DNA of 64,000 nt from Roseospira navarrensis (GTDB lineage: Bacteria; Pseudomonadota; Alphaproteobacteria; Rhodospirillales; Rhodospirillaceae), in NCBI RefSeq assembly GCF_009601025.1, contig NZ_WIVE01000002.1:1-64000 (forward strand). The letters run 5' to 3'. Position 1 is the stretch's first letter; every line of letters begins with the position of its first letter. A program made the position numbers and the translations under genes. This document shows positions 1 to 64,000 of this stretch, in pieces. The notes beneath the pieces are model-generated. The model was given only the letters and a program-made list of their open reading frames with translations. It ran no database searches and was not told where the DNA came from.

Positions 1-401
1 CCCGTGCAATCCTGGCATGCATCGCCGGACTTATCTCGCCCAAACAACCAGCATGCATATCTAACGCAAACTGAGCCATAATAATATTGGCAAATAAATT
101 TTACTTGGGTTCAATCTGGCCTCCGAATTTCCCAGCATGAAACAATTTTTCCTCAGCCTACTGGTGATTTTTCCTTCATGAACGGGGTTGCATTTCTCAT
201 CGGGGTCCGTATTCTCAGTCTCACGATCCACGAGGCATCGGTCCACCGGCACACGAGGCCACCGGACCAGCGGGCAAGTTGTTGTCTCGGGATTCAGCCG
301 GTCCATTCCCGCGTCTGTTGGGACTCGACCATGGGGGTCAGCCCGAATGTCACCAGCCCCCTGACTTTCTTTTTTGCTGTGTTTACCGGAGGATGTCCGT
401 C
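1..401. other. AT-richer non-coding stretch at window start
   Basis: No convincing gene is visible here. The first 200 bases are visibly richer in A and T than the rest of the window, with runs such as AATAATATTGG and AAATAAATTTTAC. The octamer GCATGCAT occurs twice, at 15-22 and 51-58. A T-rich run (TTTCTTTTTTG) at about 366-377 lies just upstream of the next gene. The stretch probably holds its promoter, but no clear -35/-10 pair could be fixed. Confidence 0.4.
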
Positions 402-644
402 ATGAAAGGACATATTGTTGTCGTCTCTCGTCGTTCCGATGGGTATCGTGCGGATGTGGTCGGCGTCGCCGGATGCGGCGGTGACGGGCCGACCGTTGAC
501 GACGCCGTGAACGAGGCATCCAAGGCGCTGTCCGCCCTGGCGCGCGATGGGGCGACCCTGCCCGCGCCGCGCCCCTCCATCGCCATGCTGGACGAGGTCG
601 AGCGCCGCGACGGCTGCGCCGGCGCGTGCCTGCGGGTGGCGTAA
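402..644 (+). CDS. Small HicB-like protein, orphan
   Basis: Predicted 80-residue protein with the pattern of the N-terminal HicB (partial RNase H-like) fold: an early beta region containing DGYRADVVGVAGCGGDG, then PTVDDAVNEASKALSAL, which matches the T-x-x-EA-x-x-NA-x-EAL signature, then a LPAPRPS stretch like the usual LP-x-P. I chose the ATG at 402 rather than 393 because GGAGG at 388-392 is then correctly spaced. HicB proteins normally neutralise the HicA mRNA interferase, but no HicA gene is present on either side. There is no C-terminal DNA-binding domain; the end (GCAGACLRVA) is cysteine-containing and unlike typical HicB. It may be a stand-alone HicB-fold protein rather than an antitoxin. 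Function not established. Confidence 0.6.
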   Translation: MKGHIVVVSRRSDGYRADVVGVAGCGGDGPTVDDAVNEASKALSALARDGATLPAPRPSIAMLDEVERRDGCAGACLRVA

Positions 645-674
645 CGCGCCGCGCCCCCCTAAGTGGGGAGCATG

Positions 675-2915
675 ATGTCGAACCACGATGACCCGACCGT
701 GCTCCCCGCGCCCGCCCTCGCGGTCCCCGGCGAGACCTGCTGGCAGATCTCGCGGGCGGACCGCTACCGGGCGCTGATCGACGGCGCCGCCTACTACGCA
801 GCTCTGCGCAGTGCGCTGATCCGCGCCCGCGAACAGATCCTGATCGTGGCGTGGGACATCTCCAGCACGATCCCGCTTCTCGATCCCGACGCGCCGCCGC
901 CCGATGACGGGTGGCCGATCCGCCTGGCGGACCTGTTGCGCGCCCTGACCGAGGCCCGACCCGGCCTCGATGTCCGCGTCCTGTTGTGGGACTTTCCCAT
1001 GCTGTACGCGTCTGATCGGGAACTGCTGCCCGCGTGGCGGCAGGACTGGAACCCGCACCCGCGCATGCGGTTGCGTCTGGATGGCACGGGCCCGGTCGAG
1101 GCCGCGCATCACGAAAAAGTCGTTGTCATCGACGACCGGGTGGTTTTCACCGGGGGCCTGGATCTGGCGCCGGCGCGGTGGGACACGCCTACGCACCGCC
1201 TCGACGATTCGCGGCGGCGGTTGCCCACCAGCGGTACGCCGTACGTCCCGTTCCACGACATGCAGGCCATGATGGAAGGGCCGGTCGCCGCGCGCCTGGG
1301 CACGATGGTGCGCGACCGCTGGACCCGCGTGACCGGCGAGCCCGCCCCGTCTCCTCCCAAGGCCGACCTGCCCTCGCCCTGGCCGGAAGATATCGCACCC
1401 GACCTGGAGCAACTGCCGCTGGCCCTGGCGCGCACCCTGCCTGCGCATGGCGATACACCGGATGTGCGGGAGATCGCCGCCCTGATCGCGGCGGACATCG
1501 ATGCCGCGCGCCACTGGATCTACATCGAGGACCAGTATCTGACCTCGCAGCTCGTGGCCGACGGGCTGGCCCGGCGGCTGCAGGAGCCGGACGGCCCGGA
1601 GGTGGTCGCCGTGATCCCGCGCATCTGGGACGGCTGGCTGGAAACCGCCACCATGGGCGTTGGACGCGAACGCCTGCTGCGCGTGCTGAAGGCCGCCGAC
1701 CGCCACGACCGGCTTCGCGTGGTCTCGCCCGTGCTGGAAGGCCAGGGCCAGGGCAAGATGAAGGTCCACACCAAGTTGATGATCGTGGACACCATCGCGA
1801 TGCGGCATGGGTCGGCGAACCTCAACAACCGCTCGATGGGCCTGGACAGCGAGCTGGACTATCACCTGGAGCCGGGCCTGCCCGATCCGGAGACCGGCGA
1901 GCCCCGGGGCGAACCCGTGCGCGCGCTGATCGAATCCGTGCTGTGCCGCCTGCTCGCGGAACATCTGGCCACCGAGCCGGATCGGGTGCGGGAGACCCTG
2001 CGCGAGACCGACTCTCTGCACGCGGTCCTGGATCGGTACGGGGACCCGGCGGTGCGTGACCTGGCGCCGGTGGAGAGCGGCGACGCGCCGGAAAACCTGG
2101 TGGAGTCGATGCCGCACCCCGTGCCCGGCGACTTCGAGGAGCCGGTGTCCGCCGAACGCCTGCGGGACGTCTTCCTGCCGGACCCATTGCCGACAGCCGA
2201 ACCGAAGCAGACCCGCCGCCACCCGTATCGGCGGGCGCTGGCGTTGGCGGGCGTGGTCGTGGCTCTGCTGCTGGCGTGGCGGCTGGTGCCGGTGGACGGT
2301 CTCCTGACCGTTGAGTCCGCCGCCGCGTGGATCGACGGCGTGCGCGGCCATCCGCTGGCCCCGCTGGGGGCGGTGGCCTTCGTGGCCACGGGGTCCTTCC
2401 TGATGGCCCCGATTCTGCCCCTGATGGTCGCCAACGCCCTCGTGTTCGGGCCGGTCTGGGGCCTCGTCTACAACCTGATCGGCACGCTCATCAGCGCCTC
2501 GGGCGGCTTCGCCGTCGGCCGGGCCCTTGGTCAACAGGGCCTTGAGCGGATCACGGAGCGATACGACCGCGTGCGGAGTCTCGTCGCGGCCCTGCGACGA
2601 CACGCCTTCAAGACCGTCCTGTTCTTCCGCGTCGTGCCGGTGCTGCTGTTCATGGTGGTCAACCTGGCCTGCGGGGCCGGCGGGATCCGGTGGCGGACCT
2701 ATCTGCTCGCCACGGTCCTGGGCCAGCTGCCCGGCATCGCCGTGCTGAGTCTGTTCGGGGCCGGCCTGGGGCAGTTGATCCAGGCCGCCACCTGGACCGA
2801 GGCCGCCCTGATCATCGCCGGGCTGGTTGGACTGGTGCTCCTCGGCCGTCTGATGTCCTGGGCCGTGGGGCGCCGCCGTCCGGCCGCCGTGACCGGGGAC
2901 GATCAGCCGGGATAA
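675..2915 (+). CDS. Phospholipase D-like / VTT (SNARE-associated) membrane fusion protein
   Basis: About 746 residues with two parts. The N-terminal two thirds is a phospholipase D superfamily domain with two HKD motifs: HHEKVVVIDD near residue 146, and HTKLMIVD near residue 363 followed by GSANLNNRS. This family includes cardiolipin synthases and phosphatidyltransferases. The C-terminal third (from about residue 515) is hydrophobic and resembles the VTT/DedA-like (TVP38/TMEM64) domain, with several membrane segments and a G-rich FAVGRALG stretch. It may therefore make or transfer phospholipid head groups at the inner membrane. The first HKD domain is annotated by motif only; the substrate is unknown. 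Start codons GTG 663, ATG 672 and ATG 675 are in frame; GGGGAG at 665-670 favours 675. The next gene, an EEP-family protein, recalls the ybhP/clsB pairing in enterobacteria. Confidence 0.85.
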   Translation: MSNHDDPTVLPAPALAVPGETCWQISRADRYRALIDGAAYYAALRSALIRAREQILIVAWDISSTIPLLDPDAPPPDDGWPIRLADLLRALTEARPGLDVRVLLWDFPMLYASDRELLPAWRQDWNPHPRMRLRLDGTGPVEAAHHEKVVVIDDRVVFTGGLDLAPARWDTPTHRLDDSRRRLPTSGTPYVPFHDMQAMMEGPVAARLGTMVRDRWTRVTGEPAPSPPKADLPSPWPEDIAPDLEQLPLALARTLPAHGDTPDVREIAALIAADIDAARHWIYIEDQYLTSQLVADGLARRLQEPDGPEVVAVIPRIWDGWLETATMGVGRERLLRVLKAADRHDRLRVVSPVLEGQGQGKMKVHTKLMIVDTIAMRHGSANLNNRSMGLDSELDYHLEPGLPDPETGEPRGEPVRALIESVLCRLLAEHLATEPDRVRETLRETDSLHAVLDRYGDPAVRDLAPVESGDAPENLVESMPHPVPGDFEEPVSAERLRDVFLPDPLPTAEPKQTRRHPYRRALALAGVVVALLLAWRLVPVDGLLTVESAAAWIDGVRGHPLAPLGAVAFVATGSFLMAPILPLMVANALVFGPVWGLVYNLIGTLISASGGFAVGRALGQQGLERITERYDRVRSLVAALRRHAFKTVLFFRVVPVLLFMVVNLACGAGGIRWRTYLLATVLGQLPGIAVLSLFGAGLGQLIQAATWTEAALIIAGLVGLVLLGRLMSWAVGRRRPAAVTGDDQPG

Positions 2916-3006
2916 GGCCTGCCGCGATCGCCGGCGGGTCCACGATTGGCGCGCCGGTCCCTGTTCCGGTACACTTGAAAGCCTGACAAACACACTCGGA
3001 GACTGC

Positions 3007-3849
3007 GTGAGGGATCCCCGAACGCCCCCCACCATCCGCATCGCAACCTACAACGTGCACGGCTGCGTCGGCCTCGACCGGCGCCAGGATGCCGGCCGCG
3101 TGGCCCGTGTCCTGCGCGACCTGGATGCCGACATCATCGGGCTGCAGGAGGTGCTGGGCCAGGGCGCCGACCTGGAGACCATGACGGTCTTCCCCGTGAC
3201 CTCCAAGGGCGACGCCCCCGGGCGGGATCAGCTCGCCGTGTTCGCCGATCACCTGGGCTACGAGGCCCGGGCGGGGGCGAACCTGATGCGCGAGGGGCGG
3301 CGGTTCGGCAATGCGCTGCTCAGCCGTCATCCCATCGTGTCGGCCCGCCGCCTGAACCTCGCCCACGGCAACGGACGGGAACCGCGCGGCGCGATCGATG
3401 CCGTGATCTCGGCGCCGGCCGGCGTGGTGCGCGTGCTGGTCACCCACTTCGGCCTGGGCGGACCGGAGCGGGCGTGGCAGGCGGCCCGGCTGGCCGAATA
3501 CCTGGCCGAGCCGCCGCCGGGCGTGCCCGCCCTGGTGCCCGCCGCGACCATCGTCCTGGGCGACTTCAACGACATGTGGCCGCCCTCCAAGACCTATCAC
3601 CCCATGATCGAGGCGCTGGGCGGACGCCCGCCCTGGCGGCGGACGTGGCCGGCGCCGGCGCCGATCCTGCCGCTGGACAAGATCTGGCCGGGTCCCGGCG
3701 CTCACCTGGAGGACGCGCAGGCCTGGCGTGGTCCTGGCGCGCGCGTGGCCTCCGACCATCTGCCGCTCGTGGGCCGACTGGCGCTGGACCCGGTGGCCCC
3801 GAACTTTCACGCCACGGACCCGAGAACCGCCTTACGGTCCGCCCCGTAA
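3007..3849 (+). CDS. Endonuclease/exonuclease/phosphatase family protein
   Basis: 280-residue member of the EEP (exonuclease III/DNase I/phosphodiesterase) fold. Visible active-site blocks are IATYNVHG near the N-terminus, IIGLQEV (metal-binding Glu), VLGDFND (Asp/Asn pair) and ASDHLPLV (catalytic Asp-His) near the C-terminus. The GTG start is preceded by CGGAG. No signal peptide is seen. It follows the PLD/VTT gene by about 90 bases and is probably co-transcribed with it. In enterobacteria a related EEP gene (ybhP) sits beside the cardiolipin synthase clsB, so action on a lipid or phosphodiester substrate is possible. DNA repair is the other option for this fold, but a separate xthA is present at 41.3-42.1 kb, which makes that less likely. 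Confidence 0.8.
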
Positions 3850-3928
3850 ATCTGTTAGCGTTTCGCTCCCACTGCCCCTCCCCGAGACCCGGCGCCCCCG
3901 CCGGATCCGCAAGCGTGGAGTCCGCCTT

Positions 3929-5692
3929 ATGGAAACCATCCAGTCCGATGTCGTCATTATCGGCGCCGGCGGCGCGGGACTGCGCGCCGCCATCGCCCTG
4001 GCCGAAGCCGACCCGAGCCTGCGCATCGCCCTGCTCTCCAAGGTCTACCCCATGCGCAGTCACACCTGCGCCGCGGAAGGGGGGGCTGCCGGCGTCATCA
4101 AGGGCGACGACAGCCTGGACCTGCACTTCGGCGACACCGTGGGCGGCGGCGACTGGCTGTGCGACCAGGACGCCGTCGAGTTCTTTATCAACGAGGCGCC
4201 GAAGGAACTGACCCAGTTGGAGCACTGGGGCTGCCCGTGGAGCCGCGAGAAGGACGGCGCGGTCGGCGTGCGTCCGTTCGGCGGCATGAAGATGAAGCGC
4301 ACGTGGTTCGCCGCCGACAAGACCGGGTTCCACCTGCTGCACACGCTGTTCCAGACGTCGCTGAAGTATGAGTCCATCCGCCGCTTCGACGAGGTGTTCA
4401 CCACAGACCTGCTGGTCTCGGACGGCCGCGTGCAGGGCTGTTGCGCCATCGAGATGCGCACCGGCGAGATGCTCCAGTTCCAGGCCCCGGCGGTCATCAT
4501 CTGTTCGGGCGGCGCCGGCCGCATCTTCCCCTTCACCACCAACGGGGCGATCAAGACCGGCGACGGCATGGCCCTGGCCTACCGGGCTGGCGTGCCGCTG
4601 AAGGACATGGAGTTCGTGCAGTACCACCCGACCGGCCTGCCCGGCACCGGCATCCTGCTGACCGAGGGTTGCCGCGGCGAGGGCGGCGTGCTGCGGAACA
4701 AGGACGATTACCGCTATCTCCAGGATTACGGCATGGGGCCGGAAACGCCGCTGGGCGAGACCGTCCTCAAGACGATGGAACTGGGGCCGCGCGACCGCCT
4801 CAGCCAGGCGTTCTGGCACGAGGACAAGGCGGGCAACACCATCCCCACCAAGTGGGGCAATTGCGTCTATCTGGACATGCGCCACCTGGGCGAGGAAAAG
4901 ATCAACGAGCGGCTGCCCTTCGTGCGCGAACTGGCCAAGAGCTACGTCGGCGTGGACATGGTCACCGACATGGTGCCGATCCGCCCCGTCGTGCACTACA
5001 TGATGGGCGGCATCCACACCGACATCAATGCGGCCACCCCCATGCCCGGTCTGTTCGCGGCCGGCGAATGCGCCTGCGTCAGCATCAACGGCGCCAACCG
5101 CCTCGGCTCCAACTCGCTGACGGAACTGTTGGTGTTCGGCCGCCGGGCGGCGGAAAGCGCCATCGCCTACCTGAACGGCGCCCAGAAACCCGCCGTGGAC
5201 ACGGCCGCCGCCGACCGGCAGGCCGCCGAAGCCGAGGGCCGCATTCATGCCCTGTTCGACCGCAAGGACGGCGGCGAGACCATCGCCGGCATCCGCGATG
5301 CGATGGCCGACAGCATGGAAAGCGGCGCGGGCATCTACCGTTCGGAAGAGCTGCTGAAGGACACCACGGCGACCCTGGCCGACCTGCGCAAGCGCCAGAC
5401 CGGCATCGCGCTGAAGGACAAGTCCAAGGTCTTCAACACCGAGTTGACCCAGACCCTGGAGCTGTCGTGCATGCTCGACGTCGCCCAGGCGGTCGCCGTG
5501 AGCGCCTTTGAGCGCAAGGAATCGCGCGGCTCCCACCAGCGGCTCGACCACACCGAACGCGATGACACCACATATCTGAAGCACTCGATGGCACAGTATC
5601 GGGGCGAGGATGCGCCGGCCATCGACTACCTGGATGTCGTCATCACCAAATCCCAGCCCGGGGTTCGCGACTACTCGGGAGCGAAGTCATGA
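3929..5692 (+). CDS. frdA: Fumarate reductase flavoprotein subunit FrdA
   Basis: 587-residue catalytic subunit that reduces fumarate to succinate at the cytoplasmic face of the inner membrane. It has the Rossmann FAD site [10 protein letters not shown] at residues 12-21, the covalent-flavin histidine in PMRSHT (His45), and substrate and catalytic blocks [23 protein letters not shown] and GANRLGSNS. Blocks such as [28 protein letters not shown] and [17 protein letters not shown] match the enterobacterial FrdA much more closely than a typical alphaproteobacterial SdhA. The ATG at 3929 has GTGGAG eight bases upstream. The reading frame stays open further upstream, but that part overlaps the preceding gene and lacks family similarity. 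First gene of frdABCD; overlaps frdB by four bases. Confidence 0.97.
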
Positions 5693-6435
5693 GCGAAAGG
5701 CAGATCACGTTCGAGGTGCTCCGCTACAATCCGGAGACCGACGACAAGCCCTGGGTCCAGACCTACGCCGTTCCGTGTCAGGAGGAATGGGTCGTCCTGG
5801 ATGCCATCAACTACATCAAGGACCACCTGGATACCTCGCTGAGCTATCGCTGGTCGTGCCATATGGCCGTGTGCGGCAGTTGCGGCATGATGGTCAACGG
5901 CGAGCCTACGCTGTCCTGCAAGGCCTTCCTGCGCGACTACAAGGGCAACACCATCCGGGTGGAGCCGCTGACTCATTTCCCCATCGAGCGGGATCTGGTG
6001 GTGGTGCTGGACGACTTCATGGAGAAGCTGACCTCCGTGAAGCCCTACATCATCCCCAAGAAGGAAAAGCCGGTCGAGGAGGGCGAGTACAAGCAGACCC
6101 CGCGTCAGTTGAAGAACTACAAGCAGTACACCATGTGCATCAACTGCATGTTGTGCTACGCGGCCTGCCCCCAGTACGGCCTCAACGACGAGTTCATCGG
6201 CCCCGCCGCCCTCGCCCTCACCCACCGCTACAACCTGGATTCCCGCGACGGCGGGCGCAGCCAGCGTCAGGAGGTGGTCGCCCAGCACGAGGGCGTGTGG
6301 GAATGCTCGTTCGTCGGCGCCTGCTCCGAGGTCTGCCCGAAGGACGTGGACCCGGCCGGCGCCATCCAGCAGATGAAGATTGCCAGCACCGTGGACTGGT
6401 ACCTTGAGCACCTGATGCCGTGGAGGGGCAAATGA
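5689..6435 (+). CDS. frdB: Fumarate reductase iron-sulfur subunit FrdB
   Basis: 248 residues, carrying electrons from the membrane quinol site to FrdA. The N-terminal ferredoxin-like domain holds the [2Fe-2S] cysteines in [12 protein letters not shown] and the downstream TLSC. The C-terminal domain holds [12 protein letters not shown] for [4Fe-4S] and [12 protein letters not shown] for [3Fe-4S]. All cluster ligands are present. The ATG overlaps the frdA stop (ATGA), which suggests translational coupling and equal stoichiometry. It also overlaps frdC by four bases. Confidence 0.97.
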
Positions 6436-6824
6436 GCCGCAAACCCTATGTGCGCGAGGTCCCCAAGGCCACCTGGTACATGCGCAACGGGCGCTATCTG
6501 CGCTACATGGCGCGCGAGGTGACCTGCATCTTCCTGGCCCTGTACATGGCCGGCCTGACCATCGGTCTGGTGCGGCTGATGCAGGGGCCGGACAAGTGGG
6601 AGACGTATCTGGCCGGCGTGTCCTCGACCCCGGCGGTGATCTTCCATCTGATCGCCTTCGGCTTCGCCTGCTACCACGCCAAGAGCTGGTTCGATGTCAC
6701 CCCCAAGGCCATGCGGATCCCGCAGGGCAACGACTTCGTCCCCGGGCGCATCATCGTCGGCACGCACTACGGCATCTGGGGCGGCGTGTCGCTGGTGGCC
6801 CTCGTTCTGATGGGAGTGCTGTGA
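6432..6824 (+). CDS. frdC: Fumarate reductase membrane anchor FrdC
   Basis: 130-residue hydrophobic anchor with three predicted membrane helices. It aligns over its whole length with enterobacterial FrdC: KPYVR at the N-terminus, a basic RYMAREVT before helix 1 (conserved Arg-Glu), and the helix 2 block HAKSWFDVTPKAM corresponding to HTKTWFELAPKA. With FrdD it binds menaquinone or rhodoquinone; this anchor type carries no heme. The ATG at 6432 overlaps the frdB stop codon. A start at 6420 would add four residues inside frdB and is less likely. Confidence 0.93.
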   Translation: MSRKPYVREVPKATWYMRNGRYLRYMAREVTCIFLALYMAGLTIGLVRLMQGPDKWETYLAGVSSTPAVIFHLIAFGFACYHAKSWFDVTPKAMRIPQGNDFVPGRIIVGTHYGIWGGVSLVALVLMGVL

Positions 6825-6825
6825 G

Positions 6826-7173
6826 ATGGCCAAGTCCAACAAGCCCATCGTCTGGGGCCTGTTTGCCGCCGGCGGCACGATCTCGGCCTTCGTCGCGCCG
6901 GTCATGATCCTGATTACGGGTCTCCTGGTGCCGCTCGGCGTGTTCGGCGAGGACGCCATGTCCTACGAGCGCATGACCGCGTTCCTGAGCCACTGGATCG
7001 TCAAGATCGGGCTGCTGGGCATCGTCATCCTGACCCTGTGGCATGCCGCGCACCGGCTGCGCATCACGGCGCACGACTTCGGCATCCGCAACGACAGCAC
7101 CATCGCGATGGGGGTCTACGGGTTCGCCGGGCTGTTCTCGGTGATCGCGCTGTTCGCCGTACTGGCCATCTGA
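6826..7173 (+). CDS. frdD: Fumarate reductase membrane anchor FrdD
   Basis: 115-residue membrane protein with three helices. It matches enterobacterial FrdD closely: VWGLFAAGG, APVMILITGLLVPLG, DAMSYERM and LWHAAHRLRITAHD. The last contains the histidine region implicated in quinone chemistry. It starts one base after the frdC stop. Last gene of the operon; a 300-base non-coding gap follows. The presence of all four subunits with intact motifs argues for a functional enzyme. Confidence 0.93.
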   Translation: MAKSNKPIVWGLFAAGGTISAFVAPVMILITGLLVPLGVFGEDAMSYERMTAFLSHWIVKIGLLGIVILTLWHAAHRLRITAHDFGIRNDSTIAMGVYGFAGLFSVIALFAVLAI

Positions 7174-7362
7174 CCGGCGGCCTCGCTCAGGGCCGGGCCG
7201 GACGCACAGGTCGCGCCGGGTGCCTGCGGGCCTTGGCGCGACCTTTGTCGTGCCGGCTTGGCGGGCGCACCGCGCCGCAGTTCAGCGGACGGGACGGAAC
7301 GCCGCCCCGTCCCTGGCCGTTTCCCGACCAATCCACGGTGCGCTTCGACCCCCCGAATGTTA

Positions 7363-7415
7363 CCGCTTCCGACACGGTTCGACGTGTCGGAAGCGGCCGG
7401 CCCGACTGGGCCGGC
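7363..7415. repeat. Two adjacent perfect stem-loops downstream of frdD
   Basis: The gap 7174-7486 holds no gene. Within it, CCGCTTCCGACAC at 7363-7375 pairs exactly with GTGTCGGAAGCGG at 7384-7396, with an 8-base loop. This is followed directly by GCCGGCCC/GGGCCGGC at 7396-7415 with a 4-base loop, then a short GCGGC-GAA-GCCGC stem. No T-run follows, so these are not standard intrinsic terminators. They could end or stabilise the frd transcript, or act as protein-binding dyads. Confidence 0.6.
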
Positions 7416-7438
7416 GCGGCGAAGCCGCGTGACGCCTG

Positions 7439-7458
7439 AATCCTGACGAGTCAGGATT
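7439..7458. promoter_or_regulatory. Palindrome just upstream of treY
   Basis: AATCCTGAC at 7439-7447 is an exact inverted match of GTCAGGATT at 7450-7458, giving a compact 20-base dyad ending 13 bases before the first possible treY start and 28 before the preferred one. Its position and symmetry suit an operator or a short leader hairpin. No known regulator motif is recognised. Confidence 0.4.
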
Positions 7459-7486
7459 TAGGCAAACTGGTATGAAAGGTCCCGAC

Positions 7487-10400
7487 ATGCCGTCCCCGAA
7501 CCCGCCTGCCGCCGCGACGACCACCCAGGGCCCGCCGCCCTGGCCGCGCGCGACCCTGCGCCTGCAACTGGCGCCGGACTTCGGCTTCGATGCGGCCACC
7601 GCCATCGTGCCCCTCCTGGCCCGGCTGGGGATCAGTCACGTCTATGCCTCGCCCATCTGGAAGGCGCGGCCCGGCTCGACCCATGGCTATGACATCATCG
7701 ACCACGGGCGCCTCAATCCCGAACTGGGGGGCGAGGACGGCTTCCGCCGCTTCAGCGACGCCCTTCTGGCGCACGGCCTTGGGCTGGTCGTGGACTTCGT
7801 GCCCAACCACATGGGCATCGGCGTCAGTGAAAACCAATGGTGGCGGGATGTCCTGGAGTGGGGCAAGGACAGCCCCCACGCGGACTGGTTCGATATCGAC
7901 TGGGAACCGGCGGAACCGTCGCTGCATGGCAAGCTTCTGCTGCCGGTCCTGGGGGATCACTACGGCGCCATCCTGGAGCGCGGGGAACTCACCCTGTGCC
8001 ATGACCCGGACGACGGCGGCTTCGTGATCCGGTACTACGAGCACGCCTTTCCGGTCCGGCCCCAGGACTACGGTGATATTCTGCGCCGCGGCATGGCCCC
8101 GGACCGGGCCGAGGACGGCAGCCTCGCCCTCGTCATCGCCGGCGCGGATTCGCTGAGTGTGCTGCGGGATTCGGAGACCGACGCCCGCAGCCGCCGCCGG
8201 GTGGCCGCCGTCGTGCGCCAGCGTCTCGCCGAACTGGTGGCGTCCAGCGAACAGGTGCGCACCGTGGTCGCCTGCGCCGTGGCGGCCTTCAACGGCCGCC
8301 CGGGGGAGCCGGCCAGCTTCGACGACCTGGACGCTCTGATCGGCCGCCAGTCGTACCGTCTGGCGTTCTGGCGCGTGGCGGCGCACGAGATCAACTACCG
8401 GCGGTTCTTCGAGATCAACGATCTGGCCGCGCTGCGCATGGAGCGCAACGACCTGTTCGACACCGCCCACGCGCTGCTGTTCCGCCTGATCGCGGAAGGC
8501 CGGGTGCAGGGGGTCCGCCTGGACCACGTGGATGGCCTGTGGAACCCGCAGGCCTATTTCCAGCGCCTGCAGGCGGACGGCCGGGACGCCATGCTGCGGG
8601 GCGTCGCGACGGGCATGGTCGCCCCCTACCCCGGCGCGACGGACCGGGCCCGGCTGGGTGAGTCGCCGTTCGGGCCGGAGCAGCCCATGTACGTGATCGT
8701 GGAAAAGATCCTGGCCCCGCACGAGCGTCTGCGGGAGTCCTGGCCGATCGCGGGCTCCACCGGGTACGAGTTCATGAATCAGGTGCTCGGTCTGTTCATA
8801 GATCCGGCGGGCGAAATGCCGCTGGACGACATCTATGCCCGCACCGTGGGTCACCGGCGCGCCTATCACGACGAGGTGTTGTCGGCCAAGCGGCAGATCA
8901 TGGAGGAATCGCTCGCCAGCGAGATCGGCGTGATGGCCAACCGCCTGAACCGCCTCGCCAAGCAGGCCCGGTCCACCAAGGACTACAGCCGCATGGCTTT
9001 GCGCGCCGCGCTCATCAACGTGATCGCCCATTTCCCGGTGTACCGGACGTATGTGGACCCGTACGCGCTGTCGGACTGGAACCAGCGCGGCGCGGCCGAC
9101 CCAGGCGAACCGGCGCGCGCCAACATCGACGACCAGGACCGCCGCGACCTGCAATGGGCCATCGGCCGGGCGCGCAAGGCCGCCCGGGTGCCGGACCTGT
9201 CGGTCTATGATTTCCTGCACGAGGTACTGACGGGCGACCTCGCCCTGTCCAGCCGGGGCCATCAGGCCGCCACCGTGCTCGATGTGGCCATGCGCGTCCA
9301 ACAGCTCACCAGCCCGGTGATGGCCAAGGCCATGGAGGACACGGCGTTCTATCGGTATGTGCGCCTCGCCGCGCTGAACGAGGTGGGCGGCGAGCCCGAC
9401 CGTTTCGGGATGTCGCCCGCGGCGTTTCATCATGCCTGTCAGGCGCGTCTGGACGCCTGGCCCTTCACCCTGCTGGCCACGGCCACGCATGACCACAAGC
9501 GCGGCGAGGATGCCCGCGTGCGGCTCGCCCTGCTGTCCGAAGGGCCGGGGCTGTGGGACGAGCGGGTCCGCCGCTGGCAGGATCTCAACCAACGCCGGAT
9601 CACGGCCCTGCCCGATGGGCGGCGGGCGCCCTCGGCGGCGGATGAGTACCTGTTCTATCAGACCCTGCTCGCGATCTGGCCGCTCGACTGGGCGCGCCCG
9701 GACGAAACCGGACAGGTCGCCCCGCCGCCGCCCGAGGTGCTGGAGAGCCTGACCGAGCGCATGGCCGCCTACATGATGAAGGCGGCGCGCGAGGCCAAGC
9801 GCGACACGGCCTGGACGGCCCAGGACCCGGACTATGAAGCCGGCTTGGACGGATTCGTGCGCGCGGTGCTGTCGCCCGGCCTGGGCGGCGCGTTCGTCGC
9901 CGACATGGCGGCCTTCGTGGCCCGTCTGGCGCCGGCCGGGGCGGTCAATGCCCTCGCCCAGACCACGCTGAGGATGACCACGCCCGGCGTGCCCGATCTG
10001 TATCAGGGCACGGACCTGTGGGACTTCACGCTTGTGGATCCGGACAATCGCCGGCCGGTGGATTTCGAGGCCCGCGCCCGCAGCCTGGACGAGGCGGCCG
10101 CGCCGGCGGACCGCATGAACGACTGGCGCGACGGGCGGATCAAACAGGCCCTGCTCGCGGCCCTGCTGCGCCTGCGCGGTCGGACACCCATGCTTTTCGC
10201 GAAGGGGAACTATACGCCGCTCGAAACCGAGGGCGCCCACAAGGACCGGGTTCTTGCCTTCGCCCGGGTCGCGCCCGATGGCGATGCGGCGGTGGTGGTG
10301 GTCGTCCCGCGTCTGGTCTGGCCCCTGATGGACGGCCGGGACCAGCCGCTGCCCACCGGCTGGGACGGCACCTGTGTTCGCCTGCCGGACGGCGCGCCCT

Positions 10401-10552
10401 GGGCGGGCCGGCCCCTGCACGATGCGCTGGCCGTTCAGGACCACGGGAACGCCGCGCCCCTGGCTCCGTCCTCCGATGGTGCGCTGGCGGTGGGGGAGAT
10501 CCTGCGGTCCCTGCCGGTGGCCGTGCTTGTGTCCGAACCGGCGGACGCCTGA
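7487..10552 (+). CDS. treY: Malto-oligosyltrehalose synthase TreY
   Basis: About 1021 residues, a GH13 alpha-amylase-family protein. TreY isomerises the reducing-end alpha-1,4 bond of maltodextrins to alpha,alpha-1,1, the first step of the TreY/TreZ trehalose route. Family blocks visible: YASPIWKARPGSTHGYD, VVDFVPNHMG, GVRLDHVDGL (nucleophile Asp), YVIVEKIL (acid/base Glu), ATATHDHKRGED and TPGVPDLYQGTDLWDF. It is long for the family but within the range of proteobacterial TreY. ATG 7487 has AAAGG at 7475-7479; ATG 7472 is also possible. The partner TreZ and glycogen genes are not in this window, so the gene stands alone here. Confidence 0.93.
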   Translation: MPSPNPPAAATTTQGPPPWPRATLRLQLAPDFGFDAATAIVPLLARLGISHVYASPIWKARPGSTHGYDIIDHGRLNPELGGEDGFRRFSDALLAHGLGLVVDFVPNHMGIGVSENQWWRDVLEWGKDSPHADWFDIDWEPAEPSLHGKLLLPVLGDHYGAILERGELTLCHDPDDGGFVIRYYEHAFPVRPQDYGDILRRGMAPDRAEDGSLALVIAGADSLSVLRDSETDARSRRRVAAVVRQRLAELVASSEQVRTVVACAVAAFNGRPGEPASFDDLDALIGRQSYRLAFWRVAAHEINYRRFFEINDLAALRMERNDLFDTAHALLFRLIAEGRVQGVRLDHVDGLWNPQAYFQRLQADGRDAMLRGVATGMVAPYPGATDRARLGESPFGPEQPMYVIVEKILAPHERLRESWPIAGSTGYEFMNQVLGLFIDPAGEMPLDDIYARTVGHRRAYHDEVLSAKRQIMEESLASEIGVMANRLNRLAKQARSTKDYSRMALRAALINVIAHFPVYRTYVDPYALSDWNQRGAADPGEPARANIDDQDRRDLQWAIGRARKAARVPDLSVYDFLHEVLTGDLALSSRGHQAATVLDVAMRVQQLTSPVMAKAMEDTAFYRYVRLAALNEVGGEPDRFGMSPAAFHHACQARLDAWPFTLLATATHDHKRGEDARVRLALLSEGPGLWDERVRRWQDLNQRRITALPDGRRAPSAADEYLFYQTLLAIWPLDWARPDETGQVAPPPPEVLESLTERMAAYMMKAAREAKRDTAWTAQDPDYEAGLDGFVRAVLSPGLGGAFVADMAAFVARLAPAGAVNALAQTTLRMTTPGVPDLYQGTDLWDFTLVDPDNRRPVDFEARARSLDEAAAPADRMNDWRDGRIKQALLAALLRLRGRTPMLFAKGNYTPLETEGAHKDRVLAFARVAPDGDAAVVVVVPRLVWPLMDGRDQPLPTGWDGTCVRLPDGAPWAGRPLHDALAVQDHGNAAPLAPSSDGALAVGEILRSLPVAVLVSEPADA

Positions 10553-10567
10553 GCCACCCGCGCGGCG

Positions 10568-12115
10568 TCACTCGGCCAGGCGCTTGCCCAGGTCCTCCGG
10601 GATCAGGAGCGTGACGGTCGTGCCGCGACCCTTTACGCTCTCGATCACCATGTCGCCCCGGTGCAGCCGCATGATCTGGCGCGTCACGGTCAGGCCGAGC
10701 CCGGTGCCGTCGGCGCCCCGAACCATGCTGTCCCGCCCCACCTGTCCGAACGGCTGAAGGGCTTCCTGGATTTCGTCCGCCGTCATTCCGGGCCCCGTGT
10801 CCTCGATGACCAGTCCATGCCACCCGCCGGAACAACTGTTCCGCACCACCACATGGCCACGCGGCGTGAACTTGATGGCATTGCCGACGACATTGATGAG
10901 CGCCTGCCGCATGCGGACGCGGTCGAACTGAATGTCATGCAGACAATGGGTCTGGTTCAGGAGATCCAGGCCCTTGGCGGCCGCCGACGGACCGAGCAGC
11001 TCGAACGCGTCGTCCACCACCGACCGCATCGGATGATGCCCGATCAACAGGTCCACGCGCCCGGCCTCGATCTTGGCGAGGTCCAGGATCTGGTTGATGA
11101 TGTCGAGCAGGTGCTTGCCGCTTCGGTGGATGCTGTCGGCATACTCCAGGTAGGGGGGCGGCACACACCCGAACGACTGTTCCCGCATGACATCGGAAAA
11201 GCCCAGAATCGCGTTCAGCGGCGTGCGCAGTTCATGGCTCATGCTGGCCAGGAAGTGCGACTTGGCCTGGCTCGCGGCCTCGGCCTGCTCGCGGGCCGCC
11301 ACCAGGGCCCCCTCCAGCGCCTTGCGGTCGGTCAGGTCGTCCACCACCCAGATGACGCCCTTGGCCAGATCGGCCGGCATGGCCTGGTCGATGGCCTTGC
11401 CCGACATCAGGCACCACACCGGATGTCCGTCGCGGTGGCGCAACTGATACTCGATATGAAGCTGTTCGTGATTCGTCAGGGATGAAAAGAAGGTGCGGCC
11501 GAAGTGGTCGGCGGCCTCCTTCGAGACATGGAACGTGTCCACGGAGCGGCCGATCAGGTCTTCGGCCGCCTCATAGCCCAGTATGTCGAGGATCCGGCGG
11601 TTGCACAGGCGAATCACCCGGCTGCCCGGTTCCGGCCCGGGCCGAACGATGACGATCCCGACCCGGGTGTTGTCCAGCATCGCCCGCATTTGGGCGACAT
11701 TGCCCAGGGTCTCCAGCACCGCGCCGTCCGGATCCGGCTCGCCCACCATCAGCGCCCCGGTGATCCGGCCGCCGGCATCGCGGAGGACCGTGCCCAACCA
11801 GATGATCCGGCCCAGGGGCGAGGCCCCGCCCTTGACGGACAGGGATGCCTGCCGGGCCGCCCTGTGCCCGGCCATGATCTCGCGGTGAAGCCAGCGGGCC
11901 TCGTCGCCGCTGGCGGGGGCCACCACCGTGTCCGTCCAGATCGTGCCGACCAGCGCCCCGGACGCCCCACCGAACAGGCGGATCGCCGCCGGGTTCGCGT
12001 GCGTCACCGTCCCGGCCGCATCCAGGATCAAAGCCGGAGAATCGGCCATGGCCAGGGGCCCCGCGAGGCCGCCCGGTTCCGTCCCTGATTCCGCGTCAGC
12101 GCCGTCCAAACCCAT
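10568..12115 (-). CDS. PAS-domain sensor histidine kinase
   Basis: 515 residues without obvious membrane segments. The order is PAS (about 25-125), PAS with PAC-like end (about 145-265), a short coiled linker, HisKA with SHELRTPLNAILGFS (phospho-acceptor His294), then HATPase_c with NVVGNAIKFTPRG (N box), EDTGPGM (G1) and DGTGLGLTVTRQI (G2). All kinase boxes are intact, so it should autophosphorylate in response to a cytoplasmic signal. No receiver domain or response regulator lies next to it, so its partner is unknown. It converges with treY, 15 bases apart. Confidence 0.93.
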   Translation of the reverse strand: MGLDGADAESGTEPGGLAGPLAMADSPALILDAAGTVTHANPAAIRLFGGASGALVGTIWTDTVVAPASGDEARWLHREIMAGHRAARQASLSVKGGASPLGRIIWLGTVLRDAGGRITGALMVGEPDPDGAVLETLGNVAQMRAMLDNTRVGIVIVRPGPEPGSRVIRLCNRRILDILGYEAAEDLIGRSVDTFHVSKEAADHFGRTFFSSLTNHEQLHIEYQLRHRDGHPVWCLMSGKAIDQAMPADLAKGVIWVVDDLTDRKALEGALVAAREQAEAASQAKSHFLASMSHELRTPLNAILGFSDVMREQSFGCVPPPYLEYADSIHRSGKHLLDIINQILDLAKIEAGRVDLLIGHHPMRSVVDDAFELLGPSAAAKGLDLLNQTHCLHDIQFDRVRMRQALINVVGNAIKFTPRGHVVVRNSCSGGWHGLVIEDTGPGMTADEIQEALQPFGQVGRDSMVRGADGTGLGLTVTRQIMRLHRGDMVIESVKGRGTTVTLLIPEDLGKRLAE

Positions 12116-12304
12116 GCACCGGGACTCCGTCCCCCCACCGGGGTCAGCCCGACCGAGACCGGACGCAGCGCGCGCCCGTCCGATTCCATTGATCCAGGAT
12201 CACTCTGGACAAAGGCCGTGACCTTGGCAAGGCACAGGCCTTGCGATGCCGGGCAACGGGACGATCAATGGCGTGGGGTTCAGATCGGCCATCGGCCGGG
12301 GGAA

Positions 12305-12379
12305 TGGTGGGCGCGGCTGGGATTGAACCAGCGACCCCTCGCGTGTGAAGCGAGTGCTCTCCCGCTGAGCTACGCGCCC
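12305..12379 (-). tRNA. tRNA-Val (anticodon CAC)
   Basis: The complement reads as a full cloverleaf. The acceptor stem GGGCGCG pairs with CGCGCCC, followed by discriminator A and an encoded CCA. The D-arm is AGCTCAGCGGGAGAGC, the anticodon stem CTCGC/GCGAG has loop TTCACAC, and the T-arm contains GGTTCAATCCC. The anticodon CAC reads the valine codon GTG, which is abundant in this GC-rich genome. Confidence 0.96.
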
Positions 12380-12458
12380 GTCCCATTCGGGTCGGTGCCG
12401 TGTCGGCGCCGCCGTCGCGGTGTGGAGGCGGGCTTATAGCGCCGCCCGAGCAGCCCCG

Positions 12459-13187
12459 TCAAGCGGGTTTCGCGACCGCCGCCAATCGGGCGAAGGCGGC
12501 GGGCAACTCGGCGTAGGACGAGATCAGGACGTCCGCCCCGGCCTCGGCCGGCGGCACCGGGCTGTAGCCGAAATCGACCATGACCACCGGCACGCCGGCG
12601 GCCCGGGCCGCGCCGACGTCGTAGGGCGTGTCCCCGACCAGCGCCGCCCGGCCCGGCGCGACGCCCATCTTCTCCAGGGTCAGCAGCAGGGGCGCGGGAT
12701 CGGGCTTCTTTTCCGGGATCAGGCCGCCGCCCACCACGGCGGTGAACAGCGGCGCCAGCCCGAGCGCCTCCATCACGCCGAGCGTGGGACCGTGGGGCTT
12801 GTTGGTGCAGACGCCCAGGCGCACCCCACGGGCATGCAGATCGCGCAGGGCGGCCTCGGCCCCGTCATAGGTGCGCGTCCCCACGACCGGCTTTTCTTCG
12901 TACAGCACGACGAACCGATCGTGGAGGCGGTCCAGTTCGGCGGCGCCCGCCGCGCCCTCGGCGATCGGCCGCCCGACCGCGGCCATGGCCTTGGTCACCA
13001 GCACCCGGGCCCCCTGCCCCACGAAGGCGGGGACCTGCTCGTGCCGCACACGGGGCAGGCCTTCCTCGTCCAGCATGGCGTTCAACGCCAGCGCCAGATC
13101 GGGCACGCTGTCGATCAGGGTGCCATCCAGGTCGAAGACGATGCCGTCGAACGGGAAGGCCTCGGGCAGGGGGGATGCGGTGGTCAT
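12459..13187 (-). CDS. gph: Phosphoglycolate phosphatase (HAD family)
   Basis: 242-residue HAD-superfamily hydrolase. Motif I is FDLDGTLIDS, with a helical cap after it; motif II is VCTNK; motif III lies near the GLIPEKKPDP lysine block; motif IV is LVGDTPYDVGAARAAG. It removes phosphate from 2-phosphoglycolate formed during DNA repair or oxygenase activity. Family members vary in substrate, so the exact specificity is inferred. It is divergent from glmU, an arrangement often found in alphaproteobacteria. Confidence 0.85.
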   Translation of the reverse strand: MTTASPLPEAFPFDGIVFDLDGTLIDSVPDLALALNAMLDEEGLPRVRHEQVPAFVGQGARVLVTKAMAAVGRPIAEGAAGAAELDRLHDRFVVLYEEKPVVGTRTYDGAEAALRDLHARGVRLGVCTNKPHGPTLGVMEALGLAPLFTAVVGGGLIPEKKPDPAPLLLTLEKMGVAPGRAALVGDTPYDVGAARAAGVPVVMVDFGYSPVPPAEAGADVLISSYAELPAAFARLAAVAKPA

Positions 13188-13361
13188 GGACTCCCTCTTT
13201 CACGATGGGGCGGCTGTAACCAGTCGAAAGACTGTGTGAGTTTGCAGGCCCGGCAGAGTATGGCAGCGTACTTGCCGCGACCACCCCAGTTCGGGTAGGC
13301 CTGCCCTACCCTCCGGACCGCCGGTGGCGCCCGCCTGCCCGATCAACCGCACGGATCACCC

Positions 13362-14705
13362 ATGAGCCAGACCGATCTCGCCGCCATTGTCCTGGCCGCC
13401 GGGGAGGGGACCCGGATGCGGTCCGCCCATCCCAAGGTCGCCCACCGTCTGGCCGGTCGCCCGCTGCTGGGGCATGTGCTGGCGACGCTCGACGACCTGG
13501 GGGCCGGCACGGTCGTCGTCGTGGTGGGGCCGGAGATGGACGCGGTCGAGGCCATCGCCGCGCCCCGCCCAACCGTGACCCAGGCCGAGCGCCGGGGCAC
13601 CGCCCATGCGGCCCTCCAGGCGAAGCCGGCCCTGCCCGCGCCGCCCGGGACCGTGCTGATCCTGTTCGGGGACACGCCCCTGATCCGCCCGGAGACCATT
13701 CGGGCCATGGTCGAGGCGCGTCAATCCGCCGCCGTCGTCGTGCTGGGGTTCCGCGCGGCCGATCCCACCGGATACGGCCGCCTGGTGACCGATGCGGCGG
13801 GAGACCTGGACGCCATCGTCGAGCACCGCGACGCCAGCGAGGCCCAACGGGCCATCGACCTGTGCAACTCCGGCGTCATGGCGGTGGATGGGGCGCTGCT
13901 GTTCCCGCTGCTCGACCGGGTCGGCAATGACAACGCCAAGGGCGAGTTCTACCTCACCGACATCATCGCCCTGGCCCGCGCCGACGGTCACCACCGCTGC
14001 GCCGTGGTCGAGGGCGCCGAGTCCGAAATGCTGGGCATCAACGACCGCGCGCAGCTCGCCGCCGCCGAACGCGTGGTGCAGGATCGCCTGCGCGCCGCCG
14101 CCATGGCGGGCGGGGTGACCCTGACCGATCCGGCCACAGTGACGCTGTCCATGGACACCGCCTTCGGCCGCGACGTGACCGTGGGGCCGTTCTGCGTGTT
14201 CGGGCCCGGCGTCCGCATCGGCGCGGGCGTCGAGATCAAGGGCTTCTGCCACTTCGAAGGCTGTATCGTCGAGGACGGCGCCGTCCTCGGCCCCTACAGC
14301 CGGCTGCGTCCGGCGGCCACCATCGGGCCGGGCGCGCACATCGGCAACTTCGTCGAGGTCAAGAAGGCCACCGTCGAGGCCGGCGCCAAGGTCAACCACC
14401 TCACCTATATCGGCGACGCCCGGGTGGGCGCCGGGGCCAACGTGGGCGCCGGGACCATCACCTGCAACTACGACGGCTTCGGCAAGTATCACACCGACAT
14501 CGGGGCCGGCGCGTTCATCGGCTCCAACACGGCCCTGGTGGCGCCCGTGACCATCGGGGACGGCGCCATCATCGGCGCCGGCAGCGCGATCAGCGACGAC
14601 GTCCCGGCGGACGCCCTTTCCCTGACCCGCGCGCCCCAGTCCACGCGCCAGGGCTGGGCCGCGCGCTTCCGGACCCACATGAAGCGGCTCACGGGCAAAG
14701 CCTAG
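13362..14705 (+). CDS. glmU: Bifunctional GlmU: GlcNAc-1-P uridyltransferase / GlcN-1-P acetyltransferase
   Basis: 447 residues, making UDP-GlcNAc for peptidoglycan and lipopolysaccharide. The N-terminal pyrophosphorylase domain has AAIVLAAGEGTRMRS with the nucleotide-binding lysine in HPKV, then RRGTAHA and FGDTPL. The C-terminal half is a left-handed beta-helix with hexapeptide repeats (IGAGVEI, IGPGAHIGNFVEVK, VGAGANVGAGTITCNYDG) that acetylates GlcN-1-P. A 7-bp stem-loop at 13293-13311 lies about 50 bases upstream, in the probable leader. Followed after 19 bases by glmS. Confidence 0.96.
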   Translation: MSQTDLAAIVLAAGEGTRMRSAHPKVAHRLAGRPLLGHVLATLDDLGAGTVVVVVGPEMDAVEAIAAPRPTVTQAERRGTAHAALQAKPALPAPPGTVLILFGDTPLIRPETIRAMVEARQSAAVVVLGFRAADPTGYGRLVTDAAGDLDAIVEHRDASEAQRAIDLCNSGVMAVDGALLFPLLDRVGNDNAKGEFYLTDIIALARADGHHRCAVVEGAESEMLGINDRAQLAAAERVVQDRLRAAAMAGGVTLTDPATVTLSMDTAFGRDVTVGPFCVFGPGVRIGAGVEIKGFCHFEGCIVEDGAVLGPYSRLRPAATIGPGAHIGNFVEVKKATVEAGAKVNHLTYIGDARVGAGANVGAGTITCNYDGFGKYHTDIGAGAFIGSNTALVAPVTIGDGAIIGAGSAISDDVPADALSLTRAPQSTRQGWAARFRTHMKRLTGKA

Positions 14706-14724
14706 GCAAGGAGAGACCAACACC

Positions 14725-16554
14725 ATGTGCGGGATCGTCGGCATCATCGGAGCGTCACCCGTGGCCCCCCGGCTCATCGAGGGCCTGAAGCGGCTGGAGT
14801 ATCGCGGCTATGACTCCGCGGGTCTGGCCACGCTGGACGGCGGCACCATCCAGCGGCGCCGCGCCAAGGGCAAGATCGCCGCCCTGGAAGAGCGCCTGCG
14901 GGAAGAGCCGATCCAGGGCACGACCGGCATTGGTCATACCCGCTGGGCCACCCACGGCATGCCCAACGAGGCCAACGCCCACCCCCACGCCAACGAGAAC
15001 GTGGCGGTGGTCCACAACGGCATCATCGAGAACTTCCACGAGTTGCGCGAGGACCTGCTGGCCAAGGGACACGTGTTCACCTCGGACACCGACACCGAGG
15101 TCGTGGTCCACCTCATCAGCCAGGAGATCGCCGAGGGCACGAACGATCCCATCGAGGCCACCCGTCGGGCGCTTGGCCGCCTGGAGGGCGCTTTCGCGCT
15201 CGGCATCCTGCTGCTGGACCGGCCGGATGTGCTGATCGCGGCGCGCCAGGGCAGCCCGCTGGCCCTGGGCCACGGCGACGGCGAGATGTTCCTGGGCTCG
15301 GACGCCCTCGCCCTGGCCCCCATGACCCAGCGGATCACCTACCTGGAGGACGGCGACTGGGCCGTGCTGACCAAGGAAGGGGCCACGATCCGCGACCTGT
15401 CGGGGCAGACCGTATCCCGGCCCGAGCAGCTCTCCAGCCTGTCCGGCGCCATGATCGGCAAGGGCGGCCACCGGCATTTCATGGCCAAGGAGATCTTCGA
15501 GCAGCCGCAGGTGATCGGCGACACCCTCAGCGCCATGTTCAACCCGACCGCGCGCACCATCACGCTGCCCGATCTGCCGTTCGATCCGGCGACCGTCCCG
15601 CGCATCACCATGATCGCCTGCGGCACCGCCTCGCTGGCCGGCATGGTCGGCAAGTACTGGCTGGAGCGGCACGCGGGCATTCCCGTGGACTGGGACCTGG
15701 CCAGCGAGTTCCGCTACCGCGAGCCCGTCATGACCGAGGGCGGGCTCGCCGTCTTCATCAGCCAGTCCGGCGAGACGGCCGACACCCTGGCCGCGCTGCG
15801 CTACTGCAAGCAGCAGGGGCAGTATTGCCTGGGCATCGTCAACGCCCCGGAAAGCACCATCGCGCGCGAGGCCCACGCGGTCCTGCCCACCCTGGCCGGG
15901 CCGGAAATCGGCGTGGCCTCCACCAAGGCGTTCACCACCCAGCTCGTGGTCCTGGCCTGCCTGACCATCGCCCTCGGCAAGGCGCGCGGCGCATTGGATC
16001 ACGAGACGGAAGCCCGCCTGTCGGGCGCCCTGACCGAGGTGCCGAGCCGCGCCGCCGAGGTGCTGAACCACGACGAGCGCATCCGCGCCATCGCCGAAGA
16101 GACCTTCGTGCCGGCCCGCGACGTGCTCTATCTGGGGCGCGGGACAAGCTATCCGCTGGCCCTGGAAGGTGCGTTGAAGCTGAAGGAAATCAGCTACATC
16201 CACGCCGAGGGCTACGCGGCGGGCGAGATGAAGCACGGCCCCATCGCGCTGATCGACGAGCATGTGCCCGTCGTCGTGATCGCCCCCAGTGACGACCTGT
16301 TCGAGAAGACCGCGTCGAACGTGCAGGAGGTAGTGGCGCGCGGCGGCAAGGCCGTGGTGTTCGCCGATGACGCGGGGGTGGGGCGGCTCAAGGACCTGGC
16401 GCTGGAGACCATCGCCCTGCCCGCTGTGGACCCGTTCGTGGCCCCGATCCTGTACGCCATCCCGGTGCAGTTGCTGGCCTATCACACCGCCGTCGCCAAG
16501 GGCACGGACGTGGACCAGCCGCGCAATCTGGCGAAGGCGGTCACGGTGGAATAG
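14725..16554 (+). CDS. glmS: Glutamine-fructose-6-phosphate aminotransferase GlmS
   Basis: 609 residues, forming glucosamine-6-phosphate from fructose-6-phosphate and glutamine. The start MCGIVGI exposes catalytic Cys2 of the Ntn glutaminase domain (to about 220; GHTRWATHG, HNGIIENF). Two SIS sugar-isomerase domains follow (CGTASLAGM, SQSGETADT, STKAFTTQ, GRGTSYPLALEGALKLKEISY), ending DQPRNLAKAVTVE. It forms a probable two-gene unit with glmU. A MITE-like element is inserted directly after the stop codon, with its direct repeat beginning four bases beyond it. No glmS ribozyme is seen upstream. Confidence 0.97.
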   Translation: MCGIVGIIGASPVAPRLIEGLKRLEYRGYDSAGLATLDGGTIQRRRAKGKIAALEERLREEPIQGTTGIGHTRWATHGMPNEANAHPHANENVAVVHNGIIENFHELREDLLAKGHVFTSDTDTEVVVHLISQEIAEGTNDPIEATRRALGRLEGAFALGILLLDRPDVLIAARQGSPLALGHGDGEMFLGSDALALAPMTQRITYLEDGDWAVLTKEGATIRDLSGQTVSRPEQLSSLSGAMIGKGGHRHFMAKEIFEQPQVIGDTLSAMFNPTARTITLPDLPFDPATVPRITMIACGTASLAGMVGKYWLERHAGIPVDWDLASEFRYREPVMTEGGLAVFISQSGETADTLAALRYCKQQGQYCLGIVNAPESTIAREAHAVLPTLAGPEIGVASTKAFTTQLVVLACLTIALGKARGALDHETEARLSGALTEVPSRAAEVLNHDERIRAIAEETFVPARDVLYLGRGTSYPLALEGALKLKEISYIHAEGYAAGEMKHGPIALIDEHVPVVVIAPSDDLFEKTASNVQEVVARGGKAVVFADDAGVGRLKDLALETIALPAVDPFVAPILYAIPVQLLAYHTAVAKGTDVDQPRNLAKAVTVE

Positions 16555-16568
16555 GGCCGTCCAAGCCC

Positions 16569-16785
16569 AGGGCGACGGGCTCAGGTTAACATGACGGCAT
16601 GTTCCGCGCGGTCGGAGGGGGCCTCTCGAGATCCCTCGTCTCGCTTCGCTCACTCGGGATGACACACTAAAATTATAGGATGTCATCCTGAAGCCGCGAA
16701 GCGGCTGAAGGACCTCGAGCGCAGGTCTCCGACCCGCTGCAAAGACCTGGAAGAGCGATCCCGTTAACCTGGGCTCGTTGCCGTG
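16569..16785. mobile_element. 217-bp MITE-like element, copy 1
   Basis: A non-coding element between glmS and the next kinase gene. The ends form an inverted repeat of about 20 bases (17 match) that both include CAGGTTAAC. The element lies between two exact 11-base direct repeats, CGTCCAAGCCC, at 16558-16568 and 16786-16796, as expected for a target-site duplication. The core is an imperfect palindrome around an AT-rich centre (ACTAAAATTATAGG). A second copy at 32802-33018 has the same length, no gaps and about 18 differences, and has a different flanking duplication. No transposase is encoded, so movement would need one supplied elsewhere in the genome. Confidence 0.85.
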
Positions 16786-16854
16786 CGTCCAAGCCCGTTG
16801 CAATCGTCGGCCGGGCCTGCGAGTCTGACGCAGTGTAGCGGCGGAAGGCATCGC

Positions 16855-18012
16855 ATGGCCGACGACCCGACGACCCATTTCGCCTCGTCCGTACGGCTGG
16901 ATCGGGAGGCCCTGGGGCGGCAGGCCCGCAAGGTGGCCGGGGCCGACTATCCGGCCGCCATCCTGGACGGGGTCAGCGTGCCCGTGTTCGTCCTGAACGA
17001 ACAGCGGCAGATCGTGTTCGCCAACACGGCCTTTCAGCAGTTCGTGCCGGACGACGATCCGGCGCGGTTCATCGGCCGGCGCGCGGGCGAGGCCGTCCGC
17101 TGCGTCCATGCCGACAACGACCTGGCGCCGGGCGGGTGCGGCACGGCCGAGGCCTGCCGCAACTGCGAAGCCATCCAGGCGGTCCTGCAGGCCCACGCCA
17201 AGGGCCGGGACGAGCGGACCTTCCAACTCGTCCTTCAAGGCGGCGAGGCGGTCAACGCCATCATCCGCGCCACCCGCATCGAGGTGGAGGGCGAAACCTT
17301 CATCATCGTCGCCCTGGTGGACATCAAGGACACGCTGTGGCGGCGCGACGTGGAACGGGCGTTCCTGCACGACGTCATGAACATCGCCGGGTCCATCCGA
17401 AGCTCGTCCGAGGCGCTGTCGCTGTTCGATGCCGCCACGCAGCAGGACTATATGAGCCGGATCGTCACGGCCTGCGACACGCTCATCTCGGAGATTCACA
17501 GCCACCGCCTGATGATCTCGGCGGAGGACGGCGATCTGGAGCCCACCTTCGTCCCGCTCGACTCGCTGGTAGTGCTGGAGCGGATGATTTCGATCGTCTC
17601 GCAGCACACGGCCGGCGAAGGGCGATCCGTGGTGCTGGCGCCCTCGGCCCGCAGCGTCGTGTTCCGCTCCGACGAGGGGCTGTTGTCCCGGGTGATCCTG
17701 AACCTGCTCAAGAACGCCCTTGAAGCCAGCGACCCCAGCCAGACGGTGACGGCGGATACGGGCCAGGACGGCGGCACCGTCTGGTTCTCGGTCCACAACG
17801 CGGCGCACATGCCGCCGAAGATCGCGGCGCGCGTGTTCCGCCGGTTCTTCTCGACCAAGGGCGCATCGCGCGGCATCGGCACCTACAGTGCCCGCCTGCT
17901 GACGGAAAAGTACCTGCGCGGCACCATCGCCTTCACCTCGGACCCCGAGTCCGGCACCACCTTCACGGTTCGGTACCCGCAGGACGCGGCGGCTCATACC
18001 GCCCGACCTTGA
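16855..18012 (+). CDS. PAS sensor kinase with atypical HD-x-x-N phospho-acceptor box
   Basis: 385 residues. A PAS domain (about 35-165) begins LDGVSVPVFVLNEQRQIVFANTAF and contains four cysteines (RCVHAD, GGCGT, CRNCEA) that could bind metal or sense redox. Next comes a helical region with FLHDVMNIAGSIRSSSEAL, where a histidine-aspartate pair replaces the usual HE-L-RTP-L box. It ends with an ATPase domain: VILNLLKNALEAS (N box), FFSTKGASRGIGTYSARLL (lid/G2 region) and SGTTFTVRYP. It is probably a histidine kinase of a divergent class. The ATG at 16855 has GGAAGG upstream; an upstream in-frame extension would run into the MITE repeat and is rejected. No response regulator adjoins it. Confidence 0.82.
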   Translation: MADDPTTHFASSVRLDREALGRQARKVAGADYPAAILDGVSVPVFVLNEQRQIVFANTAFQQFVPDDDPARFIGRRAGEAVRCVHADNDLAPGGCGTAEACRNCEAIQAVLQAHAKGRDERTFQLVLQGGEAVNAIIRATRIEVEGETFIIVALVDIKDTLWRRDVERAFLHDVMNIAGSIRSSSEALSLFDAATQQDYMSRIVTACDTLISEIHSHRLMISAEDGDLEPTFVPLDSLVVLERMISIVSQHTAGEGRSVVLAPSARSVVFRSDEGLLSRVILNLLKNALEASDPSQTVTADTGQDGGTVWFSVHNAAHMPPKIAARVFRRFFSTKGASRGIGTYSARLLTEKYLRGTIAFTSDPESGTTFTVRYPQDAAAHTARP

Positions 18013-18026
18013 CGTCACTTCCTAGG

Positions 18027-18111
18027 CCGGGCGGGAGTTGCACTCCCGCCCGGACCGTTCATTTCTTTCGCAAGGAATAACGCTCCGGACGGGGCTGCAA
18101 GCCCCGTCCGG
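18027..18111. terminator. Two perfect stem-loops between convergent genes
   Basis: CCGGGCGGGAGT-TGC-ACTCCCGCCCGG at 18027-18053 and CCGGACGGGGCT-GCA-AGCCCCGTCCGG at 18085-18111 are both exact 12-bp stems with 3-base loops. They lie between the kinase gene ending at 18012 and the SRAP gene ending at 18223 on the other strand. The first is followed by ACCGTTCATTTCTTT, a modest T-rich tail, so transcription termination from both sides is the likely role. Confidence 0.65.
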
Positions 18112-18222
18112 CACATTCGTCTGTCCGTCATACGCGTTGAGAAGTGTGAACGTGATCGCCCCTGCCGGGGGCGGAGTCTGGGTGGCGCGGTCCTGACCGG
18201 AACGGACGCCCCGGCGAGCGTG

Positions 18223-18873
18223 TCAGAACATCGACTCCTGAGAGCCAGGCGCCGCCCGTCCCTCGCCGCCCGGTTCGTCGTCATCGATGGCGAGCGCCCC
18301 ATCCCAGGCGGTCAGGAGCCCCCGCACCGCCTCAAAAGGGCGGTCCGGGTCGAGCCACGCGGCCTCGGCCTCGGCGTCCGTCAGGAACGCCGGCATGCGG
18401 TGATGCAGCGCGGCCATCTGCTCGGTCGCGGGGCGGGTGATGACGGTGAACCGGCCCCGGTCATCCACCAGGCCGGCCATGGCGTGCACCGGCGCATCGG
18501 CCCGCCCGATCCGGTGGCGGCGCTTGCGGGCCCTGGCCGGCGCGCCGGGCACGGGCGTCCACTCATAAAACGCGCTCAGCGGGACGAGGCAGCGGTTGCC
18601 CAAGACCGGCCGGAACGTGGGTTTCTCGGTCAGGGTCTCGGCCCGGGCATTGATGAGCGGCTTGGTGTCCCAATCCACCGCGAACCCCCAGGGCAGCGCG
18701 ATGGGTACCCGGCGCGGCCCGATCACGGGCACGCGGTCGGTCGGCCGGATCTCGGCTTTCGGCAGCCCGTCCAGCGCGGCGCGGGTCGCCGCGTCCTCGT
18801 CCGGCGGGGCGGTCAGGCCGAAGCGCGCCAGCAGGTCGGCGGGCGCCACATTGAGTTCGAAACGCGAGCACAT
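18223..18873 (-). CDS. SRAP-domain abasic-site shield protein (HMCES/YedK family)
   Basis: 216 residues beginning MCSRFEL. After removal of Met1 the family's Cys2 forms a covalent link with abasic sites in single-stranded DNA, shielding them. Other family residues are visible: PLINARAET (Asn), LSAFYEW (Glu) and LHHRMPAFL (His). Also present are LPWGFAVDW and RCLVPLSAF. An open frame continues upstream of this ATG, but it is antisense to the next gene and lacks similarity; the MCSRF start is required for catalysis. It is transcribed away from the SDR gene, with 48 bases between their starts. Confidence 0.93.
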   Translation of the reverse strand: MCSRFELNVAPADLLARFGLTAPPDEDAATRAALDGLPKAEIRPTDRVPVIGPRRVPIALPWGFAVDWDTKPLINARAETLTEKPTFRPVLGNRCLVPLSAFYEWTPVPGAPARARKRRHRIGRADAPVHAMAGLVDDRGRFTVITRPATEQMAALHHRMPAFLTDAEAEAAWLDPDRPFEAVRGLLTAWDGALAIDDDEPGGEGRAAPGSQESMF

Positions 18874-18921
18874 GCCGGGTAGGATGGGGCGCTTCCCAGA
18901 CCCCCGCAAGGACCCCCGCCG

Positions 18922-19725
18922 ATGTCGGATGCCAACGACCCCCTCGCCTGCCCCGTCGATCACAGCGCCATGAAGGAGGCCGCGCCGAAATACACCGGCC
19001 AGTCGGTGCTCATCACCGGCGCCAGCCAGGGCATCGGTCACGCCATCGCCGCCCGTTTCATGGCCGAGGGCTGGCGTGTCATCACCTGCGCCCGCCGCGA
19101 CGTGCCGGCCCATTGCCGCCGCGATCCCCTGTGGACGCACCACTTCGTCGCAGACCTGGGCCAGCCGGACAGCCTGGACGAGTTCGCCCGCCAGGCCAAC
19201 GAGGCCCTGGGCGACGAGCCCCTTCACGCCCTCATCAACAACGCCGGTGTCTCGCCCAAGACCCCCTACAAGGAGCGCCTGGGCATCCTCAACGGCTCGC
19301 TGGAGGGCTGGCATGACGTATTCGAGCTGAACTTCTTCGCGCCCCTGCGTCTGGCCCGGGCGATGAGCGTCAAGCTCGCGCGCGGCAAGGGCACGGTCAT
19401 CAACATCACGTCCATCGCCGGGCACTACGTGCACCCGTTCGCCGGGTCGGCCTATTCCACCTCCAAGGCCGGGCTCTCCGGCCTGACCCGCGAGATGGCG
19501 GCGGAGTTCGCGCAGTTGGGCGTGCGCGTGAACGCGGTCGCCCCCGGCGAGATCGCCACCGACATGATCAGCGAGGAGTACGAATCGCTGATCCCGCGCA
19601 TCCCGCTGGACCGCATGGGCTCGGTCGCCGACGTGGCGGGCGTGGTCTTCCGGCTGTGCGACGCCGATTTCAGCTACGTGACCGGCAACGAGGTGTTCGT
19701 GGACGGCGGGCAGCGGCTTCTTTAG
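18922..19725 (+). CDS. Short-chain dehydrogenase/reductase
   Basis: 267-residue classical SDR. After a 25-residue leader, the NAD(P) site TGASQGIGHAIA appears, then the INNAG block, catalytic Ser in NITSIAG, and YSTSK (Tyr and Lys). It ends with GNEVFVDGGQRLL, as in FabG-like reductases. The substrate is not predictable. It is distinct from the true fabG in the fatty-acid cluster at 53 kb. Confidence 0.88.
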   Translation: MSDANDPLACPVDHSAMKEAAPKYTGQSVLITGASQGIGHAIAARFMAEGWRVITCARRDVPAHCRRDPLWTHHFVADLGQPDSLDEFARQANEALGDEPLHALINNAGVSPKTPYKERLGILNGSLEGWHDVFELNFFAPLRLARAMSVKLARGKGTVINITSIAGHYVHPFAGSAYSTSKAGLSGLTREMAAEFAQLGVRVNAVAPGEIATDMISEEYESLIPRIPLDRMGSVADVAGVVFRLCDADFSYVTGNEVFVDGGQRLL

Positions 19726-19839
19726 CCGCCGCATGGAACCGAGCGGCCCCTTCGCCGGTTTCCTGGGAGCACGGGGGCTCGACCATCACGACGGTCGGGA
19801 CCCCGAAACCCGGAACACCCACGAGAGGGGACCGCCACC

Positions 19840-20004
19840 ATGACCATCACCATCAACAGCCTTCAGCCCATCATTTCGCTGGTCGCCGGCATTCTGATTC
19901 TGGTCTGGCCCAAGCTGCTGAACTACATCATCGCGGGCTACCTGATCCTGGCCGGGATCCTGGGACTGGTCGGGGGCGCCAACATGGCCGGGATGCATAT
20001 GTGA
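19840..20004 (+). CDS. Small DUF3096-like membrane protein
   Basis: A 54-residue protein: a short N-terminus (MTITINSLQP), then two hydrophobic stretches (IISLVAGILILVWP and NYIIAGYLILAGILGLVGG) joined by KLL. This pattern fits the small DUF3096 inner-membrane proteins common in proteobacteria, whose function is unknown. AGAGGGG lies about ten bases before the ATG. It probably has its own transcription unit. Confidence 0.75.
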   Translation: MTITINSLQPIISLVAGILILVWPKLLNYIIAGYLILAGILGLVGGANMAGMHM

Positions 20005-20078
20005 TCCGGATCGGGTGGCCTTATACCAACGGCAGGAGGCTTTGACCGTCAGGACGGATGCGACAGCAAGAAAGGGTT

Positions 20079-20192
20079 GTCATCCTGAAGAAGCGAAGCG
20101 ACTGAAGGATCTCGGGAGGACGGGTGAGTCCGGGCCGGCCGACGCACGCGCCAGCCCGGGATCCTTCGCCGTTTTCAACGGCTCACGATGAC
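20079..20192. repeat. Imperfect inverted repeat related to the MITE core
   Basis: The left arm at 20079-20116 carries GTCATCCTGAAG, GCGAAGCG and CTGAAGGATCTCG, the same words as the right half of the 217-bp elements. The right arm at 20155-20192 is its imperfect inverse (25 of 38 positions). Neither the AT-rich centre nor the CAGGTTAAC ends are present. It is probably a separate member of the same intergenic repeat family. The surrounding gap, 20005-20240, holds nothing else. Confidence 0.65.
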
Positions 20193-20240
20193 GCGCAAGC
20201 GGCCGTGAGAGTCGCGCCCTCCTCACCGATCATCCTGCTC

Positions 20241-21536
20241 TCAAACCGTCCGCACCAGCCGCGCCGCATAGAACCCGTCCATGCCGCCGGTGTCGGACTG
20301 GTGGCACGGCAGGGTGCGCAGGTCGCCCTCCGGCGTGAGCAGATCGGACAGGCCGCCCACCTCGTCCGGCGTGACGGGATCCCGGATCAGGTCCGCGCGC
20401 CGCGCCAGAGCGGCGGCGATCACACCCGGTCCCTCCTCCGGCTGCAACGAGCACACGCAGTAGACCAGCGTGCCGCCCGGCCTGAGCAGGCCCAGCGCCG
20501 CATCCAGCAGCGCGGTCTGCAGGTGGGCGAGGCCGGCCGTCGCCTCGGGCGTTTTCAGCCACAGCGCATCCGGATGCCGCCGCAGGGTGCCGGTTGCGGA
20601 ACACGGGGCGTCCAGCAACACCGCATCGAACGGGCCGTCCGGCGGCGTCCAGGCCAGGGCATCGGCGGCGATCACCTGCGCGGACAGTCCGGTGCGGGCC
20701 AGATTCTCCCGCACGCGGTTGAGTCGGCCGTCGGAGCGGTCCAGCGCCACCACCTCGGCCCCCGTCGCGGCCAGTTGCAGGGTCTTGCCGCCAGGGGCCG
20801 CGCACAGGTCGGCCACCCGCCTCCCGGGGCCCGCCCGCAGTAGGCGCGCGGGCAGCGCGGCGGCGGCGTCCTGCACCCACCACGCGCCCTCGACAAAGCC
20901 CGGCAGGTCGGGGACCGGCGGATGATCGGCCGGCAGCCGCATCGTGCCCGTCGGCAGCGCGACGGCCCCCAGGCGCTCCGCCCAGACCGGGACCTGTTCC
21001 GGGTCCTTCAGGGTCAGATCCAGCGGTGCGGGATTCTGGTGCGCGCCGGCGATGGCGCGCGCGGCGTCCTCGCCGTACGCCCGGGCCCACGCGGTCCACA
21101 GCCAGTCCGGCGTGTTCAGGCGTGGGCCGTCCTGCGCCGCCCACCAGGCCCGACCCTCCCGGTCCAGCCGACGCAGCACGGCGTTGACGAGGCTCTTGTG
21201 CCCGCCCTGGCGGGCCGCGACGCACAGGTCCACGGCGGTGGTGACGGCGGCGTGGGGCGGCATCTCCAGCACGAGAAGCTGGGCCGCGCCCAGCCGCATC
21301 ACATGGCGCACGGGGCGCGCCTTGGCCGGCAGCGGGCGGTCCAGGCAGCGATCCAGCAGAGCGTCGATGCGGCCCAGGTGCCGCAGGGTGGCCGCGACCA
21401 GCGAATGGACGAAGGCCCGGTCGCGCGGCGCCAGATCGCCCACGGCCCCGCCCAGAACCTCATCGAGGGGGCGGCCCTTGTCGAGCACCTGGCGGAGCAC
21501 CGCAAGCGCGGCACGGCGGGAGGGGATGGCGGTCAT
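20241..21536 (-). CDS. rsmB: RsmB-like 16S rRNA cytosine-C5 methyltransferase
   Basis: 431 residues. The N-terminal NusB-like RNA-binding domain (to about 135) contains DRAFVHSLVAATLRHLGRID and KSLVNAVLRR. The C-terminal class I methyltransferase has motif I VADLCAAPGGKTLQLA, the conserved cysteine in LDAPCSATGTLRRHPD (motif IV) and the catalytic cysteine in VYCVCSLQPEEG (motif VI). Both cysteines of the RsmB/NOP family are present. It likely methylates C967-type cytosine in 16S rRNA. Specificity is by family, since alphaproteobacteria often carry more than one such paralogue. Confidence 0.9.
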   Translation of the reverse strand: MTAIPSRRAALAVLRQVLDKGRPLDEVLGGAVGDLAPRDRAFVHSLVAATLRHLGRIDALLDRCLDRPLPAKARPVRHVMRLGAAQLLVLEMPPHAAVTTAVDLCVAARQGGHKSLVNAVLRRLDREGRAWWAAQDGPRLNTPDWLWTAWARAYGEDAARAIAGAHQNPAPLDLTLKDPEQVPVWAERLGAVALPTGTMRLPADHPPVPDLPGFVEGAWWVQDAAAALPARLLRAGPGRRVADLCAAPGGKTLQLAATGAEVVALDRSDGRLNRVRENLARTGLSAQVIAADALAWTPPDGPFDAVLLDAPCSATGTLRRHPDALWLKTPEATAGLAHLQTALLDAALGLLRPGGTLVYCVCSLQPEEGPGVIAAALARRADLIRDPVTPDEVGGLSDLLTPEGDLRTLPCHQSDTGGMDGFYAARLVRTV

Positions 21537-21573
21537 CCGCGCCGTCTACGCCCCGCCGGCTCGCAGGTCAAGG

Positions 21574-22539
21574 TCATCCCCAGGGACCGCGCCGCCGCCG
21601 ACGTCCGCCAGCCGCGCCGGTGGAGGGGATTCGGGAGCTGGCGGCCGTCGTCGCCGCACCGCTGCCGCCCGGGGCCACGGTCGCGGCCACCGACCCCGTG
21701 CCCCCATGCGCCGCCATCTCGCGCAGGGCGCGGACCCGATTGGTGGTGGCCGGGTGGGTGCTGAACAGGCTGTCGTGTTTGTGGGCGTGCAGCGGGTTGA
21801 CGATGAACAGATGCGCCGTGGCCGGGTTGCGCTCGGCCGCGTGGTTGTCGATGGACTTCGCACCCCGCTCCAGCTTCTCCAGGGCGCTCGCCAGCCATTC
21901 CGGGTTGCCGGCGATGCGCGCGCCCTCGGCGTCGGCCCCGTACTCGTTGTGCCGCGAGATCGCCATCTGCACGATCATGGCCGCGACGGGCGCCAGGATC
22001 GCCACCAGAATCGCCCCCACGATCCCCAGCGGGTTGTCGCGGTTGCCCCCGAAGAACAGCGCGAAGTTGGCCAGCATGCCGATGGCGCCGGCGATGGTCG
22101 CCGTGATCGTCATGGTCAGCGTGTCGCGGTTCTTCACGTGCGCCAGTTCGTGGGCCATCACGCCCGCGACCTCCTCGCGGCTCATCACGTTGAGCAGGCC
22201 CGTGGTTGCCGCCACGGCGGCATTCCGCGGGTTTCGCCCCGTCGCGAAGGCGTTCGGCTGCGGCGTGTTGATGATATAGACCTTGGGCATGGGCAGGTCC
22301 GCCCGGCGCGCCAGATCGCGCACCAGACCCACGAACTCCGGGGCCTCCTGCTCGGTGACCTGACGGGCGCCGTGCATGGACAGCACCGCCTTGTCGGAGT
22401 TCCAGTAGGCGAAAAAGTTCATGCCGAGCGCCACCAGCAGCGCCAGGATCATGCCCCCGGCCCCGCCGATCATGTAACCGACGGTCAGGAACAGGCCGGT
22501 CATGGCGGCCAGCAGCAGGGCGACACGGGCGAACGACAT
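21574..22539 (-). CDS. htpX: Zinc membrane protease HtpX
   Basis: 321-residue M48 peptidase of the inner membrane, which clears misfolded membrane proteins under stress. Two N-terminal hydrophobic segments are followed by [12 protein letters not shown], the zinc site [10 protein letters not shown] and two more hydrophobic stretches. The downstream Glu ligand lies in [10 protein letters not shown]. The start at 22539 is supported by GGAGG; a longer frame to 22599 lacks support. The last 40 residues are low-complexity Gly/Ala/Ser, then RRRRRG, an unusual tail. Same strand as rsmB, 37 bases upstream of it. Confidence 0.95.
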
Positions 22540-22658
22540 GGAGGGTCCTCCCCAAAGCGGCGGAAAAGCGCCTTCGAGATAGGATCGGGGGCGGTGCATT
22601 CAACTAAATTCCTGGTAAGCTCTTCGTCGGTGTGACGGTCCGGACGGCGGAGGGCGGC

Positions 22659-23567
22659 ATGGGGCGCGGAACGGTCGGTGGAACGCAGCGGCGATACGCC
22701 GCCCTTGTCGTCGGGCTCGCGGCGCTGCTCGCCGCATCGCCGGTCGCGGCGGGGGAGAGCGCCTGGTCCCGGCAGACCGAGCCCGCGCCCGGCCCGGCCC
22801 GGGTGATCGGCGGGTATACTCACGGATGCATCGCCGGCGCGGTCGCCCTGCCCCTCGACGGCCCGGGCTACACGGTGCTCCGGCCGCAGCGCCTGCGCTA
22901 TTTCGGACATCCCGCGCTGATCGCCGTGATCCGCGACCTGGGGGCCTGGGCCGACCGCCACGGCTGGGGCACCCTGCTGGTGGGCGACCTGTCGCAGCCG
23001 CGCGGCGGCCCCATGAGCTACGGCCACGCCAGCCACGAGGCCGGTCTTGACGCCGACATCTGGTTGCGCCTGCTGCCGCCGGGCCAGCGCCTGTCGGACG
23101 CGGAGCGGCGCGACCCCACTCCGGTGTCCATGGTGCGGACGGGCGCGCCGACCGCCGATCCCGCCGTGTGGACCGACACCCATGCCGCCCTGGTGCGCGC
23201 CGCCGCCCAGGACCCTCGTGTGGCCCGCCTGTTCGTCAACCCGGCGATCAAGGCCACGCTCTGCCGGGCCTTCCCGCCGGACGCCGACGGCAACACACGC
23301 TGGCTCCAGAAGGTCCGGGCCTGGTACGGGCACGATTCGCACGTCCACATCCGGCTGCACTGTCCTTCGGACAGTCCGGGCTGTGTGCCGCAGGACCCGC
23401 CGCCGCCCGGAGCCGGATGCGAGGCCGAGGGGTTCGCCTGGTGGGCGAACAGAATTGCCGATCGTCTCACCCAAAAGGCGTCCGCACCCGCGCCGGTGGC
23501 CGCGCCTGTTGCCGGGCCGCCGCAATCCGTGCCCGAGGCCTGCGGCGGCGTCCTGTCGTCTCGATAA
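22659..23567 (+). CDS. mepA: Penicillin-insensitive murein endopeptidase MepA-like
   Basis: 302 residues with an N-terminal signal peptide (RRYAALVVGLAALLAASPVAAGES). It is a LAS-type zinc peptidase that cuts D-Ala-meso-DAP cross-links in periplasmic peptidoglycan. Metal and catalytic blocks: SYGHASHEAGLDADIW (His and Asp ligands) and GHDSHVHIRLHCP (C-terminal His). Six or more cysteines occur, as in other MepA. The ATG at 22659 with GGAGGGC upstream is preferred to GTG 22632. The next gene is an L,D-transpeptidase, so the pair remodels cell wall. Confidence 0.9.
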   Translation: MGRGTVGGTQRRYAALVVGLAALLAASPVAAGESAWSRQTEPAPGPARVIGGYTHGCIAGAVALPLDGPGYTVLRPQRLRYFGHPALIAVIRDLGAWADRHGWGTLLVGDLSQPRGGPMSYGHASHEAGLDADIWLRLLPPGQRLSDAERRDPTPVSMVRTGAPTADPAVWTDTHAALVRAAAQDPRVARLFVNPAIKATLCRAFPPDADGNTRWLQKVRAWYGHDSHVHIRLHCPSDSPGCVPQDPPPPGAGCEAEGFAWWANRIADRLTQKASAPAPVAAPVAGPPQSVPEACGGVLSSR

Positions 23568-23654
23568 CGGGTGTGCATGGATGTATGCTCAGGAGCTGCG
23601 GTGACGGCCCGCCCGGCACCATGCGGCAGCGCTCAACAGAAGGTTGATCGGTCC

Positions 23655-25415
23655 ATGATCCAGATCCCGCTGAACACAGCACGCCCCTTCCCGCCCTCTC
23701 GGCCCAGCGTCGGCGGCCGGCTGGCCTTGGGCATGGGCGCGCTGCTGCTCATCCCCGCTTTGGCGGCCTGCGTGACGACCCCGCCGGAGGGCGAGACGGA
23801 CCTTGGTCTGCTGCTGCTGGCGCGCATCCAGAACGGCTCCGACGGATCGGCGGCGGGGGACCCGACCGGCACCGCGACAACCGAAGCCCTGAAGGCCCTG
23901 GTGGAATCCGGGACCGCTGACGCCTCGACCCGGCCCCAGGATGCCGCCCTCGTCCAGGCGTTCTACGCCGGGCGCGGCTTCGCGCCGGCGTGGACCGACG
24001 GAACGGGCCCCACGGCCCGGGGACAGGCGGTCCGGGATGTGCTCGTGACCGCCTGGGCGGACGCCATCCCCGATATCGCGGTTCCGCCCGTGCCCGAGGC
24101 CGAGGCCGGCGCGCCCGTGCCGCCGGCGGCCGTGGCGCGGCATGATCTGGCCGTGACGCGCGCGCTGGCGACCTACGCTGGGCGCGCGCTGCAACGCCGG
24201 GTCGTCTGGGCGCCGCGCATCCCCGATGGCACCCTGGGCGCCCTGCGCGAGATCGCGGCGGAGAACCCGGCCGCCGAGCCGCCCGGCCGCCTGTTCCGCC
24301 TCGTCTCCGACGACGACCGCACGGCGCGCCTGCGCCGTGGCCTGTTGCGGTATCACGCCCTGGCCGAGGGCGGCGGCTGGCCCCGCGTGAACCCGGACGG
24401 CGCCAAGATCGAACCCGGCGACCGCCATCCGGACGTGCCCCTGATCCGCGCCCGCCTGGCCGTGACCGGAGACCTGACGGACGAAAACGCCGGCCCCTCC
24501 GCCTCGGCCGCCGTGGATCCGACCCTGCTTGACCCGGTCCTCGCGGCCGCCGTGCGGCGGTTCCAGGCCCGCCACGGTCTGGCCATCGACGGCAAGGTGG
24601 GCCCCCAGACCCGCGCCGCCATGGCCATGCCGGCGGACCGGCGGCTGCGCCAGATGGCGCTCAACCTGAAACGCCTGCGGGCGCTGCCGCCGCTCCCCGA
24701 CGGACGCTCCATCGAGGTCAACATCGCGGGGGCGGCGCTGGAAGGACGCCAGGACGGCGAGACGGTGTTTCGCACCGACGTGATCGTCGGCATGCGTGAC
24801 CGGCCGACGCCGGAACTGCGCAGCGCCATCAACCAGCTTGTGCTGAACCCCACGTGGACGGTGCCCACCAGCATCGCCGAGAAGGACATCCTGCCCAAGT
24901 TGCGCAACGACCCCACCTATCTGACCTCGCACGGGTTCCAGGTGTTCGAGGGGTGGACCGGCGGCGCGGCCGAGCTGGACCCCTCCCAGATCGACTGGCA
25001 CGCGCCCGACGTGGATATTCGCGGCATGCGTCTGCGGCAGGCGCCCGGCCCGGGCAATGCCCTGGGCGAGATCAAGTTCCTGTTCCCGAACGACCATGAC
25101 GTCTATCTGCACAGCACGCCCAGCCGGGGTCTGTTCGCGCGCTCGACCCGCACGTTCAGTTCGGGATGCGTGCGGGTGCGCGATCCGCTGGATCTGGCGA
25201 CCTTCATCCTCGACGACCCTGGCACGTGGACCGCCGAAACGCTCCGGGACCGCATCCGGGCGGGCGGAACGCGCACGGTCCGTCCCGGCCAGTCCATCCC
25301 GGTGTCGATCATCTACCTGACGGCCTGGGTCGCGGAAGACGGGACGATTCACTTCCGTCGCGATGTTTACGGCACGGATGCCGGCGATCTCTCAACGGTC
25401 GCGGATCTGCGCTGA
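23655..25415 (+). CDS. L,D-transpeptidase (YcbB/LdtD-like), predicted lipoprotein
   Basis: 586 residues. It makes 3-3 cross-links in peptidoglycan. An N-terminal hydrophobic segment ends in LAAC (Cys39), a lipobox, so it may be lipid-anchored, which is unusual for LdtD-type enzymes. After it come a scaffold region, a peptidoglycan-binding domain (AVRRFQARHGLAIDGKVG) and a C-terminal YkuD catalytic domain with TWTVPTSIA, YLHSTPSRGLF and SSGCVRVRDP (nucleophile Cys). Length and order fit YcbB/LdtD. The start at 23655 follows GGTTGATCGGTCC; the frame upstream lacks similarity. It is 87 bases after mepA and probably co-expressed. Confidence 0.88.
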   Translation: MIQIPLNTARPFPPSRPSVGGRLALGMGALLLIPALAACVTTPPEGETDLGLLLLARIQNGSDGSAAGDPTGTATTEALKALVESGTADASTRPQDAALVQAFYAGRGFAPAWTDGTGPTARGQAVRDVLVTAWADAIPDIAVPPVPEAEAGAPVPPAAVARHDLAVTRALATYAGRALQRRVVWAPRIPDGTLGALREIAAENPAAEPPGRLFRLVSDDDRTARLRRGLLRYHALAEGGGWPRVNPDGAKIEPGDRHPDVPLIRARLAVTGDLTDENAGPSASAAVDPTLLDPVLAAAVRRFQARHGLAIDGKVGPQTRAAMAMPADRRLRQMALNLKRLRALPPLPDGRSIEVNIAGAALEGRQDGETVFRTDVIVGMRDRPTPELRSAINQLVLNPTWTVPTSIAEKDILPKLRNDPTYLTSHGFQVFEGWTGGAAELDPSQIDWHAPDVDIRGMRLRQAPGPGNALGEIKFLFPNDHDVYLHSTPSRGLFARSTRTFSSGCVRVRDPLDLATFILDDPGTWTAETLRDRIRAGGTRTVRPGQSIPVSIIYLTAWVAEDGTIHFRRDVYGTDAGDLSTVADLR

Positions 25416-25609
25416 GTTTCGCGGTTTCTGGAAAGAGTCCAGGCCCGGAGTCCAGCTTTCGCGCATTCTTTGTTGCTTTTGTCGCTGCGGTGCGCAATTT
25501 TGCTGTCCCTCCGGGGCTGCGGCCCCGGGTCGCATTGCACCGGCCCGCGCCGGCTTCCGCGCCGCGTGGGCTCACCGAACCACCCGGAAACCGCAGCGGA
25601 GCGCGCGCC

Positions 25610-27505
25610 ATGTCCGACGCCTACCAAGAAGCCCACGACCTGTCCCTGACGGACCCGGCAGCCTTCTGGGGCAAGGCTGCCGAGGACATCCATTGGGTCA
25701 AGCGGTGGGACAAGGTGCTCGACGAGTCCAACCCGCCCTTCTATCGCTGGTTCGTCGGCGGTGAGCTGAACACCTGCTACAACGCCGTGGATCGGCATGT
25801 GGAAGCCGGTCACGGCGATCGGGCCGCGATCATCTATGACAGCCCGATCACCGGGACCAAGCGCACCACCACGTATGCCGAACTGAAGCAGCAGACCGCA
25901 TCCTTCGCCGGCGTGCTGGCCGACCAGGGTGTGACCAAGGGCGACCGTGTCATCATCTATATGCCGATGGTGCCCGAAGCCCTGGTGGCCATGCTGGCCT
26001 GCGCCCGCCTGGGCGCCGTGCATTCGGTGGTGTTCGGCGGATTCGCCGCCAACGAGTTGGCGACCCGCATCAATGACGCCAAGCCCAAGGTGGTGGTGGC
26101 GGCGTCCTGCGGCCTGGAGCCGGGCCGCGTCATCGCCTACAAGCCGCTGCTGGACGAGGCCATCCGCGTGGCCACGCACAAGCCCGACCGCTGCGTCATC
26201 CTGCAGCGGGAGCAGAAGCCGGGTGACCTGATCGCCGGCCGTGACGTGGACTGGGCGGAGGCCGTCTCCTCGGCCCGTCCGCACGACTGCGTGCCGGTGC
26301 AGGCCACCGACCCGCTGTACATCCTGTACACCTCCGGCACCACCGGGCAGCCCAAGGGCGTGGTGCGCGACAACGGCGGGCACGCCGTCGCCCTGAAATG
26401 GACCATGAAGGCCATCTACAACATGGAGCCGGGCGAGGTGTACTGGGCCGCGTCCGACGTGGGCTGGGTCGTCGGGCACTCCTACATCTGCTACGGCCCG
26501 CTCCTGCACGGCTGCACCACGGTCGTGTTCGAGGGCAAGCCCGTGGGCACGCCCGACGCGGGCACCTTCTGGCGGGTCATCAGCGAGCACAAGATCCCGG
26601 TGCTGTTCACCGCGCCGACGGCCTTCCGCGCCATCAAGAAGGAAGACCCGAACGGCGAGTTGCTGCAGAAGTATGACCTGAGCCATTTCCGCACCCTGTT
26701 CCTGGCCGGCGAGCGCGCCGACCCGAACACCATCACCTGGGCGCAGGCTCAGCTCAAGGTGCCGGTCATCGACCACTGGTGGCAGACGGAAACCGGCTGG
26801 GCCATCGCCGCCAACTGCATGGGCCTGCAGGAATTCCCGGTCAAGTTGGGCTCGCCGACCAAGGCCGTGCCGGGCTGGAACGTCCAGGTCCTGGGCGAGG
26901 ACAAGCAGCCCGTCGCCCCCGGCCAGATCGGCGCCCTGGTCTGCAAGCTGCCGCTGCCTCCGGGCACGCTGCCGACGCTGTGGAATGCCGACGACCGCTT
27001 CCGTCAGGCGTACATGGACGAGTACCCGGGCTACTACAAGACGGGCGACGCCGGCTTCGTGGACGAAGAGGGCTACGTTTACGTCATGACCCGGACCGAC
27101 GACATCATCAACGTCGCCGGACACCGCCTGTCCACCGGCGCCATGGAAGAGGTGCTGGCCAATCACCCGGATGTGGCCGAGTGCGCCGTGATCGGCGTGC
27201 ACGACGACATGAAGGGGCAGATGCCGCTCGGTTTCCTGGTCCTCAAGGCCGGCGTGACAAAGCCGCACGCCGAGGTCGTGGCCGAGGCGGTCAAGATGGT
27301 GCGCGAGACCATCGGTCCCGTCGCGGCCTTCAAGAAGGCCCTGGTGGTCAACCGTCTGCCCAAGACCCGCTCCGGCAAGATCCTTCGCGGCACCATGCAG
27401 AAGATCGCCGACCACGAGGAGTTCAAGATGCCGGCGACCATCGACGATCCGGACATCCTGCCCGAGATCGAGGACGCGCTGAAGGAGGTCGGACTGGCCA
27501 AGTAA
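25610..27505 (+). CDS. prpE: Propionyl-CoA synthetase PrpE (acetyl-CoA synthetase family)
   Basis: 631-residue AMP-forming acyl-CoA synthetase. The P-loop-like motif YTSGTTGQPKG is followed by VVRDNGGHAVAL, characteristic of PrpE rather than Acs. Other blocks: WWQTETGW (adenylate), YKTGDAGFVDEEGYVYVMTRTDDIINVAGHRLSTG, and C-terminal RSGKILRGTM with the catalytic lysine that Pat-type enzymes acetylate. It activates propionate to propionyl-CoA; some activity with acetate is likely. Methylmalonyl-CoA mutase at 45-49 kb could finish the route to succinyl-CoA. Monocistronic, with a terminator just after the stop. The AT-rich TTCTTTGTTGCTTTTG at about 25468-25483 may be part of its promoter. Confidence 0.9.
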   Translation: MSDAYQEAHDLSLTDPAAFWGKAAEDIHWVKRWDKVLDESNPPFYRWFVGGELNTCYNAVDRHVEAGHGDRAAIIYDSPITGTKRTTTYAELKQQTASFAGVLADQGVTKGDRVIIYMPMVPEALVAMLACARLGAVHSVVFGGFAANELATRINDAKPKVVVAASCGLEPGRVIAYKPLLDEAIRVATHKPDRCVILQREQKPGDLIAGRDVDWAEAVSSARPHDCVPVQATDPLYILYTSGTTGQPKGVVRDNGGHAVALKWTMKAIYNMEPGEVYWAASDVGWVVGHSYICYGPLLHGCTTVVFEGKPVGTPDAGTFWRVISEHKIPVLFTAPTAFRAIKKEDPNGELLQKYDLSHFRTLFLAGERADPNTITWAQAQLKVPVIDHWWQTETGWAIAANCMGLQEFPVKLGSPTKAVPGWNVQVLGEDKQPVAPGQIGALVCKLPLPPGTLPTLWNADDRFRQAYMDEYPGYYKTGDAGFVDEEGYVYVMTRTDDIINVAGHRLSTGAMEEVLANHPDVAECAVIGVHDDMKGQMPLGFLVLKAGVTKPHAEVVAEAVKMVRETIGPVAAFKKALVVNRLPKTRSGKILRGTMQKIADHEEFKMPATIDDPDILPEIEDALKEVGLAK

Positions 27506-27539
27506 CCCGGCCTGAACCGCACCTGTCGCGTTAACGGAG

Positions 27540-27581
27540 CGGCCGGCACCCCCCCCTGGGGCGCGCCGGCCGTTCTGTTTT
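27540..27581 (+). terminator. Intrinsic terminator of prpE
   Basis: CGGCCGGC at 27540-27547 pairs with GCCGGCCG at 27565-27572. Inside, runs of C and G can pair further. The stem is followed by TTCTGTTTTG, a T-rich tail. Confidence 0.8.
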
Positions 27582-27880
27582 GTGGACGCCACGGCGCGCC
27601 CCGGCTTGGTCAGGACTCGCGCCGCGTCCGGACGCGACTCCGAGCATTCATGATTGCGGCACCAGCCGGGGCATCAACTGCCGGTGTAACGGTGCTTTAC
27701 GATTTCTCAAGGGCTGTTCCCTATTTTCCTGCGGACGTCGATAAAATCATTTACGACCATGGGGCACGTATTGTTTTTATACCCTGCATAAAACTGCAGG
27801 GCCGCGCCGAGGGCGCATGACCCCGCCTTGGCCGCCGCGGGGTTCTGGGGGGGCGCGGACGGTCGAGGAGAGTGTTTCGG
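27582..27880. other. Non-coding leader of the PAS-GGDEF-EAL gene
   Basis: No gene is seen. Bases 27690-27800 are unusually AT-rich for this genome (GATAAAATCATTTACG, TTGTTTTTATACCC). A 7-bp stem-loop CCCTGCA/TGCAGGG lies at 27782-27801. TTTATACCC could include a -10-like element. A regulated promoter or a leader RNA is plausible, but no known riboswitch is recognised. Confidence 0.4.
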
Positions 27881-30478
27881 ATGAACGGGAGTCAGACGGA
27901 TCCAGGAGTGCCCGTGCGGCCCAGGGAAGCGATGTCCACCACCGCCTGCGCGGTCTGTGCCTCCGTTCCGTCGACCTGTCCCGCGAACCTCCCCCGGGGC
28001 CTGTCGTGTCACCATGTGCTGGAGCGCGTGGATGCCGGGCTCGCCCTGGTCAATGGCGGTGCGATCGTCTTCGTCAACGACTCGTTTGCAGCGCTGGCGC
28101 GCCGGGAGCGCGACCAGCTCATCGACGTTCCGTTCCTGTCCCTGTTCGTCGAAGATGATCGAAAGCTGCTCAACACCTGCTTGAATGGCGCGGCGGAACC
28201 CGGTGGGGCTTGCGGACCCTGCGCCGACACGCAGGCCCCGCCCTCGGTTTACCATCTGCGGGCGCCGGATCAGGACGAGCCCGTCGGGGTCACGGTGCGG
28301 GCCCAGGGCCTCGACATGGGCCCACGCGGCGACACCGAGATCCCGGTCCTGGTCGAGATGCGCGACGCCACCCGGGAAACCGAGATGGCGCAGGCCCTGC
28401 AGGACAGCGAGCGACGCTACCGTGGCCTGTTCGAGCATGCGCTTCAGGGGATCTTCCAGACCACCCCGGACGGGCGCTATGTCACCGTCAATGCCGCCTG
28501 CGCCGAGATCCTGGGCTACGACGGTCCCGAAGACCTCATCGCCTCGCGCACCGACATCGCGCGCCAGTCCTACCTGGACCCGGACGCCCGCCGGCGGTTC
28601 ATCGCCCGGGTCGAGGAAGAAGGCGTCGTCGAGCATTTCGAGTCCCAGATGCTGCGCAAGGACGGCTCGGTCATCTGGATCACGGAAAACGCCCGCTGCG
28701 TGCGCGACCAGAACGGCAACACCGTCATCTACGAAGGCACGATGGCGGACATCACGGCCCGCAAGCAGGCGGACGCCGACCTGCACCTGATGGCCAAGGT
28801 GGTCAACAGCGTGCACGAGGGCATCGTCATCATCGACCGCGACCGGCTGGTCTGGGGCGCCAACGAGGCCTACCAGCGCATGACCGGCCACGATGCCGCC
28901 GACCTGCTGAGCCGCCCCGCGCGCCTGACCACGCCGGAACTGCACGAACCCGGGTTCGAGGGCATGATCCTGGAACAGGTGGAGGCCACCGGGCACTGGG
29001 TCGGCGAGGTCTGGGCGCAGCGCCGCAATGCGCCGCCCTTTCCCATGGAAATGTCGGTCTCCGCCGTGCGCGACCGCGACGGAACCCTGACCCACTACGT
29101 CGCCGCCTGCACCGACATCACCAAGCGCAAGCGGGACGAGGAGCATATCCGCTTCCAGGCCAACTACGACATGCTCACCCACCTGCCCAATCGGTACCTC
29201 ATCATGGACCGGCTGGAACAGGCGATCCTGAAAGCGCGGCGGGACGACACGCGCGTGTGCGTGCTGTTCCTGGACCTGGACCGCTTCAAGAACATCAACG
29301 ACCTGTACGGCCACGCCGCCGGCGACGAGGTCCTCAAGCTGGTGGCGCGCCGCCTGCGGCAGGTGGTGCGCATGTCGGACACTGTCGGCCGCCTGGCCGG
29401 CGACGAGTTCATCATCGCGCTGACCGACGTGGCCGACGGCGACGTGGGCGACCAGGTGGCAAGCAAGATCATCGAGGCCCTGTCCGAACCCTTCCTGATC
29501 CTGGACGCCGAGCTGTTCTGCCTGCCGTCCATCGGCATCACCTACTTCCCCGACCAGGCCGATTCCGTCGAGGCGCTGCTGCGCAACGCGGATATCGCCA
29601 TGTATCACGCCAAGCTGCTGGGGGACCGGCGGCATATCGCGTTCTCGGAGGACATGGCGCAACGGTCCATCGAAATGATGAACCTGGAAAACGACCTGCG
29701 CCATGCCCTCAACCGCGAAGAGCTGGAACTGCACTATCAGCCGAAGGTCTCGGGCCACGACGGCAGCGTGGTCGGCGCGGAGGCCCTGATCCGGTGGCGT
29801 CATCCCCGGCTGGGGCTGGTGGGTCCGGGCGACTTCATCCCGCTGGCCGAGGAATCCGGCCTCATCATCCCCATGGGCCGCTGGACGCTGGTGACGGCCT
29901 GCAAGCAGTACATGCTCTGGCAGGCCGAGGGGATCGCGCCCGACAGCGTGTCCGTCAACGTCTCCATGCGCCAGTTCACCGACACGTCGTTGCTGGAAAG
30001 CGTGCGCGACGTGCTGGAGACCACCGGGATTCCGCCGGGCTGCCTGGATCTGGAGATCACCGAAAGCGTGATGACCGGCAACGTGGAACGCGCCGTGTCG
30101 ATCCTGAACGGGCTGAAGTCGCTGGGGGTCACCCTCTCCATGGACGACTTCGGCACCGGCTACAGCTCGTTGAATTACCTCAAGACCTTCCCCATCGACA
30201 CGCTGAAGATCGACCAGACCTTCGTCCGGGATCTCAGCCATGACACCAAGGATGCGGCTATCGTGACGACCATCGTCACGCTGGCCCGCAACCTGGGTTT
30301 CAACGTCATCGCGGAAGGCGTTGAATCACATGACCAATTGGCCTTCCTGATTGGCAGCGACTGCCCGCTGTTCCAGGGCTATCTGGCCAGCCGGCCCCTG
30401 CCGGTGGATGCCTTCACGGAATTTCTGCGCAGCCGCCTGCCGCGCGGCACGGTTTCGGCGACCCCGCCCGCCTCCTGA
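27881..30478 (+). CDS. PAS-GGDEF-EAL cyclic-di-GMP signalling protein
   Basis: About 865 residues with no membrane segments. A degenerate PAS-like N-terminus with several cysteines (to about 175) is followed by two PAS/PAC units (about 180-300 and 305-415). The GGDEF domain (about 425-590) has active-site variant AGDEF in GRLAGDEFIIAL and no clear RxxD inhibitory site. The EAL domain (about 605-855) has GAEALIRWRHP, ITESVM, DDFGTGYSSL and IAEGVES, all key metal and catalytic residues. It probably degrades c-di-GMP; synthesis is possible because AGDEF variants can be active. ATG 27881 has GAGGAG ten bases upstream; GTG 27872 is the alternative. Confidence 0.93.
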   Translation: MNGSQTDPGVPVRPREAMSTTACAVCASVPSTCPANLPRGLSCHHVLERVDAGLALVNGGAIVFVNDSFAALARRERDQLIDVPFLSLFVEDDRKLLNTCLNGAAEPGGACGPCADTQAPPSVYHLRAPDQDEPVGVTVRAQGLDMGPRGDTEIPVLVEMRDATRETEMAQALQDSERRYRGLFEHALQGIFQTTPDGRYVTVNAACAEILGYDGPEDLIASRTDIARQSYLDPDARRRFIARVEEEGVVEHFESQMLRKDGSVIWITENARCVRDQNGNTVIYEGTMADITARKQADADLHLMAKVVNSVHEGIVIIDRDRLVWGANEAYQRMTGHDAADLLSRPARLTTPELHEPGFEGMILEQVEATGHWVGEVWAQRRNAPPFPMEMSVSAVRDRDGTLTHYVAACTDITKRKRDEEHIRFQANYDMLTHLPNRYLIMDRLEQAILKARRDDTRVCVLFLDLDRFKNINDLYGHAAGDEVLKLVARRLRQVVRMSDTVGRLAGDEFIIALTDVADGDVGDQVASKIIEALSEPFLILDAELFCLPSIGITYFPDQADSVEALLRNADIAMYHAKLLGDRRHIAFSEDMAQRSIEMMNLENDLRHALNREELELHYQPKVSGHDGSVVGAEALIRWRHPRLGLVGPGDFIPLAEESGLIIPMGRWTLVTACKQYMLWQAEGIAPDSVSVNVSMRQFTDTSLLESVRDVLETTGIPPGCLDLEITESVMTGNVERAVSILNGLKSLGVTLSMDDFGTGYSSLNYLKTFPIDTLKIDQTFVRDLSHDTKDAAIVTTIVTLARNLGFNVIAEGVESHDQLAFLIGSDCPLFQGYLASRPLPVDAFTEFLRSRLPRGTVSATPPAS

Positions 30479-30522
30479 GGGGCGGGCGGCCGTCCGACGC
30501 TCGACTCCGATCCGGTCGTGAC

Positions 30523-31920
30523 CTACCGCCGCAGGCCCTCCCGGACGACGGCCTGCAGGGCGCGGGTATCGTTGGGCGCCTCCACCATGCGCTCGGGCCG
30601 CTGGAACAGATCGGCCAGCCGCGCCGGCAGCGGGGGGCGCACGCCGGTGGCCTGCTCGACCGCATCCGGGAACTTGGCCGGATGGGCGGTCGCCAGCGAC
30701 ACCGTCACGCCGCCTTCGTCGCGCCGCCCGGCCACCTGCCCGGCCACGATGCCAATGGCGGTGTGCGGGTCCGCCAGCACGCCCGTCGTTTCCAGGATGC
30801 GGCGCATGGAGGCCGAGGTTTCCTCGTCCGTCAGGCGGTGCCCCCGGAACAGGCCGAGCAGCTCCTGGTGCAGGTCGTCCGGAACGTCGAAGGCCCCGCT
30901 CTGGCGGAACCTGTCCATGGCGGACCGCACCTCGGCGGCATCGCGCCCGTACACCTCGAACAGCAGGCGCTCGAAGTTGCTGGACACCTGAATGTCCATG
31001 CTGGGGCTGATGGTCGGCACCACGGTTTCCTGCCGCATGGTGCCCGTTTCCAGGAACCGGCTCAGGATGTCGTTCTGGTTCGAGCCCACCACCAGCCGGT
31101 CGATGGGAAGACCCATCTGGCGGGCCACGTAGCCCGCGAAGATGTTGCCGAAGTTGCCCGTGGGCACGCTGAAGCCCAGGCCCCGATCCGGCGCGCCCAG
31201 CGCCACGCCGGCCCAGGCGTAGTAGACCACCTGCGCCATGATGCGGGCCCAGTTGATCGAGTTGACGGCGGACAGGCCCACTTCCTCGCGGAAGTCCGGA
31301 TCGCCGAACAGCGACTTCACCAGCGCCTGACAGTCGTCGAACGTGCCGTTGACCGCGATGTTGTGCACGTTGGCGGACTGCACGGTCGTCATCTGGCGCC
31401 GCTGCACCTCCGACACCCGGTCCTTGGGGTGCAGGATGAAGATGTCGATGGCCTCGCGGTCCCGGCAGGCCTCGATGGCGGCGGAGCCGGTATCGCCCGA
31501 CGTCGCCCCGACGATGGTCACGCGGCGGCCGGCGCGCGTCAGCAGCAGCTCGAACAGCGGCCCCAGCACCTGCATGGCGTGGTCCTTGAAGGCCAGTGTG
31601 GGCCCGTGGAACAGCTCCATCATCCAGTCGTGGGGGCCGATCTGGCGCAGCGGCGCCACCGCCGGATGATCGAAGCGCGCATAGGCGGCGTCCAGCAGGT
31701 CGGCCAGTTCCTCTTCCGTCAGCGCCGCGCCCACGAACGGCAACATGATCCGGAACGCCAGTTCCTCATGGGACAGGCCGCGCATGTCGCGCCACTCCCG
31801 CTCCGAGAGGACCGGCCACTCCTCGGGCACGTACAGGCCGCCGTCGGCAGCCAGGCCGGTCAGGACGACATCATCGAAGCCCAGAACGGGGGCGGTGCCC
31901 CGGGTGCTTACATATCGCAC
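30523..31920 (-). CDS. thrC: Threonine synthase
   Basis: 465-residue PLP enzyme converting O-phosphohomoserine to threonine. Blocks seen: MRYVSTRGTAP at the N-terminus, LFHGPTLAFKDHAMQVLGP with the PLP-lysine, GATSGDTGSAAIEA (phosphate binding), NSINWARIMAQ and VPTGNFGNIFAGYVA. It is the longer, proteobacterial/yeast-like class of ThrC. It converges with the c-di-GMP gene. The upstream SGNH hydrolase on the same strand is 51 bases away and may share its transcript. Confidence 0.96.
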   Translation of the reverse strand: MRYVSTRGTAPVLGFDDVVLTGLAADGGLYVPEEWPVLSEREWRDMRGLSHEELAFRIMLPFVGAALTEEELADLLDAAYARFDHPAVAPLRQIGPHDWMMELFHGPTLAFKDHAMQVLGPLFELLLTRAGRRVTIVGATSGDTGSAAIEACRDREAIDIFILHPKDRVSEVQRRQMTTVQSANVHNIAVNGTFDDCQALVKSLFGDPDFREEVGLSAVNSINWARIMAQVVYYAWAGVALGAPDRGLGFSVPTGNFGNIFAGYVARQMGLPIDRLVVGSNQNDILSRFLETGTMRQETVVPTISPSMDIQVSSNFERLLFEVYGRDAAEVRSAMDRFRQSGAFDVPDDLHQELLGLFRGHRLTDEETSASMRRILETTGVLADPHTAIGIVAGQVAGRRDEGGVTVSLATAHPAKFPDAVEQATGVRPPLPARLADLFQRPERMVEAPNDTRALQAVVREGLRR

Positions 31921-31970
31921 GGCACAAGATCTCCCTTCACGGTGTGCGGGGTCAGGCCCCGTCCCGGACC

Positions 31971-32696
31971 CTAAGCCCTGTCGCGGGGAGCGGCAACACC
32001 ACGCATGCCCGGTCCCCGTCGCGCCGCGAGGGCCGCATCCACCTGCGTCGCCAGGGCCTCGGCCAGGGCGGCATGATCGGCCTCGGTGTAGTGTACGCCG
32101 TCCACCCCGTGGGTTCCCCCCGTGATCGCCCCGGCCTCCGCGACCCGCAGGCCCGCGCCGACGGCGGCCGCCGCCACGGCCGGGCCGACCAGCCGGGACA
32201 GGGGCTCTTGCCCCGCGAAGGTCTCCCGCGTCCAGGGGGCCAGCGGGCCCAGCGGCGGCGGCGCCAGGATCAGGACGTCGGGCGGCGCATAGGCACTGGC
32301 CGGGCCGCCCGTTCCGGCCACGGCGGCCAGGGCCAGCACGGACGCAGCGATGGCCCCCGCCGAGCGCGCGAAGCGCGCCTTCATGTCGTTGGTGCCCAGG
32401 GCCAGAACGACCAGGTCCACCGGCGTCGCCCGGACCAGCGCGCCCGGAAGGTGGTGGCGGCCGTTGAAGGCCTCGGGCGCGAGCGGCGGGAATGTCTCGG
32501 CGGCGAACGTGTCGTCCCGATCCACGGTCCGGGCCGGCAGGGCATCGACGCGAACGCGCGCGGCGCCGCCCAGCCGCGCCGCCATGGCCTCCGGCCAGGG
32601 GACGCCGTCCGGGAAGCGCTCAAGCGGGCGACGTTCCACGTCAGGGATCCAGCCCCAGGCGTTGGAATCGCCATAGACGAGCACAGTGGCGGGCAT
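31971..32696 (-). CDS. SGNH/GDSL hydrolase
   Basis: 241 residues. Block I is VYGDSNAWGW with nucleophile Ser, block III is LALGTNDMK (Asn), and block V is DGVHYTEADH (Asp and His). These four families of residues define SGNH esterases and lipases. No signal peptide is present, so it is probably cytoplasmic. Several bacterial homologues are arylesterases or acyl-CoA thioesterases; the substrate here is unknown. It lies just upstream of thrC on the same strand. Confidence 0.88.
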   Translation of the reverse strand: MPATVLVYGDSNAWGWIPDVERRPLERFPDGVPWPEAMAARLGGAARVRVDALPARTVDRDDTFAAETFPPLAPEAFNGRHHLPGALVRATPVDLVVLALGTNDMKARFARSAGAIAASVLALAAVAGTGGPASAYAPPDVLILAPPPLGPLAPWTRETFAGQEPLSRLVGPAVAAAAVGAGLRVAEAGAITGGTHGVDGVHYTEADHAALAEALATQVDAALAARRGPGMRGVAAPRDRA

Positions 32697-32801
32697 GGGG
32701 GCTCCTTCAACACCGGGGCGGTGGTTCGATTTCGATCCACGAACCCGACCGACCCTAACGCCCTCGCGGGGCGGCGGCCAGGGGCGAGCGTCATCGCCCT
32801 C

Positions 32802-33018
32802 AGGGCAACGGGTTCAGGTTAACATGGCGGCATGTTCCTCGCTGTCGGAGCGGGCCTCTCGAGATCCCTCGTCTCGCTTCGCTCACTCGGGATGACCCAT
32901 TAAAATTATAGGATGTCATCCTGAAGCCGCGAAGCGGCTGAAGGACCTCGAGCGCAGATCCCCGCCCAACTGCAAAGACCTGGAAGAGCGATCCCGTTAA
33001 CCTGAGCCCGTCGCCCTC
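32802..33018. mobile_element. 217-bp MITE-like element, copy 2
   Basis: The second copy of the element at 16569-16785, in the same orientation, with about 18 differences and no gaps. Inverted ends match at 18 of 20 bases and include CAGGTTAAC. It is flanked by TCATCGCCCTC at 32791-32801 and 33019-33029, a direct repeat different from that of copy 1, so each insertion duplicated its own target. It lies between the divergent SGNH hydrolase and trxA genes, upstream of the probable trxA promoter. Confidence 0.85.
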
Positions 33019-33037
33019 TCATCGCCCTCACCTCATC

Positions 33038-33067
33038 TTGACGCCCGTGATCTCCCGGACCTACAGT
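33038..33067 (+). promoter_or_regulatory. Probable sigma-70 promoter of trxA
   Basis: TTGACG at 33038-33043 and TACAGT at 33062-33067 are separated by 18 bases. This is a good match to the housekeeping consensus, about 75 bases before the trxA start. It lies just outside the right target duplication of the MITE copy. Confidence 0.6.
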
Positions 33068-33143
33068 TTCCACACAGCATGTTCGGTCACTCGCTCGAGG
33101 TGTGCGCGTGGCCGGCCCGGAACCGTAGAAGGACGATCGTCCC

Positions 33144-33458
33144 ATGAAACATGTGTCCGATTCCTCGTTCGAGGAGGATGTCCTGAAGTCCTCGTCCCCC
33201 GTGCTGGTGGACTTCTGGGCGGAGTGGTGCGGCCCCTGCCGGCAGATCGCGCCGGCGCTGGAGGAGCTGGATCAGTCCATGGGCGACAAGGTCACCGTGG
33301 CCAAGATCAACATTGACGAGAATCCCAACACGCCGAACAAGTACGGTGTGCGGGGCATTCCGACTCTGATGGTGTTCAAGGACGGTCAGGTCGCCGCGAC
33401 CAAGATCGGCGCATTGCCCCGCAGCAAGCTGATCGAATGGGTCGAATCGGTGGTCTGA
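33144..33458 (+). CDS. trxA: Thioredoxin
   Basis: 104-residue thioredoxin with the redox site WAEWCGPCR (residues about 28-36), the cis-proline block GIPTLMVFKDG, and the usual VAKINIDENP. It reduces protein disulfides in the cytoplasm, taking electrons from NADPH through thioredoxin reductase. Monocistronic, with its own promoter and terminator. Confidence 0.97.
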   Translation: MKHVSDSSFEEDVLKSSSPVLVDFWAEWCGPCRQIAPALEELDQSMGDKVTVAKINIDENPNTPNKYGVRGIPTLMVFKDGQVAATKIGALPRSKLIEWVESVV

Positions 33459-33495
33459 CCGCCACCCGGCCCACGTCTGACACGGCACGACGCCC

Positions 33496-33537
33496 CGAAA
33501 ACCCCGCCCGGTCGCTCCGACTGGTGCGGGGTTTTCG
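33496..33537 (+). terminator. Intrinsic terminator of trxA
   Basis: CGAAAACCCCGC at 33496-33507 pairs exactly with GCGGGGTTTTCG at 33526-33537, with an 18-base loop. The A and T runs inside the stem make it work on either strand. Confidence 0.85.
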
Positions 33538-33572
33538 TCTGCGCGGGACGCCGACGGTCCGTAGACAGAGAA

Positions 33573-33613
33573 GGGGGCGGCCCCGGTCGGAGCCACCCCC
33601 TCTTCTTCTTGTT
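33573..33613. terminator. Second stem-loop with T-rich tail between convergent genes
   Basis: GGGGGCGGC at 33573-33581 pairs with GCCACCCCC at 33592-33600 with one mismatch, followed by TCTTCTTCTTGTT. It may back up trxA termination. Its reverse side faces the end of the VPLPA protein gene. Confidence 0.6.
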
Positions 33614-33664
33614 GGCCAACGGCGATGGACCGGGATGGCTCATCCCGGTCACCGGCAACCTGGC

Positions 33665-34390
33665 TCAGGCCGCGCGGGCCACCCCGCCCTTGCGCAGCCA
33701 GCGCGAGCCGAACAGGCCGCCCAGGGCCGTCAGCAGGAACCAGGCGGCGGCCGGCAGCGGCGCCACGGTCAGCTTCACGTCGTCGATGAAGCCGCCCAGC
33801 GTGTTCGCCTCGCCGGTGGCGAGGAAGCTCACCTCGTAATCGCCGGCGATCGCCACATCAAAGGCGTAGCTCAGGACCTGCCACTGCGGGACATTGTTGA
33901 CCGAGTAGTTGTCCTCGGAATTCATCGGACCCAGCACGGCACCATTGGCGCCCATGACCTGCACCTCAATGCCGTTGTCGTTCTCCTTGTTGGTCCGCCA
34001 GGAGTAGGCATAGGACAGGATGTAGCGGCCGGCATCCAGGTTCACGATCTTCTGATAGGCGTTGCTGTTGGAACCGTTCCGGGGATGGCTGTCCAGCTCG
34101 ACGTACAGGTCACCGTCGTAGGCCTGGAAGCTGCCGACGGTGCCGCTCGACTGCACCTCGATGCCGGACCCGACGTTGCTGCCCCACCCCGGCAGTTCCT
34201 CGTACACGTCCCAGCCGCCATTGGTCTGCAACTGCGTGATGGTCTTGCCGCCGATGAAGCCGACGAACCCGCCGTCTTCCTCGAAGCTGCCGTTCTGGAT
34301 GAAGCTCGCCGACGCGGTCGAAGCGCCAGCGACCATGACCAGGGCGGCGGTCGCCGCACCGAGAGAGAGAAGAGACCCGCGCATACCCAT
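33665..34390 (-). CDS. Secreted protein with VPLPA-type C-terminal sorting signal
   Basis: 241 residues. A signal peptide (LLSLGAATAALVMVAGASTASAS) is followed by a beta-rich domain opening SFIQNGSFEEDGG, a start common among exported carbohydrate-binding or DUF642-like proteins. The C-terminus has the tripartite sorting form: VAPLPAAAWFLLTALGGLFG, a hydrophobic helix, then the basic end RWLRKGG. This matches VPLPA-CTERM/PEP-CTERM signals, which are cut by an exosortase during export to the surface or matrix. No exosortase is in the window. Start chosen at 34390 with GGAG upstream; the longer frame to 34489 adds a non-signal leader. Ligand unknown. Confidence 0.8.
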   Translation of the reverse strand: MGMRGSLLSLGAATAALVMVAGASTASASFIQNGSFEEDGGFVGFIGGKTITQLQTNGGWDVYEELPGWGSNVGSGIEVQSSGTVGSFQAYDGDLYVELDSHPRNGSNSNAYQKIVNLDAGRYILSYAYSWRTNKENDNGIEVQVMGANGAVLGPMNSEDNYSVNNVPQWQVLSYAFDVAIAGDYEVSFLATGEANTLGGFIDDVKLTVAPLPAAAWFLLTALGGLFGSRWLRKGGVARAA

Positions 34391-34653
34391 TGCCACATAC
34401 TCCTTGGTCTTGGCTGACGGACGGCGGGATCCGGTCCCGTCATGCTCAGCCCTGCAGCCGATTGTGATTTCGATCCCGTTGTGAGACACACGATTTCACG
34501 AGCGCGGGGCGTGGCGCAATTCTCCTTAAGGCGAGTCACCCTTTTGGTGGGCTCGGGCTCCCAGGCGCGCCCCTGCCTGCCCCGCCGCCTCCACCATTCG
34601 GTGGAGTCCGCCGCAGGCCGAGTTCTCCCCCAACGGGTGGGATTGCGTACATG

Positions 34654-34684
34654 AAAAAGGGGCGGTCCCTCGCGGAACCGCCCC
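34654..34684 (-). terminator. Intrinsic terminator of the pnt operon
   Basis: On the reverse strand, a GC-rich stem (GGGGCGGTTCC pairing with GGACCGCCCC, one bulged base) is followed by TTTTTCAT. It lies 36 bases after the pntB stop codon. The rest of the gap, 34391-34653, should hold the promoter of the VPLPA gene. It also has a small hairpin (CTCCACC-ATTC-GGTGGAG at about 34588-34605), with no further gene. Confidence 0.85.
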
Positions 34685-34719
34685 CTTGCGCCCCGGGATC
34701 CGGGCTCGGATCGGGCCGC

Positions 34720-36111
34720 CTACTCCAGCGCCTGCACGATCTCTTCGGTCATCTTCTTGGCGTCGCCGAAGAGCATCATGGTGTTGTCCTTGAAGAACAA
34801 CGGGTTGTCCACGCCGGCATAGCCCGACGCCATGGAGCGCTTCACGAACAGCACGGTCTTGGCGTTTTCCACGTCCAGGATCGGCATGCCGTAGATCGGG
34901 CTCGTCGGGTCGGTCTTGGCCGACGGGTTGGTGACGTCGTTCGCGCCGATGACATAGGCGACATCGGCGGTGGAGAACTCGTTGTTGATGTCCTCCAGCT
35001 CGAACACCTCGTCATAGGGCACGTTGGCCTCGGCCAGCAGCACGTTCATGTGCCCCGGCATGCGGCCCGCCACCGGGTGGATGGCGTACTTCACGTCGAT
35101 GCCCTCGGCCTTCAGCTTGTCCGCCATCTCGCGCAGGGCGTGCTGGGCCTGGGCCACCGCCATGCCGTAGCCCGGCACGATGATGACCTTGGAGGCGTTG
35201 GACATGATGAAGCTGGCGTCGTCCGCGCTGCCCGGCTTGACCGACTTGTCGCCGCCGGGGCCGCCGGCCGCCGCCGCGCTGTCGCCGCCGAAGCCGCCCA
35301 GGATCACGTTGAAGATCGAGCGGTTCATGCCCTTGCACATGATGTAGGACAGGATCGCACCGGACGAGCCCACCAGGGCGCCGGCCACGATCAGCAGCGG
35401 GTTGCCCAGCGTGAAGCCGATGCCGGCCGCGGCCCACCCCGAGTAGCTGTTCAGCATCGAAATCACCACCGGCATGTCGGCGCCGCCGATGGGGATGATG
35501 ATGAGGAAGCCCAGGGTGAACGCCAGCGCGGTGAGCAGGCCGAAGACCACGTAGCTCTCGGTGACGCAGAAGATCACCAGAAGCACGAGCAGGGTGATGC
35601 CCAGGCCGGCGTTCAGCTTGTGTTGCCCGGTGAAGGTCACCGGCGAGCCGGAGACCAGCCCCTGAAGCTTGGCGAACGCCACCACGGAGCCCGAGAAGGT
35701 GATGGCGCCGATGGCCAGGCCCAACGACATCTCGATCAGGCTGGCGGCGGGCAGCGAGCCCACCGACCCGATGCCGTAGTTCTCCGGCGTCAACAGCGCG
35801 GCCCAGGCCACCAGAACGGCGGCCATGCCGACCAGCGAGTGGAAGGCGGCCACCAACTGCGGCAGCGCGGTCATCTTGACCTTGCGGGCCACCACGGCGC
35901 CGATGCCGCCACCGATCGCCACAGCCAACGCCATGGGCAGGTAGTTGACCACATTGGGCGAAACCAGCGTGGTCAGCACGGCGATGCCCATGCCGATCAT
36001 GCCGTACAGGTTGCCCTGTCGCGCGGTGGTGGGGGAGGAGAGGCCCCTGAGCGCCAGGATGAAGCACACCGCGGCGACCAGATAGGCCATCATTGTCAAA
36101 CCGAATCCCAT
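34720..36111 (-). CDS. pntB: Proton-translocating NAD(P) transhydrogenase subunit beta PntB
   Basis: 463 residues. The N-terminal half has about eight to nine membrane helices (domain II). The C-terminal domain III binds NADP(H), with VPGYGMAVAQAQHA, HPVAGRMPGHMNVLLAEA, YVIGANDVTNP and KRSMASGYAGVDNPLF. Hydride transfer from NADH to NADP+ is driven by proton inflow, supplying NADPH. Last gene of the three-gene pnt operon, followed by a strong terminator. Confidence 0.97.
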   Translation of the reverse strand: MGFGLTMMAYLVAAVCFILALRGLSSPTTARQGNLYGMIGMGIAVLTTLVSPNVVNYLPMALAVAIGGGIGAVVARKVKMTALPQLVAAFHSLVGMAAVLVAWAALLTPENYGIGSVGSLPAASLIEMSLGLAIGAITFSGSVVAFAKLQGLVSGSPVTFTGQHKLNAGLGITLLVLLVIFCVTESYVVFGLLTALAFTLGFLIIIPIGGADMPVVISMLNSYSGWAAAGIGFTLGNPLLIVAGALVGSSGAILSYIMCKGMNRSIFNVILGGFGGDSAAAAGGPGGDKSVKPGSADDASFIMSNASKVIIVPGYGMAVAQAQHALREMADKLKAEGIDVKYAIHPVAGRMPGHMNVLLAEANVPYDEVFELEDINNEFSTADVAYVIGANDVTNPSAKTDPTSPIYGMPILDVENAKTVLFVKRSMASGYAGVDNPLFFKDNTMMLFGDAKKMTEEIVQALE

Positions 36112-36123
36112 GTCTCGCCCTCC

Positions 36124-36555
36124 CTAGCTCTTTTTCTTCTTGAACATGGCGAGCATGCGTTCGGTGACGATGAAGCCGCCGAAGATGTTGATCGACGCCA
36201 GAAGAACCGCCGCGAGGCCGAGCCAACTCGCGCTGGTGAACTCGGCAGGACCGGCGGCGATCAGGGCGCCGACGATGATGACGGAGGAGATCGCGTTGGT
36301 CACGCCCATCAGCGGGGAGTGCAGCGCCGGAGTGACGCTCCAGACCACGTAGAAGCCGATGAAGCAGGCCAGCACGAACACGGTGAACAGCCACCAGAAT
36401 TCGCCGGGCGCGTGGCCACTGCCGGCGGCGGCCGCGGCACCCATCGCCGAACCGGCGACCTGATCGGCCAGGGCCTGGGCGTTCTCGGCCAGGGCGCCGG
36501 CCTGCTCGGCGAGCGCGCCGGCCTGGGACGCGATGGTCTCGTTTTGCGTTGCCAT
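36124..36555 (-). CDS. pntAB: NAD(P) transhydrogenase subunit alpha part 2 PntAB
   Basis: 143-residue membrane subunit: an Ala-rich N-terminal helix, then three to four membrane segments ([54 protein letters not shown]), ending in FKKKKS. In enterobacteria this region is fused to PntA. A separate gene is typical of Rhodospirillum and related bacteria. It lies between pntAA and pntB with 12-14-base gaps. Confidence 0.93.
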
Positions 36556-36569
36556 TGGGGGTCCCTCTC

Positions 36570-37724
36570 CTAGTTCGAACCGCCGGCGAGGGCCGGATGG
36601 ACCACCTTGCCGTCGTGACAGACGCAGGTGCCCTTGATGGTCTCGTCATCCCAGTTCAGCTTGAGCCCCTTGGACTCCTTGTCGAACATGGGGGTGAAGA
36701 AGTTGAAAAGGTTCTTGGCGAACAGCGGGCTGGCGTCGGCGGCCACGCGGGTCGGCAGGTTCGGATAGCCGACGATCTTGACGCCGTGCACCTCGACCAC
36801 CTTGCCGAGCTCGGACAGCTCGCAGTTGCCGCCGGCCTCGACCGCCATGTCCACGATCACCGAGCCCTTCTTCATGCTCTTGACCTGCTCGGCGGTGACC
36901 AGCTTGGGCGCCGGACGGCCGGGGATCAGGGCGGTGGTGATGACGATGTCCGTCTTCTTCAGGACCTCGGAGATGACCTGCTTCTGCTTCTCGAAGTACT
37001 CGGGCGGCATTTCCTTGGCGTAGCCGCCTTCGGTCTCCGCCTGCTTCTCCATCTCCGCGTCCACGGTGACGAACTTACCGCCCAGGCTCTCCACCTGTTC
37101 GCGCGTGGCCGGCCGGACGTCCGTGGCCTGGACCGCGGCGCCCATGCGCTTGGCGGTGGCGACGGCCTGCAGGCCCGCCACACCGGCGCCGAACACCAGC
37201 ACGCGCGCCGGCGGCACGGTGCCGGCGGCGGTCATCATCATGGGAAAGGCGCGCGAGAAGGCGTTGGCCGCCTCGATCACCGCCTTGTAGCCGCCCAGGT
37301 TGGCCTGGGACGACAGGATGTCCATGGACTGCGCGCGGCTGATGCGCGGCATCAGCTCCATGGCGAAGGCCGACACGCCCGCGGCGGCCAGCTTTTCCAC
37401 CATGTCCTTCTGGGTCAGCGCGTTCAGGTGACACATCAGCATCGCGCCCCGTTTCATCAGGGCGATCTCGTCCGTGCCTTCGTCGGCGGTCATCGGACGC
37501 TGGATCTTCCAGACGAGATCCGCGTCCGCCAGCGCGCTTTTGGCGTCCGGGGCGATGGTCACGCCCACGTCCTTGAGCATGGCGTCGGTGACATCGGCGC
37601 CCATCCCGGCGCCGGATTCAACCACCACCTCGACGCCCAGTCCGACCAGCTTCTTGGCGACCTCGGGGGAGATCGCCACGCGCGCCTCGTCGCTGCGGCG
37701 TTCCTTTGGTACGGCGAGTTTCAT
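36570..37724 (-). CDS. pntAA: NAD(P) transhydrogenase subunit alpha part 1 PntAA
   Basis: 384 residues, the soluble NAD(H)-binding domain I related to alanine dehydrogenase. [22 protein letters not shown] at the start, [20 protein letters not shown], the Rossmann motif [20 protein letters not shown], and [13 protein letters not shown] are all present. Its length equals that of R. rubrum PntAA. The start is set at MKLAVPKE (37724); the open frame reaches further upstream but has no similarity there. It heads the operon pntAA-pntAB-pntB. Confidence 0.96.
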
Positions 37725-38237
37725 GGATTGGGACCCTCGATCGATCAACGAATGGCGTTGCAACGCGGAACGGAATCGCCCGCAGCACCGCCGGGATATT
37801 GGAGCCGGTTCGGGTCTCGGCAACATGCCACAGTGAAAAACATAGGCATGCAAACGAGCCCGACGGGAGGGGCGACCCATCCCGAAGTCCGGGGACCCTA
37901 GCCGATCATGACGCGCAAGGCCACTGCCAAGGTCGACTTTTCCGCACCCGCGAACAATTGCCGGGCTCCGAATCCAGATGACAGGGGTGTCATGGTTCGT
38001 GCCCCATCACGAGATCCTTCGCCCCCGTAGGGCGCTCAGGATGACGTGCTCTATTAATAGTGTGTAGTTCTGAGGGAGAGTAGCGACCGAAGGACCTCGT
38101 GAGGCGGGTTCGACCCCATCCGTGTCACAGAACGGCAATCCGGGTTCGGAGCCCCGCGAACAAATGCCGGCCCGTGGACTCTGAACCGGGACCGATGGCA
38201 CGCTGGATCGTCCGCCCACAGTCCATCGGGTTTCGCG
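37725..38237. other. Non-coding gap between pntAA and the DUF3108 gene
   Basis: No gene is supported. It should hold the divergent promoters of the pnt operon and the next gene. It contains the hairpin repeat at 38008-38101; otherwise nothing stands out. Confidence 0.5.
38008..38101. repeat. Hairpin repeat related to the MITE core
   Basis: CACGAGATCCTTCG and CTCAGGATGAC at 38008-38045 are mirrored by TTCTGAG and CGAAGGACCTCGTG at about 38068-38101, around a short AT-rich centre (CTCTATTAATAGTG). The words match the family seen at 16.6, 20.1 and 32.9 kb, but the CAGGTTAAC ends are missing. Confidence 0.6.
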
Positions 38238-39128
38238 ATGTCCTGCCCGCCCCCGGTCTGCCCTGCCGCGCCGCTTCACTGGCGCTGGCCGCGTCGTGCT
38301 CTCGCGACTCTGTTGGGGGCGGCGGCGCTGGTGGTTGGCCCCGGGCCCACGGCGGCCGAGGAGAGCCAGCATCTGCTTTATGAGGCGCGGTTCCTGGGGC
38401 TGCCCGTCGGCGACGTGGCGGTCCACATGACCCGCACCGACGAGGCCTATGCCGTCACCGTCAATGGCCGCGCAACGGGCCTGTACTGGCTGCTGAAGGG
38501 CATCCGCGTCCATCGCGAGGCCCGGGGCCGGATCACGCCCGACGGCGCGCTTGAGCCCGACTCGTACCGGGAAGCCTATCGCGAGTGGGACCGGCAGGGT
38601 GTCCGTCGGGTGGACTTCCACGGCCCGGACGGCCTCCCCCAGGGGTTCAAGAACGGCCGCCCGGTGGACCGCATGGAGGACGAACTACGGATGGGCGCCC
38701 TCGACCCGCTGTCGGCCATCCTCGACCTGCGGACTCGGGTGGGCGACTTGGCGCAAGCCGGCCAGACCGCCCCCGAAACCCTCACCCTGCCCGTCTACGA
38801 CGCCACCGTGCGGTTTGACGCGATGGTGCGACTCGGCACGCCGACCCAGGTGACCGCCGCCGGGCAGCCGTGGCGGGCGCGCGTGGCCACCGTCACCTTC
38901 GACCCCCTGGGCGGATTCAGCGACAAGCACGCCGCGGAGTATCGCCGGGGCGGGTCGCGCCTCACGCTGACGGATCACACTGCCGCGATTCCTCTGCGCT
39001 TCGAGCTGGAGCAGGGCTGGGGCGCCTTTGATCTCGTCTATGTGGGCCGATGCGGCCAGGTCCCGACCCCCTGCCCGGACAACGAGGTGGACCCCCTGGA
39101 CTCGACCGAATATACCAACGAGCGATGA
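38238..39128 (+). CDS. DUF3108 domain-containing exported protein
   Basis: 296 residues. A basic N-terminus (HWRWPRRA) and hydrophobic stretch (TLLGAAALVVGPGPTAAEE) form a likely signal peptide. The mature part begins LLYEARFLGLPVGDVAVHM, a pattern of DUF3108 beta-sheet proteins in the periplasm. A pair of cysteines near the end (GRCGQVPTPC) may form a disulfide. Function unknown. The frame also allows starts slightly later, and the first ATG is kept only because it precedes the signal sequence. The next gene starts 70 bases on. Confidence 0.7.
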   Translation: MSCPPPVCPAAPLHWRWPRRALATLLGAAALVVGPGPTAAEESQHLLYEARFLGLPVGDVAVHMTRTDEAYAVTVNGRATGLYWLLKGIRVHREARGRITPDGALEPDSYREAYREWDRQGVRRVDFHGPDGLPQGFKNGRPVDRMEDELRMGALDPLSAILDLRTRVGDLAQAGQTAPETLTLPVYDATVRFDAMVRLGTPTQVTAAGQPWRARVATVTFDPLGGFSDKHAAEYRRGGSRLTLTDHTAAIPLRFELEQGWGAFDLVYVGRCGQVPTPCPDNEVDPLDSTEYTNER

Positions 39129-39198
39129 GGATTTGCGGGACCGGCCGGCGGCGGCGGCTCCGCGCGCACGGACCAGAGCCTGAACACGGAGGACCCCG

Positions 39199-39753
39199 GT
39201 GGCGCTGCACGAACCGACCAACGACGAACGCTACCTCGCGCAGCCGCGCGGCGCGCCCGTGATCGTGACCACGCTCGGCTGGGCGCTCGGGGCGCTGGCC
39301 GCGGCGTTGCTGCTCACCCTGGACTCGCCCCTGCAGGCCCGGGCCCTGGAGCTTTATACGGCCACGTTCGGCACCCCGCGCGAGGGCGCCGCGCCCGAAC
39401 TCCAACTCGCGGGCGTGATCGTGTTCGGCATCGCCGGAGTCATGGTGGGCCTGTTCTCGTCGTTCATGACCGACCTGATCGACGGCGTGCCCAAGGTCGA
39501 TCTGCGGGCCGGCAACCTGATGGTGCTGATCCTGTGGATCGTGACCGTCGCCCCCTTCGCGCTGGCCGGGTTCCCGTTCCTGGTCCCGATCGTGGCCGGG
39601 TTCGTCGGATGGCGGCGCTCGCGCGGGTTCCGGCCCATCTCACGGCGCACCCAGACCGCCGTGTGGGTGGTCTTCTCGGCCATGGGCGTGCTGGCGATCG
39701 GTTTCCTGATGTTCGTCCGGCCCGACCTGGGCACCGTCGTCCGCTTCGGCTGA
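39199..39753 (+). CDS. Hypothetical membrane protein, four helices
   Basis: 184 residues starting at GTG with GGAGGACC upstream. About four membrane helices are visible (VIVTTLGWALGALAAALLL, LAGVIVFGIAGVMVGLF, LMVLILWIVTVAPFALAGF, AVWVVFSAMGVLAIGFLMF). A basic loop WRRSRGFRPISRRTQ suggests a cytoplasmic turn. I do not recognise the family. The gene sits among other small membrane proteins of unknown role. Confidence 0.7.
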   Translation: MALHEPTNDERYLAQPRGAPVIVTTLGWALGALAAALLLTLDSPLQARALELYTATFGTPREGAAPELQLAGVIVFGIAGVMVGLFSSFMTDLIDGVPKVDLRAGNLMVLILWIVTVAPFALAGFPFLVPIVAGFVGWRRSRGFRPISRRTQTAVWVVFSAMGVLAIGFLMFVRPDLGTVVRFG

Positions 39754-39792
39754 TCGGCCCGCACGGCCGCCCCCGTCTCAGGGCTTTCCGAG

Positions 39793-39830
39793 GACGCCCT
39801 CTTGTTCCATGATGGAAACAAAAGGGCGTC
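39793..39830. repeat. Stem-loop between two membrane-protein genes
   Basis: GACGCCCTCTTGTTCC at 39793-39808 pairs with GGAAACAAAAGGGCGTC at 39814-39830, nearly perfectly, with a 5-base loop. It starts 40 bases after the previous stop and ends 51 bases before the next start. No T-run follows, but the stem itself has A and T runs, so it could act as a weak terminator. Confidence 0.5.
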
Positions 39831-39881
39831 GGCCGTCCCGTCCGGGGGCGGGCCGCGCGCCCCTGGGAGGGAGGCCGCGTC

Positions 39882-40694
39882 ATGCCCACCGAACCGCCCG
39901 CGACGGCGGCCGTCGAATCACGCCCCGTGTTGTCCGACAGGGTCGCCACCGTCACCCTGGATCATCCCTGGCAGTGGTTGCAGGCCGGCTGGCGGGACCT
40001 GGTGACCGCATGGCCGGTGAGCCTGGGGCTCGGCGCCCTGTTCACGGGCACGGGCCTGCTGCTGAGCCTGGGGCTCGCGCTGGCCGGGATGGGGTACCTC
40101 ATCACCTCGACCATCGCCGGATTCATGCTGGTGGCCCCGGGGCTGGCCATGGGCTTCTACGACATCAGCCGCCGTCTTGAGCGGGGCGAACGGCCGAGCG
40201 TGTGGTCGGCGCTGACCGCGTGGCGCACGAACCCGGTCCACATGCTGTCGTTCGGCATCGCGCTGATGTTCTTCATGATGATCTGGCTGCGCTTCGCCGC
40301 CCTGGTGTTCGCGATCTTCTTCCCGTACGTCAGCATGTCCTGGGGCAGCATGCTGAACCAGACGCTGTCGGCCGAGGGGTTGGTGTTCCTGGCCGTGGGC
40401 GGCGCGGTGGGGGCCGTGTTCGCGGCCATCGCGTTCATGTGCGCCGCCGTGTCCATGCCCATGATGATGGACCGCCGCAGCGACGTGTTCGAAGCGGTCG
40501 TCACCAGCATCCTGGCCGTGGTCCGCAATCCGGCGCCCATGGCCCTGTGGGCCGGGCTGATCGTGGTGTTCACCGAGGCCGGGTTGGTGACGCTCCTGAT
40601 CGGCCTGACCGTGACGCTGCCCCTGATCGGACATGCGTCCTGGCACGCTTACAGAACGCTGGTGCCGGACGACGCAGGCGGAACACCGGAGTGA
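39882..40694 (+). CDS. DUF2189 family inner-membrane protein
   Basis: 270 residues. After about 35 polar residues comes WLQAGWRDLVTAWPVSLGLG, the opening of DUF2189 proteins. About six membrane helices follow, with GFYDISRRLERGERPS in a cytoplasmic loop, another family mark. The C-terminal helix pair surrounds FTEAGLVTLL. DUF2189 genes often lie near cytochrome oxidase genes, but none is seen here. Function unknown. Confidence 0.82.
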   Translation: MPTEPPATAAVESRPVLSDRVATVTLDHPWQWLQAGWRDLVTAWPVSLGLGALFTGTGLLLSLGLALAGMGYLITSTIAGFMLVAPGLAMGFYDISRRLERGERPSVWSALTAWRTNPVHMLSFGIALMFFMMIWLRFAALVFAIFFPYVSMSWGSMLNQTLSAEGLVFLAVGGAVGAVFAAIAFMCAAVSMPMMMDRRSDVFEAVVTSILAVVRNPAPMALWAGLIVVFTEAGLVTLLIGLTVTLPLIGHASWHAYRTLVPDDAGGTPE

Positions 40695-40703
40695 GCCGGG
40701 GGA

Positions 40704-40952
40704 TCAGTACTTGTCCTCGGCGAGGCTCATCACCCCGACCCCGATGGCGACACTGCCGAAAGTGACGAACAGCCCGGCGAACAACAGCACCAGGTTCAGC
40801 GCCCAGTGCTCGGAGGCCATGGCCAGGGTGCCGATGCCGCCGACATCGAACCACAGCAGGCTGACTCCGAAACTGACCGCCCCCGCCAGTCCGTAGACGA
40901 CGTGCTGCAGCATGAAGACGATGGCGTTGCGCTCGTGGCGGGGCATGGGCAT
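40704..40952 (-). CDS. Small two-helix membrane protein
   Basis: 82 residues, MPMPRHERNAIVFMLQHVVYG onwards. Two hydrophobic segments follow (YGLAGAVSFGVSLLWF and LNLVLLFAGLFVTFGSVAIGVGVM), then the acidic end SLAEDKY. No family is recognised. The start at 40952 is chosen because the coding signature begins at MPMPRH; the frame extends to 41036 without support. It converges with the DUF2189 gene, nine bases apart. Confidence 0.6.
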   Translation of the reverse strand: MPMPRHERNAIVFMLQHVVYGLAGAVSFGVSLLWFDVGGIGTLAMASEHWALNLVLLFAGLFVTFGSVAIGVGVMSLAEDKY

Positions 40953-41318
40953 GGGAGCCCCCTTCTCTGACACGGATCGGCGATGGGCCGGAACATCCAG
41001 AACCCGAGCATGACGCTCGGACATGGACATCGTCAACGGCGCAACCGGATCACAAGCCAGGGGCAGACCACAAAAAAAAAGAAGCGGTCAGGCGCCCGGT
41101 CGGGGGGGAGGGACCGGGCGCCTTCCGCTCCAGCAGGAGCACGAGGATCGGACAGGGGGGCGGACCGATCCTCGCCGAAGCGAAGCGGCCATTGTCATGG
41201 CCGCCCGCCTTGAGTCAGCAGATGGGGTGACCCGCCCGGGAATAAAATCGCAGCCCGCGCATGACGCCCATGCAGATTTCGCATGCAACCGTTCGTGCCC
41301 AGGGGCGTTGATGTTCCC
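40953..41318. other. Non-coding gap with strong hairpins
   Basis: No gene seen. Besides the xthA terminator, a perfect 10-bp stem CGAGGATCGG/CCGATCCTCG at 41142-41151 and 41165-41174 is present. Confidence 0.5.
41071..41129 (-). terminator. Intrinsic terminator for xthA
   Basis: On the reverse strand, AGCGG and GGCGCCCGGTC are matched by GACCGGGCGCC and CCGCT (small internal loop, 10-base apical loop), followed by TTC and nine T residues. It is about 190 bases downstream of the xthA stop. Confidence 0.8.
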
Positions 41319-42119
41319 TCAGGCGCGCAACCGCACCCAGACGGGCGTGTGATCGGACGCCTTGGGGGCCCCGCGCGGCGTGCGGTCCACATCGGCGTCG
41401 TCCAGGCGGTCGGCGGCCCGTGGCGACAGCAACAGGTGGTCGATCCGCAACCCGTTGTCCTTCTGCCACGCCCCGCCCTGGTAGTCCCAGAAGGTATACA
41501 CGCCGGGTCGGGGATGGCGGACCGCGATGGCCTCCGTGTAGCCCAGGTGCAGCAGGGCGCGGAACCGTTCCCGGCTTTCCGGCCGGCACAGGGCATCGTC
41601 CACCCAACCGGCCGGGTCATAGACATCGCCGTCGGTCGGACAGACGTTGTAGTCCCCGCCCAGCACGACCGTCTCGTCCAGCCGCACCAGCCGCGCCGCA
41701 TGGGCGCGCAGGCGCTCCATCCAGGCCAGCTTGTAGGCGAACTTGGGCGAGTCGCTCGGATTCCCGTTCGGCAGGTAGATCGAGGCCACCCGGATCGGGT
41801 CCGTGCCCCCCACCACCGCCTCGATGTAGCGGGCCTGCTCGTCCCCGGAATCGTCCGGCTCTCCGGGCCGATCGGGCAGGCCCCGGGTCACGTCCTCCAG
41901 ACCGATGCGAGACAGGATCGCCACGCCGTTGTATGATTTCTGGCCGTGGACCGCGCATTGATAGCCTAGGTCCTCCAGCGGTTCGGCCGGAAAGCCCTCG
42001 TCCACGGTCTTGATCTCCTGCATCAGGACCACATCGGGCCGGGCCGTTTCCAGCCAGCCGAGGACCGCAGGAAGGCGGGCCTTGATCGAATTGACGTTCC
42101 AGGTGGCGATGGTCGGCAT
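41319..42119 (-). CDS. xthA: Exodeoxyribonuclease III
   Basis: 266-residue AP endonuclease/3'-5' exonuclease of base excision repair. Motifs: ATWNVNSIKARL, LMQEIKTVD (metal Glu), YLPNGNP, GGDYNVCPTDGDVYDP, RIDHLLLSP and ASDHTPVWVRL (catalytic Asp-His). The start is taken at MPTIATWN (42119), since the preceding codons lack similarity. It is the true Xth, distinct from the EEP protein at 3 kb. Confidence 0.95.
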   Translation of the reverse strand: MPTIATWNVNSIKARLPAVLGWLETARPDVVLMQEIKTVDEGFPAEPLEDLGYQCAVHGQKSYNGVAILSRIGLEDVTRGLPDRPGEPDDSGDEQARYIEAVVGGTDPIRVASIYLPNGNPSDSPKFAYKLAWMERLRAHAARLVRLDETVVLGGDYNVCPTDGDVYDPAGWVDDALCRPESRERFRALLHLGYTEAIAVRHPRPGVYTFWDYQGGAWQKDNGLRIDHLLLSPRAADRLDDADVDRTPRGAPKASDHTPVWVRLRA

Positions 42120-42228
42120 GGTGCGCAGATCCCAGAAAGGTGGCCTGCCCGGGGGCAAAAGCGGTGTGGCGCGCCATCATCCGCAGGACGGCCCGGCGGT
42201 TCAAGGACAGCGGTCCGCGCGCCGAGGT

Positions 42229-42933
42229 GTGGCGTGGACAGCCCGGCTGCTCGGTCTGGGCCTGCTGATGATGGGCCTGATGGTGGTGGGCCTTTTGCCG
42301 GCGCCCGCGGTGGCGGCGAGCTGCCCGGGCGAGCGCCGCCCCGTCACGGTGGAGTTCAGCACGCGGTTCGATACGGCCAGCCTGGACCACACGCGGCGCA
42401 AGGAATACATCCACGGCCTGTTCATCAAACAGAACGCCCTGAACCGGCGCCCCCACGGCGGCGCGCAGGAGATGGCGGTCGGCCTCACCGCCACGCAGTC
42501 CCAGTTCGGCTTCAACACCAACGTGCAGGTCTATCGCCGCGAAGGCGGCGGCTATTGCGCCTATCTGCGCAGTGTCGAGTCCTATCTCAACCAGATCGAC
42601 ACCAAGGTCTATGTCTCGCGCGACTTCCCGCGCCACTCCTGCGCCTACGAGGTCACCTACGCGCACGAGAAGAAGCACGTCGGCATTTACTACTTCACCC
42701 AGAAGGACTTCGCGCCCCGCATCGAGGCCCGACTGCGCGACCTGGTCTCCAACACAGCCCCGCGCGTGGTGGGCTCCGTGGAGGAAGCCCGCCGGGTCCA
42801 CGCCCGCGAGATCAATGCGGGCATGCAGCCCATCCTGGACGCGCTGGAGGCCGAGCGGACGCGGCGCAACGGCATGCTGGACACGCCGGAGAATTACGCC
42901 CGGGAACAGGCCAAGTGCGACAATTGGTACTAG
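42229..42933 (+). CDS. Exported HExxH protein, putative metalloprotease-like
   Basis: About 234 residues. A signal peptide (RLLGLGLLMMGLMVVGLLPAPAVAAS) leads to a mature domain with AHEKKHVGIYYF, an HExxH zinc motif near residue 145. Four cysteines lie in the exported part. The layout resembles the DUF922-type putative secreted Zn proteases, but this is judged by motif only. The GTG at 42229 gives a good signal peptide but has a poor ribosome site; GTG 42165 is an alternative. The gene stands between xthA (divergent) and a methyltransferase-like gene. Confidence 0.65.
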   Translation: MAWTARLLGLGLLMMGLMVVGLLPAPAVAASCPGERRPVTVEFSTRFDTASLDHTRRKEYIHGLFIKQNALNRRPHGGAQEMAVGLTATQSQFGFNTNVQVYRREGGGYCAYLRSVESYLNQIDTKVYVSRDFPRHSCAYEVTYAHEKKHVGIYYFTQKDFAPRIEARLRDLVSNTAPRVVGSVEEARRVHAREINAGMQPILDALEAERTRRNGMLDTPENYAREQAKCDNWY

Positions 42934-43073
42934 CCTCCGGCGGTGAACCCCATCCGTGTCATGCCCGCCGGGCATTTGCCAAGCCGGCCCGAATGGGATA
43001 GTCGAACGGCAGCACCGCATCCCGCTGCCCTCTCTCCCATCCCCCGCCCGATGCCGCCGGCGAGAGGCCCCGC

Positions 43074-43958
43074 ATGACCCCTGACCAGTTCCGTCAGCGC
43101 CGCAAGACCGACCTGCGCGCCCTGCCGCCCGGCATCGCGCCATGGATCGCGCCCGCCGGCGACGACGCCGACGAACCGCCCGAACCCATTGATCTGGCGC
43201 TGAGTCTGCTCGACCCGGCGCGGACGCCGGCGCCCCTCTACGCGAGCGCCGATGCCGCCCGCGCCGCCCAGAGTTTCGCCGTCACCCGTCTGGTGTTGGA
43301 AAGCCTGGGGCGCGAGGGCCGGCTGCCCGCCCTGCCCGCCGGGCCGCTGGCGCTGGACATCCGCAACGCCGAGGACTACCGCTTCCAGGACCTCTACCCG
43401 CGCCCGCCGCGCTGGCAGACCCGCCGCATCCTGGACTTCCATCCGGGCGTGGGCCGGCAGGTCAACATCTGGTGCCAGGAGGTGCCCGGGCTGGTCTACT
43501 GCGCCATGGAGTCGGACGAGGCCGCCTACATCGCCCAGGCCGAGTACTTCCGGCACGGCAACGTCCTTCCCGTGATGGACTATGTGGCCGAGCCCCGCGA
43601 CTTCGCCGTGCGCGAGCGGGCCGGGATCTACCACCTGCCCACCTGGCGCTTCGACCTGCTGCCGCCCGGGTTCTTCGACATGATCCTGTGCGTGGACGTG
43701 CTGCCGCATCTGTCGCAGCGGCTGGTCCGGCACATGCTGCCGCTGTTCCATCGCTGCCTCGCGACGGGCGGCGGGCTGTACGTGCGCGACGACGCCGACG
43801 CGGGCTTCGACCACGAGTTGGAGCGCACCCTCAGCCAGCTCGGCTTCGTGCTGGAGTTCCGGCCCTACCTGTACCCCGGCGAGGACATCCACGGCCTGCC
43901 CCGCCTGTGGCGCAAGATCGACCCGCGCAAACCGGCGGCCGGACGGCCGGTGGGGTGA
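43074..43958 (+). CDS. SAM-dependent methyltransferase-like protein
   Basis: 294 residues. A central class I methyltransferase core is suggested by ILDFHPGVGRQVNIW (glycine-rich motif I variant), YCAMESDEAAYIAQ (acidic end of strand 2) and FFDMILCVDVLPHL (motif IV/post region), then LPLFHRCLATGGGLYVRDD, typical of strand 5 in methyltransferases. The glycine loop is less regular than usual. It may be a sugar or small-molecule O-methyltransferase, but the substrate is unknown. It lies 37 bases upstream of the HicB gene. Confidence 0.65.
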   Translation: MTPDQFRQRRKTDLRALPPGIAPWIAPAGDDADEPPEPIDLALSLLDPARTPAPLYASADAARAAQSFAVTRLVLESLGREGRLPALPAGPLALDIRNAEDYRFQDLYPRPPRWQTRRILDFHPGVGRQVNIWCQEVPGLVYCAMESDEAAYIAQAEYFRHGNVLPVMDYVAEPRDFAVRERAGIYHLPTWRFDLLPPGFFDMILCVDVLPHLSQRLVRHMLPLFHRCLATGGGLYVRDDADAGFDHELERTLSQLGFVLEFRPYLYPGEDIHGLPRLWRKIDPRKPAAGRPVG

Positions 43959-43995
43959 GGGGCATCGGGTTTGCACTGAAGAAGGAACCCCAGCC

Positions 43996-44364
43996 ATGCG
44001 CCGCACCTATCCAGCCGTCTTGGACCGGGACGGCAGCCTCTACGGGATCACGTTCCCCGACGTTCCGGGGTGCATCAGCGCAGGCGACACCGTCGAAGCC
44101 GCCGGCGCGGGCGGCACGGAGGCCCTGACCGGGCACATCGCCTGCATGGTCGAGGACGGCGATGCCCTCCCCGACCCGACCCCGCTGGAGTATGACACGT
44201 GGAAACCGGACAAGTCCGTGGTCTGCGTCACCCTGGTGAGCGTGCCGGTGCCCGGGCGGGTGCAGCGATACAACGTGACCCTGGACGAAAGCCTTGTGGC
44301 CGAAATCGATCAGATGGCCGGGCGCGGCAACCGCTCCCGCTTCCTGGCCGAAGCCGCGCGGTAG
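43996..44364 (+). CDS. hicB: HicB-type antitoxin, C-terminus cut by an in-frame stop
   Basis: 122 residues. The N-terminal HicB domain (about 1-65: YPAVLDRDGSLYGITFPDVPGC, GDTVEAAGAGGTEAL) is followed by a ribbon-helix-helix segment (YNVTLDESLVAEIDQMAGRGNRSRFLAEAAR). Family members usually continue AAR-x-KL and end ten or more residues later. Here a TAG at 44362-44364 ends it at AAR, yet the same frame goes on with KLVRAQREDTAA to TAA at 44401-44403. Changing TAG to GAG would restore AAREKL. Thus the gene looks recently shortened. There is no HicA toxin gene next to it. DNA binding may be weakened, though most of the helix is intact. Confidence 0.75.
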   Translation: MRRTYPAVLDRDGSLYGITFPDVPGCISAGDTVEAAGAGGTEALTGHIACMVEDGDALPDPTPLEYDTWKPDKSVVCVTLVSVPVPGRVQRYNVTLDESLVAEIDQMAGRGNRSRFLAEAAR

Positions 44365-44403
44365 AAGCTGGTCCGTGCGCAGCGTGAGGATACGGCGGCA
44401 TAA

Positions 44404-44930
44404 GAAAGAGGCGTTGCGCTTTTTCCGCGATCACCTGCCGGTCATACTGAATGCGCCGCCGGAACATTCAGGACCGTTCTTCCAGGACCAACAATCGCGA
44501 TCTTCACTGCCGTCGCCAGTGTCATGGCCCGGATGCAGGCCGCGTGCCTTTGCCCCGTTCAGGCGCGTGGTGTCGGCGCGGCCGGGTGCGCACGCCTTGG
44601 TGCCTTGGTGTCTTGGTGGTCTCTTCTTCCGAACGCCTGCCAGGATTGGAACCACCAAGGCACAAAGACACCAAGGCGAGGCGTCTCCTCCCTGCCGTCG
44701 TCATATCCCGCAGCAGGTCTGGTCATCGGCGCCCGAGATCCGTCGTGGTCGTTGGCCATTCAGGATGACGACGAAGGCCATCGGCGCGTTGCCCGCCGCT
44801 ATCGCGGCGGTCGAACGCATCCCACGCGTGGGCGCTTCCCCCCTCCCGACCTCCCCCCAGAAGGGGGGAGGCGTTTGGGTGGTGCCCCGCCAACCCGAAC
44901 GGATTGTGCGGCCAGGGGATGACCGCCGGC
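44404..44930. other. Repeat-rich non-coding gap
   Basis: No gene is supported in 527 bases. It holds the large inverted repeat at 44593-44678. A degraded copy of the GAGATCC...TCAGGATGAC repeat words lies at about 44734-44769, and a C-run/G-run hairpin (CCTCCCCCC-AGAA-GGGGGGAGG) at about 44848-44870. It separates the broken hicB from the end of the mutase operon and looks like a sink for small intergenic repeats. Confidence 0.55.
44593..44678. repeat. 28-bp inverted repeat of the CCTTGGTG/CACCAAGG type
   Basis: CGCCTTGGTGCCTTGGTG and onwards at 44593-44620 is mirrored at 44651-44678 with 25 of 28 matches and a 30-base spacer. Each arm also contains internal tandem CTTGGTG heptamers. No coding potential is seen. 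Confidence 0.75.
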
Positions 44931-47126
44931 CTACGCCGCCTTGGTGGCGTAGCCCAGCGACTCGTTCAGCTTGGCCATCAGGTCGATGGCGGCTTCGGGG
45001 ATCGAGGTGCCCGGCGGGAAGATGGCCTTGGCCCCGGCCTCCATCAGGGCGTCGAAGTCCTGCGGCGGGATCACGCCACCGACCACGATCATGATGTCGT
45101 CGCGGCCTTCCTTGTCCAGCGCCTTGCGCAGTTCCGGCACCAGGGTGAGATGCCCCGCCGCCAGCGACGACGCACCGACGATGTGAACGTCGTTCTCGAC
45201 CGCCTGCCGGGCCGCCTCTTCCGGGGTCTGGAACAGCGGGCCGATGTCCACATCGAACCCAAGGTCGGCGAACGCGGTGGCGATCACCTTCTGGCCCCGG
45301 TCGTGGCCGTCCTGACCCATCTTGGCGATCAGAATGCGCGGCCGGCGACCGTCGTTGGCCTCGAATGTTTCGACCATGCCCTTCACACGGTTGAAGACAT
45401 CGGACACGGCGCTGACCTCCCGTCCGTAGACGCCCGAGATGGCGCGGATATCGGCCTTGTGGCGGCCATAGATCTTTTCCAGGGCATCCGAGATCTCGCC
45501 CACGCTGGCCCGGGCACGGGCGGCGTTGACAGCCAGTTCCAGCAGGTTGCCCTCGCCGGTCTCGGCGGCCTTGGTCAGGGCCTCCAGGTGCGGGCGCAGG
45601 GCCTCGGAGTCACGCGCGGCGCGCAGGCGCTCCAGCTTCTCCACCTGCTCGCGACGCACGGCGGCGTTCTCGACCTTCAGGACCTCGATGTTGTCCTTGC
45701 CGGTCGCGCGGTACTTGTTGACGCCCACGACGGTCTGCAACCCGCTGTCGATGCGGGCCTGAGTGCGGGCCGAAGCCTCCTCGATGCGCATCTTGGGGAT
45801 GCCGGCCTCGATGGCCTTGGCCATGCCGCCCTCGGCCTCCACCTCCTGGATGTGCGCCCAGGCGCGGGCGGCCAGATCGTGGGTCAGGCGCTCCACGTAG
45901 TAGCTGCCGCCCCACGGGTCGATGATCCGGTTGGTGCCCGCCTCTTCCTGCAGGAACAACTGGGTCTGGCGGGCGATGCGGGCCGAGAAGTCCGTCGGCA
46001 GCGCCAGCGCCTCGTCCAGCGCGTTGGTGTGCAGCGACTGGGTGTGGCCCTGGGTGGCGGCCATGGCCTCGATGCAGGTGCGCGCCACGTTGTTGAACAC
46101 GTCCTGCGCGGTCAGCGACCAGCCCGAGGTCTGGCAGTGCGTGCGCAGCGACAGCGACTTCTCGCTCTTCGGGTCGAACTGCTTGATGAGTCGCGCCCAC
46201 AGCAGGCGCGCGGCGCGCAGCTTGGCCACCTCCATGTAGAAGTTCATGCCCACCGCCCAGAAGAACGACAGGCGCGGCGCGAAGGCGTCGATGGACAGTC
46301 CCGCGTCCATGCCGGCGCGGGCGTACTGCACGCCATCGGCCAGGGTGTAGGCCATCTCCAGGTCGGCGGTCGCGCCGGCTTCCTGCATGTGATAGCCGGA
46401 AATGGAGATGGAGTTGTACTTGGGCATCTTCTGAGACGTGAACGCGAAGATGTCCGAAATGATCCGCATGGAGGGCATGGGCGGATAGATGTAGGTGTTG
46501 CGGACCATGAACTCCTTGAGGATGTCGTTCTGGATGGTCCCCGCCAGTTGCTCCGGCTTCACCCCCTGCTCTTCCGCCGCCACGATGTACAGCGCCAGCA
46601 CCGGCAGCACGGCGCCGTTCATGGTCATGGACACGCTCATCTTGTCGAGCGGGATGCCGTCGAACAACTGGCGCATGTCCAGGATGGAGTCGATGGCCAC
46701 ACCGGCCATGCCCACATCGCCGGAGACGCGCGGGTGGTCGCTGTCATAGCCCCGGTGAGTGGCCAGGTCGAAGGCCACCGACAGCCCCTTCTGACCCGCC
46801 GCCAGGTTGCGGCGATAGAAGGCGTTGGAGTCCTTGGCCGTCGAGAACCCGGCGTACTGGCGGATGGTCCAGGGCCGCTGCACATACATGGTCGGATAGG
46901 GCCCGCGCACGAACGGGGCCTTGCCCGGCACCGTGTCCAGGAAGTCCAGCCCGTCCAGATCAGCGGCGGTGTAGAGCGGTTTGACCGGCACGTGTTCGGG
47001 CGTCTGCCAGGTCATTTCGTCCAGCGACCGCCCCGCGTCCTCGGTGGCCGCGGCGCGCCAGTCGTCCAGGTCTCCGCTGCCCTTCGGGTCGAAGGCAACG
47101 CCGGTGAAGTCGGGGATCGCACTCAT
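44931..47126 (-). CDS. mutB: Methylmalonyl-CoA mutase large (alpha) subunit
   Basis: 731 residues, adenosylcobalamin enzyme interconverting (R)-methylmalonyl-CoA and succinyl-CoA. The N-terminal TIM barrel contains [47 protein letters not shown] and [10 protein letters not shown]. The C-terminal B12-binding domain has DGHDRG (about residue 605; His ligates cobalt) and [12 protein letters not shown]. All catalytic features are present. The start is MSAIPDF at 47126; an open frame beyond it runs antiparallel inside mutA and is a shadow. It overlaps mutA by four bases and is translated second. Confidence 0.97.
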
Positions 47127-49255
47127 CGGCTGGTCACTCCCAGATCGGCGTGGAGGCCCTGCAACGTGCCCAGCACGTCGCACCCCATGTAGATGAAATG
47201 GTCGATGCCGGCGGCCTCGAAGGCGGCCTGCTTCTCCCCGGGTCGGCCGGCGAGGTGGAGCACCGCGCAGCCCGCCGCCTTCAGCGCGCGGGCCGCATCC
47301 TCGGCCATGTCGGCGTAGACCTTGTCGGACGAACACAGCACGGCGGCGCGGGCGCCGCTGTCCCGGAACGCCTCGGCACAGGACTCGGCGTCGGAAAAGC
47401 CGGTGTTGGTGAGGCACTCGATGCCGCCGGCCTCGAACAGGTTGCGGGCATAGGTCGCGCGGGCGGTGTGATGGGCGATGGGCCCCAGGTTGGCCAGGAA
47501 CAGACACGGCCGGGCCCCGGTGCCCTCCAGCATTTCGTCGGCGGCATCGCGTAGGGCCTCGAAGTCCTCGGCCAGCCGGTACGACGGCAGCGGCGCGATC
47601 TCGATGGTCCGGGCGCCCTCCTGCGTCGAGGCCCGCGCCAGTTCCCCCAGGGTCGCGCCCTTGATGGTGGCGGTGGCGATCTCGGTGGGCAGGGACTCCA
47701 GCTCCTCGGCCGCGCCCTCCACGGCGAAAATGTCGCAGGTCGCATCCTCGCGGACCGCCGCCAGCGCCTTGCCGGCCTCGGCGCGCAGCGCATCCATGTC
47801 CGGATCGGCGAGTTCCGGCGCGGGTTCGCCCAGATTGGGGAATTCCGAAATGCCGGTGATCGGGGCCTTGCGCTTGGCGATGTCCTTGCGGCGCGCCTCG
47901 CGCACCTCCGCGATCTGCGCGGCGATCCGGCCGGAGGTGAGCGCCTCGGCCATACCGCCGCCCTTCTCGATGTCCTGGAACAGAGCCCAGGCCGCGCCGG
48001 CCAGATCCTGCGTCAGGGACTCCAGCGCCCAGGAGCCGCCGGCCGGGTCGATGACCCGGTTCAGGTGGCTTTCCTCCTGCAGGATCAACTGCGTGTTGCG
48101 CGCAATGCGGCGCGCCAGTGGGCTCGGCAGGCCCAGCGCGGCGTCGTGCGGCATCACGGTGATGCTGTTCGCCCCACCGACGGCGGCCGAGAAGCAGGCC
48201 ATGGTCCCGCGCAGCAGGTTCACCCAGGGGTCGCGGCGGGTCAGCACGCGCCCGGCGGTCACCGCGTGGATGCGCGCGGCCCGGGCCGGCTCGGACGCCT
48301 CGCAGGCCTCGGCAATGCGCGCCCACATCAGGCGGGCGGCGCGCAGCTTGGCGATGTTCAGGTACTGGTCGGTCCCCAGCGAGAACGAGAAGGCGATCTG
48401 TCCGCAGGCGTCATCGATGGGGACGCCGGCCTCTTCCATCGCCCGCAGATAGGCGACGGCGGTGGCCATGGAACAGGCCAGATCCTGCGCCTCGCTGGCG
48501 CCGGCATCGTAGTACGGGGCCGAATCGACCCCGACCGCGGTGACCTTGCCCTCGAGGAAGGTCCGCGCCGTCTTGTCGGCGATGGAGGCCATGTGGCCCA
48601 GCACCGTGTCGATGCCGGTCGGCAGGGTGCCGAACTCGGCCAGCGCGCCCAGCGGGTCGATGTTGAACGCGCCCTTGGCGTCGAACTCGGTCACGCCACG
48701 CTGGCACCACAGCGCCGTCAGCATGGCCGCCGCAACCGGGGCCTGAGGGCCGGCCTGGAGCGCGATCGGCACCCGGCGCAGGTCCACGTCCGCCAGCACC
48801 TGATCCCACGCGGCCATGGATGACAGCGACAGACCGCCCTGACCGAACAGGTCGGCGGCGGTCGGATCGTCCGCGTCGAGCCCGGCGCGGCCGGCGGCAT
48901 CCAGCCGAATCAGCAGCGAGGTGACCCCGTTGGCCAGATCGTCGGCGATGGCGGCCTTGGTGGCGGCCACGTCGGGGTTGGCGTGAAGCTGGCGGACATC
49001 CCACCCGCTGTCCGCCTGCGCCAGCGGCGTGCGGCCGCGCGTGAACGGCATCGCGCCCGGCATGCCGGAGGGGTCATCGGCCGCCGGCCAGTGCTCCCGG
49101 CTGTACAGCGGCTGGATGGCCAGGCCCTCCAGGGTGCGGGAAACGAGCTTCTTGTCGAAGGGGGCGCCGTCGAGAGCCTTCTCGACCAGCGCCATCCAGT
49201 CGGCGTGGCTGGCCGGGGCGAAATCCTCGGCGAAGCGCAGCGGGGTATCCGTCAT
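47123..49255 (-). CDS. mutA: Methylmalonyl-CoA mutase small (beta) subunit
   Basis: 710 residues, structurally like the large subunit but without the DxHxxG cobalamin motif; it stabilises the heterodimer. Visible blocks: [62 protein letters not shown] and a B12-like C-terminal domain ending [19 protein letters not shown]. The start is set at [11 protein letters not shown] (49255). It is first in the two-gene unit, coupled to mutB through the overlap TCAT on the plus strand. Together with prpE it fits propionate use. Confidence 0.95.
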
Positions 49256-49404
49256 GTGGGAGAACCCTTCCGGTGTCCAACAGGGAATCCGTGGGAATCG
49301 GGACGCGAAGCTTAGCAAAGGTCCGCGCGTTCCTTCAACGCGACACGGCGCGCGGTCTTTCGTTTCGCGGCCGCATCATCGAGCATGCCGTGGCAACGGT
49401 CGCG

Positions 49405-49770
49405 TCATCCGGACTTGGCCGCGCTGGCGCAGGTGATGCACAGGGGGGCCGCCGGGTCGAACTCCAACCGGCGGGTCGCGATGGACTCGCCGCAATGGAC
49501 GCACAAGCCGTACTCGCCCTCCTTCATGCGCTCAAGGGCGGCGTCGATGCGTTTCAGCTCGACCTGCCGGCGGCGCTCGGTCTCCTGCGCCATGGCCTGA
49601 TGCTGCAGGGCATCCATGCGGGACAGCCGCCCCATGGCCGTGTCGCCGGCGTCCACCACGGCGCGATCACCCGCCGTCGCCGCCTCGTCGGCCAGCACGT
49701 CCTCGCGGTGGGCCGTCAGTTTCGCCCGGAGGGCGTCGAGGTCCAGGTCCGTCCGTTCGGTCAAGCCCAC
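49405..49770 (-). CDS. DksA/TraR family zinc-finger protein
   Basis: 121 residues. The N-terminal helical part (LRAKLTAHREDVLADE, MGRLSRMDALQHQAMAQETERRRQVEL) can form the coiled coil that reaches into the RNA polymerase secondary channel. The C-terminal zinc finger is CVHCGESIATRRLEFDPAAPLCITCA, broken here as C-x2-C then C-x2-C. The acidic tip of DksA is not obviously conserved, so it may be a paralogue rather than DksA itself. Located 150 bases upstream of mutA on the same strand. Confidence 0.88.
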   Translation of the reverse strand: MGLTERTDLDLDALRAKLTAHREDVLADEAATAGDRAVVDAGDTAMGRLSRMDALQHQAMAQETERRRQVELKRIDAALERMKEGEYGLCVHCGESIATRRLEFDPAAPLCITCASAAKSG

Positions 49771-49957
49771 TCTCCCCTGACAGGAACTCGGTTCACAGCA
49801 CGGCGCACCCCGCCGCGCCGGCCCCGTGCAGGGACAGCGGGCCGGGCGGCAGCCGCTTTCGGTGTTCGAATCATGACACGACGCATGGGGCGTCGAAAAG
49901 CCTTAACGGGCGCCGGCGCCCCCGCCGCGACCGTCTGGCGGGCGCGCCGAGGTCACG

Positions 49958-51097
49958 CTAGTCGGCGGACCCGGCCCGCTGTTCGCGCAGGAACCGCCGC
50001 CACTTCGCCACGTTGCGATTGTGTTCGGCGAGCGTGCGGGCGAAGGCATGGCCGCCCGTCCCGTCGGCGACGAAGAACAGGTCGTCCGTGTCCTTGGGGT
50101 TCAGCACGGCGGCGATGGTGTCGCGCCCCGGATTGCTGATGGGACCGGGGGGCAGGCCGCCGATCACGTAGGTATTGTAGGGCGTCTCTTCCCTCAGATC
50201 GGACCGCAGCAACGGACGCCCCAACGACCCTGTGGTGGTGATGCCATAAATCACCGTCGGGTCGGACTGCAGCCGCATGCCCTTGCGCAGGCGGTTGATG
50301 AACACCCCGGCCACATGGGCGCGCTCGCTGGCCAGCCCGGTTTCCTTCTCCACGATGGAGGCCAGGATCACCGCGTCCTCGGGCGTCTCGATCGGCAGCC
50401 CCTCCTGCCGCTCCGGCCAAAGTTCGGCCACGGTCTCATCCATCGCCGCCATCATGCGGCGCAGGATGGCGTCGCGCGTATCGCCCAGCGTGAAGTGGTA
50501 GGTCTCGGGCAGCAGGCTGCCTTCCGGCGGGTCCAGGGTGACGGCTCCCTCCAGCCCCTCGGCGCTCCGCACCACGTCCAGGATCTGATGGGTGGTCAGG
50601 CCCTCGCTGACGGTCACCTTGCGCGCGACCACGTCACCGCGGGTCAGGATGTCCAGGGCCCCCGACGGTGTGACCGCGACATCAAAGCGGTATTCCCCGG
50701 CCTTCAGGTCGCGGGCCCGCTCGGCCAGCCGCGCGCCCCATTCGAAGATCGTGGCATCCCGGATCACGCCCGCATCGGCCAGTTGGCCCGCGATCGACCC
50801 CAGAGTCGCGCCCTGGGGCACGACCACCGTGACCGGCTCCGTCAGAGGGCCGGGCGTGGTGAAGGCATCCTGCAGATACCGCCAGCCGGCGTAGGCCCCG
50901 ACCACCGCGATGCCGGCCAGCAGGGACACCAGCGTGACCAGCGCCCGGACAACGCCGCCGCCGCGCCGTCGACGCGCTCGGGGTGGGCCCGAGCCGCGAC
51001 CACCGGCGCCGGCGCCCTGGTCGACGCCCGGCTGGGCGGGCCGGTCGGCGCCGGGCGGGGCCTCGGCGTCGCCCGGACTCTGGCGATCCTCGCTCAT
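49958..51097 (-). CDS. mltG: Endolytic transglycosylase MltG
   Basis: 379 residues. A Gly/Arg-rich cytoplasmic N-terminus (about 1-48) is followed by one membrane helix (VVRALVTLVSLLAGIAVVGAYAGW) and a periplasmic YceG domain with VIYGI, LPPGPISNPGRDTIAAVLNP and ILASIVEKETG (catalytic Glu). It cuts nascent glycan strands and sets their length. Last gene of the fab cluster, ten bases after fabF, as in many alphaproteobacteria. Confidence 0.94.
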   Translation of the reverse strand: MSEDRQSPGDAEAPPGADRPAQPGVDQGAGAGGRGSGPPRARRRRGGGVVRALVTLVSLLAGIAVVGAYAGWRYLQDAFTTPGPLTEPVTVVVPQGATLGSIAGQLADAGVIRDATIFEWGARLAERARDLKAGEYRFDVAVTPSGALDILTRGDVVARKVTVSEGLTTHQILDVVRSAEGLEGAVTLDPPEGSLLPETYHFTLGDTRDAILRRMMAAMDETVAELWPERQEGLPIETPEDAVILASIVEKETGLASERAHVAGVFINRLRKGMRLQSDPTVIYGITTTGSLGRPLLRSDLREETPYNTYVIGGLPPGPISNPGRDTIAAVLNPKDTDDLFFVADGTGGHAFARTLAEHNRNVAKWRRFLREQRAGSAD

Positions 51098-51107
51098 CGG
51101 ACCACGC

Positions 51108-52367
51108 TCAGGGCGCGTGCCCGAAGATCAGGCAGGCGTTGGTGCCGCCAAACCCGAAGCTGTTGGACAGGGCGTAGCGCACCGACCGTTCCTTGGCTTC
51201 GTGCGGCACAAGGTCCATGTCGCAGCCGTCGGAGGGGTTGTCCAGGTTCAGGGTCGGCGGAATGACGCCATTCTTCAGCGCCAGGATCGAATAGATCGCC
51301 TCGACACTGCCGGCGGCGCCCAACAGGTGCCCGATCGCCGACTTGGTCGAGGACATGGACACCGACTTGGCGTGTTCGCCGAACAGACGCTTGACGGCGG
51401 AATGTTCGATCTCGTCCCCCAACGGGGTCGAGGTGCCGTGGGCGTTGATGTAGTCGATATCCTCGGGGTTCAGTTCGGCGTTGCGCAGGGCGGCCTGCAT
51501 GGCGCGGAACCCGCCGTTGCCGTCCTCCACGGGCGCCGTGATGTGGTAGGCGTCGCCGGACAGGCCGTAGCCCCTGATTTCGGCGTAGATCTTGGCGCCG
51601 CGCCGACGGGCGTGCTCCAGCTCCTCAAGCACGACGACGCCGGCGCCCTCGCCCATGACGAAGCCGTCACGGTCCCGATCCCAGGGCCGGGAGGCCGCCG
51701 ACGGCCGATCGTTGAACCCGGTGGACAGCGCCTTGGCCGAGGAAAACCCGGCCAGACCCAGGCGGCAGACAGCCGATTCCGCGCCGCCGGCCACCATCAC
51801 GTCGGCGTCGCCGAATGCGATCAGGCGGCTGGCGTCGCCGATGGCGTGCGCACCCGTCGAGCAGGCCGTCACCACCGCGTGGTTCGGACCCTTGAACCCG
51901 TGCCGGATGGAGACATGACCGGAGACGAGATTGATGAGGTTCGCCGGGATGAAGAACGGGCTGATGCGGCGGGGACCGGACTTCTCAAGCGTCACCGCGC
52001 CTTCGGCGATGCCCTTCAGGCCGCCGATGCCGGACCCGATCATGACGCCGCTGCGCTCGCAGTCCTCGGGGGCCTCGGGCGTCCAGCCGGAATCCTTCAC
52101 CGCCTCGTCGGCCGCCGCCATGCCGAAGACGATGAACTCGTCCATGCGGCGGCGTTCCTTCGGGCTGGCGGTCTGATCCGCGTCGAACGCCCCCGGCTGG
52201 TCGCCGCGCGGCACCATGCCGGCCACACGGGAGGGGAGATCGGACACTTCGAACGCTTCAATCGCCCGGATGCCGGACCGGCCGTTCGTGATACTGTCCC
52301 AGTTGAACGGCACCCCAGTCCCCAGCGGGGTGACCATGCCCAGTCCGGTGACGACGACTCGTCTCAT
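51108..52367 (-). CDS. fabF: 3-oxoacyl-ACP synthase II (FabF)
   Basis: 419-residue condensing enzyme elongating acyl-ACP with malonyl-ACP. Catalytic triad: [12 protein letters not shown] (Cys), [12 protein letters not shown] (His) and [11 protein letters not shown] (His, with preceding TKS Lys). [14 protein letters not shown] is near the end. [16 protein letters not shown] sets the start at 52367, with AGGGAA just upstream; longer starts in the frame lack similarity. It follows acpP after a 231-base gap that holds no other gene. Confidence 0.96.
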
Positions 52368-52598
52368 TTCCCTAACCATATGTCCCGTGCCATCTGCTGT
52401 GTGCACACGGGGCCCGCCGGCGGGACCACCAGTCCAGGCAGGCGGAGCGCCCGATCGAGATCGCGCCCGCTCGGCAGGCCAGGACCCGCGCTCGTCCGCG
52501 GCCGGCGCCGAACCACCAACACCACGGGCGCGCGGGCACCGTCCCTGCCGGGCGCCGGGGCCGCGAAGCCCCGCCCCGGCAAGGAAGCCGGCGGCGCG

Positions 52599-52835
52599 TT
52601 ACTTGGTGTGTTCGTTGATGAACGCGATGGCGTCCTTGACGGTCAGGATCTTTTCCGCGGCGTCATCGGGGATCTCGCACTGGAATTCCTCTTCGAACGC
52701 CATGACCAGCTCGACGGTGTCCAGGCTGTCCGCCCCCAGATCGTCGATGAAGCTGGCGTTCTCGGTCACTTTGGACTCCTCGACGCCCAGGTGTTCCACA
52801 ACGATCTTCTTCACGCGCTCGGCGACATCACTCAT
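52599..52835 (-). CDS. acpP: Acyl carrier protein
   Basis: 78-residue, acidic, four-helix carrier. The phosphopantetheine attachment serine is in [12 protein letters not shown] (Ser37 region), and the rest ([33 protein letters not shown]) is classic. AAGGACGAAGCAAG precedes the ATG. It lies between fabG and fabF. The 289-base gap to fabG is non-coding and likely holds a separate acpP promoter, which is common since ACP is needed in large amounts. Confidence 0.97.
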
Positions 52836-53124
52836 CTTGCTTCGTCCTTAGAATGAAGGGGTCCTGGGAAAGGGATTGAAAAAGAGGCGCCAATGCGCCC
52901 CTCGACAGACGGGACCGTCCCGCCCGCCCCGCACTGCGGGGCACCGCCGCGGCAGCGGTCCCGGAAGGCTCGACCCCGTGCGGGCGCGCCATTGCGCATC
53001 ATCCCGCCCGGTCCAGGCCGCGTCCCGGGCAACCGAGACGCGGTACCTAACACACTTCCCATGGCTTGACCAGCATCCGCGGGCGTCCCCGGCGGACGCC
53101 GGATTGTTTTTCAGCATCATGGGG

Positions 53125-53865
53125 TTAGATCATCGCCATGCCGCCGTTGACGTGCAGCGTCTGGCCGGTCACATAGGCCGCCTCGGCGCTCGCCAGATAG
53201 ACCACGGCGGCCCCGATATCCTCGCTGCGGCCCATGGTCCCGGTCGGGATCGCGCCCAGCAGGCGGGTCTTCTGGGCGTCCGACAGGGCGTCCGTCATGG
53301 GCGAGGTGATGAATCCGGGCGCCACACAGTTGACCGTGATGCCGCGCGGCGCGACCTCGCCGGCCAGGGACTTGCTCATGCCGATCAACCCGGCCTTGGA
53401 GGCGGCGTAGTTCGCCTGCCCCGGGTTGCCCGTGACCCCCACGATGGAGGTGACCGAGATGATCCGGCCCCAGCGGCGCTTCATCATGCCCTTCAGGGCG
53501 GCGCGGGACAGACGGAACGCGGCGGAGAGATTGACCTCCAGCACGCGCGACCACTCGTCATCCTTCATGCGCATGGCGAGCTGGTCGCGGGTCAGGCCCG
53601 CGTTGTTGACCAGGATGTCCACGCCCGCGCCGGCGGCCTCTTCGGCGGCGGCCACCAGACCGTTGACGGCGTCGGCATCCGACAGGTCGCAGGGCACCAC
53701 GTAATTCAGGTCCTGAAGGTCGGCCGCGACGGCCTCCAGCGCCTCGCGGCGGGTGCCGGACAGAACCACGGTGGCGCCTTGGGCGTGCAGGGCGCGCGCG
53801 ATGGCCCCGCCGATCCCGCCCGAGGCCCCGGTCACCAGGGCGGTCTTGCCGGTCAGGTCGAACAT
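53125..53865 (-). CDS. fabG: 3-oxoacyl-ACP reductase FabG
   Basis: 246-residue SDR that reduces 3-oxoacyl-ACP with NADPH. Cofactor site TGASGGIGGAIARALHAQG, NNAGLTRD, VTSIVG (Ser), YAASKAG (Tyr-Lys) and TLHVNGGMAMI at the end. The start is at MFDLTGKTA (53865) with AGGGAA upstream. Second gene after fabD in the cluster. Confidence 0.96.
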   Translation of the reverse strand: MFDLTGKTALVTGASGGIGGAIARALHAQGATVVLSGTRREALEAVAADLQDLNYVVPCDLSDADAVNGLVAAAEEAAGAGVDILVNNAGLTRDQLAMRMKDDEWSRVLEVNLSAAFRLSRAALKGMMKRRWGRIISVTSIVGVTGNPGQANYAASKAGLIGMSKSLAGEVAPRGITVNCVAPGFITSPMTDALSDAQKTRLLGAIPTGTMGRSEDIGAAVVYLASAEAAYVTGQTLHVNGGMAMI

Positions 53866-53949
53866 GAACGGATATTCCCTTGTTTTTGCAGGATCAAACC
53901 GGACGCGGATGCCGCGCGGCCATTGCCACCGCACCCGCCGGTCCGGCGG

Positions 53950-54906
53950 TTACAGCGTCTTGAGGAAGGCCTCGACATCGGCCGGGGTGCCCACCGCCAC
54001 GCCGGTCAGCGAACGGTCGATCCGTTTCGCCAGGCCGGACAGCACCTTGCCCGCGCCAACCTCAACCAGCGTCTGCACGCCCGCGTCCTTCATGTATAGG
54101 ACGCTCTCGCGCCAGCGCACGGCGCCGGTGACCTGCTCGATCAGCCGGGCGCGGATCTCCTCCGGGTCCTCGATGGCGCGGGCCAGCACGTTGGCGACCA
54201 CGGCCGGGTCCGGCGGCGCCATCGCGACGCGGCCCAGGGCCTCCGCCATGGCCTCGGCGGCCGGCGCCATCAGGGCGCAGTGGAAGGGCGCGCTGACAGG
54301 CAGCATGACGGCGCGCTTGGCGCCCCGGTCCGCCGCCACTTCGACGGCCAGCTTGACCGCCTCGGCATGACCCGAAACCACGACCTGACCCGGCGCGTTG
54401 TCGTTGGCGGCGGTGCAGACCCGGTCGCCGGCCACCTCGGCGGCAATGGCCCGGGCGGCATCCACATCAAGCCCCAGAAGGGCCGCCATGGCGCCCTGCC
54501 CGACCGGCACGGCCTGTTGCATGGCCTGACCGCGCGTCTTGAGCAGTCGCGCGGTATCCGCGAGAGAGAAGGTTCCGGCGGCGGCCAGGGCCGAGTATTC
54601 GCCCAGGGAATGGCCGGCCACGAACCGGGCCACAGACGGCAGGACAATGCCGCCCTCGCGCTCCAGCACACGCACCACCGCCATGGACACGGCCATCAGG
54701 GCCGGCTGGGCGTTTTCGGTCAGGGTGAGGGTCTCCGCCGGTCCCGCCGCCATTAGCTTGAACAGCGACTGGGACAGCGCGTCGTCCACTTCCTCGAACA
54801 CCTCGCGGGCCGCCGGAAACGCCTCGGCCAGGTCCACCCCCATGCCGACGGCCTGCGACCCCTGCCCCGGAAACACGAACGCCCGCGTCTGACTCGCCTG
54901 AGACAT
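53950..54906 (-). CDS. fabD: Malonyl-CoA:ACP transacylase FabD
   Basis: 318 residues. FPGQGSQAVGMG, AGHSLGEYSALAAAGTFS (nucleophile Ser), RGQAMQQAVPVGQGAMAALLG, the catalytic His in SAPFHCALM, and the C-terminal VEVGAGKVLSGLAKRID. It loads malonate on ACP to start elongation. The start at MSQASQTRAFVFPG (54906) has GGAGAGG upstream. First gene of fabD-fabG-acpP-fabF-mltG. Confidence 0.96.
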   Translation of the reverse strand: MSQASQTRAFVFPGQGSQAVGMGVDLAEAFPAAREVFEEVDDALSQSLFKLMAAGPAETLTLTENAQPALMAVSMAVVRVLEREGGIVLPSVARFVAGHSLGEYSALAAAGTFSLADTARLLKTRGQAMQQAVPVGQGAMAALLGLDVDAARAIAAEVAGDRVCTAANDNAPGQVVVSGHAEAVKLAVEVAADRGAKRAVMLPVSAPFHCALMAPAAEAMAEALGRVAMAPPDPAVVANVLARAIEDPEEIRARLIEQVTGAVRWRESVLYMKDAGVQTLVEVGAGKVLSGLAKRIDRSLTGVAVGTPADVEAFLKTL

Positions 54907-55411
54907 TTCGACGGCCTCTCCCTCCATGTCCGCCCCCCGGACTGCGAGAGACGGTGCGGCCCGACCGGCCGCGCTTCCGGCCGCGCATCCCGTCGCGCGG
55001 CCCGCGCCACCATGGCGCAGCGCCGACCCCTTGGGATGGCCTCCGGCCTCCCGCCGGTCCCGCCCCCCAATCGTCAACGCCGCCTGACACCAAAGGCCGC
55101 GAAACGCGCGCGGATTCAATCGTGTTGAGTGCCGCCCGTTTAGGCGCAAGGGGTCAGGCGGGCGGCACAGTGTGAAACCCTGTAACAGTTGTCAAGGTTC
55201 CCTTGCACCGGGGCGCGCAATGTGTATAGTGCGCCGTCCCGACCCGCCGGCCCCGCCGGACGGGCGGGATCGTATTGGCCGGACCGTCGCCCGTCCCGGG
55301 CTGCGTTCGGCCGCCCTTGCCGGAGTGTGCCGGCTATGCCCGATCGACCGTTTCCGGCCGTGGTGATGCCGGACGGGCCTCCGGGCTGAGACAAGCCAAA
55401 AGGGAAGCACC
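54907..55411. other. Non-coding gap between divergent fabD and rpsF
   Basis: 505 bases with no supported gene. The right part carries the rpsF promoter and a long GC-rich leader (about 180 bases). The left part should hold the fabD promoter on the other strand, but no clear boxes are seen. The long leader may allow control of the ribosomal-protein operon by S6/S18; no known leader structure could be confirmed. Confidence 0.5.
55203..55230 (+). promoter_or_regulatory. Probable rpsF operon promoter
   Basis: TTGCAC at 55203-55208, a 16-base spacer and TATAGT at 55225-55230 fit the sigma-70 consensus well. The transcript would start near 55237 and have a leader of about 175 bases before rpsF. 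Confidence 0.65.
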
Positions 55412-55882
55412 ATGGGTTTGTATGAGACCGTGGTGATCGCCCGTCAGGATCTGTCGGCCAATCAGGTCGACCAGATCGCGGATCAGACGGCTGCGGTCAT
55501 CACCGAGATGGGTGGCTCTGTCACCAAAAAGGAATACTGGGGTCTGCGCGGCCTCGCCTACCGCATGAAGAAGAACCGCAAGGGTCACTACTTCATGCTC
55601 AACGTGGACGCGCCGCCGCCCGCCCTGCACGAGGCCGAACGTCGCCTGCGGCTGAACGAGGATATCGTTCGCTACATGAGCATCCGCGTCGAGACCCTGG
55701 AAGAAGGGCCCTCGATCATGATGCAGAAGCAGGAGCGCGGGGATCGTCCGGAACGCGGCGGCCGCCGGGATCGGGGTGATCGCGGCGACCGGGGTGATCG
55801 CGGCGACCGGGGTGATCGCGGAGATCGGGGCGACCGCGGGGATCGCGGCGACCGTCCGCGCCGTCAGGAAGGAGGAGAGTAA
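55412..55882 (+). CDS. rpsF: Ribosomal protein bS6 with an Arg-Gly-Asp repeat tail
   Basis: 156 residues. The first 100 are a normal bS6 fold ([48 protein letters not shown]) that binds 16S rRNA with bS18. The rest is a charged tail with eight RGD tripeptides in a row after RPERGGRRD, ending RPRRQEGGE. The DNA behind the tail is a tandem repeat (units of 9 and 18 bases). Charged bS6 tails occur in alphaproteobacteria, but this one is strikingly regular. Confidence 0.95.
55767..55858 (+). repeat. Tandem repeat encoding the RGD tail of bS6
   Basis: Successive 9-base units of the form CGGGGTGAT and CGCGGCGAC alternate, giving an 18-base higher-order unit. All stay in frame and encode RGD. Such arrays change length by slippage or recombination. 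Confidence 0.8.
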
Positions 55883-55885
55883 GCC

Positions 55886-56116
55886 ATGGCTCGACGTCCG
55901 TTCTTTCGGCGGCGCAAGACCTGCCCGTTCTCGGGCGCGAACTCGCCCAAGATCGACTACAAGGACATCCGGCTGCTGTCGCGGTACGTGTCCGAGCGGG
56001 GCAAGATCGTGCCGAGCCGCATCACCGCCGTGTCCGCCAAGAAGCAGCGCGAACTGGCGCGGGCGATCAAGCGGGCCCGGTTCCTCGGCCTGCTGCCCTA
56101 CGTGATCCGGCAGTGA
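55886..56116 (+). CDS. rpsR: Ribosomal protein bS18
   Basis: 76 residues: [64 protein letters not shown]. Binds 16S rRNA with bS6. It starts three bases after rpsF. Confidence 0.97.
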
Positions 56117-56174
56117 CGGCGGGCATCCCCGGGCGCATGCCGTCCGGGGATGCGGTCTGAGGATCGTCGCGATC

Positions 56175-57146
56175 ATGCCTCCTTCCGTCCCGATCGCCCT
56201 GGCGGCCGGCATCGCCAGCGCCCTGCTCTATGCGAGCATGCTGGTGCTCGGCCCGCTGTTGGGCGCCGTGCCCTGGTTCGTCTCGTCGGTGCCGTTGATT
56301 CTGGCCGGTCTGACGCTTGGGCGCGGTGCGGGACTGCTGGCCTGTGCCGCGGGTGTGGTGGCGTTCGCCCTGATGAGTCTGTCGGTTGTGGCCGGCCTGC
56401 TCTATCTGGTGTCGGACACGCTGCCGGCGCTGGTCATCCTGTCGCTGGCCCTGCGGCCCGCGCCGGGTGTGCCCAGTCCGCAGCCGTCCCGGCCGGAGGA
56501 CTGGTACCCGCCCGGCGAGATTCTCGCCCGGCTGGCGCTGGTGCCGCCGGTGCTGATCGTGGGCGCGGCCCTGCTCGCCCCGGCGCACGAGGGTGGGCTG
56601 ACGGGCTTCCTGGGCACATCGATCGGGGGCGCGCTGCAGCAGGCCCTGTCCGCGAGTGGACAGGATGTGCTGGACCCCGAGACCCGGGACGCCGTGGTCC
56701 GCAACGCCGTGATGCTTCTGCCCGGGATGCTGGCCATGTCGTGGCTGGTGCGGGCGGTGGTCGCGGGGGCGCTGGCGCAGGCGATCGCGCGGCGAATGGG
56801 GCGGGCGTTGCGACCTTCGCCCGTCTACATCGCGATGCAGGTGCCGGCCTGGTCCGGCGTGCTGTTCGGGATCGTGGCAATCCTCGCCGTGCTGTTCGGG
56901 GGCGACCTCGGGTACGTGGCCTGGTCGGTGGCGATGGGACTGTCGCTGCCGTTCATGCTGCTGGGGTTCAAGCTGGTCCACGCCGTGGCCCGACGCACCC
57001 CGTATCCGGGGATGCTGCTGGGCGTGTTCTATGTCGTATTCCTGTCCGTCTCGGCCCTGGCCATCGTGGCCATGGTGCTCGCCGGACTGGTTGAGTTTCT
57101 GGCCAATTTGCGCCGGCGCGCGGCCGGCGGGGCATCGGAGGAGTGA
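56175..57146 (+). CDS. DUF2232 (YybS-like) membrane protein
   Basis: 323 residues with about eight membrane helices. Found between rpsR and rplI in many alphaproteobacteria, as here. The predicted fold is of the YybS/DUF2232 family, whose role is unknown; links to small-molecule transport have been suggested from fold. A periplasmic or cytoplasmic loop (about 95-125) carries [21 protein letters not shown]. Its stop codon TGA overlaps the ATGATG before rplI, which couples them. Confidence 0.85.
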
Positions 57147-57148
57147 TG

Positions 57149-57754
57149 ATGGACGTCATCCTGCTGGAACGAATCGAGAATCTGGGCTTCATGGGCGACA
57201 TCGTGAAGGTGCGCCCGGGCTATGCCCGCAATTTTCTGCTGCCGCAGCACAAGGCGCTGCGCAAGACCGACGCCAACCTGGCGTATTTCGAGGCCCAGAA
57301 GGTGGAGCTGGAAGCTCGCAACCTGAAGCGCAAGCAGGAAGCCGAAGAGGCTTCGAGCCGCATGGCCGGCGTCTCCCTCGTGCTGGTGCGTCAGGCGTCC
57401 GAGGGTGGCCAGCTTTACGGCTCGGTGACCGCGCGTGACATCGCGGACGCCCTGCGGGAGGAAGGCTACACCGTGGGCCGCTCCCAGGTGCAGCTAAACA
57501 ATCCCATCAAGCTGCTGGGCACCACCGAGGTGCGCATCTCGCTGCACTCCGAAGTGGCCGTGACCGTCCCGGTCACCGTCGCCCGCAGCCTGGAGGAGGC
57601 CGAGCGGGCCGCCGAGGCCGAAGCTGCGGCCAAGGCCGCCGGGGAGGCCGGCCTGCCGGAGGACGGCGAGCACGTGTACGAAGAGGCCGAAGCCGCCGCG
57701 TGGGATGAGCACGACGGCGGGGCCGAAGAGGACACCGACTCCGAACCGGCCTGA
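57149..57754 (+). CDS. rplI: Ribosomal protein bL9
   Basis: 201 residues. The N-terminal rRNA-binding domain [32 protein letters not shown] is followed by the long connecting helix and the C-terminal domain ([36 protein letters not shown]). The last 50 residues form an acidic Ala/Glu-rich tail beyond the usual end. The start is at 57149, giving MDVILL, with GGAGGA upstream; GTG 57143 and ATG 57146 would add short extras. Confidence 0.96.
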
Positions 57755-57901
57755 CGCCCGGCCCGCCGCGACGCCGGCCCCGCGCCAAACGGCGTGGGGC
57801 CGACCGGCCGGCCCGCCCAACGCCCGGTCCCTCTCCTTCCTGGACAGGGCGGCCCGGATCGGGTTGTGTTGGAGCCCACGCGCGCCAGCTCGGGAGCGGG
57901 G

Positions 57902-58834
57902 ATGATGGAGTCACGCCACGTCGAGACCTTCCTGGAGATGATGGCGGTGGATCGGGGCGCCTCGCCCCATACCCTCGATGCCTATCGCCGGGACCTGGAG
58001 GGACTGGCCGCCTTCCTGGGCCCCACCCGCCCGCTGGAGCGGGCCTCCACCGACGATCTGCGCGCCTTCCTGCAGCATCAGGCGGCCCAGGGCATGGCCC
58101 CGCGCACCGCCGCCCGCCGCCGCTCCACCCTGCGACAGTTCTACGGGTTTCTTGCGGCCGAGCGCCGCCGGCCCGACAACCCCGCCGACATCCTGGATGC
58201 CCCCCGGGCGGATCACACCCTGCCCCGCCTGCTGGACGAGGCCGAGGTGGACCGTCTGCTGGCCGCCGCCCGCGCCTGGGACGGCCCGCACGGCCTGCGC
58301 GCGTCCGCGCTGATGGAGCTGGTCTACGCCGCCGGCCTGCGGGTCTCGGAGCTTGTTTCCCTGCCGCTTTCGGCCGTGGCCCGCGACCCCGATGTGCTGC
58401 TGATCCGGGGCAAGGGCGGCAAGGAACGGGTGGTGCCCATCGGTGAGCCCGCCCGCGCCGCCGTGCGCGACTACCTGCCGGTGCGCGAGACCTTCCTGGC
58501 CCCGGGCGGGCGCGCCCGCGCCCTGGGGCGGCGCGCCCTGTTCCCGTCGCGCGCCGCCGCCGGTCATCTGACCCGCGACGGCTTTTCCAAAATGCTGAGC
58601 GACCTGGCCGTCCGGGCCGGGCTGCCGCCGTCCCGCGTGTCGCCCCACGTGCTCCGCCATGCCTTCGCCACGCACCTGCTGGCGCACGGCGCGGACCTGC
58701 GCGGCGTGCAGGCCATGCTGGGGCATGCCGACATCAGCACGACGCAGATCTACACCCACGTGCTGGATGCGCGCCTGAAGGCTCTGGTGGGCGAGCACCA
58801 TCCGCTGGCGGGCCGCAAGGCGGTACCGCCATGA
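57902..58834 (+). CDS. xerD: Tyrosine site-specific recombinase XerD/XerC-like
   Basis: 310 residues. The N-terminal SAM-like domain (about 1-95; FLEMMAVDRGASPHTLDAYRRDL) is followed by the catalytic domain with YAAGLRVSELVSLPL (Arg), IRGKGGKERVVPIG (Lys), SPHVLRHAFATHLLAHGADL (His-x-x-Arg), MLGHADISTTQIYTH (His and nucleophile Tyr). It resolves chromosome dimers at dif with a partner Xer protein. It ends in an ATGA overlap with dacF. Assigned to XerD by general likeness; XerC cannot be fully excluded. Confidence 0.93.
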   Translation: MMESRHVETFLEMMAVDRGASPHTLDAYRRDLEGLAAFLGPTRPLERASTDDLRAFLQHQAAQGMAPRTAARRRSTLRQFYGFLAAERRRPDNPADILDAPRADHTLPRLLDEAEVDRLLAAARAWDGPHGLRASALMELVYAAGLRVSELVSLPLSAVARDPDVLLIRGKGGKERVVPIGEPARAAVRDYLPVRETFLAPGGRARALGRRALFPSRAAAGHLTRDGFSKMLSDLAVRAGLPPSRVSPHVLRHAFATHLLAHGADLRGVQAMLGHADISTTQIYTHVLDARLKALVGEHHPLAGRKAVPP

Positions 58835-60060
58835 CCATGACGGCCGGACTCACCCGCGCGCGCCTGCTGCCGGTGGCCGCGCTGGCTTTGATGCTGGCCC
58901 TGCTCAGCGTGGCCGCGCCCGCCCGCGCCTTCGAGGACCGGCACGCCCACGTGGTGCTCGACGCCGCGACCGGCGCCATCCTGTCGGCGCACAAGCCCAA
59001 TCATCCCCGGTATCCGGCGTCGCTCACCAAGATGATGACGGTGCTGATGCTGTTCCGCGCCCTGGATGCGGGCGCGCTCACACCGGACACGCCGATCCCC
59101 ATCTCCGGCACGGCCGCGGCCGCCAATCCGGTCAAGCTGGGGCTGGCGCCCGGGTCCTCGATCACGGTCGCCGACGCCATCCCGGCCCTGATCGCCCGGT
59201 CGGCCAATGACGTGGCGGTGGCCGTCGCCGAGGCCCTGGGCGGCACCGAAGCCGCGTTCGCCGAGGCGATGACCCGAGTCGCGCGCGAGGACCTGGGCAT
59301 GACCCAGACCACCTTCCGCAATGCTTCCGGCCTGCCGGACGACGCCCATGTGTCGTCGGCGCGCGACATGGCGCGGCTGGCCCAGGTGCTGTGGCGCAAC
59401 CACGCCGACCGCTTCGGGGTCTTCGCGACGCGGACCTTTCAGTACAACGGCGGCGCGCTGCCCACCTACAACCCCCTTTTGGCCCGCTACGACGGCGCCG
59501 ACGGCCTGAAGACGGGCTTCACCTGCGCGGCCGGCTACAATCTGGCCGGCACGGCCCTGCGCGACGGCCGCCGGGTGATCGCGGTGGTCATGGGGGCCGG
59601 CACCAGCGCCGAGCGCAACAGCACCATCACCGCGCTGATGGATGAGGGGTTCACGCGTCTGGCGGAGGCCACATCCGGGGAGGGTGGTCCGGCGCTCACC
59701 CTGGCGGATCTGACCGTCCCCCGCCCGCTGCGCGGCCTGACCGCCCCGGACGTGGAAGGCTGCGGCGGCACCTATGCCGGCGGCTGGGGCATCGCCCTGG
59801 GCACCACGGGGAGCCTGAACAAGGCGCGCTGGATGGCCCGCACGGCGCAGGACCAGTACGGCGGCAAGGCCATCACGGTGCCCGTGGGCTCCGGCGGCCT
59901 GCTCAAGCACACCGCCTATGTGGTCTCGTTGTCGCCCGGACAGGCGCGCTCCATCTGCGCCCGGCGGCAGCAGGCCGGCCAGTACTGCGTCGTCCGCAGC
60001 CCGCGCATGATGTGGGCCGCGCAGCAGGCCGCGCAGCGCCTGCGCCGGGCCATGGACTAG
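58831..60060 (+). CDS. dacF: D-alanyl-D-alanine carboxypeptidase (DacF type) with SPOR-like domain
   Basis: 409 residues. A signal peptide ([22 protein letters not shown]) is followed by penicillin-binding S11 motifs SLTKMM (SxxK), [14 protein letters not shown] (SxN) and DGLKTGFT (KTG). The C-terminus (about 320-395: [38 protein letters not shown]) looks like a SPOR domain that would bind denuded glycan at the septum. It trims the terminal D-Ala of pentapeptides. Overlaps xerD by four bases, and its stop shares CTAG with the opposite stop of tadA. Confidence 0.92.
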
Positions 60061-60533
60061 GGCCGCCGCTCTCTCAAGTCCTGGAAAAAGGTGCGCAGCA
60101 GAGCACCCGCCTCGGTCTCGCGCAGGCCGCCGACGACCTCGGGCCGGTGGTGGCAGGTGGGCTGCTCGAACACGCGGGCGCCGTGCTCCACGCCGCCACC
60201 CTTGGGGTCATAGGCCCCGAAGACCAGCCGCGCCACACGCGCCAGCGCGATGGCCTGGGCGCACATGGCGCAGGGCTCCAGGGTCACCACCAGCGTGCAG
60301 CCGACCAGGCGCGGGCTGCCCATCCGGGCGGCCCCGGCGCGCAACACCAGCATCTCGGCATGGGCGGTGGGGTCGGTGTCGGCCTCGACACGGTTGCCCG
60401 CCCGGGCCAACAGGTGCCCCGCCGCATCCAGCAGCACCGCCCCCACGGGCACATCCCCCGCCCGCCCCGCATCGGCCGCCACGTGCAGAGCCTCAACCAT
60501 CGCCTGGGATACGGTCAGGGATGGATCGCTCAT
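60057..60533 (-). CDS. tadA: tRNA-specific adenosine deaminase TadA
   Basis: 158 residues. Zinc and catalytic motif [10 protein letters not shown] and the second zinc motif [11 protein letters not shown]. It converts wobble A34 to inosine in tRNA-Arg(ACG), and is essential in most bacteria. N- and C-termini fit the family. It converges with dacF, the two stop codons sharing the palindrome CTAG. Confidence 0.95.
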
Positions 60534-60540
60534 CTATCGA

Positions 60541-60626
60541 CCTGCTCGATCATTTTGCTCGGAATGATTTGTTTGCATCGCAAAACTGGAGGGGTATTCT
60601 CAGGGCATCCCAATCACCGCACCACA
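60541..60626. promoter_or_regulatory. Dyads in the promoter region of the peroxiredoxin gene
   Basis: AT-rich for this genome. ATCATT and AATGAT form a dyad with an 8-base spacer at about 60548-60567, and TTTTGC and GCAAAA form a wider one over about 60552-60585. One or both might be operator half-sites for an oxidative-stress or iron regulator; no consensus motif is recognised. Confidence 0.3.
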
Positions 60627-60638
60627 GAGAGGTTTTTC

Positions 60639-61169
60639 ATGCGTGTCCCCCAGACCACCTTCAAGACCCGCGTCCGCAACGAAGCCCTGGGCGGGCCCAA
60701 TCCCTTCGAGTGGAAGGACCTGACCTCGGCCGAGCTGTTCGGCGGCCGCAAAGTGGTGGTGTTCGCGCTGCCCGGTGCGTTCACGCCGACCTGCTCCACC
60801 AGCCACCTGCCCCGCTACGAAGAGCTGTACGAGGAGTTCCGCGCCCAGGGTGTGGATGCGATCGTGTGCCTGTCGGTCAACGATGCCTTCGTGATGTACC
60901 AGTGGGGCCGCAGCCAGGGCGCCGAGAACGTGTTCCTGCTGCCCGACGGCAACGGCGAATTCACCCGCAAGATGGGCATGCTCGTGGACAAGTCCAATCT
61001 GGGCTTCGGCATGCGCTCCTGGCGCTATTCCATGGTCGTGGAGGACGGCGAGATCAAGAAGATGTTCGTCGAGCCGGGCCACGACGACAACTGCCCGGTG
61101 GACCCGTTCGAGGTCTCCGACGCCGACACCATGCTGTCCTGGCTGAAGGGTCAGCGCGCGGCGGCCTGA
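60639..61169 (+). CDS. Peroxiredoxin (Prx5-like)
   Basis: 176-residue thiol peroxidase. The peroxidatic cysteine is in [15 protein letters not shown], the typical Prx5 form; the conserved Arg is in the MRSWRYSM region. It removes hydrogen or alkyl peroxides with electrons from glutathione/glutaredoxin or thioredoxin. A second cysteine in DDNCPVDPF is seen as in glutaredoxin-linked members. AGAGAGG precedes the ATG. Confidence 0.92.
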
Positions 61170-61182
61170 TGGCCGTCCTGCG

Positions 61183-61218
61183 GAGCCCGGGACGGGGGCG
61201 CGCCCCCGTCCCGGGCTC
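61183..61218. terminator. 36-bp perfect palindrome between convergent genes
   Basis: GAGCCCGGGACGGGGG at 61183-61198, CGCG, then its exact inverse to 61218. It lies between the peroxiredoxin stop (61169) and the patZ-like stop (61235, other strand). A bidirectional terminator without T-run is the simplest reading. Confidence 0.65.
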
Positions 61219-61234
61219 GGCCCGCGCCGGATCG

Positions 61235-63943
61235 TCAGGCGGGCGCCTTGTCGCCCGTGTGCTGAAGATCCAGTTCCAGTTCCACCACATCCTCCTCGAC
61301 CATGCGGGCCCGCTTGAACCCCAGGTTCTCGCAGAAGTGCAGCATTCGGGTGTTGTCCTTCAGGACCTGCCCGATCATCGTCGTCGTGCCACGGTCGCGC
61401 GCGTACCGGATCATCTTTTCGAGCAAAGCCAGCCCCAGGCCCGACCCCTTCAGATCCGAGCGCACCACGATGGAGAATTCCGTTCGCTGGTTGTCGGCGT
61501 CCGTCACCGTCCGCACCACGCCCAGGGTCTCCTCCTCGCCGTCCTTGTCCAGGTCGGCGCGCGCGATGAACGCCATCTCGCGGGCGTAGTCGATCTGCGT
61601 CAGCCGGGCCATCTGGTCGTGCGGCAACTCCTTGACCAGACCGAAGAACCGGAAGCGGATGTCCTCCGGCGTGAGGCGCGAGACGAACTCGTAGTGCTTG
61701 GGCTCGTCCTCCGGCCGGATCGGGCGCAGCAGCACCGACCGCCCATCGGTCATGGTGAACCACTCCTCCAGAGTCTTCGGATAGGGGCGGATCGCCATGC
61801 GCTGTGCGCTCGCCTGCGGCGACGGGTCCAGCTTGATTCGGGCATCGACGGCCAGCACGCCCTGGCTGTCCGCGAACAGCGGGTTGATGTCCAGCTCGAC
61901 GATCTCGGGGACATCGATGACCAGTTGCGAGACCTTGATGAGGGTCAGGCAGATGGATTCCAGATCGGCCGCCGGCCGGTCGCGGTACCCCTGAAGCCGC
62001 TTGTAGATGCGCGTATTTTCAATGAGATTGCGGGCGAGGTTCATGTTGAGGGGCGGCAACGTCACCGCCCGGTCGGCGATCACCTCGACGGCCGTGCCGC
62101 CCTCACCGAACAGAATCACCAGCCCGAACACCGCATCGGTGGCCACGCCGATGATGAGCTCGTGCGCCCCCGGGCGCCGCATCATTTTCTGCACGGTGAA
62201 GCCGTCGATGCGGGCGTCAGGATAGACTTGGCCGACCCGGTCCAGGATGTTCTGGGCGGCCTGCCGCGTCTCCTCGGGTGTGTTCAGGTTCAGCACGACG
62301 CCACCCACATCCGACTTGTGGGTGATGTCCGGCGACAGGATCTTGACGGCCACGGAACACCCCATGCGGTCGGCGATTTCCGCGGCCTCGTCCGGCCCGC
62401 GCGCGATGTGGGTTTCCACGGTCGGAATGCCGTAGGCCGAGAACACCGCCTTGGCGTCCGGCTCGTTCATGATCATCGAGCCCCTGGACATCGACGCTTC
62501 GATGATGAGCCGCGCCGTCGTGGCCGCCGGCGTGAACTCCACCGGCAGCGACGGCGGTGTCTCCATCAGCATCTTGCGGTTGCGGGCGAAGGTCACCGTG
62601 TGCATGAAGGCCCGGACGGCCTGGTCGGGCGTTTCGTAGCTGGGGATGTGCGCATGGGCGAACATGCGCCGGGCATTGGCCACGGCGCCCTCGCCGACGA
62701 AACAGGTGGTGACGTGGGCCTTCTTGTTCTTGTTGTAGAGGTCGATGACCTTGCCGGCGATCTCGTCCGGGCTGCTGATGGCCGTCGGCGCGTGCATGAC
62801 CAGCACCGAGTCCACCTCCGGCGCCTGGAACAGGATCTCCATGGAGTCCGTATAGCGCTTGCCCGGGGCATCGCCGATGATGTCGATGGGATTGGCCTTG
62901 GACCAGGTCGGCGGCAGCACCTTGTTCAGCTTCTCCACCGTGTCGTCCGACAGGGTGGCGAGGGAGCCGCCCATGTCGATCAGGTCATCCACGGCCATGA
63001 CGCCGATGCCGCCGCCGTTGGTCATGATCGCCAGCCGCTCCCCGACCAGGCGGCGCTGGTGGGCGACCGTTTCCACGGCCTCGAACAGCTCTTCCAGATT
63101 GTACACGCGCAGCACGCCGGCGCGGCGGAAGGCGGCGTCGTAGATGTGGTCCGCGCCCGCCAACGCCCCGGTGTGGGAGGCCGCCGCCTTGGCGCCCTCG
63201 GCCACGCGGCCGGCCTTGATGGCCAGCACCGGCTTGTTGCGCGAGGCGGCGCGGGCCGCGGACAGGAACTTGCGGGCGTCGCGCACGGCCTCGATGTACA
63301 GCAGGATGGCGCGCACATCGGGATGGGTGCCCAGATAGTCGATAGTGTCGCCGAAATCCACGTCCAGGTTGTCGCCCAGCGAGATGAAGTGCGAGAACCC
63401 GATGCCGCGCGGCGAGGCCCAGTCCATGACGGCGGTGCACAGGGCGCCGGACTGGCTGACAAACGCCACCTTGCCCGGCCGGGCCGGCTCGTGCAGGAAG
63501 CTCGCGTTCAGATTGACGCCGGGAACCAGCAGCCCGACGCAGTTCGGCCCCAGCAGGCGCATGCTGTAGCGTCGGGCGATCTCGACCATACGGGCCTGGG
63601 CCGTCACCCCCTGTTCGTCCACCACCTGGCCCAGGCCGGCGGTAATCACGATCGCGGCCTTCACGCCCTTGCGGCCCAGGCTGTCGATGACGCCGGGCAC
63701 GGCCGCCGGCGGCACGACCACCACGGCCATGTCGGGCACGATCGGAAGATCTTCCACAGTCGGATAGGCCAGCACCCCCGTGACGGCCTGACTTTTCGGA
63801 TGGACCGGCATGATCGGTCCTTCGAACCCGCCCTGAAGCAGGTTGCGCATGATCAGATTGCCCACGGTGTGCGGCCGGTTGGACGCGCCGATCACCGTGA
63901 CCGACGTCGGTGCGAACAGCTTGTCCAGATTATGCGTGCTCAT
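61235..63943 (-). CDS. PatZ-type ADP-forming acyl-CoA synthetase/GNAT acetyltransferase fusion
   Basis: 902 residues. The order is: CoA-binding domain (about 1-135; VIGASNRPHTVGNLIMRNLL), succinyl-CoA ligase-like domain (about 140-300; FVSQSGALCTAVMDW), a flavodoxin-like domain, an ATP-grasp domain (about 480-700; GCSVAVKILSPDITHKSDVGGV) and a C-terminal GNAT domain (about 725-890; SDLKGSGLGLALLEKMIRYA for acetyl-CoA binding). The layout equals PatZ/YfiQ-type lysine acetyltransferases, which inactivate Acs and PrpE by acetylating the catalytic lysine. The His in the ligase part needed for acyl phosphate chemistry was not checked. It may target PrpE in this same window. Confidence 0.92.
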   Translation of the reverse strand: MSTHNLDKLFAPTSVTVIGASNRPHTVGNLIMRNLLQGGFEGPIMPVHPKSQAVTGVLAYPTVEDLPIVPDMAVVVVPPAAVPGVIDSLGRKGVKAAIVITAGLGQVVDEQGVTAQARMVEIARRYSMRLLGPNCVGLLVPGVNLNASFLHEPARPGKVAFVSQSGALCTAVMDWASPRGIGFSHFISLGDNLDVDFGDTIDYLGTHPDVRAILLYIEAVRDARKFLSAARAASRNKPVLAIKAGRVAEGAKAAASHTGALAGADHIYDAAFRRAGVLRVYNLEELFEAVETVAHQRRLVGERLAIMTNGGGIGVMAVDDLIDMGGSLATLSDDTVEKLNKVLPPTWSKANPIDIIGDAPGKRYTDSMEILFQAPEVDSVLVMHAPTAISSPDEIAGKVIDLYNKNKKAHVTTCFVGEGAVANARRMFAHAHIPSYETPDQAVRAFMHTVTFARNRKMLMETPPSLPVEFTPAATTARLIIEASMSRGSMIMNEPDAKAVFSAYGIPTVETHIARGPDEAAEIADRMGCSVAVKILSPDITHKSDVGGVVLNLNTPEETRQAAQNILDRVGQVYPDARIDGFTVQKMMRRPGAHELIIGVATDAVFGLVILFGEGGTAVEVIADRAVTLPPLNMNLARNLIENTRIYKRLQGYRDRPAADLESICLTLIKVSQLVIDVPEIVELDINPLFADSQGVLAVDARIKLDPSPQASAQRMAIRPYPKTLEEWFTMTDGRSVLLRPIRPEDEPKHYEFVSRLTPEDIRFRFFGLVKELPHDQMARLTQIDYAREMAFIARADLDKDGEEETLGVVRTVTDADNQRTEFSIVVRSDLKGSGLGLALLEKMIRYARDRGTTTMIGQVLKDNTRMLHFCENLGFKRARMVEEDVVELELDLQHTGDKAPA

Positions 63944-64000
63944 GGAGCCCCCCTGCCAGTCGCGATCCGGCCGAACGGCGGCCGAAACGGGTTCGAGCCT

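Follow-up and report, generated by a model that had tools for sequence, protein, structure and literature searches.

Two intergenic repeats within a stretch of 64,000 nucleotides from Roseospira navarrensis (the window) are, with high confidence, 218-bp copies of a non-autonomous MITE, here called family A, that were inserted by an ISAs1-family DDE transposase with 10-bp target duplications. In the proposed sequence of events, such a transposase would have recognised the MITE ends of about 23 bp, inserted the element and thereby made the 10-bp duplications; from the comparison of element ends, we infer that an ISAs1 transposase, or a lost relative of it, moved the MITE in trans, and family A may now be stranded in its own genome because the assembly holds no ISAs1 match. 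The middle of the MITE is an inverted pair of REP-like palindromes, a module that also occurs in MITEs with other ends and into whose palindrome pairs a resident IS110-type element inserts. Family A is an ISAs1-type MITE family, of a kind already known, and it matters as a large family for which a congener has a probable autonomous partner, which makes trans-mobilisation by ISAs1 elements testable. The core as a guest, and its exploitation by the IS110-type element, is the aspect that most deserves further study.

The first-pass annotation had described two colinear non-coding elements of 217 bp with about 18 differences, inverted ends and a core able to fold into a long hairpin around an AT-rich centre, and each part of this description was borne out. 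In alignment the two copies are colinear, with mismatches in 18 of 217 columns; they are non-coding by their intergenic position and, being short, multi-copy, bounded by inverted ends and without a transposase, have the properties of MITEs. Counted as 218 bp, the element has the outer letters CAGGGC…GCCCTG, and a search of the window for the 23-base end motif (at most 3 mismatches) hit the four ends of the two copies and nothing else, with 0 hits in 100 shuffles of the window. Copy 1 folds as RNA into a single long hairpin (-122.2 kcal/mol, z -8.85), and copy 2 folded as DNA gave z -4.17. The features of the two copies are the following:

16558-16567, no strand: left 10-bp target duplication of copy 1 (CGTCCAAGCC), from the duplication-length analysis
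16568-16785, + strand: MITE family A copy 1, 218 bp including the outer C and G
16568-16590, + strand: left terminal inverted repeat of copy 1, from the end-motif search
16627-16663, + strand: REP-like unit 1 of the core, copy 1
16682-16716, - strand: REP-like unit 2 of the core, copy 1, inverted relative to unit 1
16763-16785, - strand: right terminal inverted repeat of copy 1, from the end-motif search
16786-16795, no strand: right 10-bp target duplication of copy 1, from the duplication-length analysis
32791-32800, no strand: left 10-bp target duplication of copy 2 (TCATCGCCCT), from the duplication-length analysis
32801-33018, + strand: MITE family A copy 2, 218 bp
32801-32823, + strand: left terminal inverted repeat of copy 2, from the end-motif search
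32860-32896, + strand: REP-like unit 1 of the core, copy 2
32915-32949, - strand: REP-like unit 2 of the core, copy 2
32996-33018, - strand: right terminal inverted repeat of copy 2, from the end-motif search
33019-33028, no strand: right 10-bp target duplication of copy 2, from the duplication-length analysis

The repeats around the two copies had earlier been written as 11-base duplications (CGTCCAAGCCC and TCATCGCCCTC); the letters are exact, but the true length is 10 bp, the sole length clear of mispaired controls over 44 copies, and the 11th base of the window repeats is the outer C of the element, matched by chance in both window copies. The analysis covered copies with both ends, 195-400 bp apart and each with no more than 6 mismatches; loci that were duplicates, had a single end or lay at a contig edge were omitted, and the outer C (present in 41/44 copies) and outer G (39/44) were counted as element. 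At n=10, flank identity reached 0.73, compared with 0.31 when the flanks were mispaired; 24 of the 44 copies matched at 9 or more of the 10 bases, a level reached by 0.05% of mispaired flanks; identity at n=8, 11 and 12 stayed at background and that at n=9 was slightly raised (0.41), because a few copies (L007, L021, L028) are offset by one. Several copies, L004, L020 and L055 among them, are without a duplication, which they have lost or never had, and the relation between copy divergence and duplication decay was weak (rest of the element, p 0.07; core, p 0.20).

These flanks also bear on whether segmental duplication or recombination, instead of transposition, gave rise to the copies. The two copies do lie in the same orientation, 16 kb apart, and are 93% identical; however, their flanks are unrelated, with no homology past the element ends in the alignment, each copy has its own duplication, and other copies are spread over many contigs, so that we regard such an origin as extremely improbable and retain separate transposition events, as the first-pass annotation had it.

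A genome-wide check for copies with flanking repeats agreed with transposition, at least 40 near-full copies being found and more than half of the 44 analysed having a duplication of at least 9/10. The R. navarrensis assembly (4.43 Mb, 197 contigs, 98.4% complete) yielded at least 65 matches to the element, with the window pair among the near-full-length ones, and the copy count is a lower bound since 40 of 188 first-look candidates were scored. The 22-base end motif (at most 3 mismatches) occurs 66 + 56 times, against 0 for the reversed control, and among the matches listed several ends without a partner are found close to contig edges, where the MITE is broken by other elements. Across 297 genomes of the order, the end motif with one mismatch was found in 11, namely 54 times in R. 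navarrensis (G000), 12 times in a congener (G002) and at most 4 times in each of the others. Full-length matches were restricted to G000 among the matches listed for the 40 genomes searched with the element; in G003, G002 and R. marina (G004) the family A query matched the core only, and G005 carries elements of 247, 248 and ~350 bp with family A ends and another interior. A distant-mode search of a plasmid collection gave no match.

Some copies have been rearranged. Locus L041:2002-2574 holds the right half of a family A copy with three further tandem repeats at a 119-bp period, and in L045:1001-1379 and L046:1001-1366 a second MITE-like insert (TACCAACGG...CCGCTGGTA) sits at the same central place in family A copies.

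As to the source of the transposase, the suggestion that it would come from elsewhere in the genome holds insofar as the MITE needs one from elsewhere, but profile searches of the R. navarrensis assembly found no match to NF033564 (ISAs1) or PF01609 (DDE_Tnp_1). The MITE therefore looks orphaned in this assembly, from which, at 197 contigs, a repeated IS could be missing. A search for an IS with the same inverted ends, raised as a check, was successful in other genomes: matching IS ends were found in G002, R. marina and Sphingopyxis bauzanensis, in each case with ISAs1-type transposase sequence. In addition, in a relative of the same taxonomic family (L066) a transposase C-terminus runs directly into a family A end, and its C-terminal peptide has matches in 8 of 73 genomes.

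The congener G002 carries an IS in multiple copies, and its most frequent left end agrees with that of the MITE at 23/23 positions; 7 of 10 fetched left ends read CAGGGCAACGGGCTCAGGTTAAC, and the remaining 3 start CAC, with one change. All 8 fetched contig-edge right ends pair with a left end through an exact 10-bp flank (left ends L204 and L206 have no partner among the fetched right ends), and 7 of the 8 carry an ISAs1 C-terminus (26-residue NF033564 match, E 3e-4 each). Since the interior of this IS is absent from the contigs, its link to ISAs1 runs via these short peptides and two copies shortened by internal deletion to 611 and 463 bp, which retain both ends and ISAs1 remnants. The flanks of the two deleted copies are swapped between them (10/10 and 9/10), a pattern that recombination between the two would produce. 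In R. marina DSM 15113, a left end matching at 22/23 is followed by an ISAs1 N-terminus (107 bits) whose match spans profile positions 1-110 of 314 only, the copy being cut short. A complete IS of 1263 bp is present in S. bauzanensis, encoding 380 aa (NF033564, 355 bits), with ends that match the MITE at 20/23 and an exact 10-bp duplication, ACTTTATCCG, on both sides.

IS4-type elements can give duplications of about this length, and an IS4-type transposase had been proposed in the first-pass annotation. That an IS4-family transposase moved the MITE is nevertheless highly unlikely: the transposase of the end-matching elements does share the broad Pfam domain DDE_Tnp_1, of which the R. navarrensis genome has no match, but ISAs1 is the only NCBIfam assignment of these elements (no other up to E 0.001), and the MITE ends begin with CAGGG, as the accessible portions of two reports print for ISAs1 elements along with 10-bp repeats (PMC11946415, PMC6305408). 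Family A thus resembles ISAs1-family ISs in its CAGGG-type ends, identical at 20-23 of 23 positions to those of the ISs found here, and in its 10-bp duplications, and differs in lacking a transposase, with only the ends in common and an unrelated interior.

Among described MITEs, MITEPye1 of Paracoccus yeei is, according to the accessible part of its report, similarly short and non-coding, with inverted ends that match an IS, direct repeats and a long hairpin, but is tied to IS1182 and present in 1-3 copies per chromosome (PMC11578231); family A, in contrast, is of ISAs1 type, has at least 40 copies and contains a REP-like core. In the accessible literature on the ISAs1 family and MITEs no ISAs1-derived MITE was found, although one may still exist in print; one MITE review does not mention ISAs1, and no literature was found that combines a Roseospira genome with transposable elements.

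The core is shared more widely than the ends. A second MITE family of the window, family B, has ends of its own and a core of the same kind:

37961-38156, + strand: MITE family B, 196 bp, ends CCGGGCTCCGAATCC..., core of the same kind

Its flanks (CGAACAATTG / CGAACAAATG) agree at 9/10 positions of a 10-bp duplication, and in G001 and G005 ends similar to its own stand next to ISAs1-type C-termini. Several cores in G003 sit, as read by eye, between other inverted ends, and 86 core matches were found in the R. navarrensis genome. In G003 a further MITE-like family (L143, L076-L081) combines a core of this kind with ends like ATACC...

Within family A, the core varies far less than its surroundings. 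Over 36 aligned copies, the REP-like units departed from the consensus by 0.015 on average, compared with 0.087 for the ends and 0.103 for all sequence outside the core; over all 44 copies, the corresponding values were 0.031, 0.093 and 0.125. Core divergence was hence lower than that of the rest by 6.7-fold (36 copies) and 4.1-fold (all 44), with 2/218 and 1/218 circular shifts, the true place itself included, equalling the true core place. Left out of the smaller set were L055, L057 and L058 (other hairpin tips), L045 and L046 (central insert), L033 (9-bp insert), L059 and the second copy in L012. The 13 of 36 copies whose duplication is perfect still depart by 0.088 outside the core, so part of the contrast predates insertion, and the low core variation may reflect selection, conversion or source history. 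Compensatory changes were found in 5 of 54 predicted pairs in family A (covariation term -0.35), too few to demonstrate a selected structure; many hairpin tips of core pairs fold despite different letters, but the left tip of family A does not fold by itself. Among the papers listed in a literature search with the REP-like core sequences, none is related by title. With drifting ends and a steady core, family A lends itself to the question of whether REP-like palindromes are under selection, undergo conversion or are merely inherited.

The core also invites the interpretation that the element is a REP/BIME unit spread by a RAYT (Y1 transposase), its outer ends being incidental. Although the core is an inverted pair of REP-like palindromes and a single Y1_Tnp gene was detected in the genome (24.6 bits, cut-off 23), the 10-bp duplications flank the whole 218-bp unit, and Y1 transposition is not known to make such target duplications. 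Moreover, this gene is flanked, as read by eye, by a different palindrome, and we consider spread by a RAYT very unlikely compared with insertion by an ISAs1 transposase. The palindromes on either side of the Y1_Tnp (RAYT-like) gene, at L191:1363-1890, have the form GGCGGGTTCGCGCCG.AGGCGCAACCCGCC and so differ from the MITE core; none of them occurs in the window.

The conserved middle of the MITE is a landing site for an IS110-type element. This element is recognised by its terminal 62 aa, which match the end of the IS110 model at 36 bits (whole-protein cut-off 140) in NCBIfam only, no match to the end peptide being found in Pfam, and it has 33 matches in the R. navarrensis genome, nearly all at contig ends. 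In all 30 junctions read (of the 33 matches; L161-L190), the host sequence ends in GTCATC right before the element, and 25 of the 30 are core-like by a rule that allows one mismatch in the partner arm (24 by eye); the junction in L183 looks coding by eye. Core-like GTCATC was thus present at 25/30 junctions as against 7/73 window sites (binomial p 3e-21, contig ends taken as independent), and 4 of the 30 insertions lie within family A (L162, L178, L179, L185). Further elements, at the contig ends of L048, L051, L050, L053 and L056, interrupt copies of family A or its relatives within the core or close to it.

REP elements are known, from the accessible parts of two reports, as targets of IS110-family ISs (PMC1525189, PMC11208160), and the present case is similar in that repeated palindromes receive an IS110-type insertion at a fixed position; it differs in that many of the palindrome pairs of this genome sit inside MITEs, with at least two types of ends. 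The insertions illustrate REP-like palindromes acting as target sites in nature, and, to judge by its family, the IS110-type element may be RNA-guided in its targeting. It is conceivable, if on balance doubtful, that the REP-like pair is a functional guest that stays nearly unchanged while the ends drift, rides several MITE types and gives an RNA-guided IS110-type element its landing sites; if so, one mobile family would sow targets for another.

Both window insertions lie close to genes. The duplication of copy 1 begins 3 bases past the stop of a gene (14725-16554) that we take to be glmS-like, and the right duplication of copy 2 ends 9 bases before a promoter-like TTGACG-18-TACAGT (33038-33067, 9/12 matches) that precedes a presumably thioredoxin-like gene (33144-33458). 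No terminator-like site was found around copy 1, so a classical intrinsic terminator there is not supported, and Rfam gave no match at gathering scores in 16000-38500. The comparison of related genomes at both sites, raised in the first-pass annotation as a check for empty sites, succeeded in part: R. marina retains the divergent gene pair of site 2 and lacks the element, but between the two genes its sequence differs too much to define an empty site to the exact base, and four other congeners have different genes upstream and hence do not test it. At site 1, family A was absent, none of five congeners (0/5) carrying it. In G003, a different MITE with a core of the same kind, a copy of the family with ATACC.. 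ends, stands at site 1, directly past the glmS-like gene.
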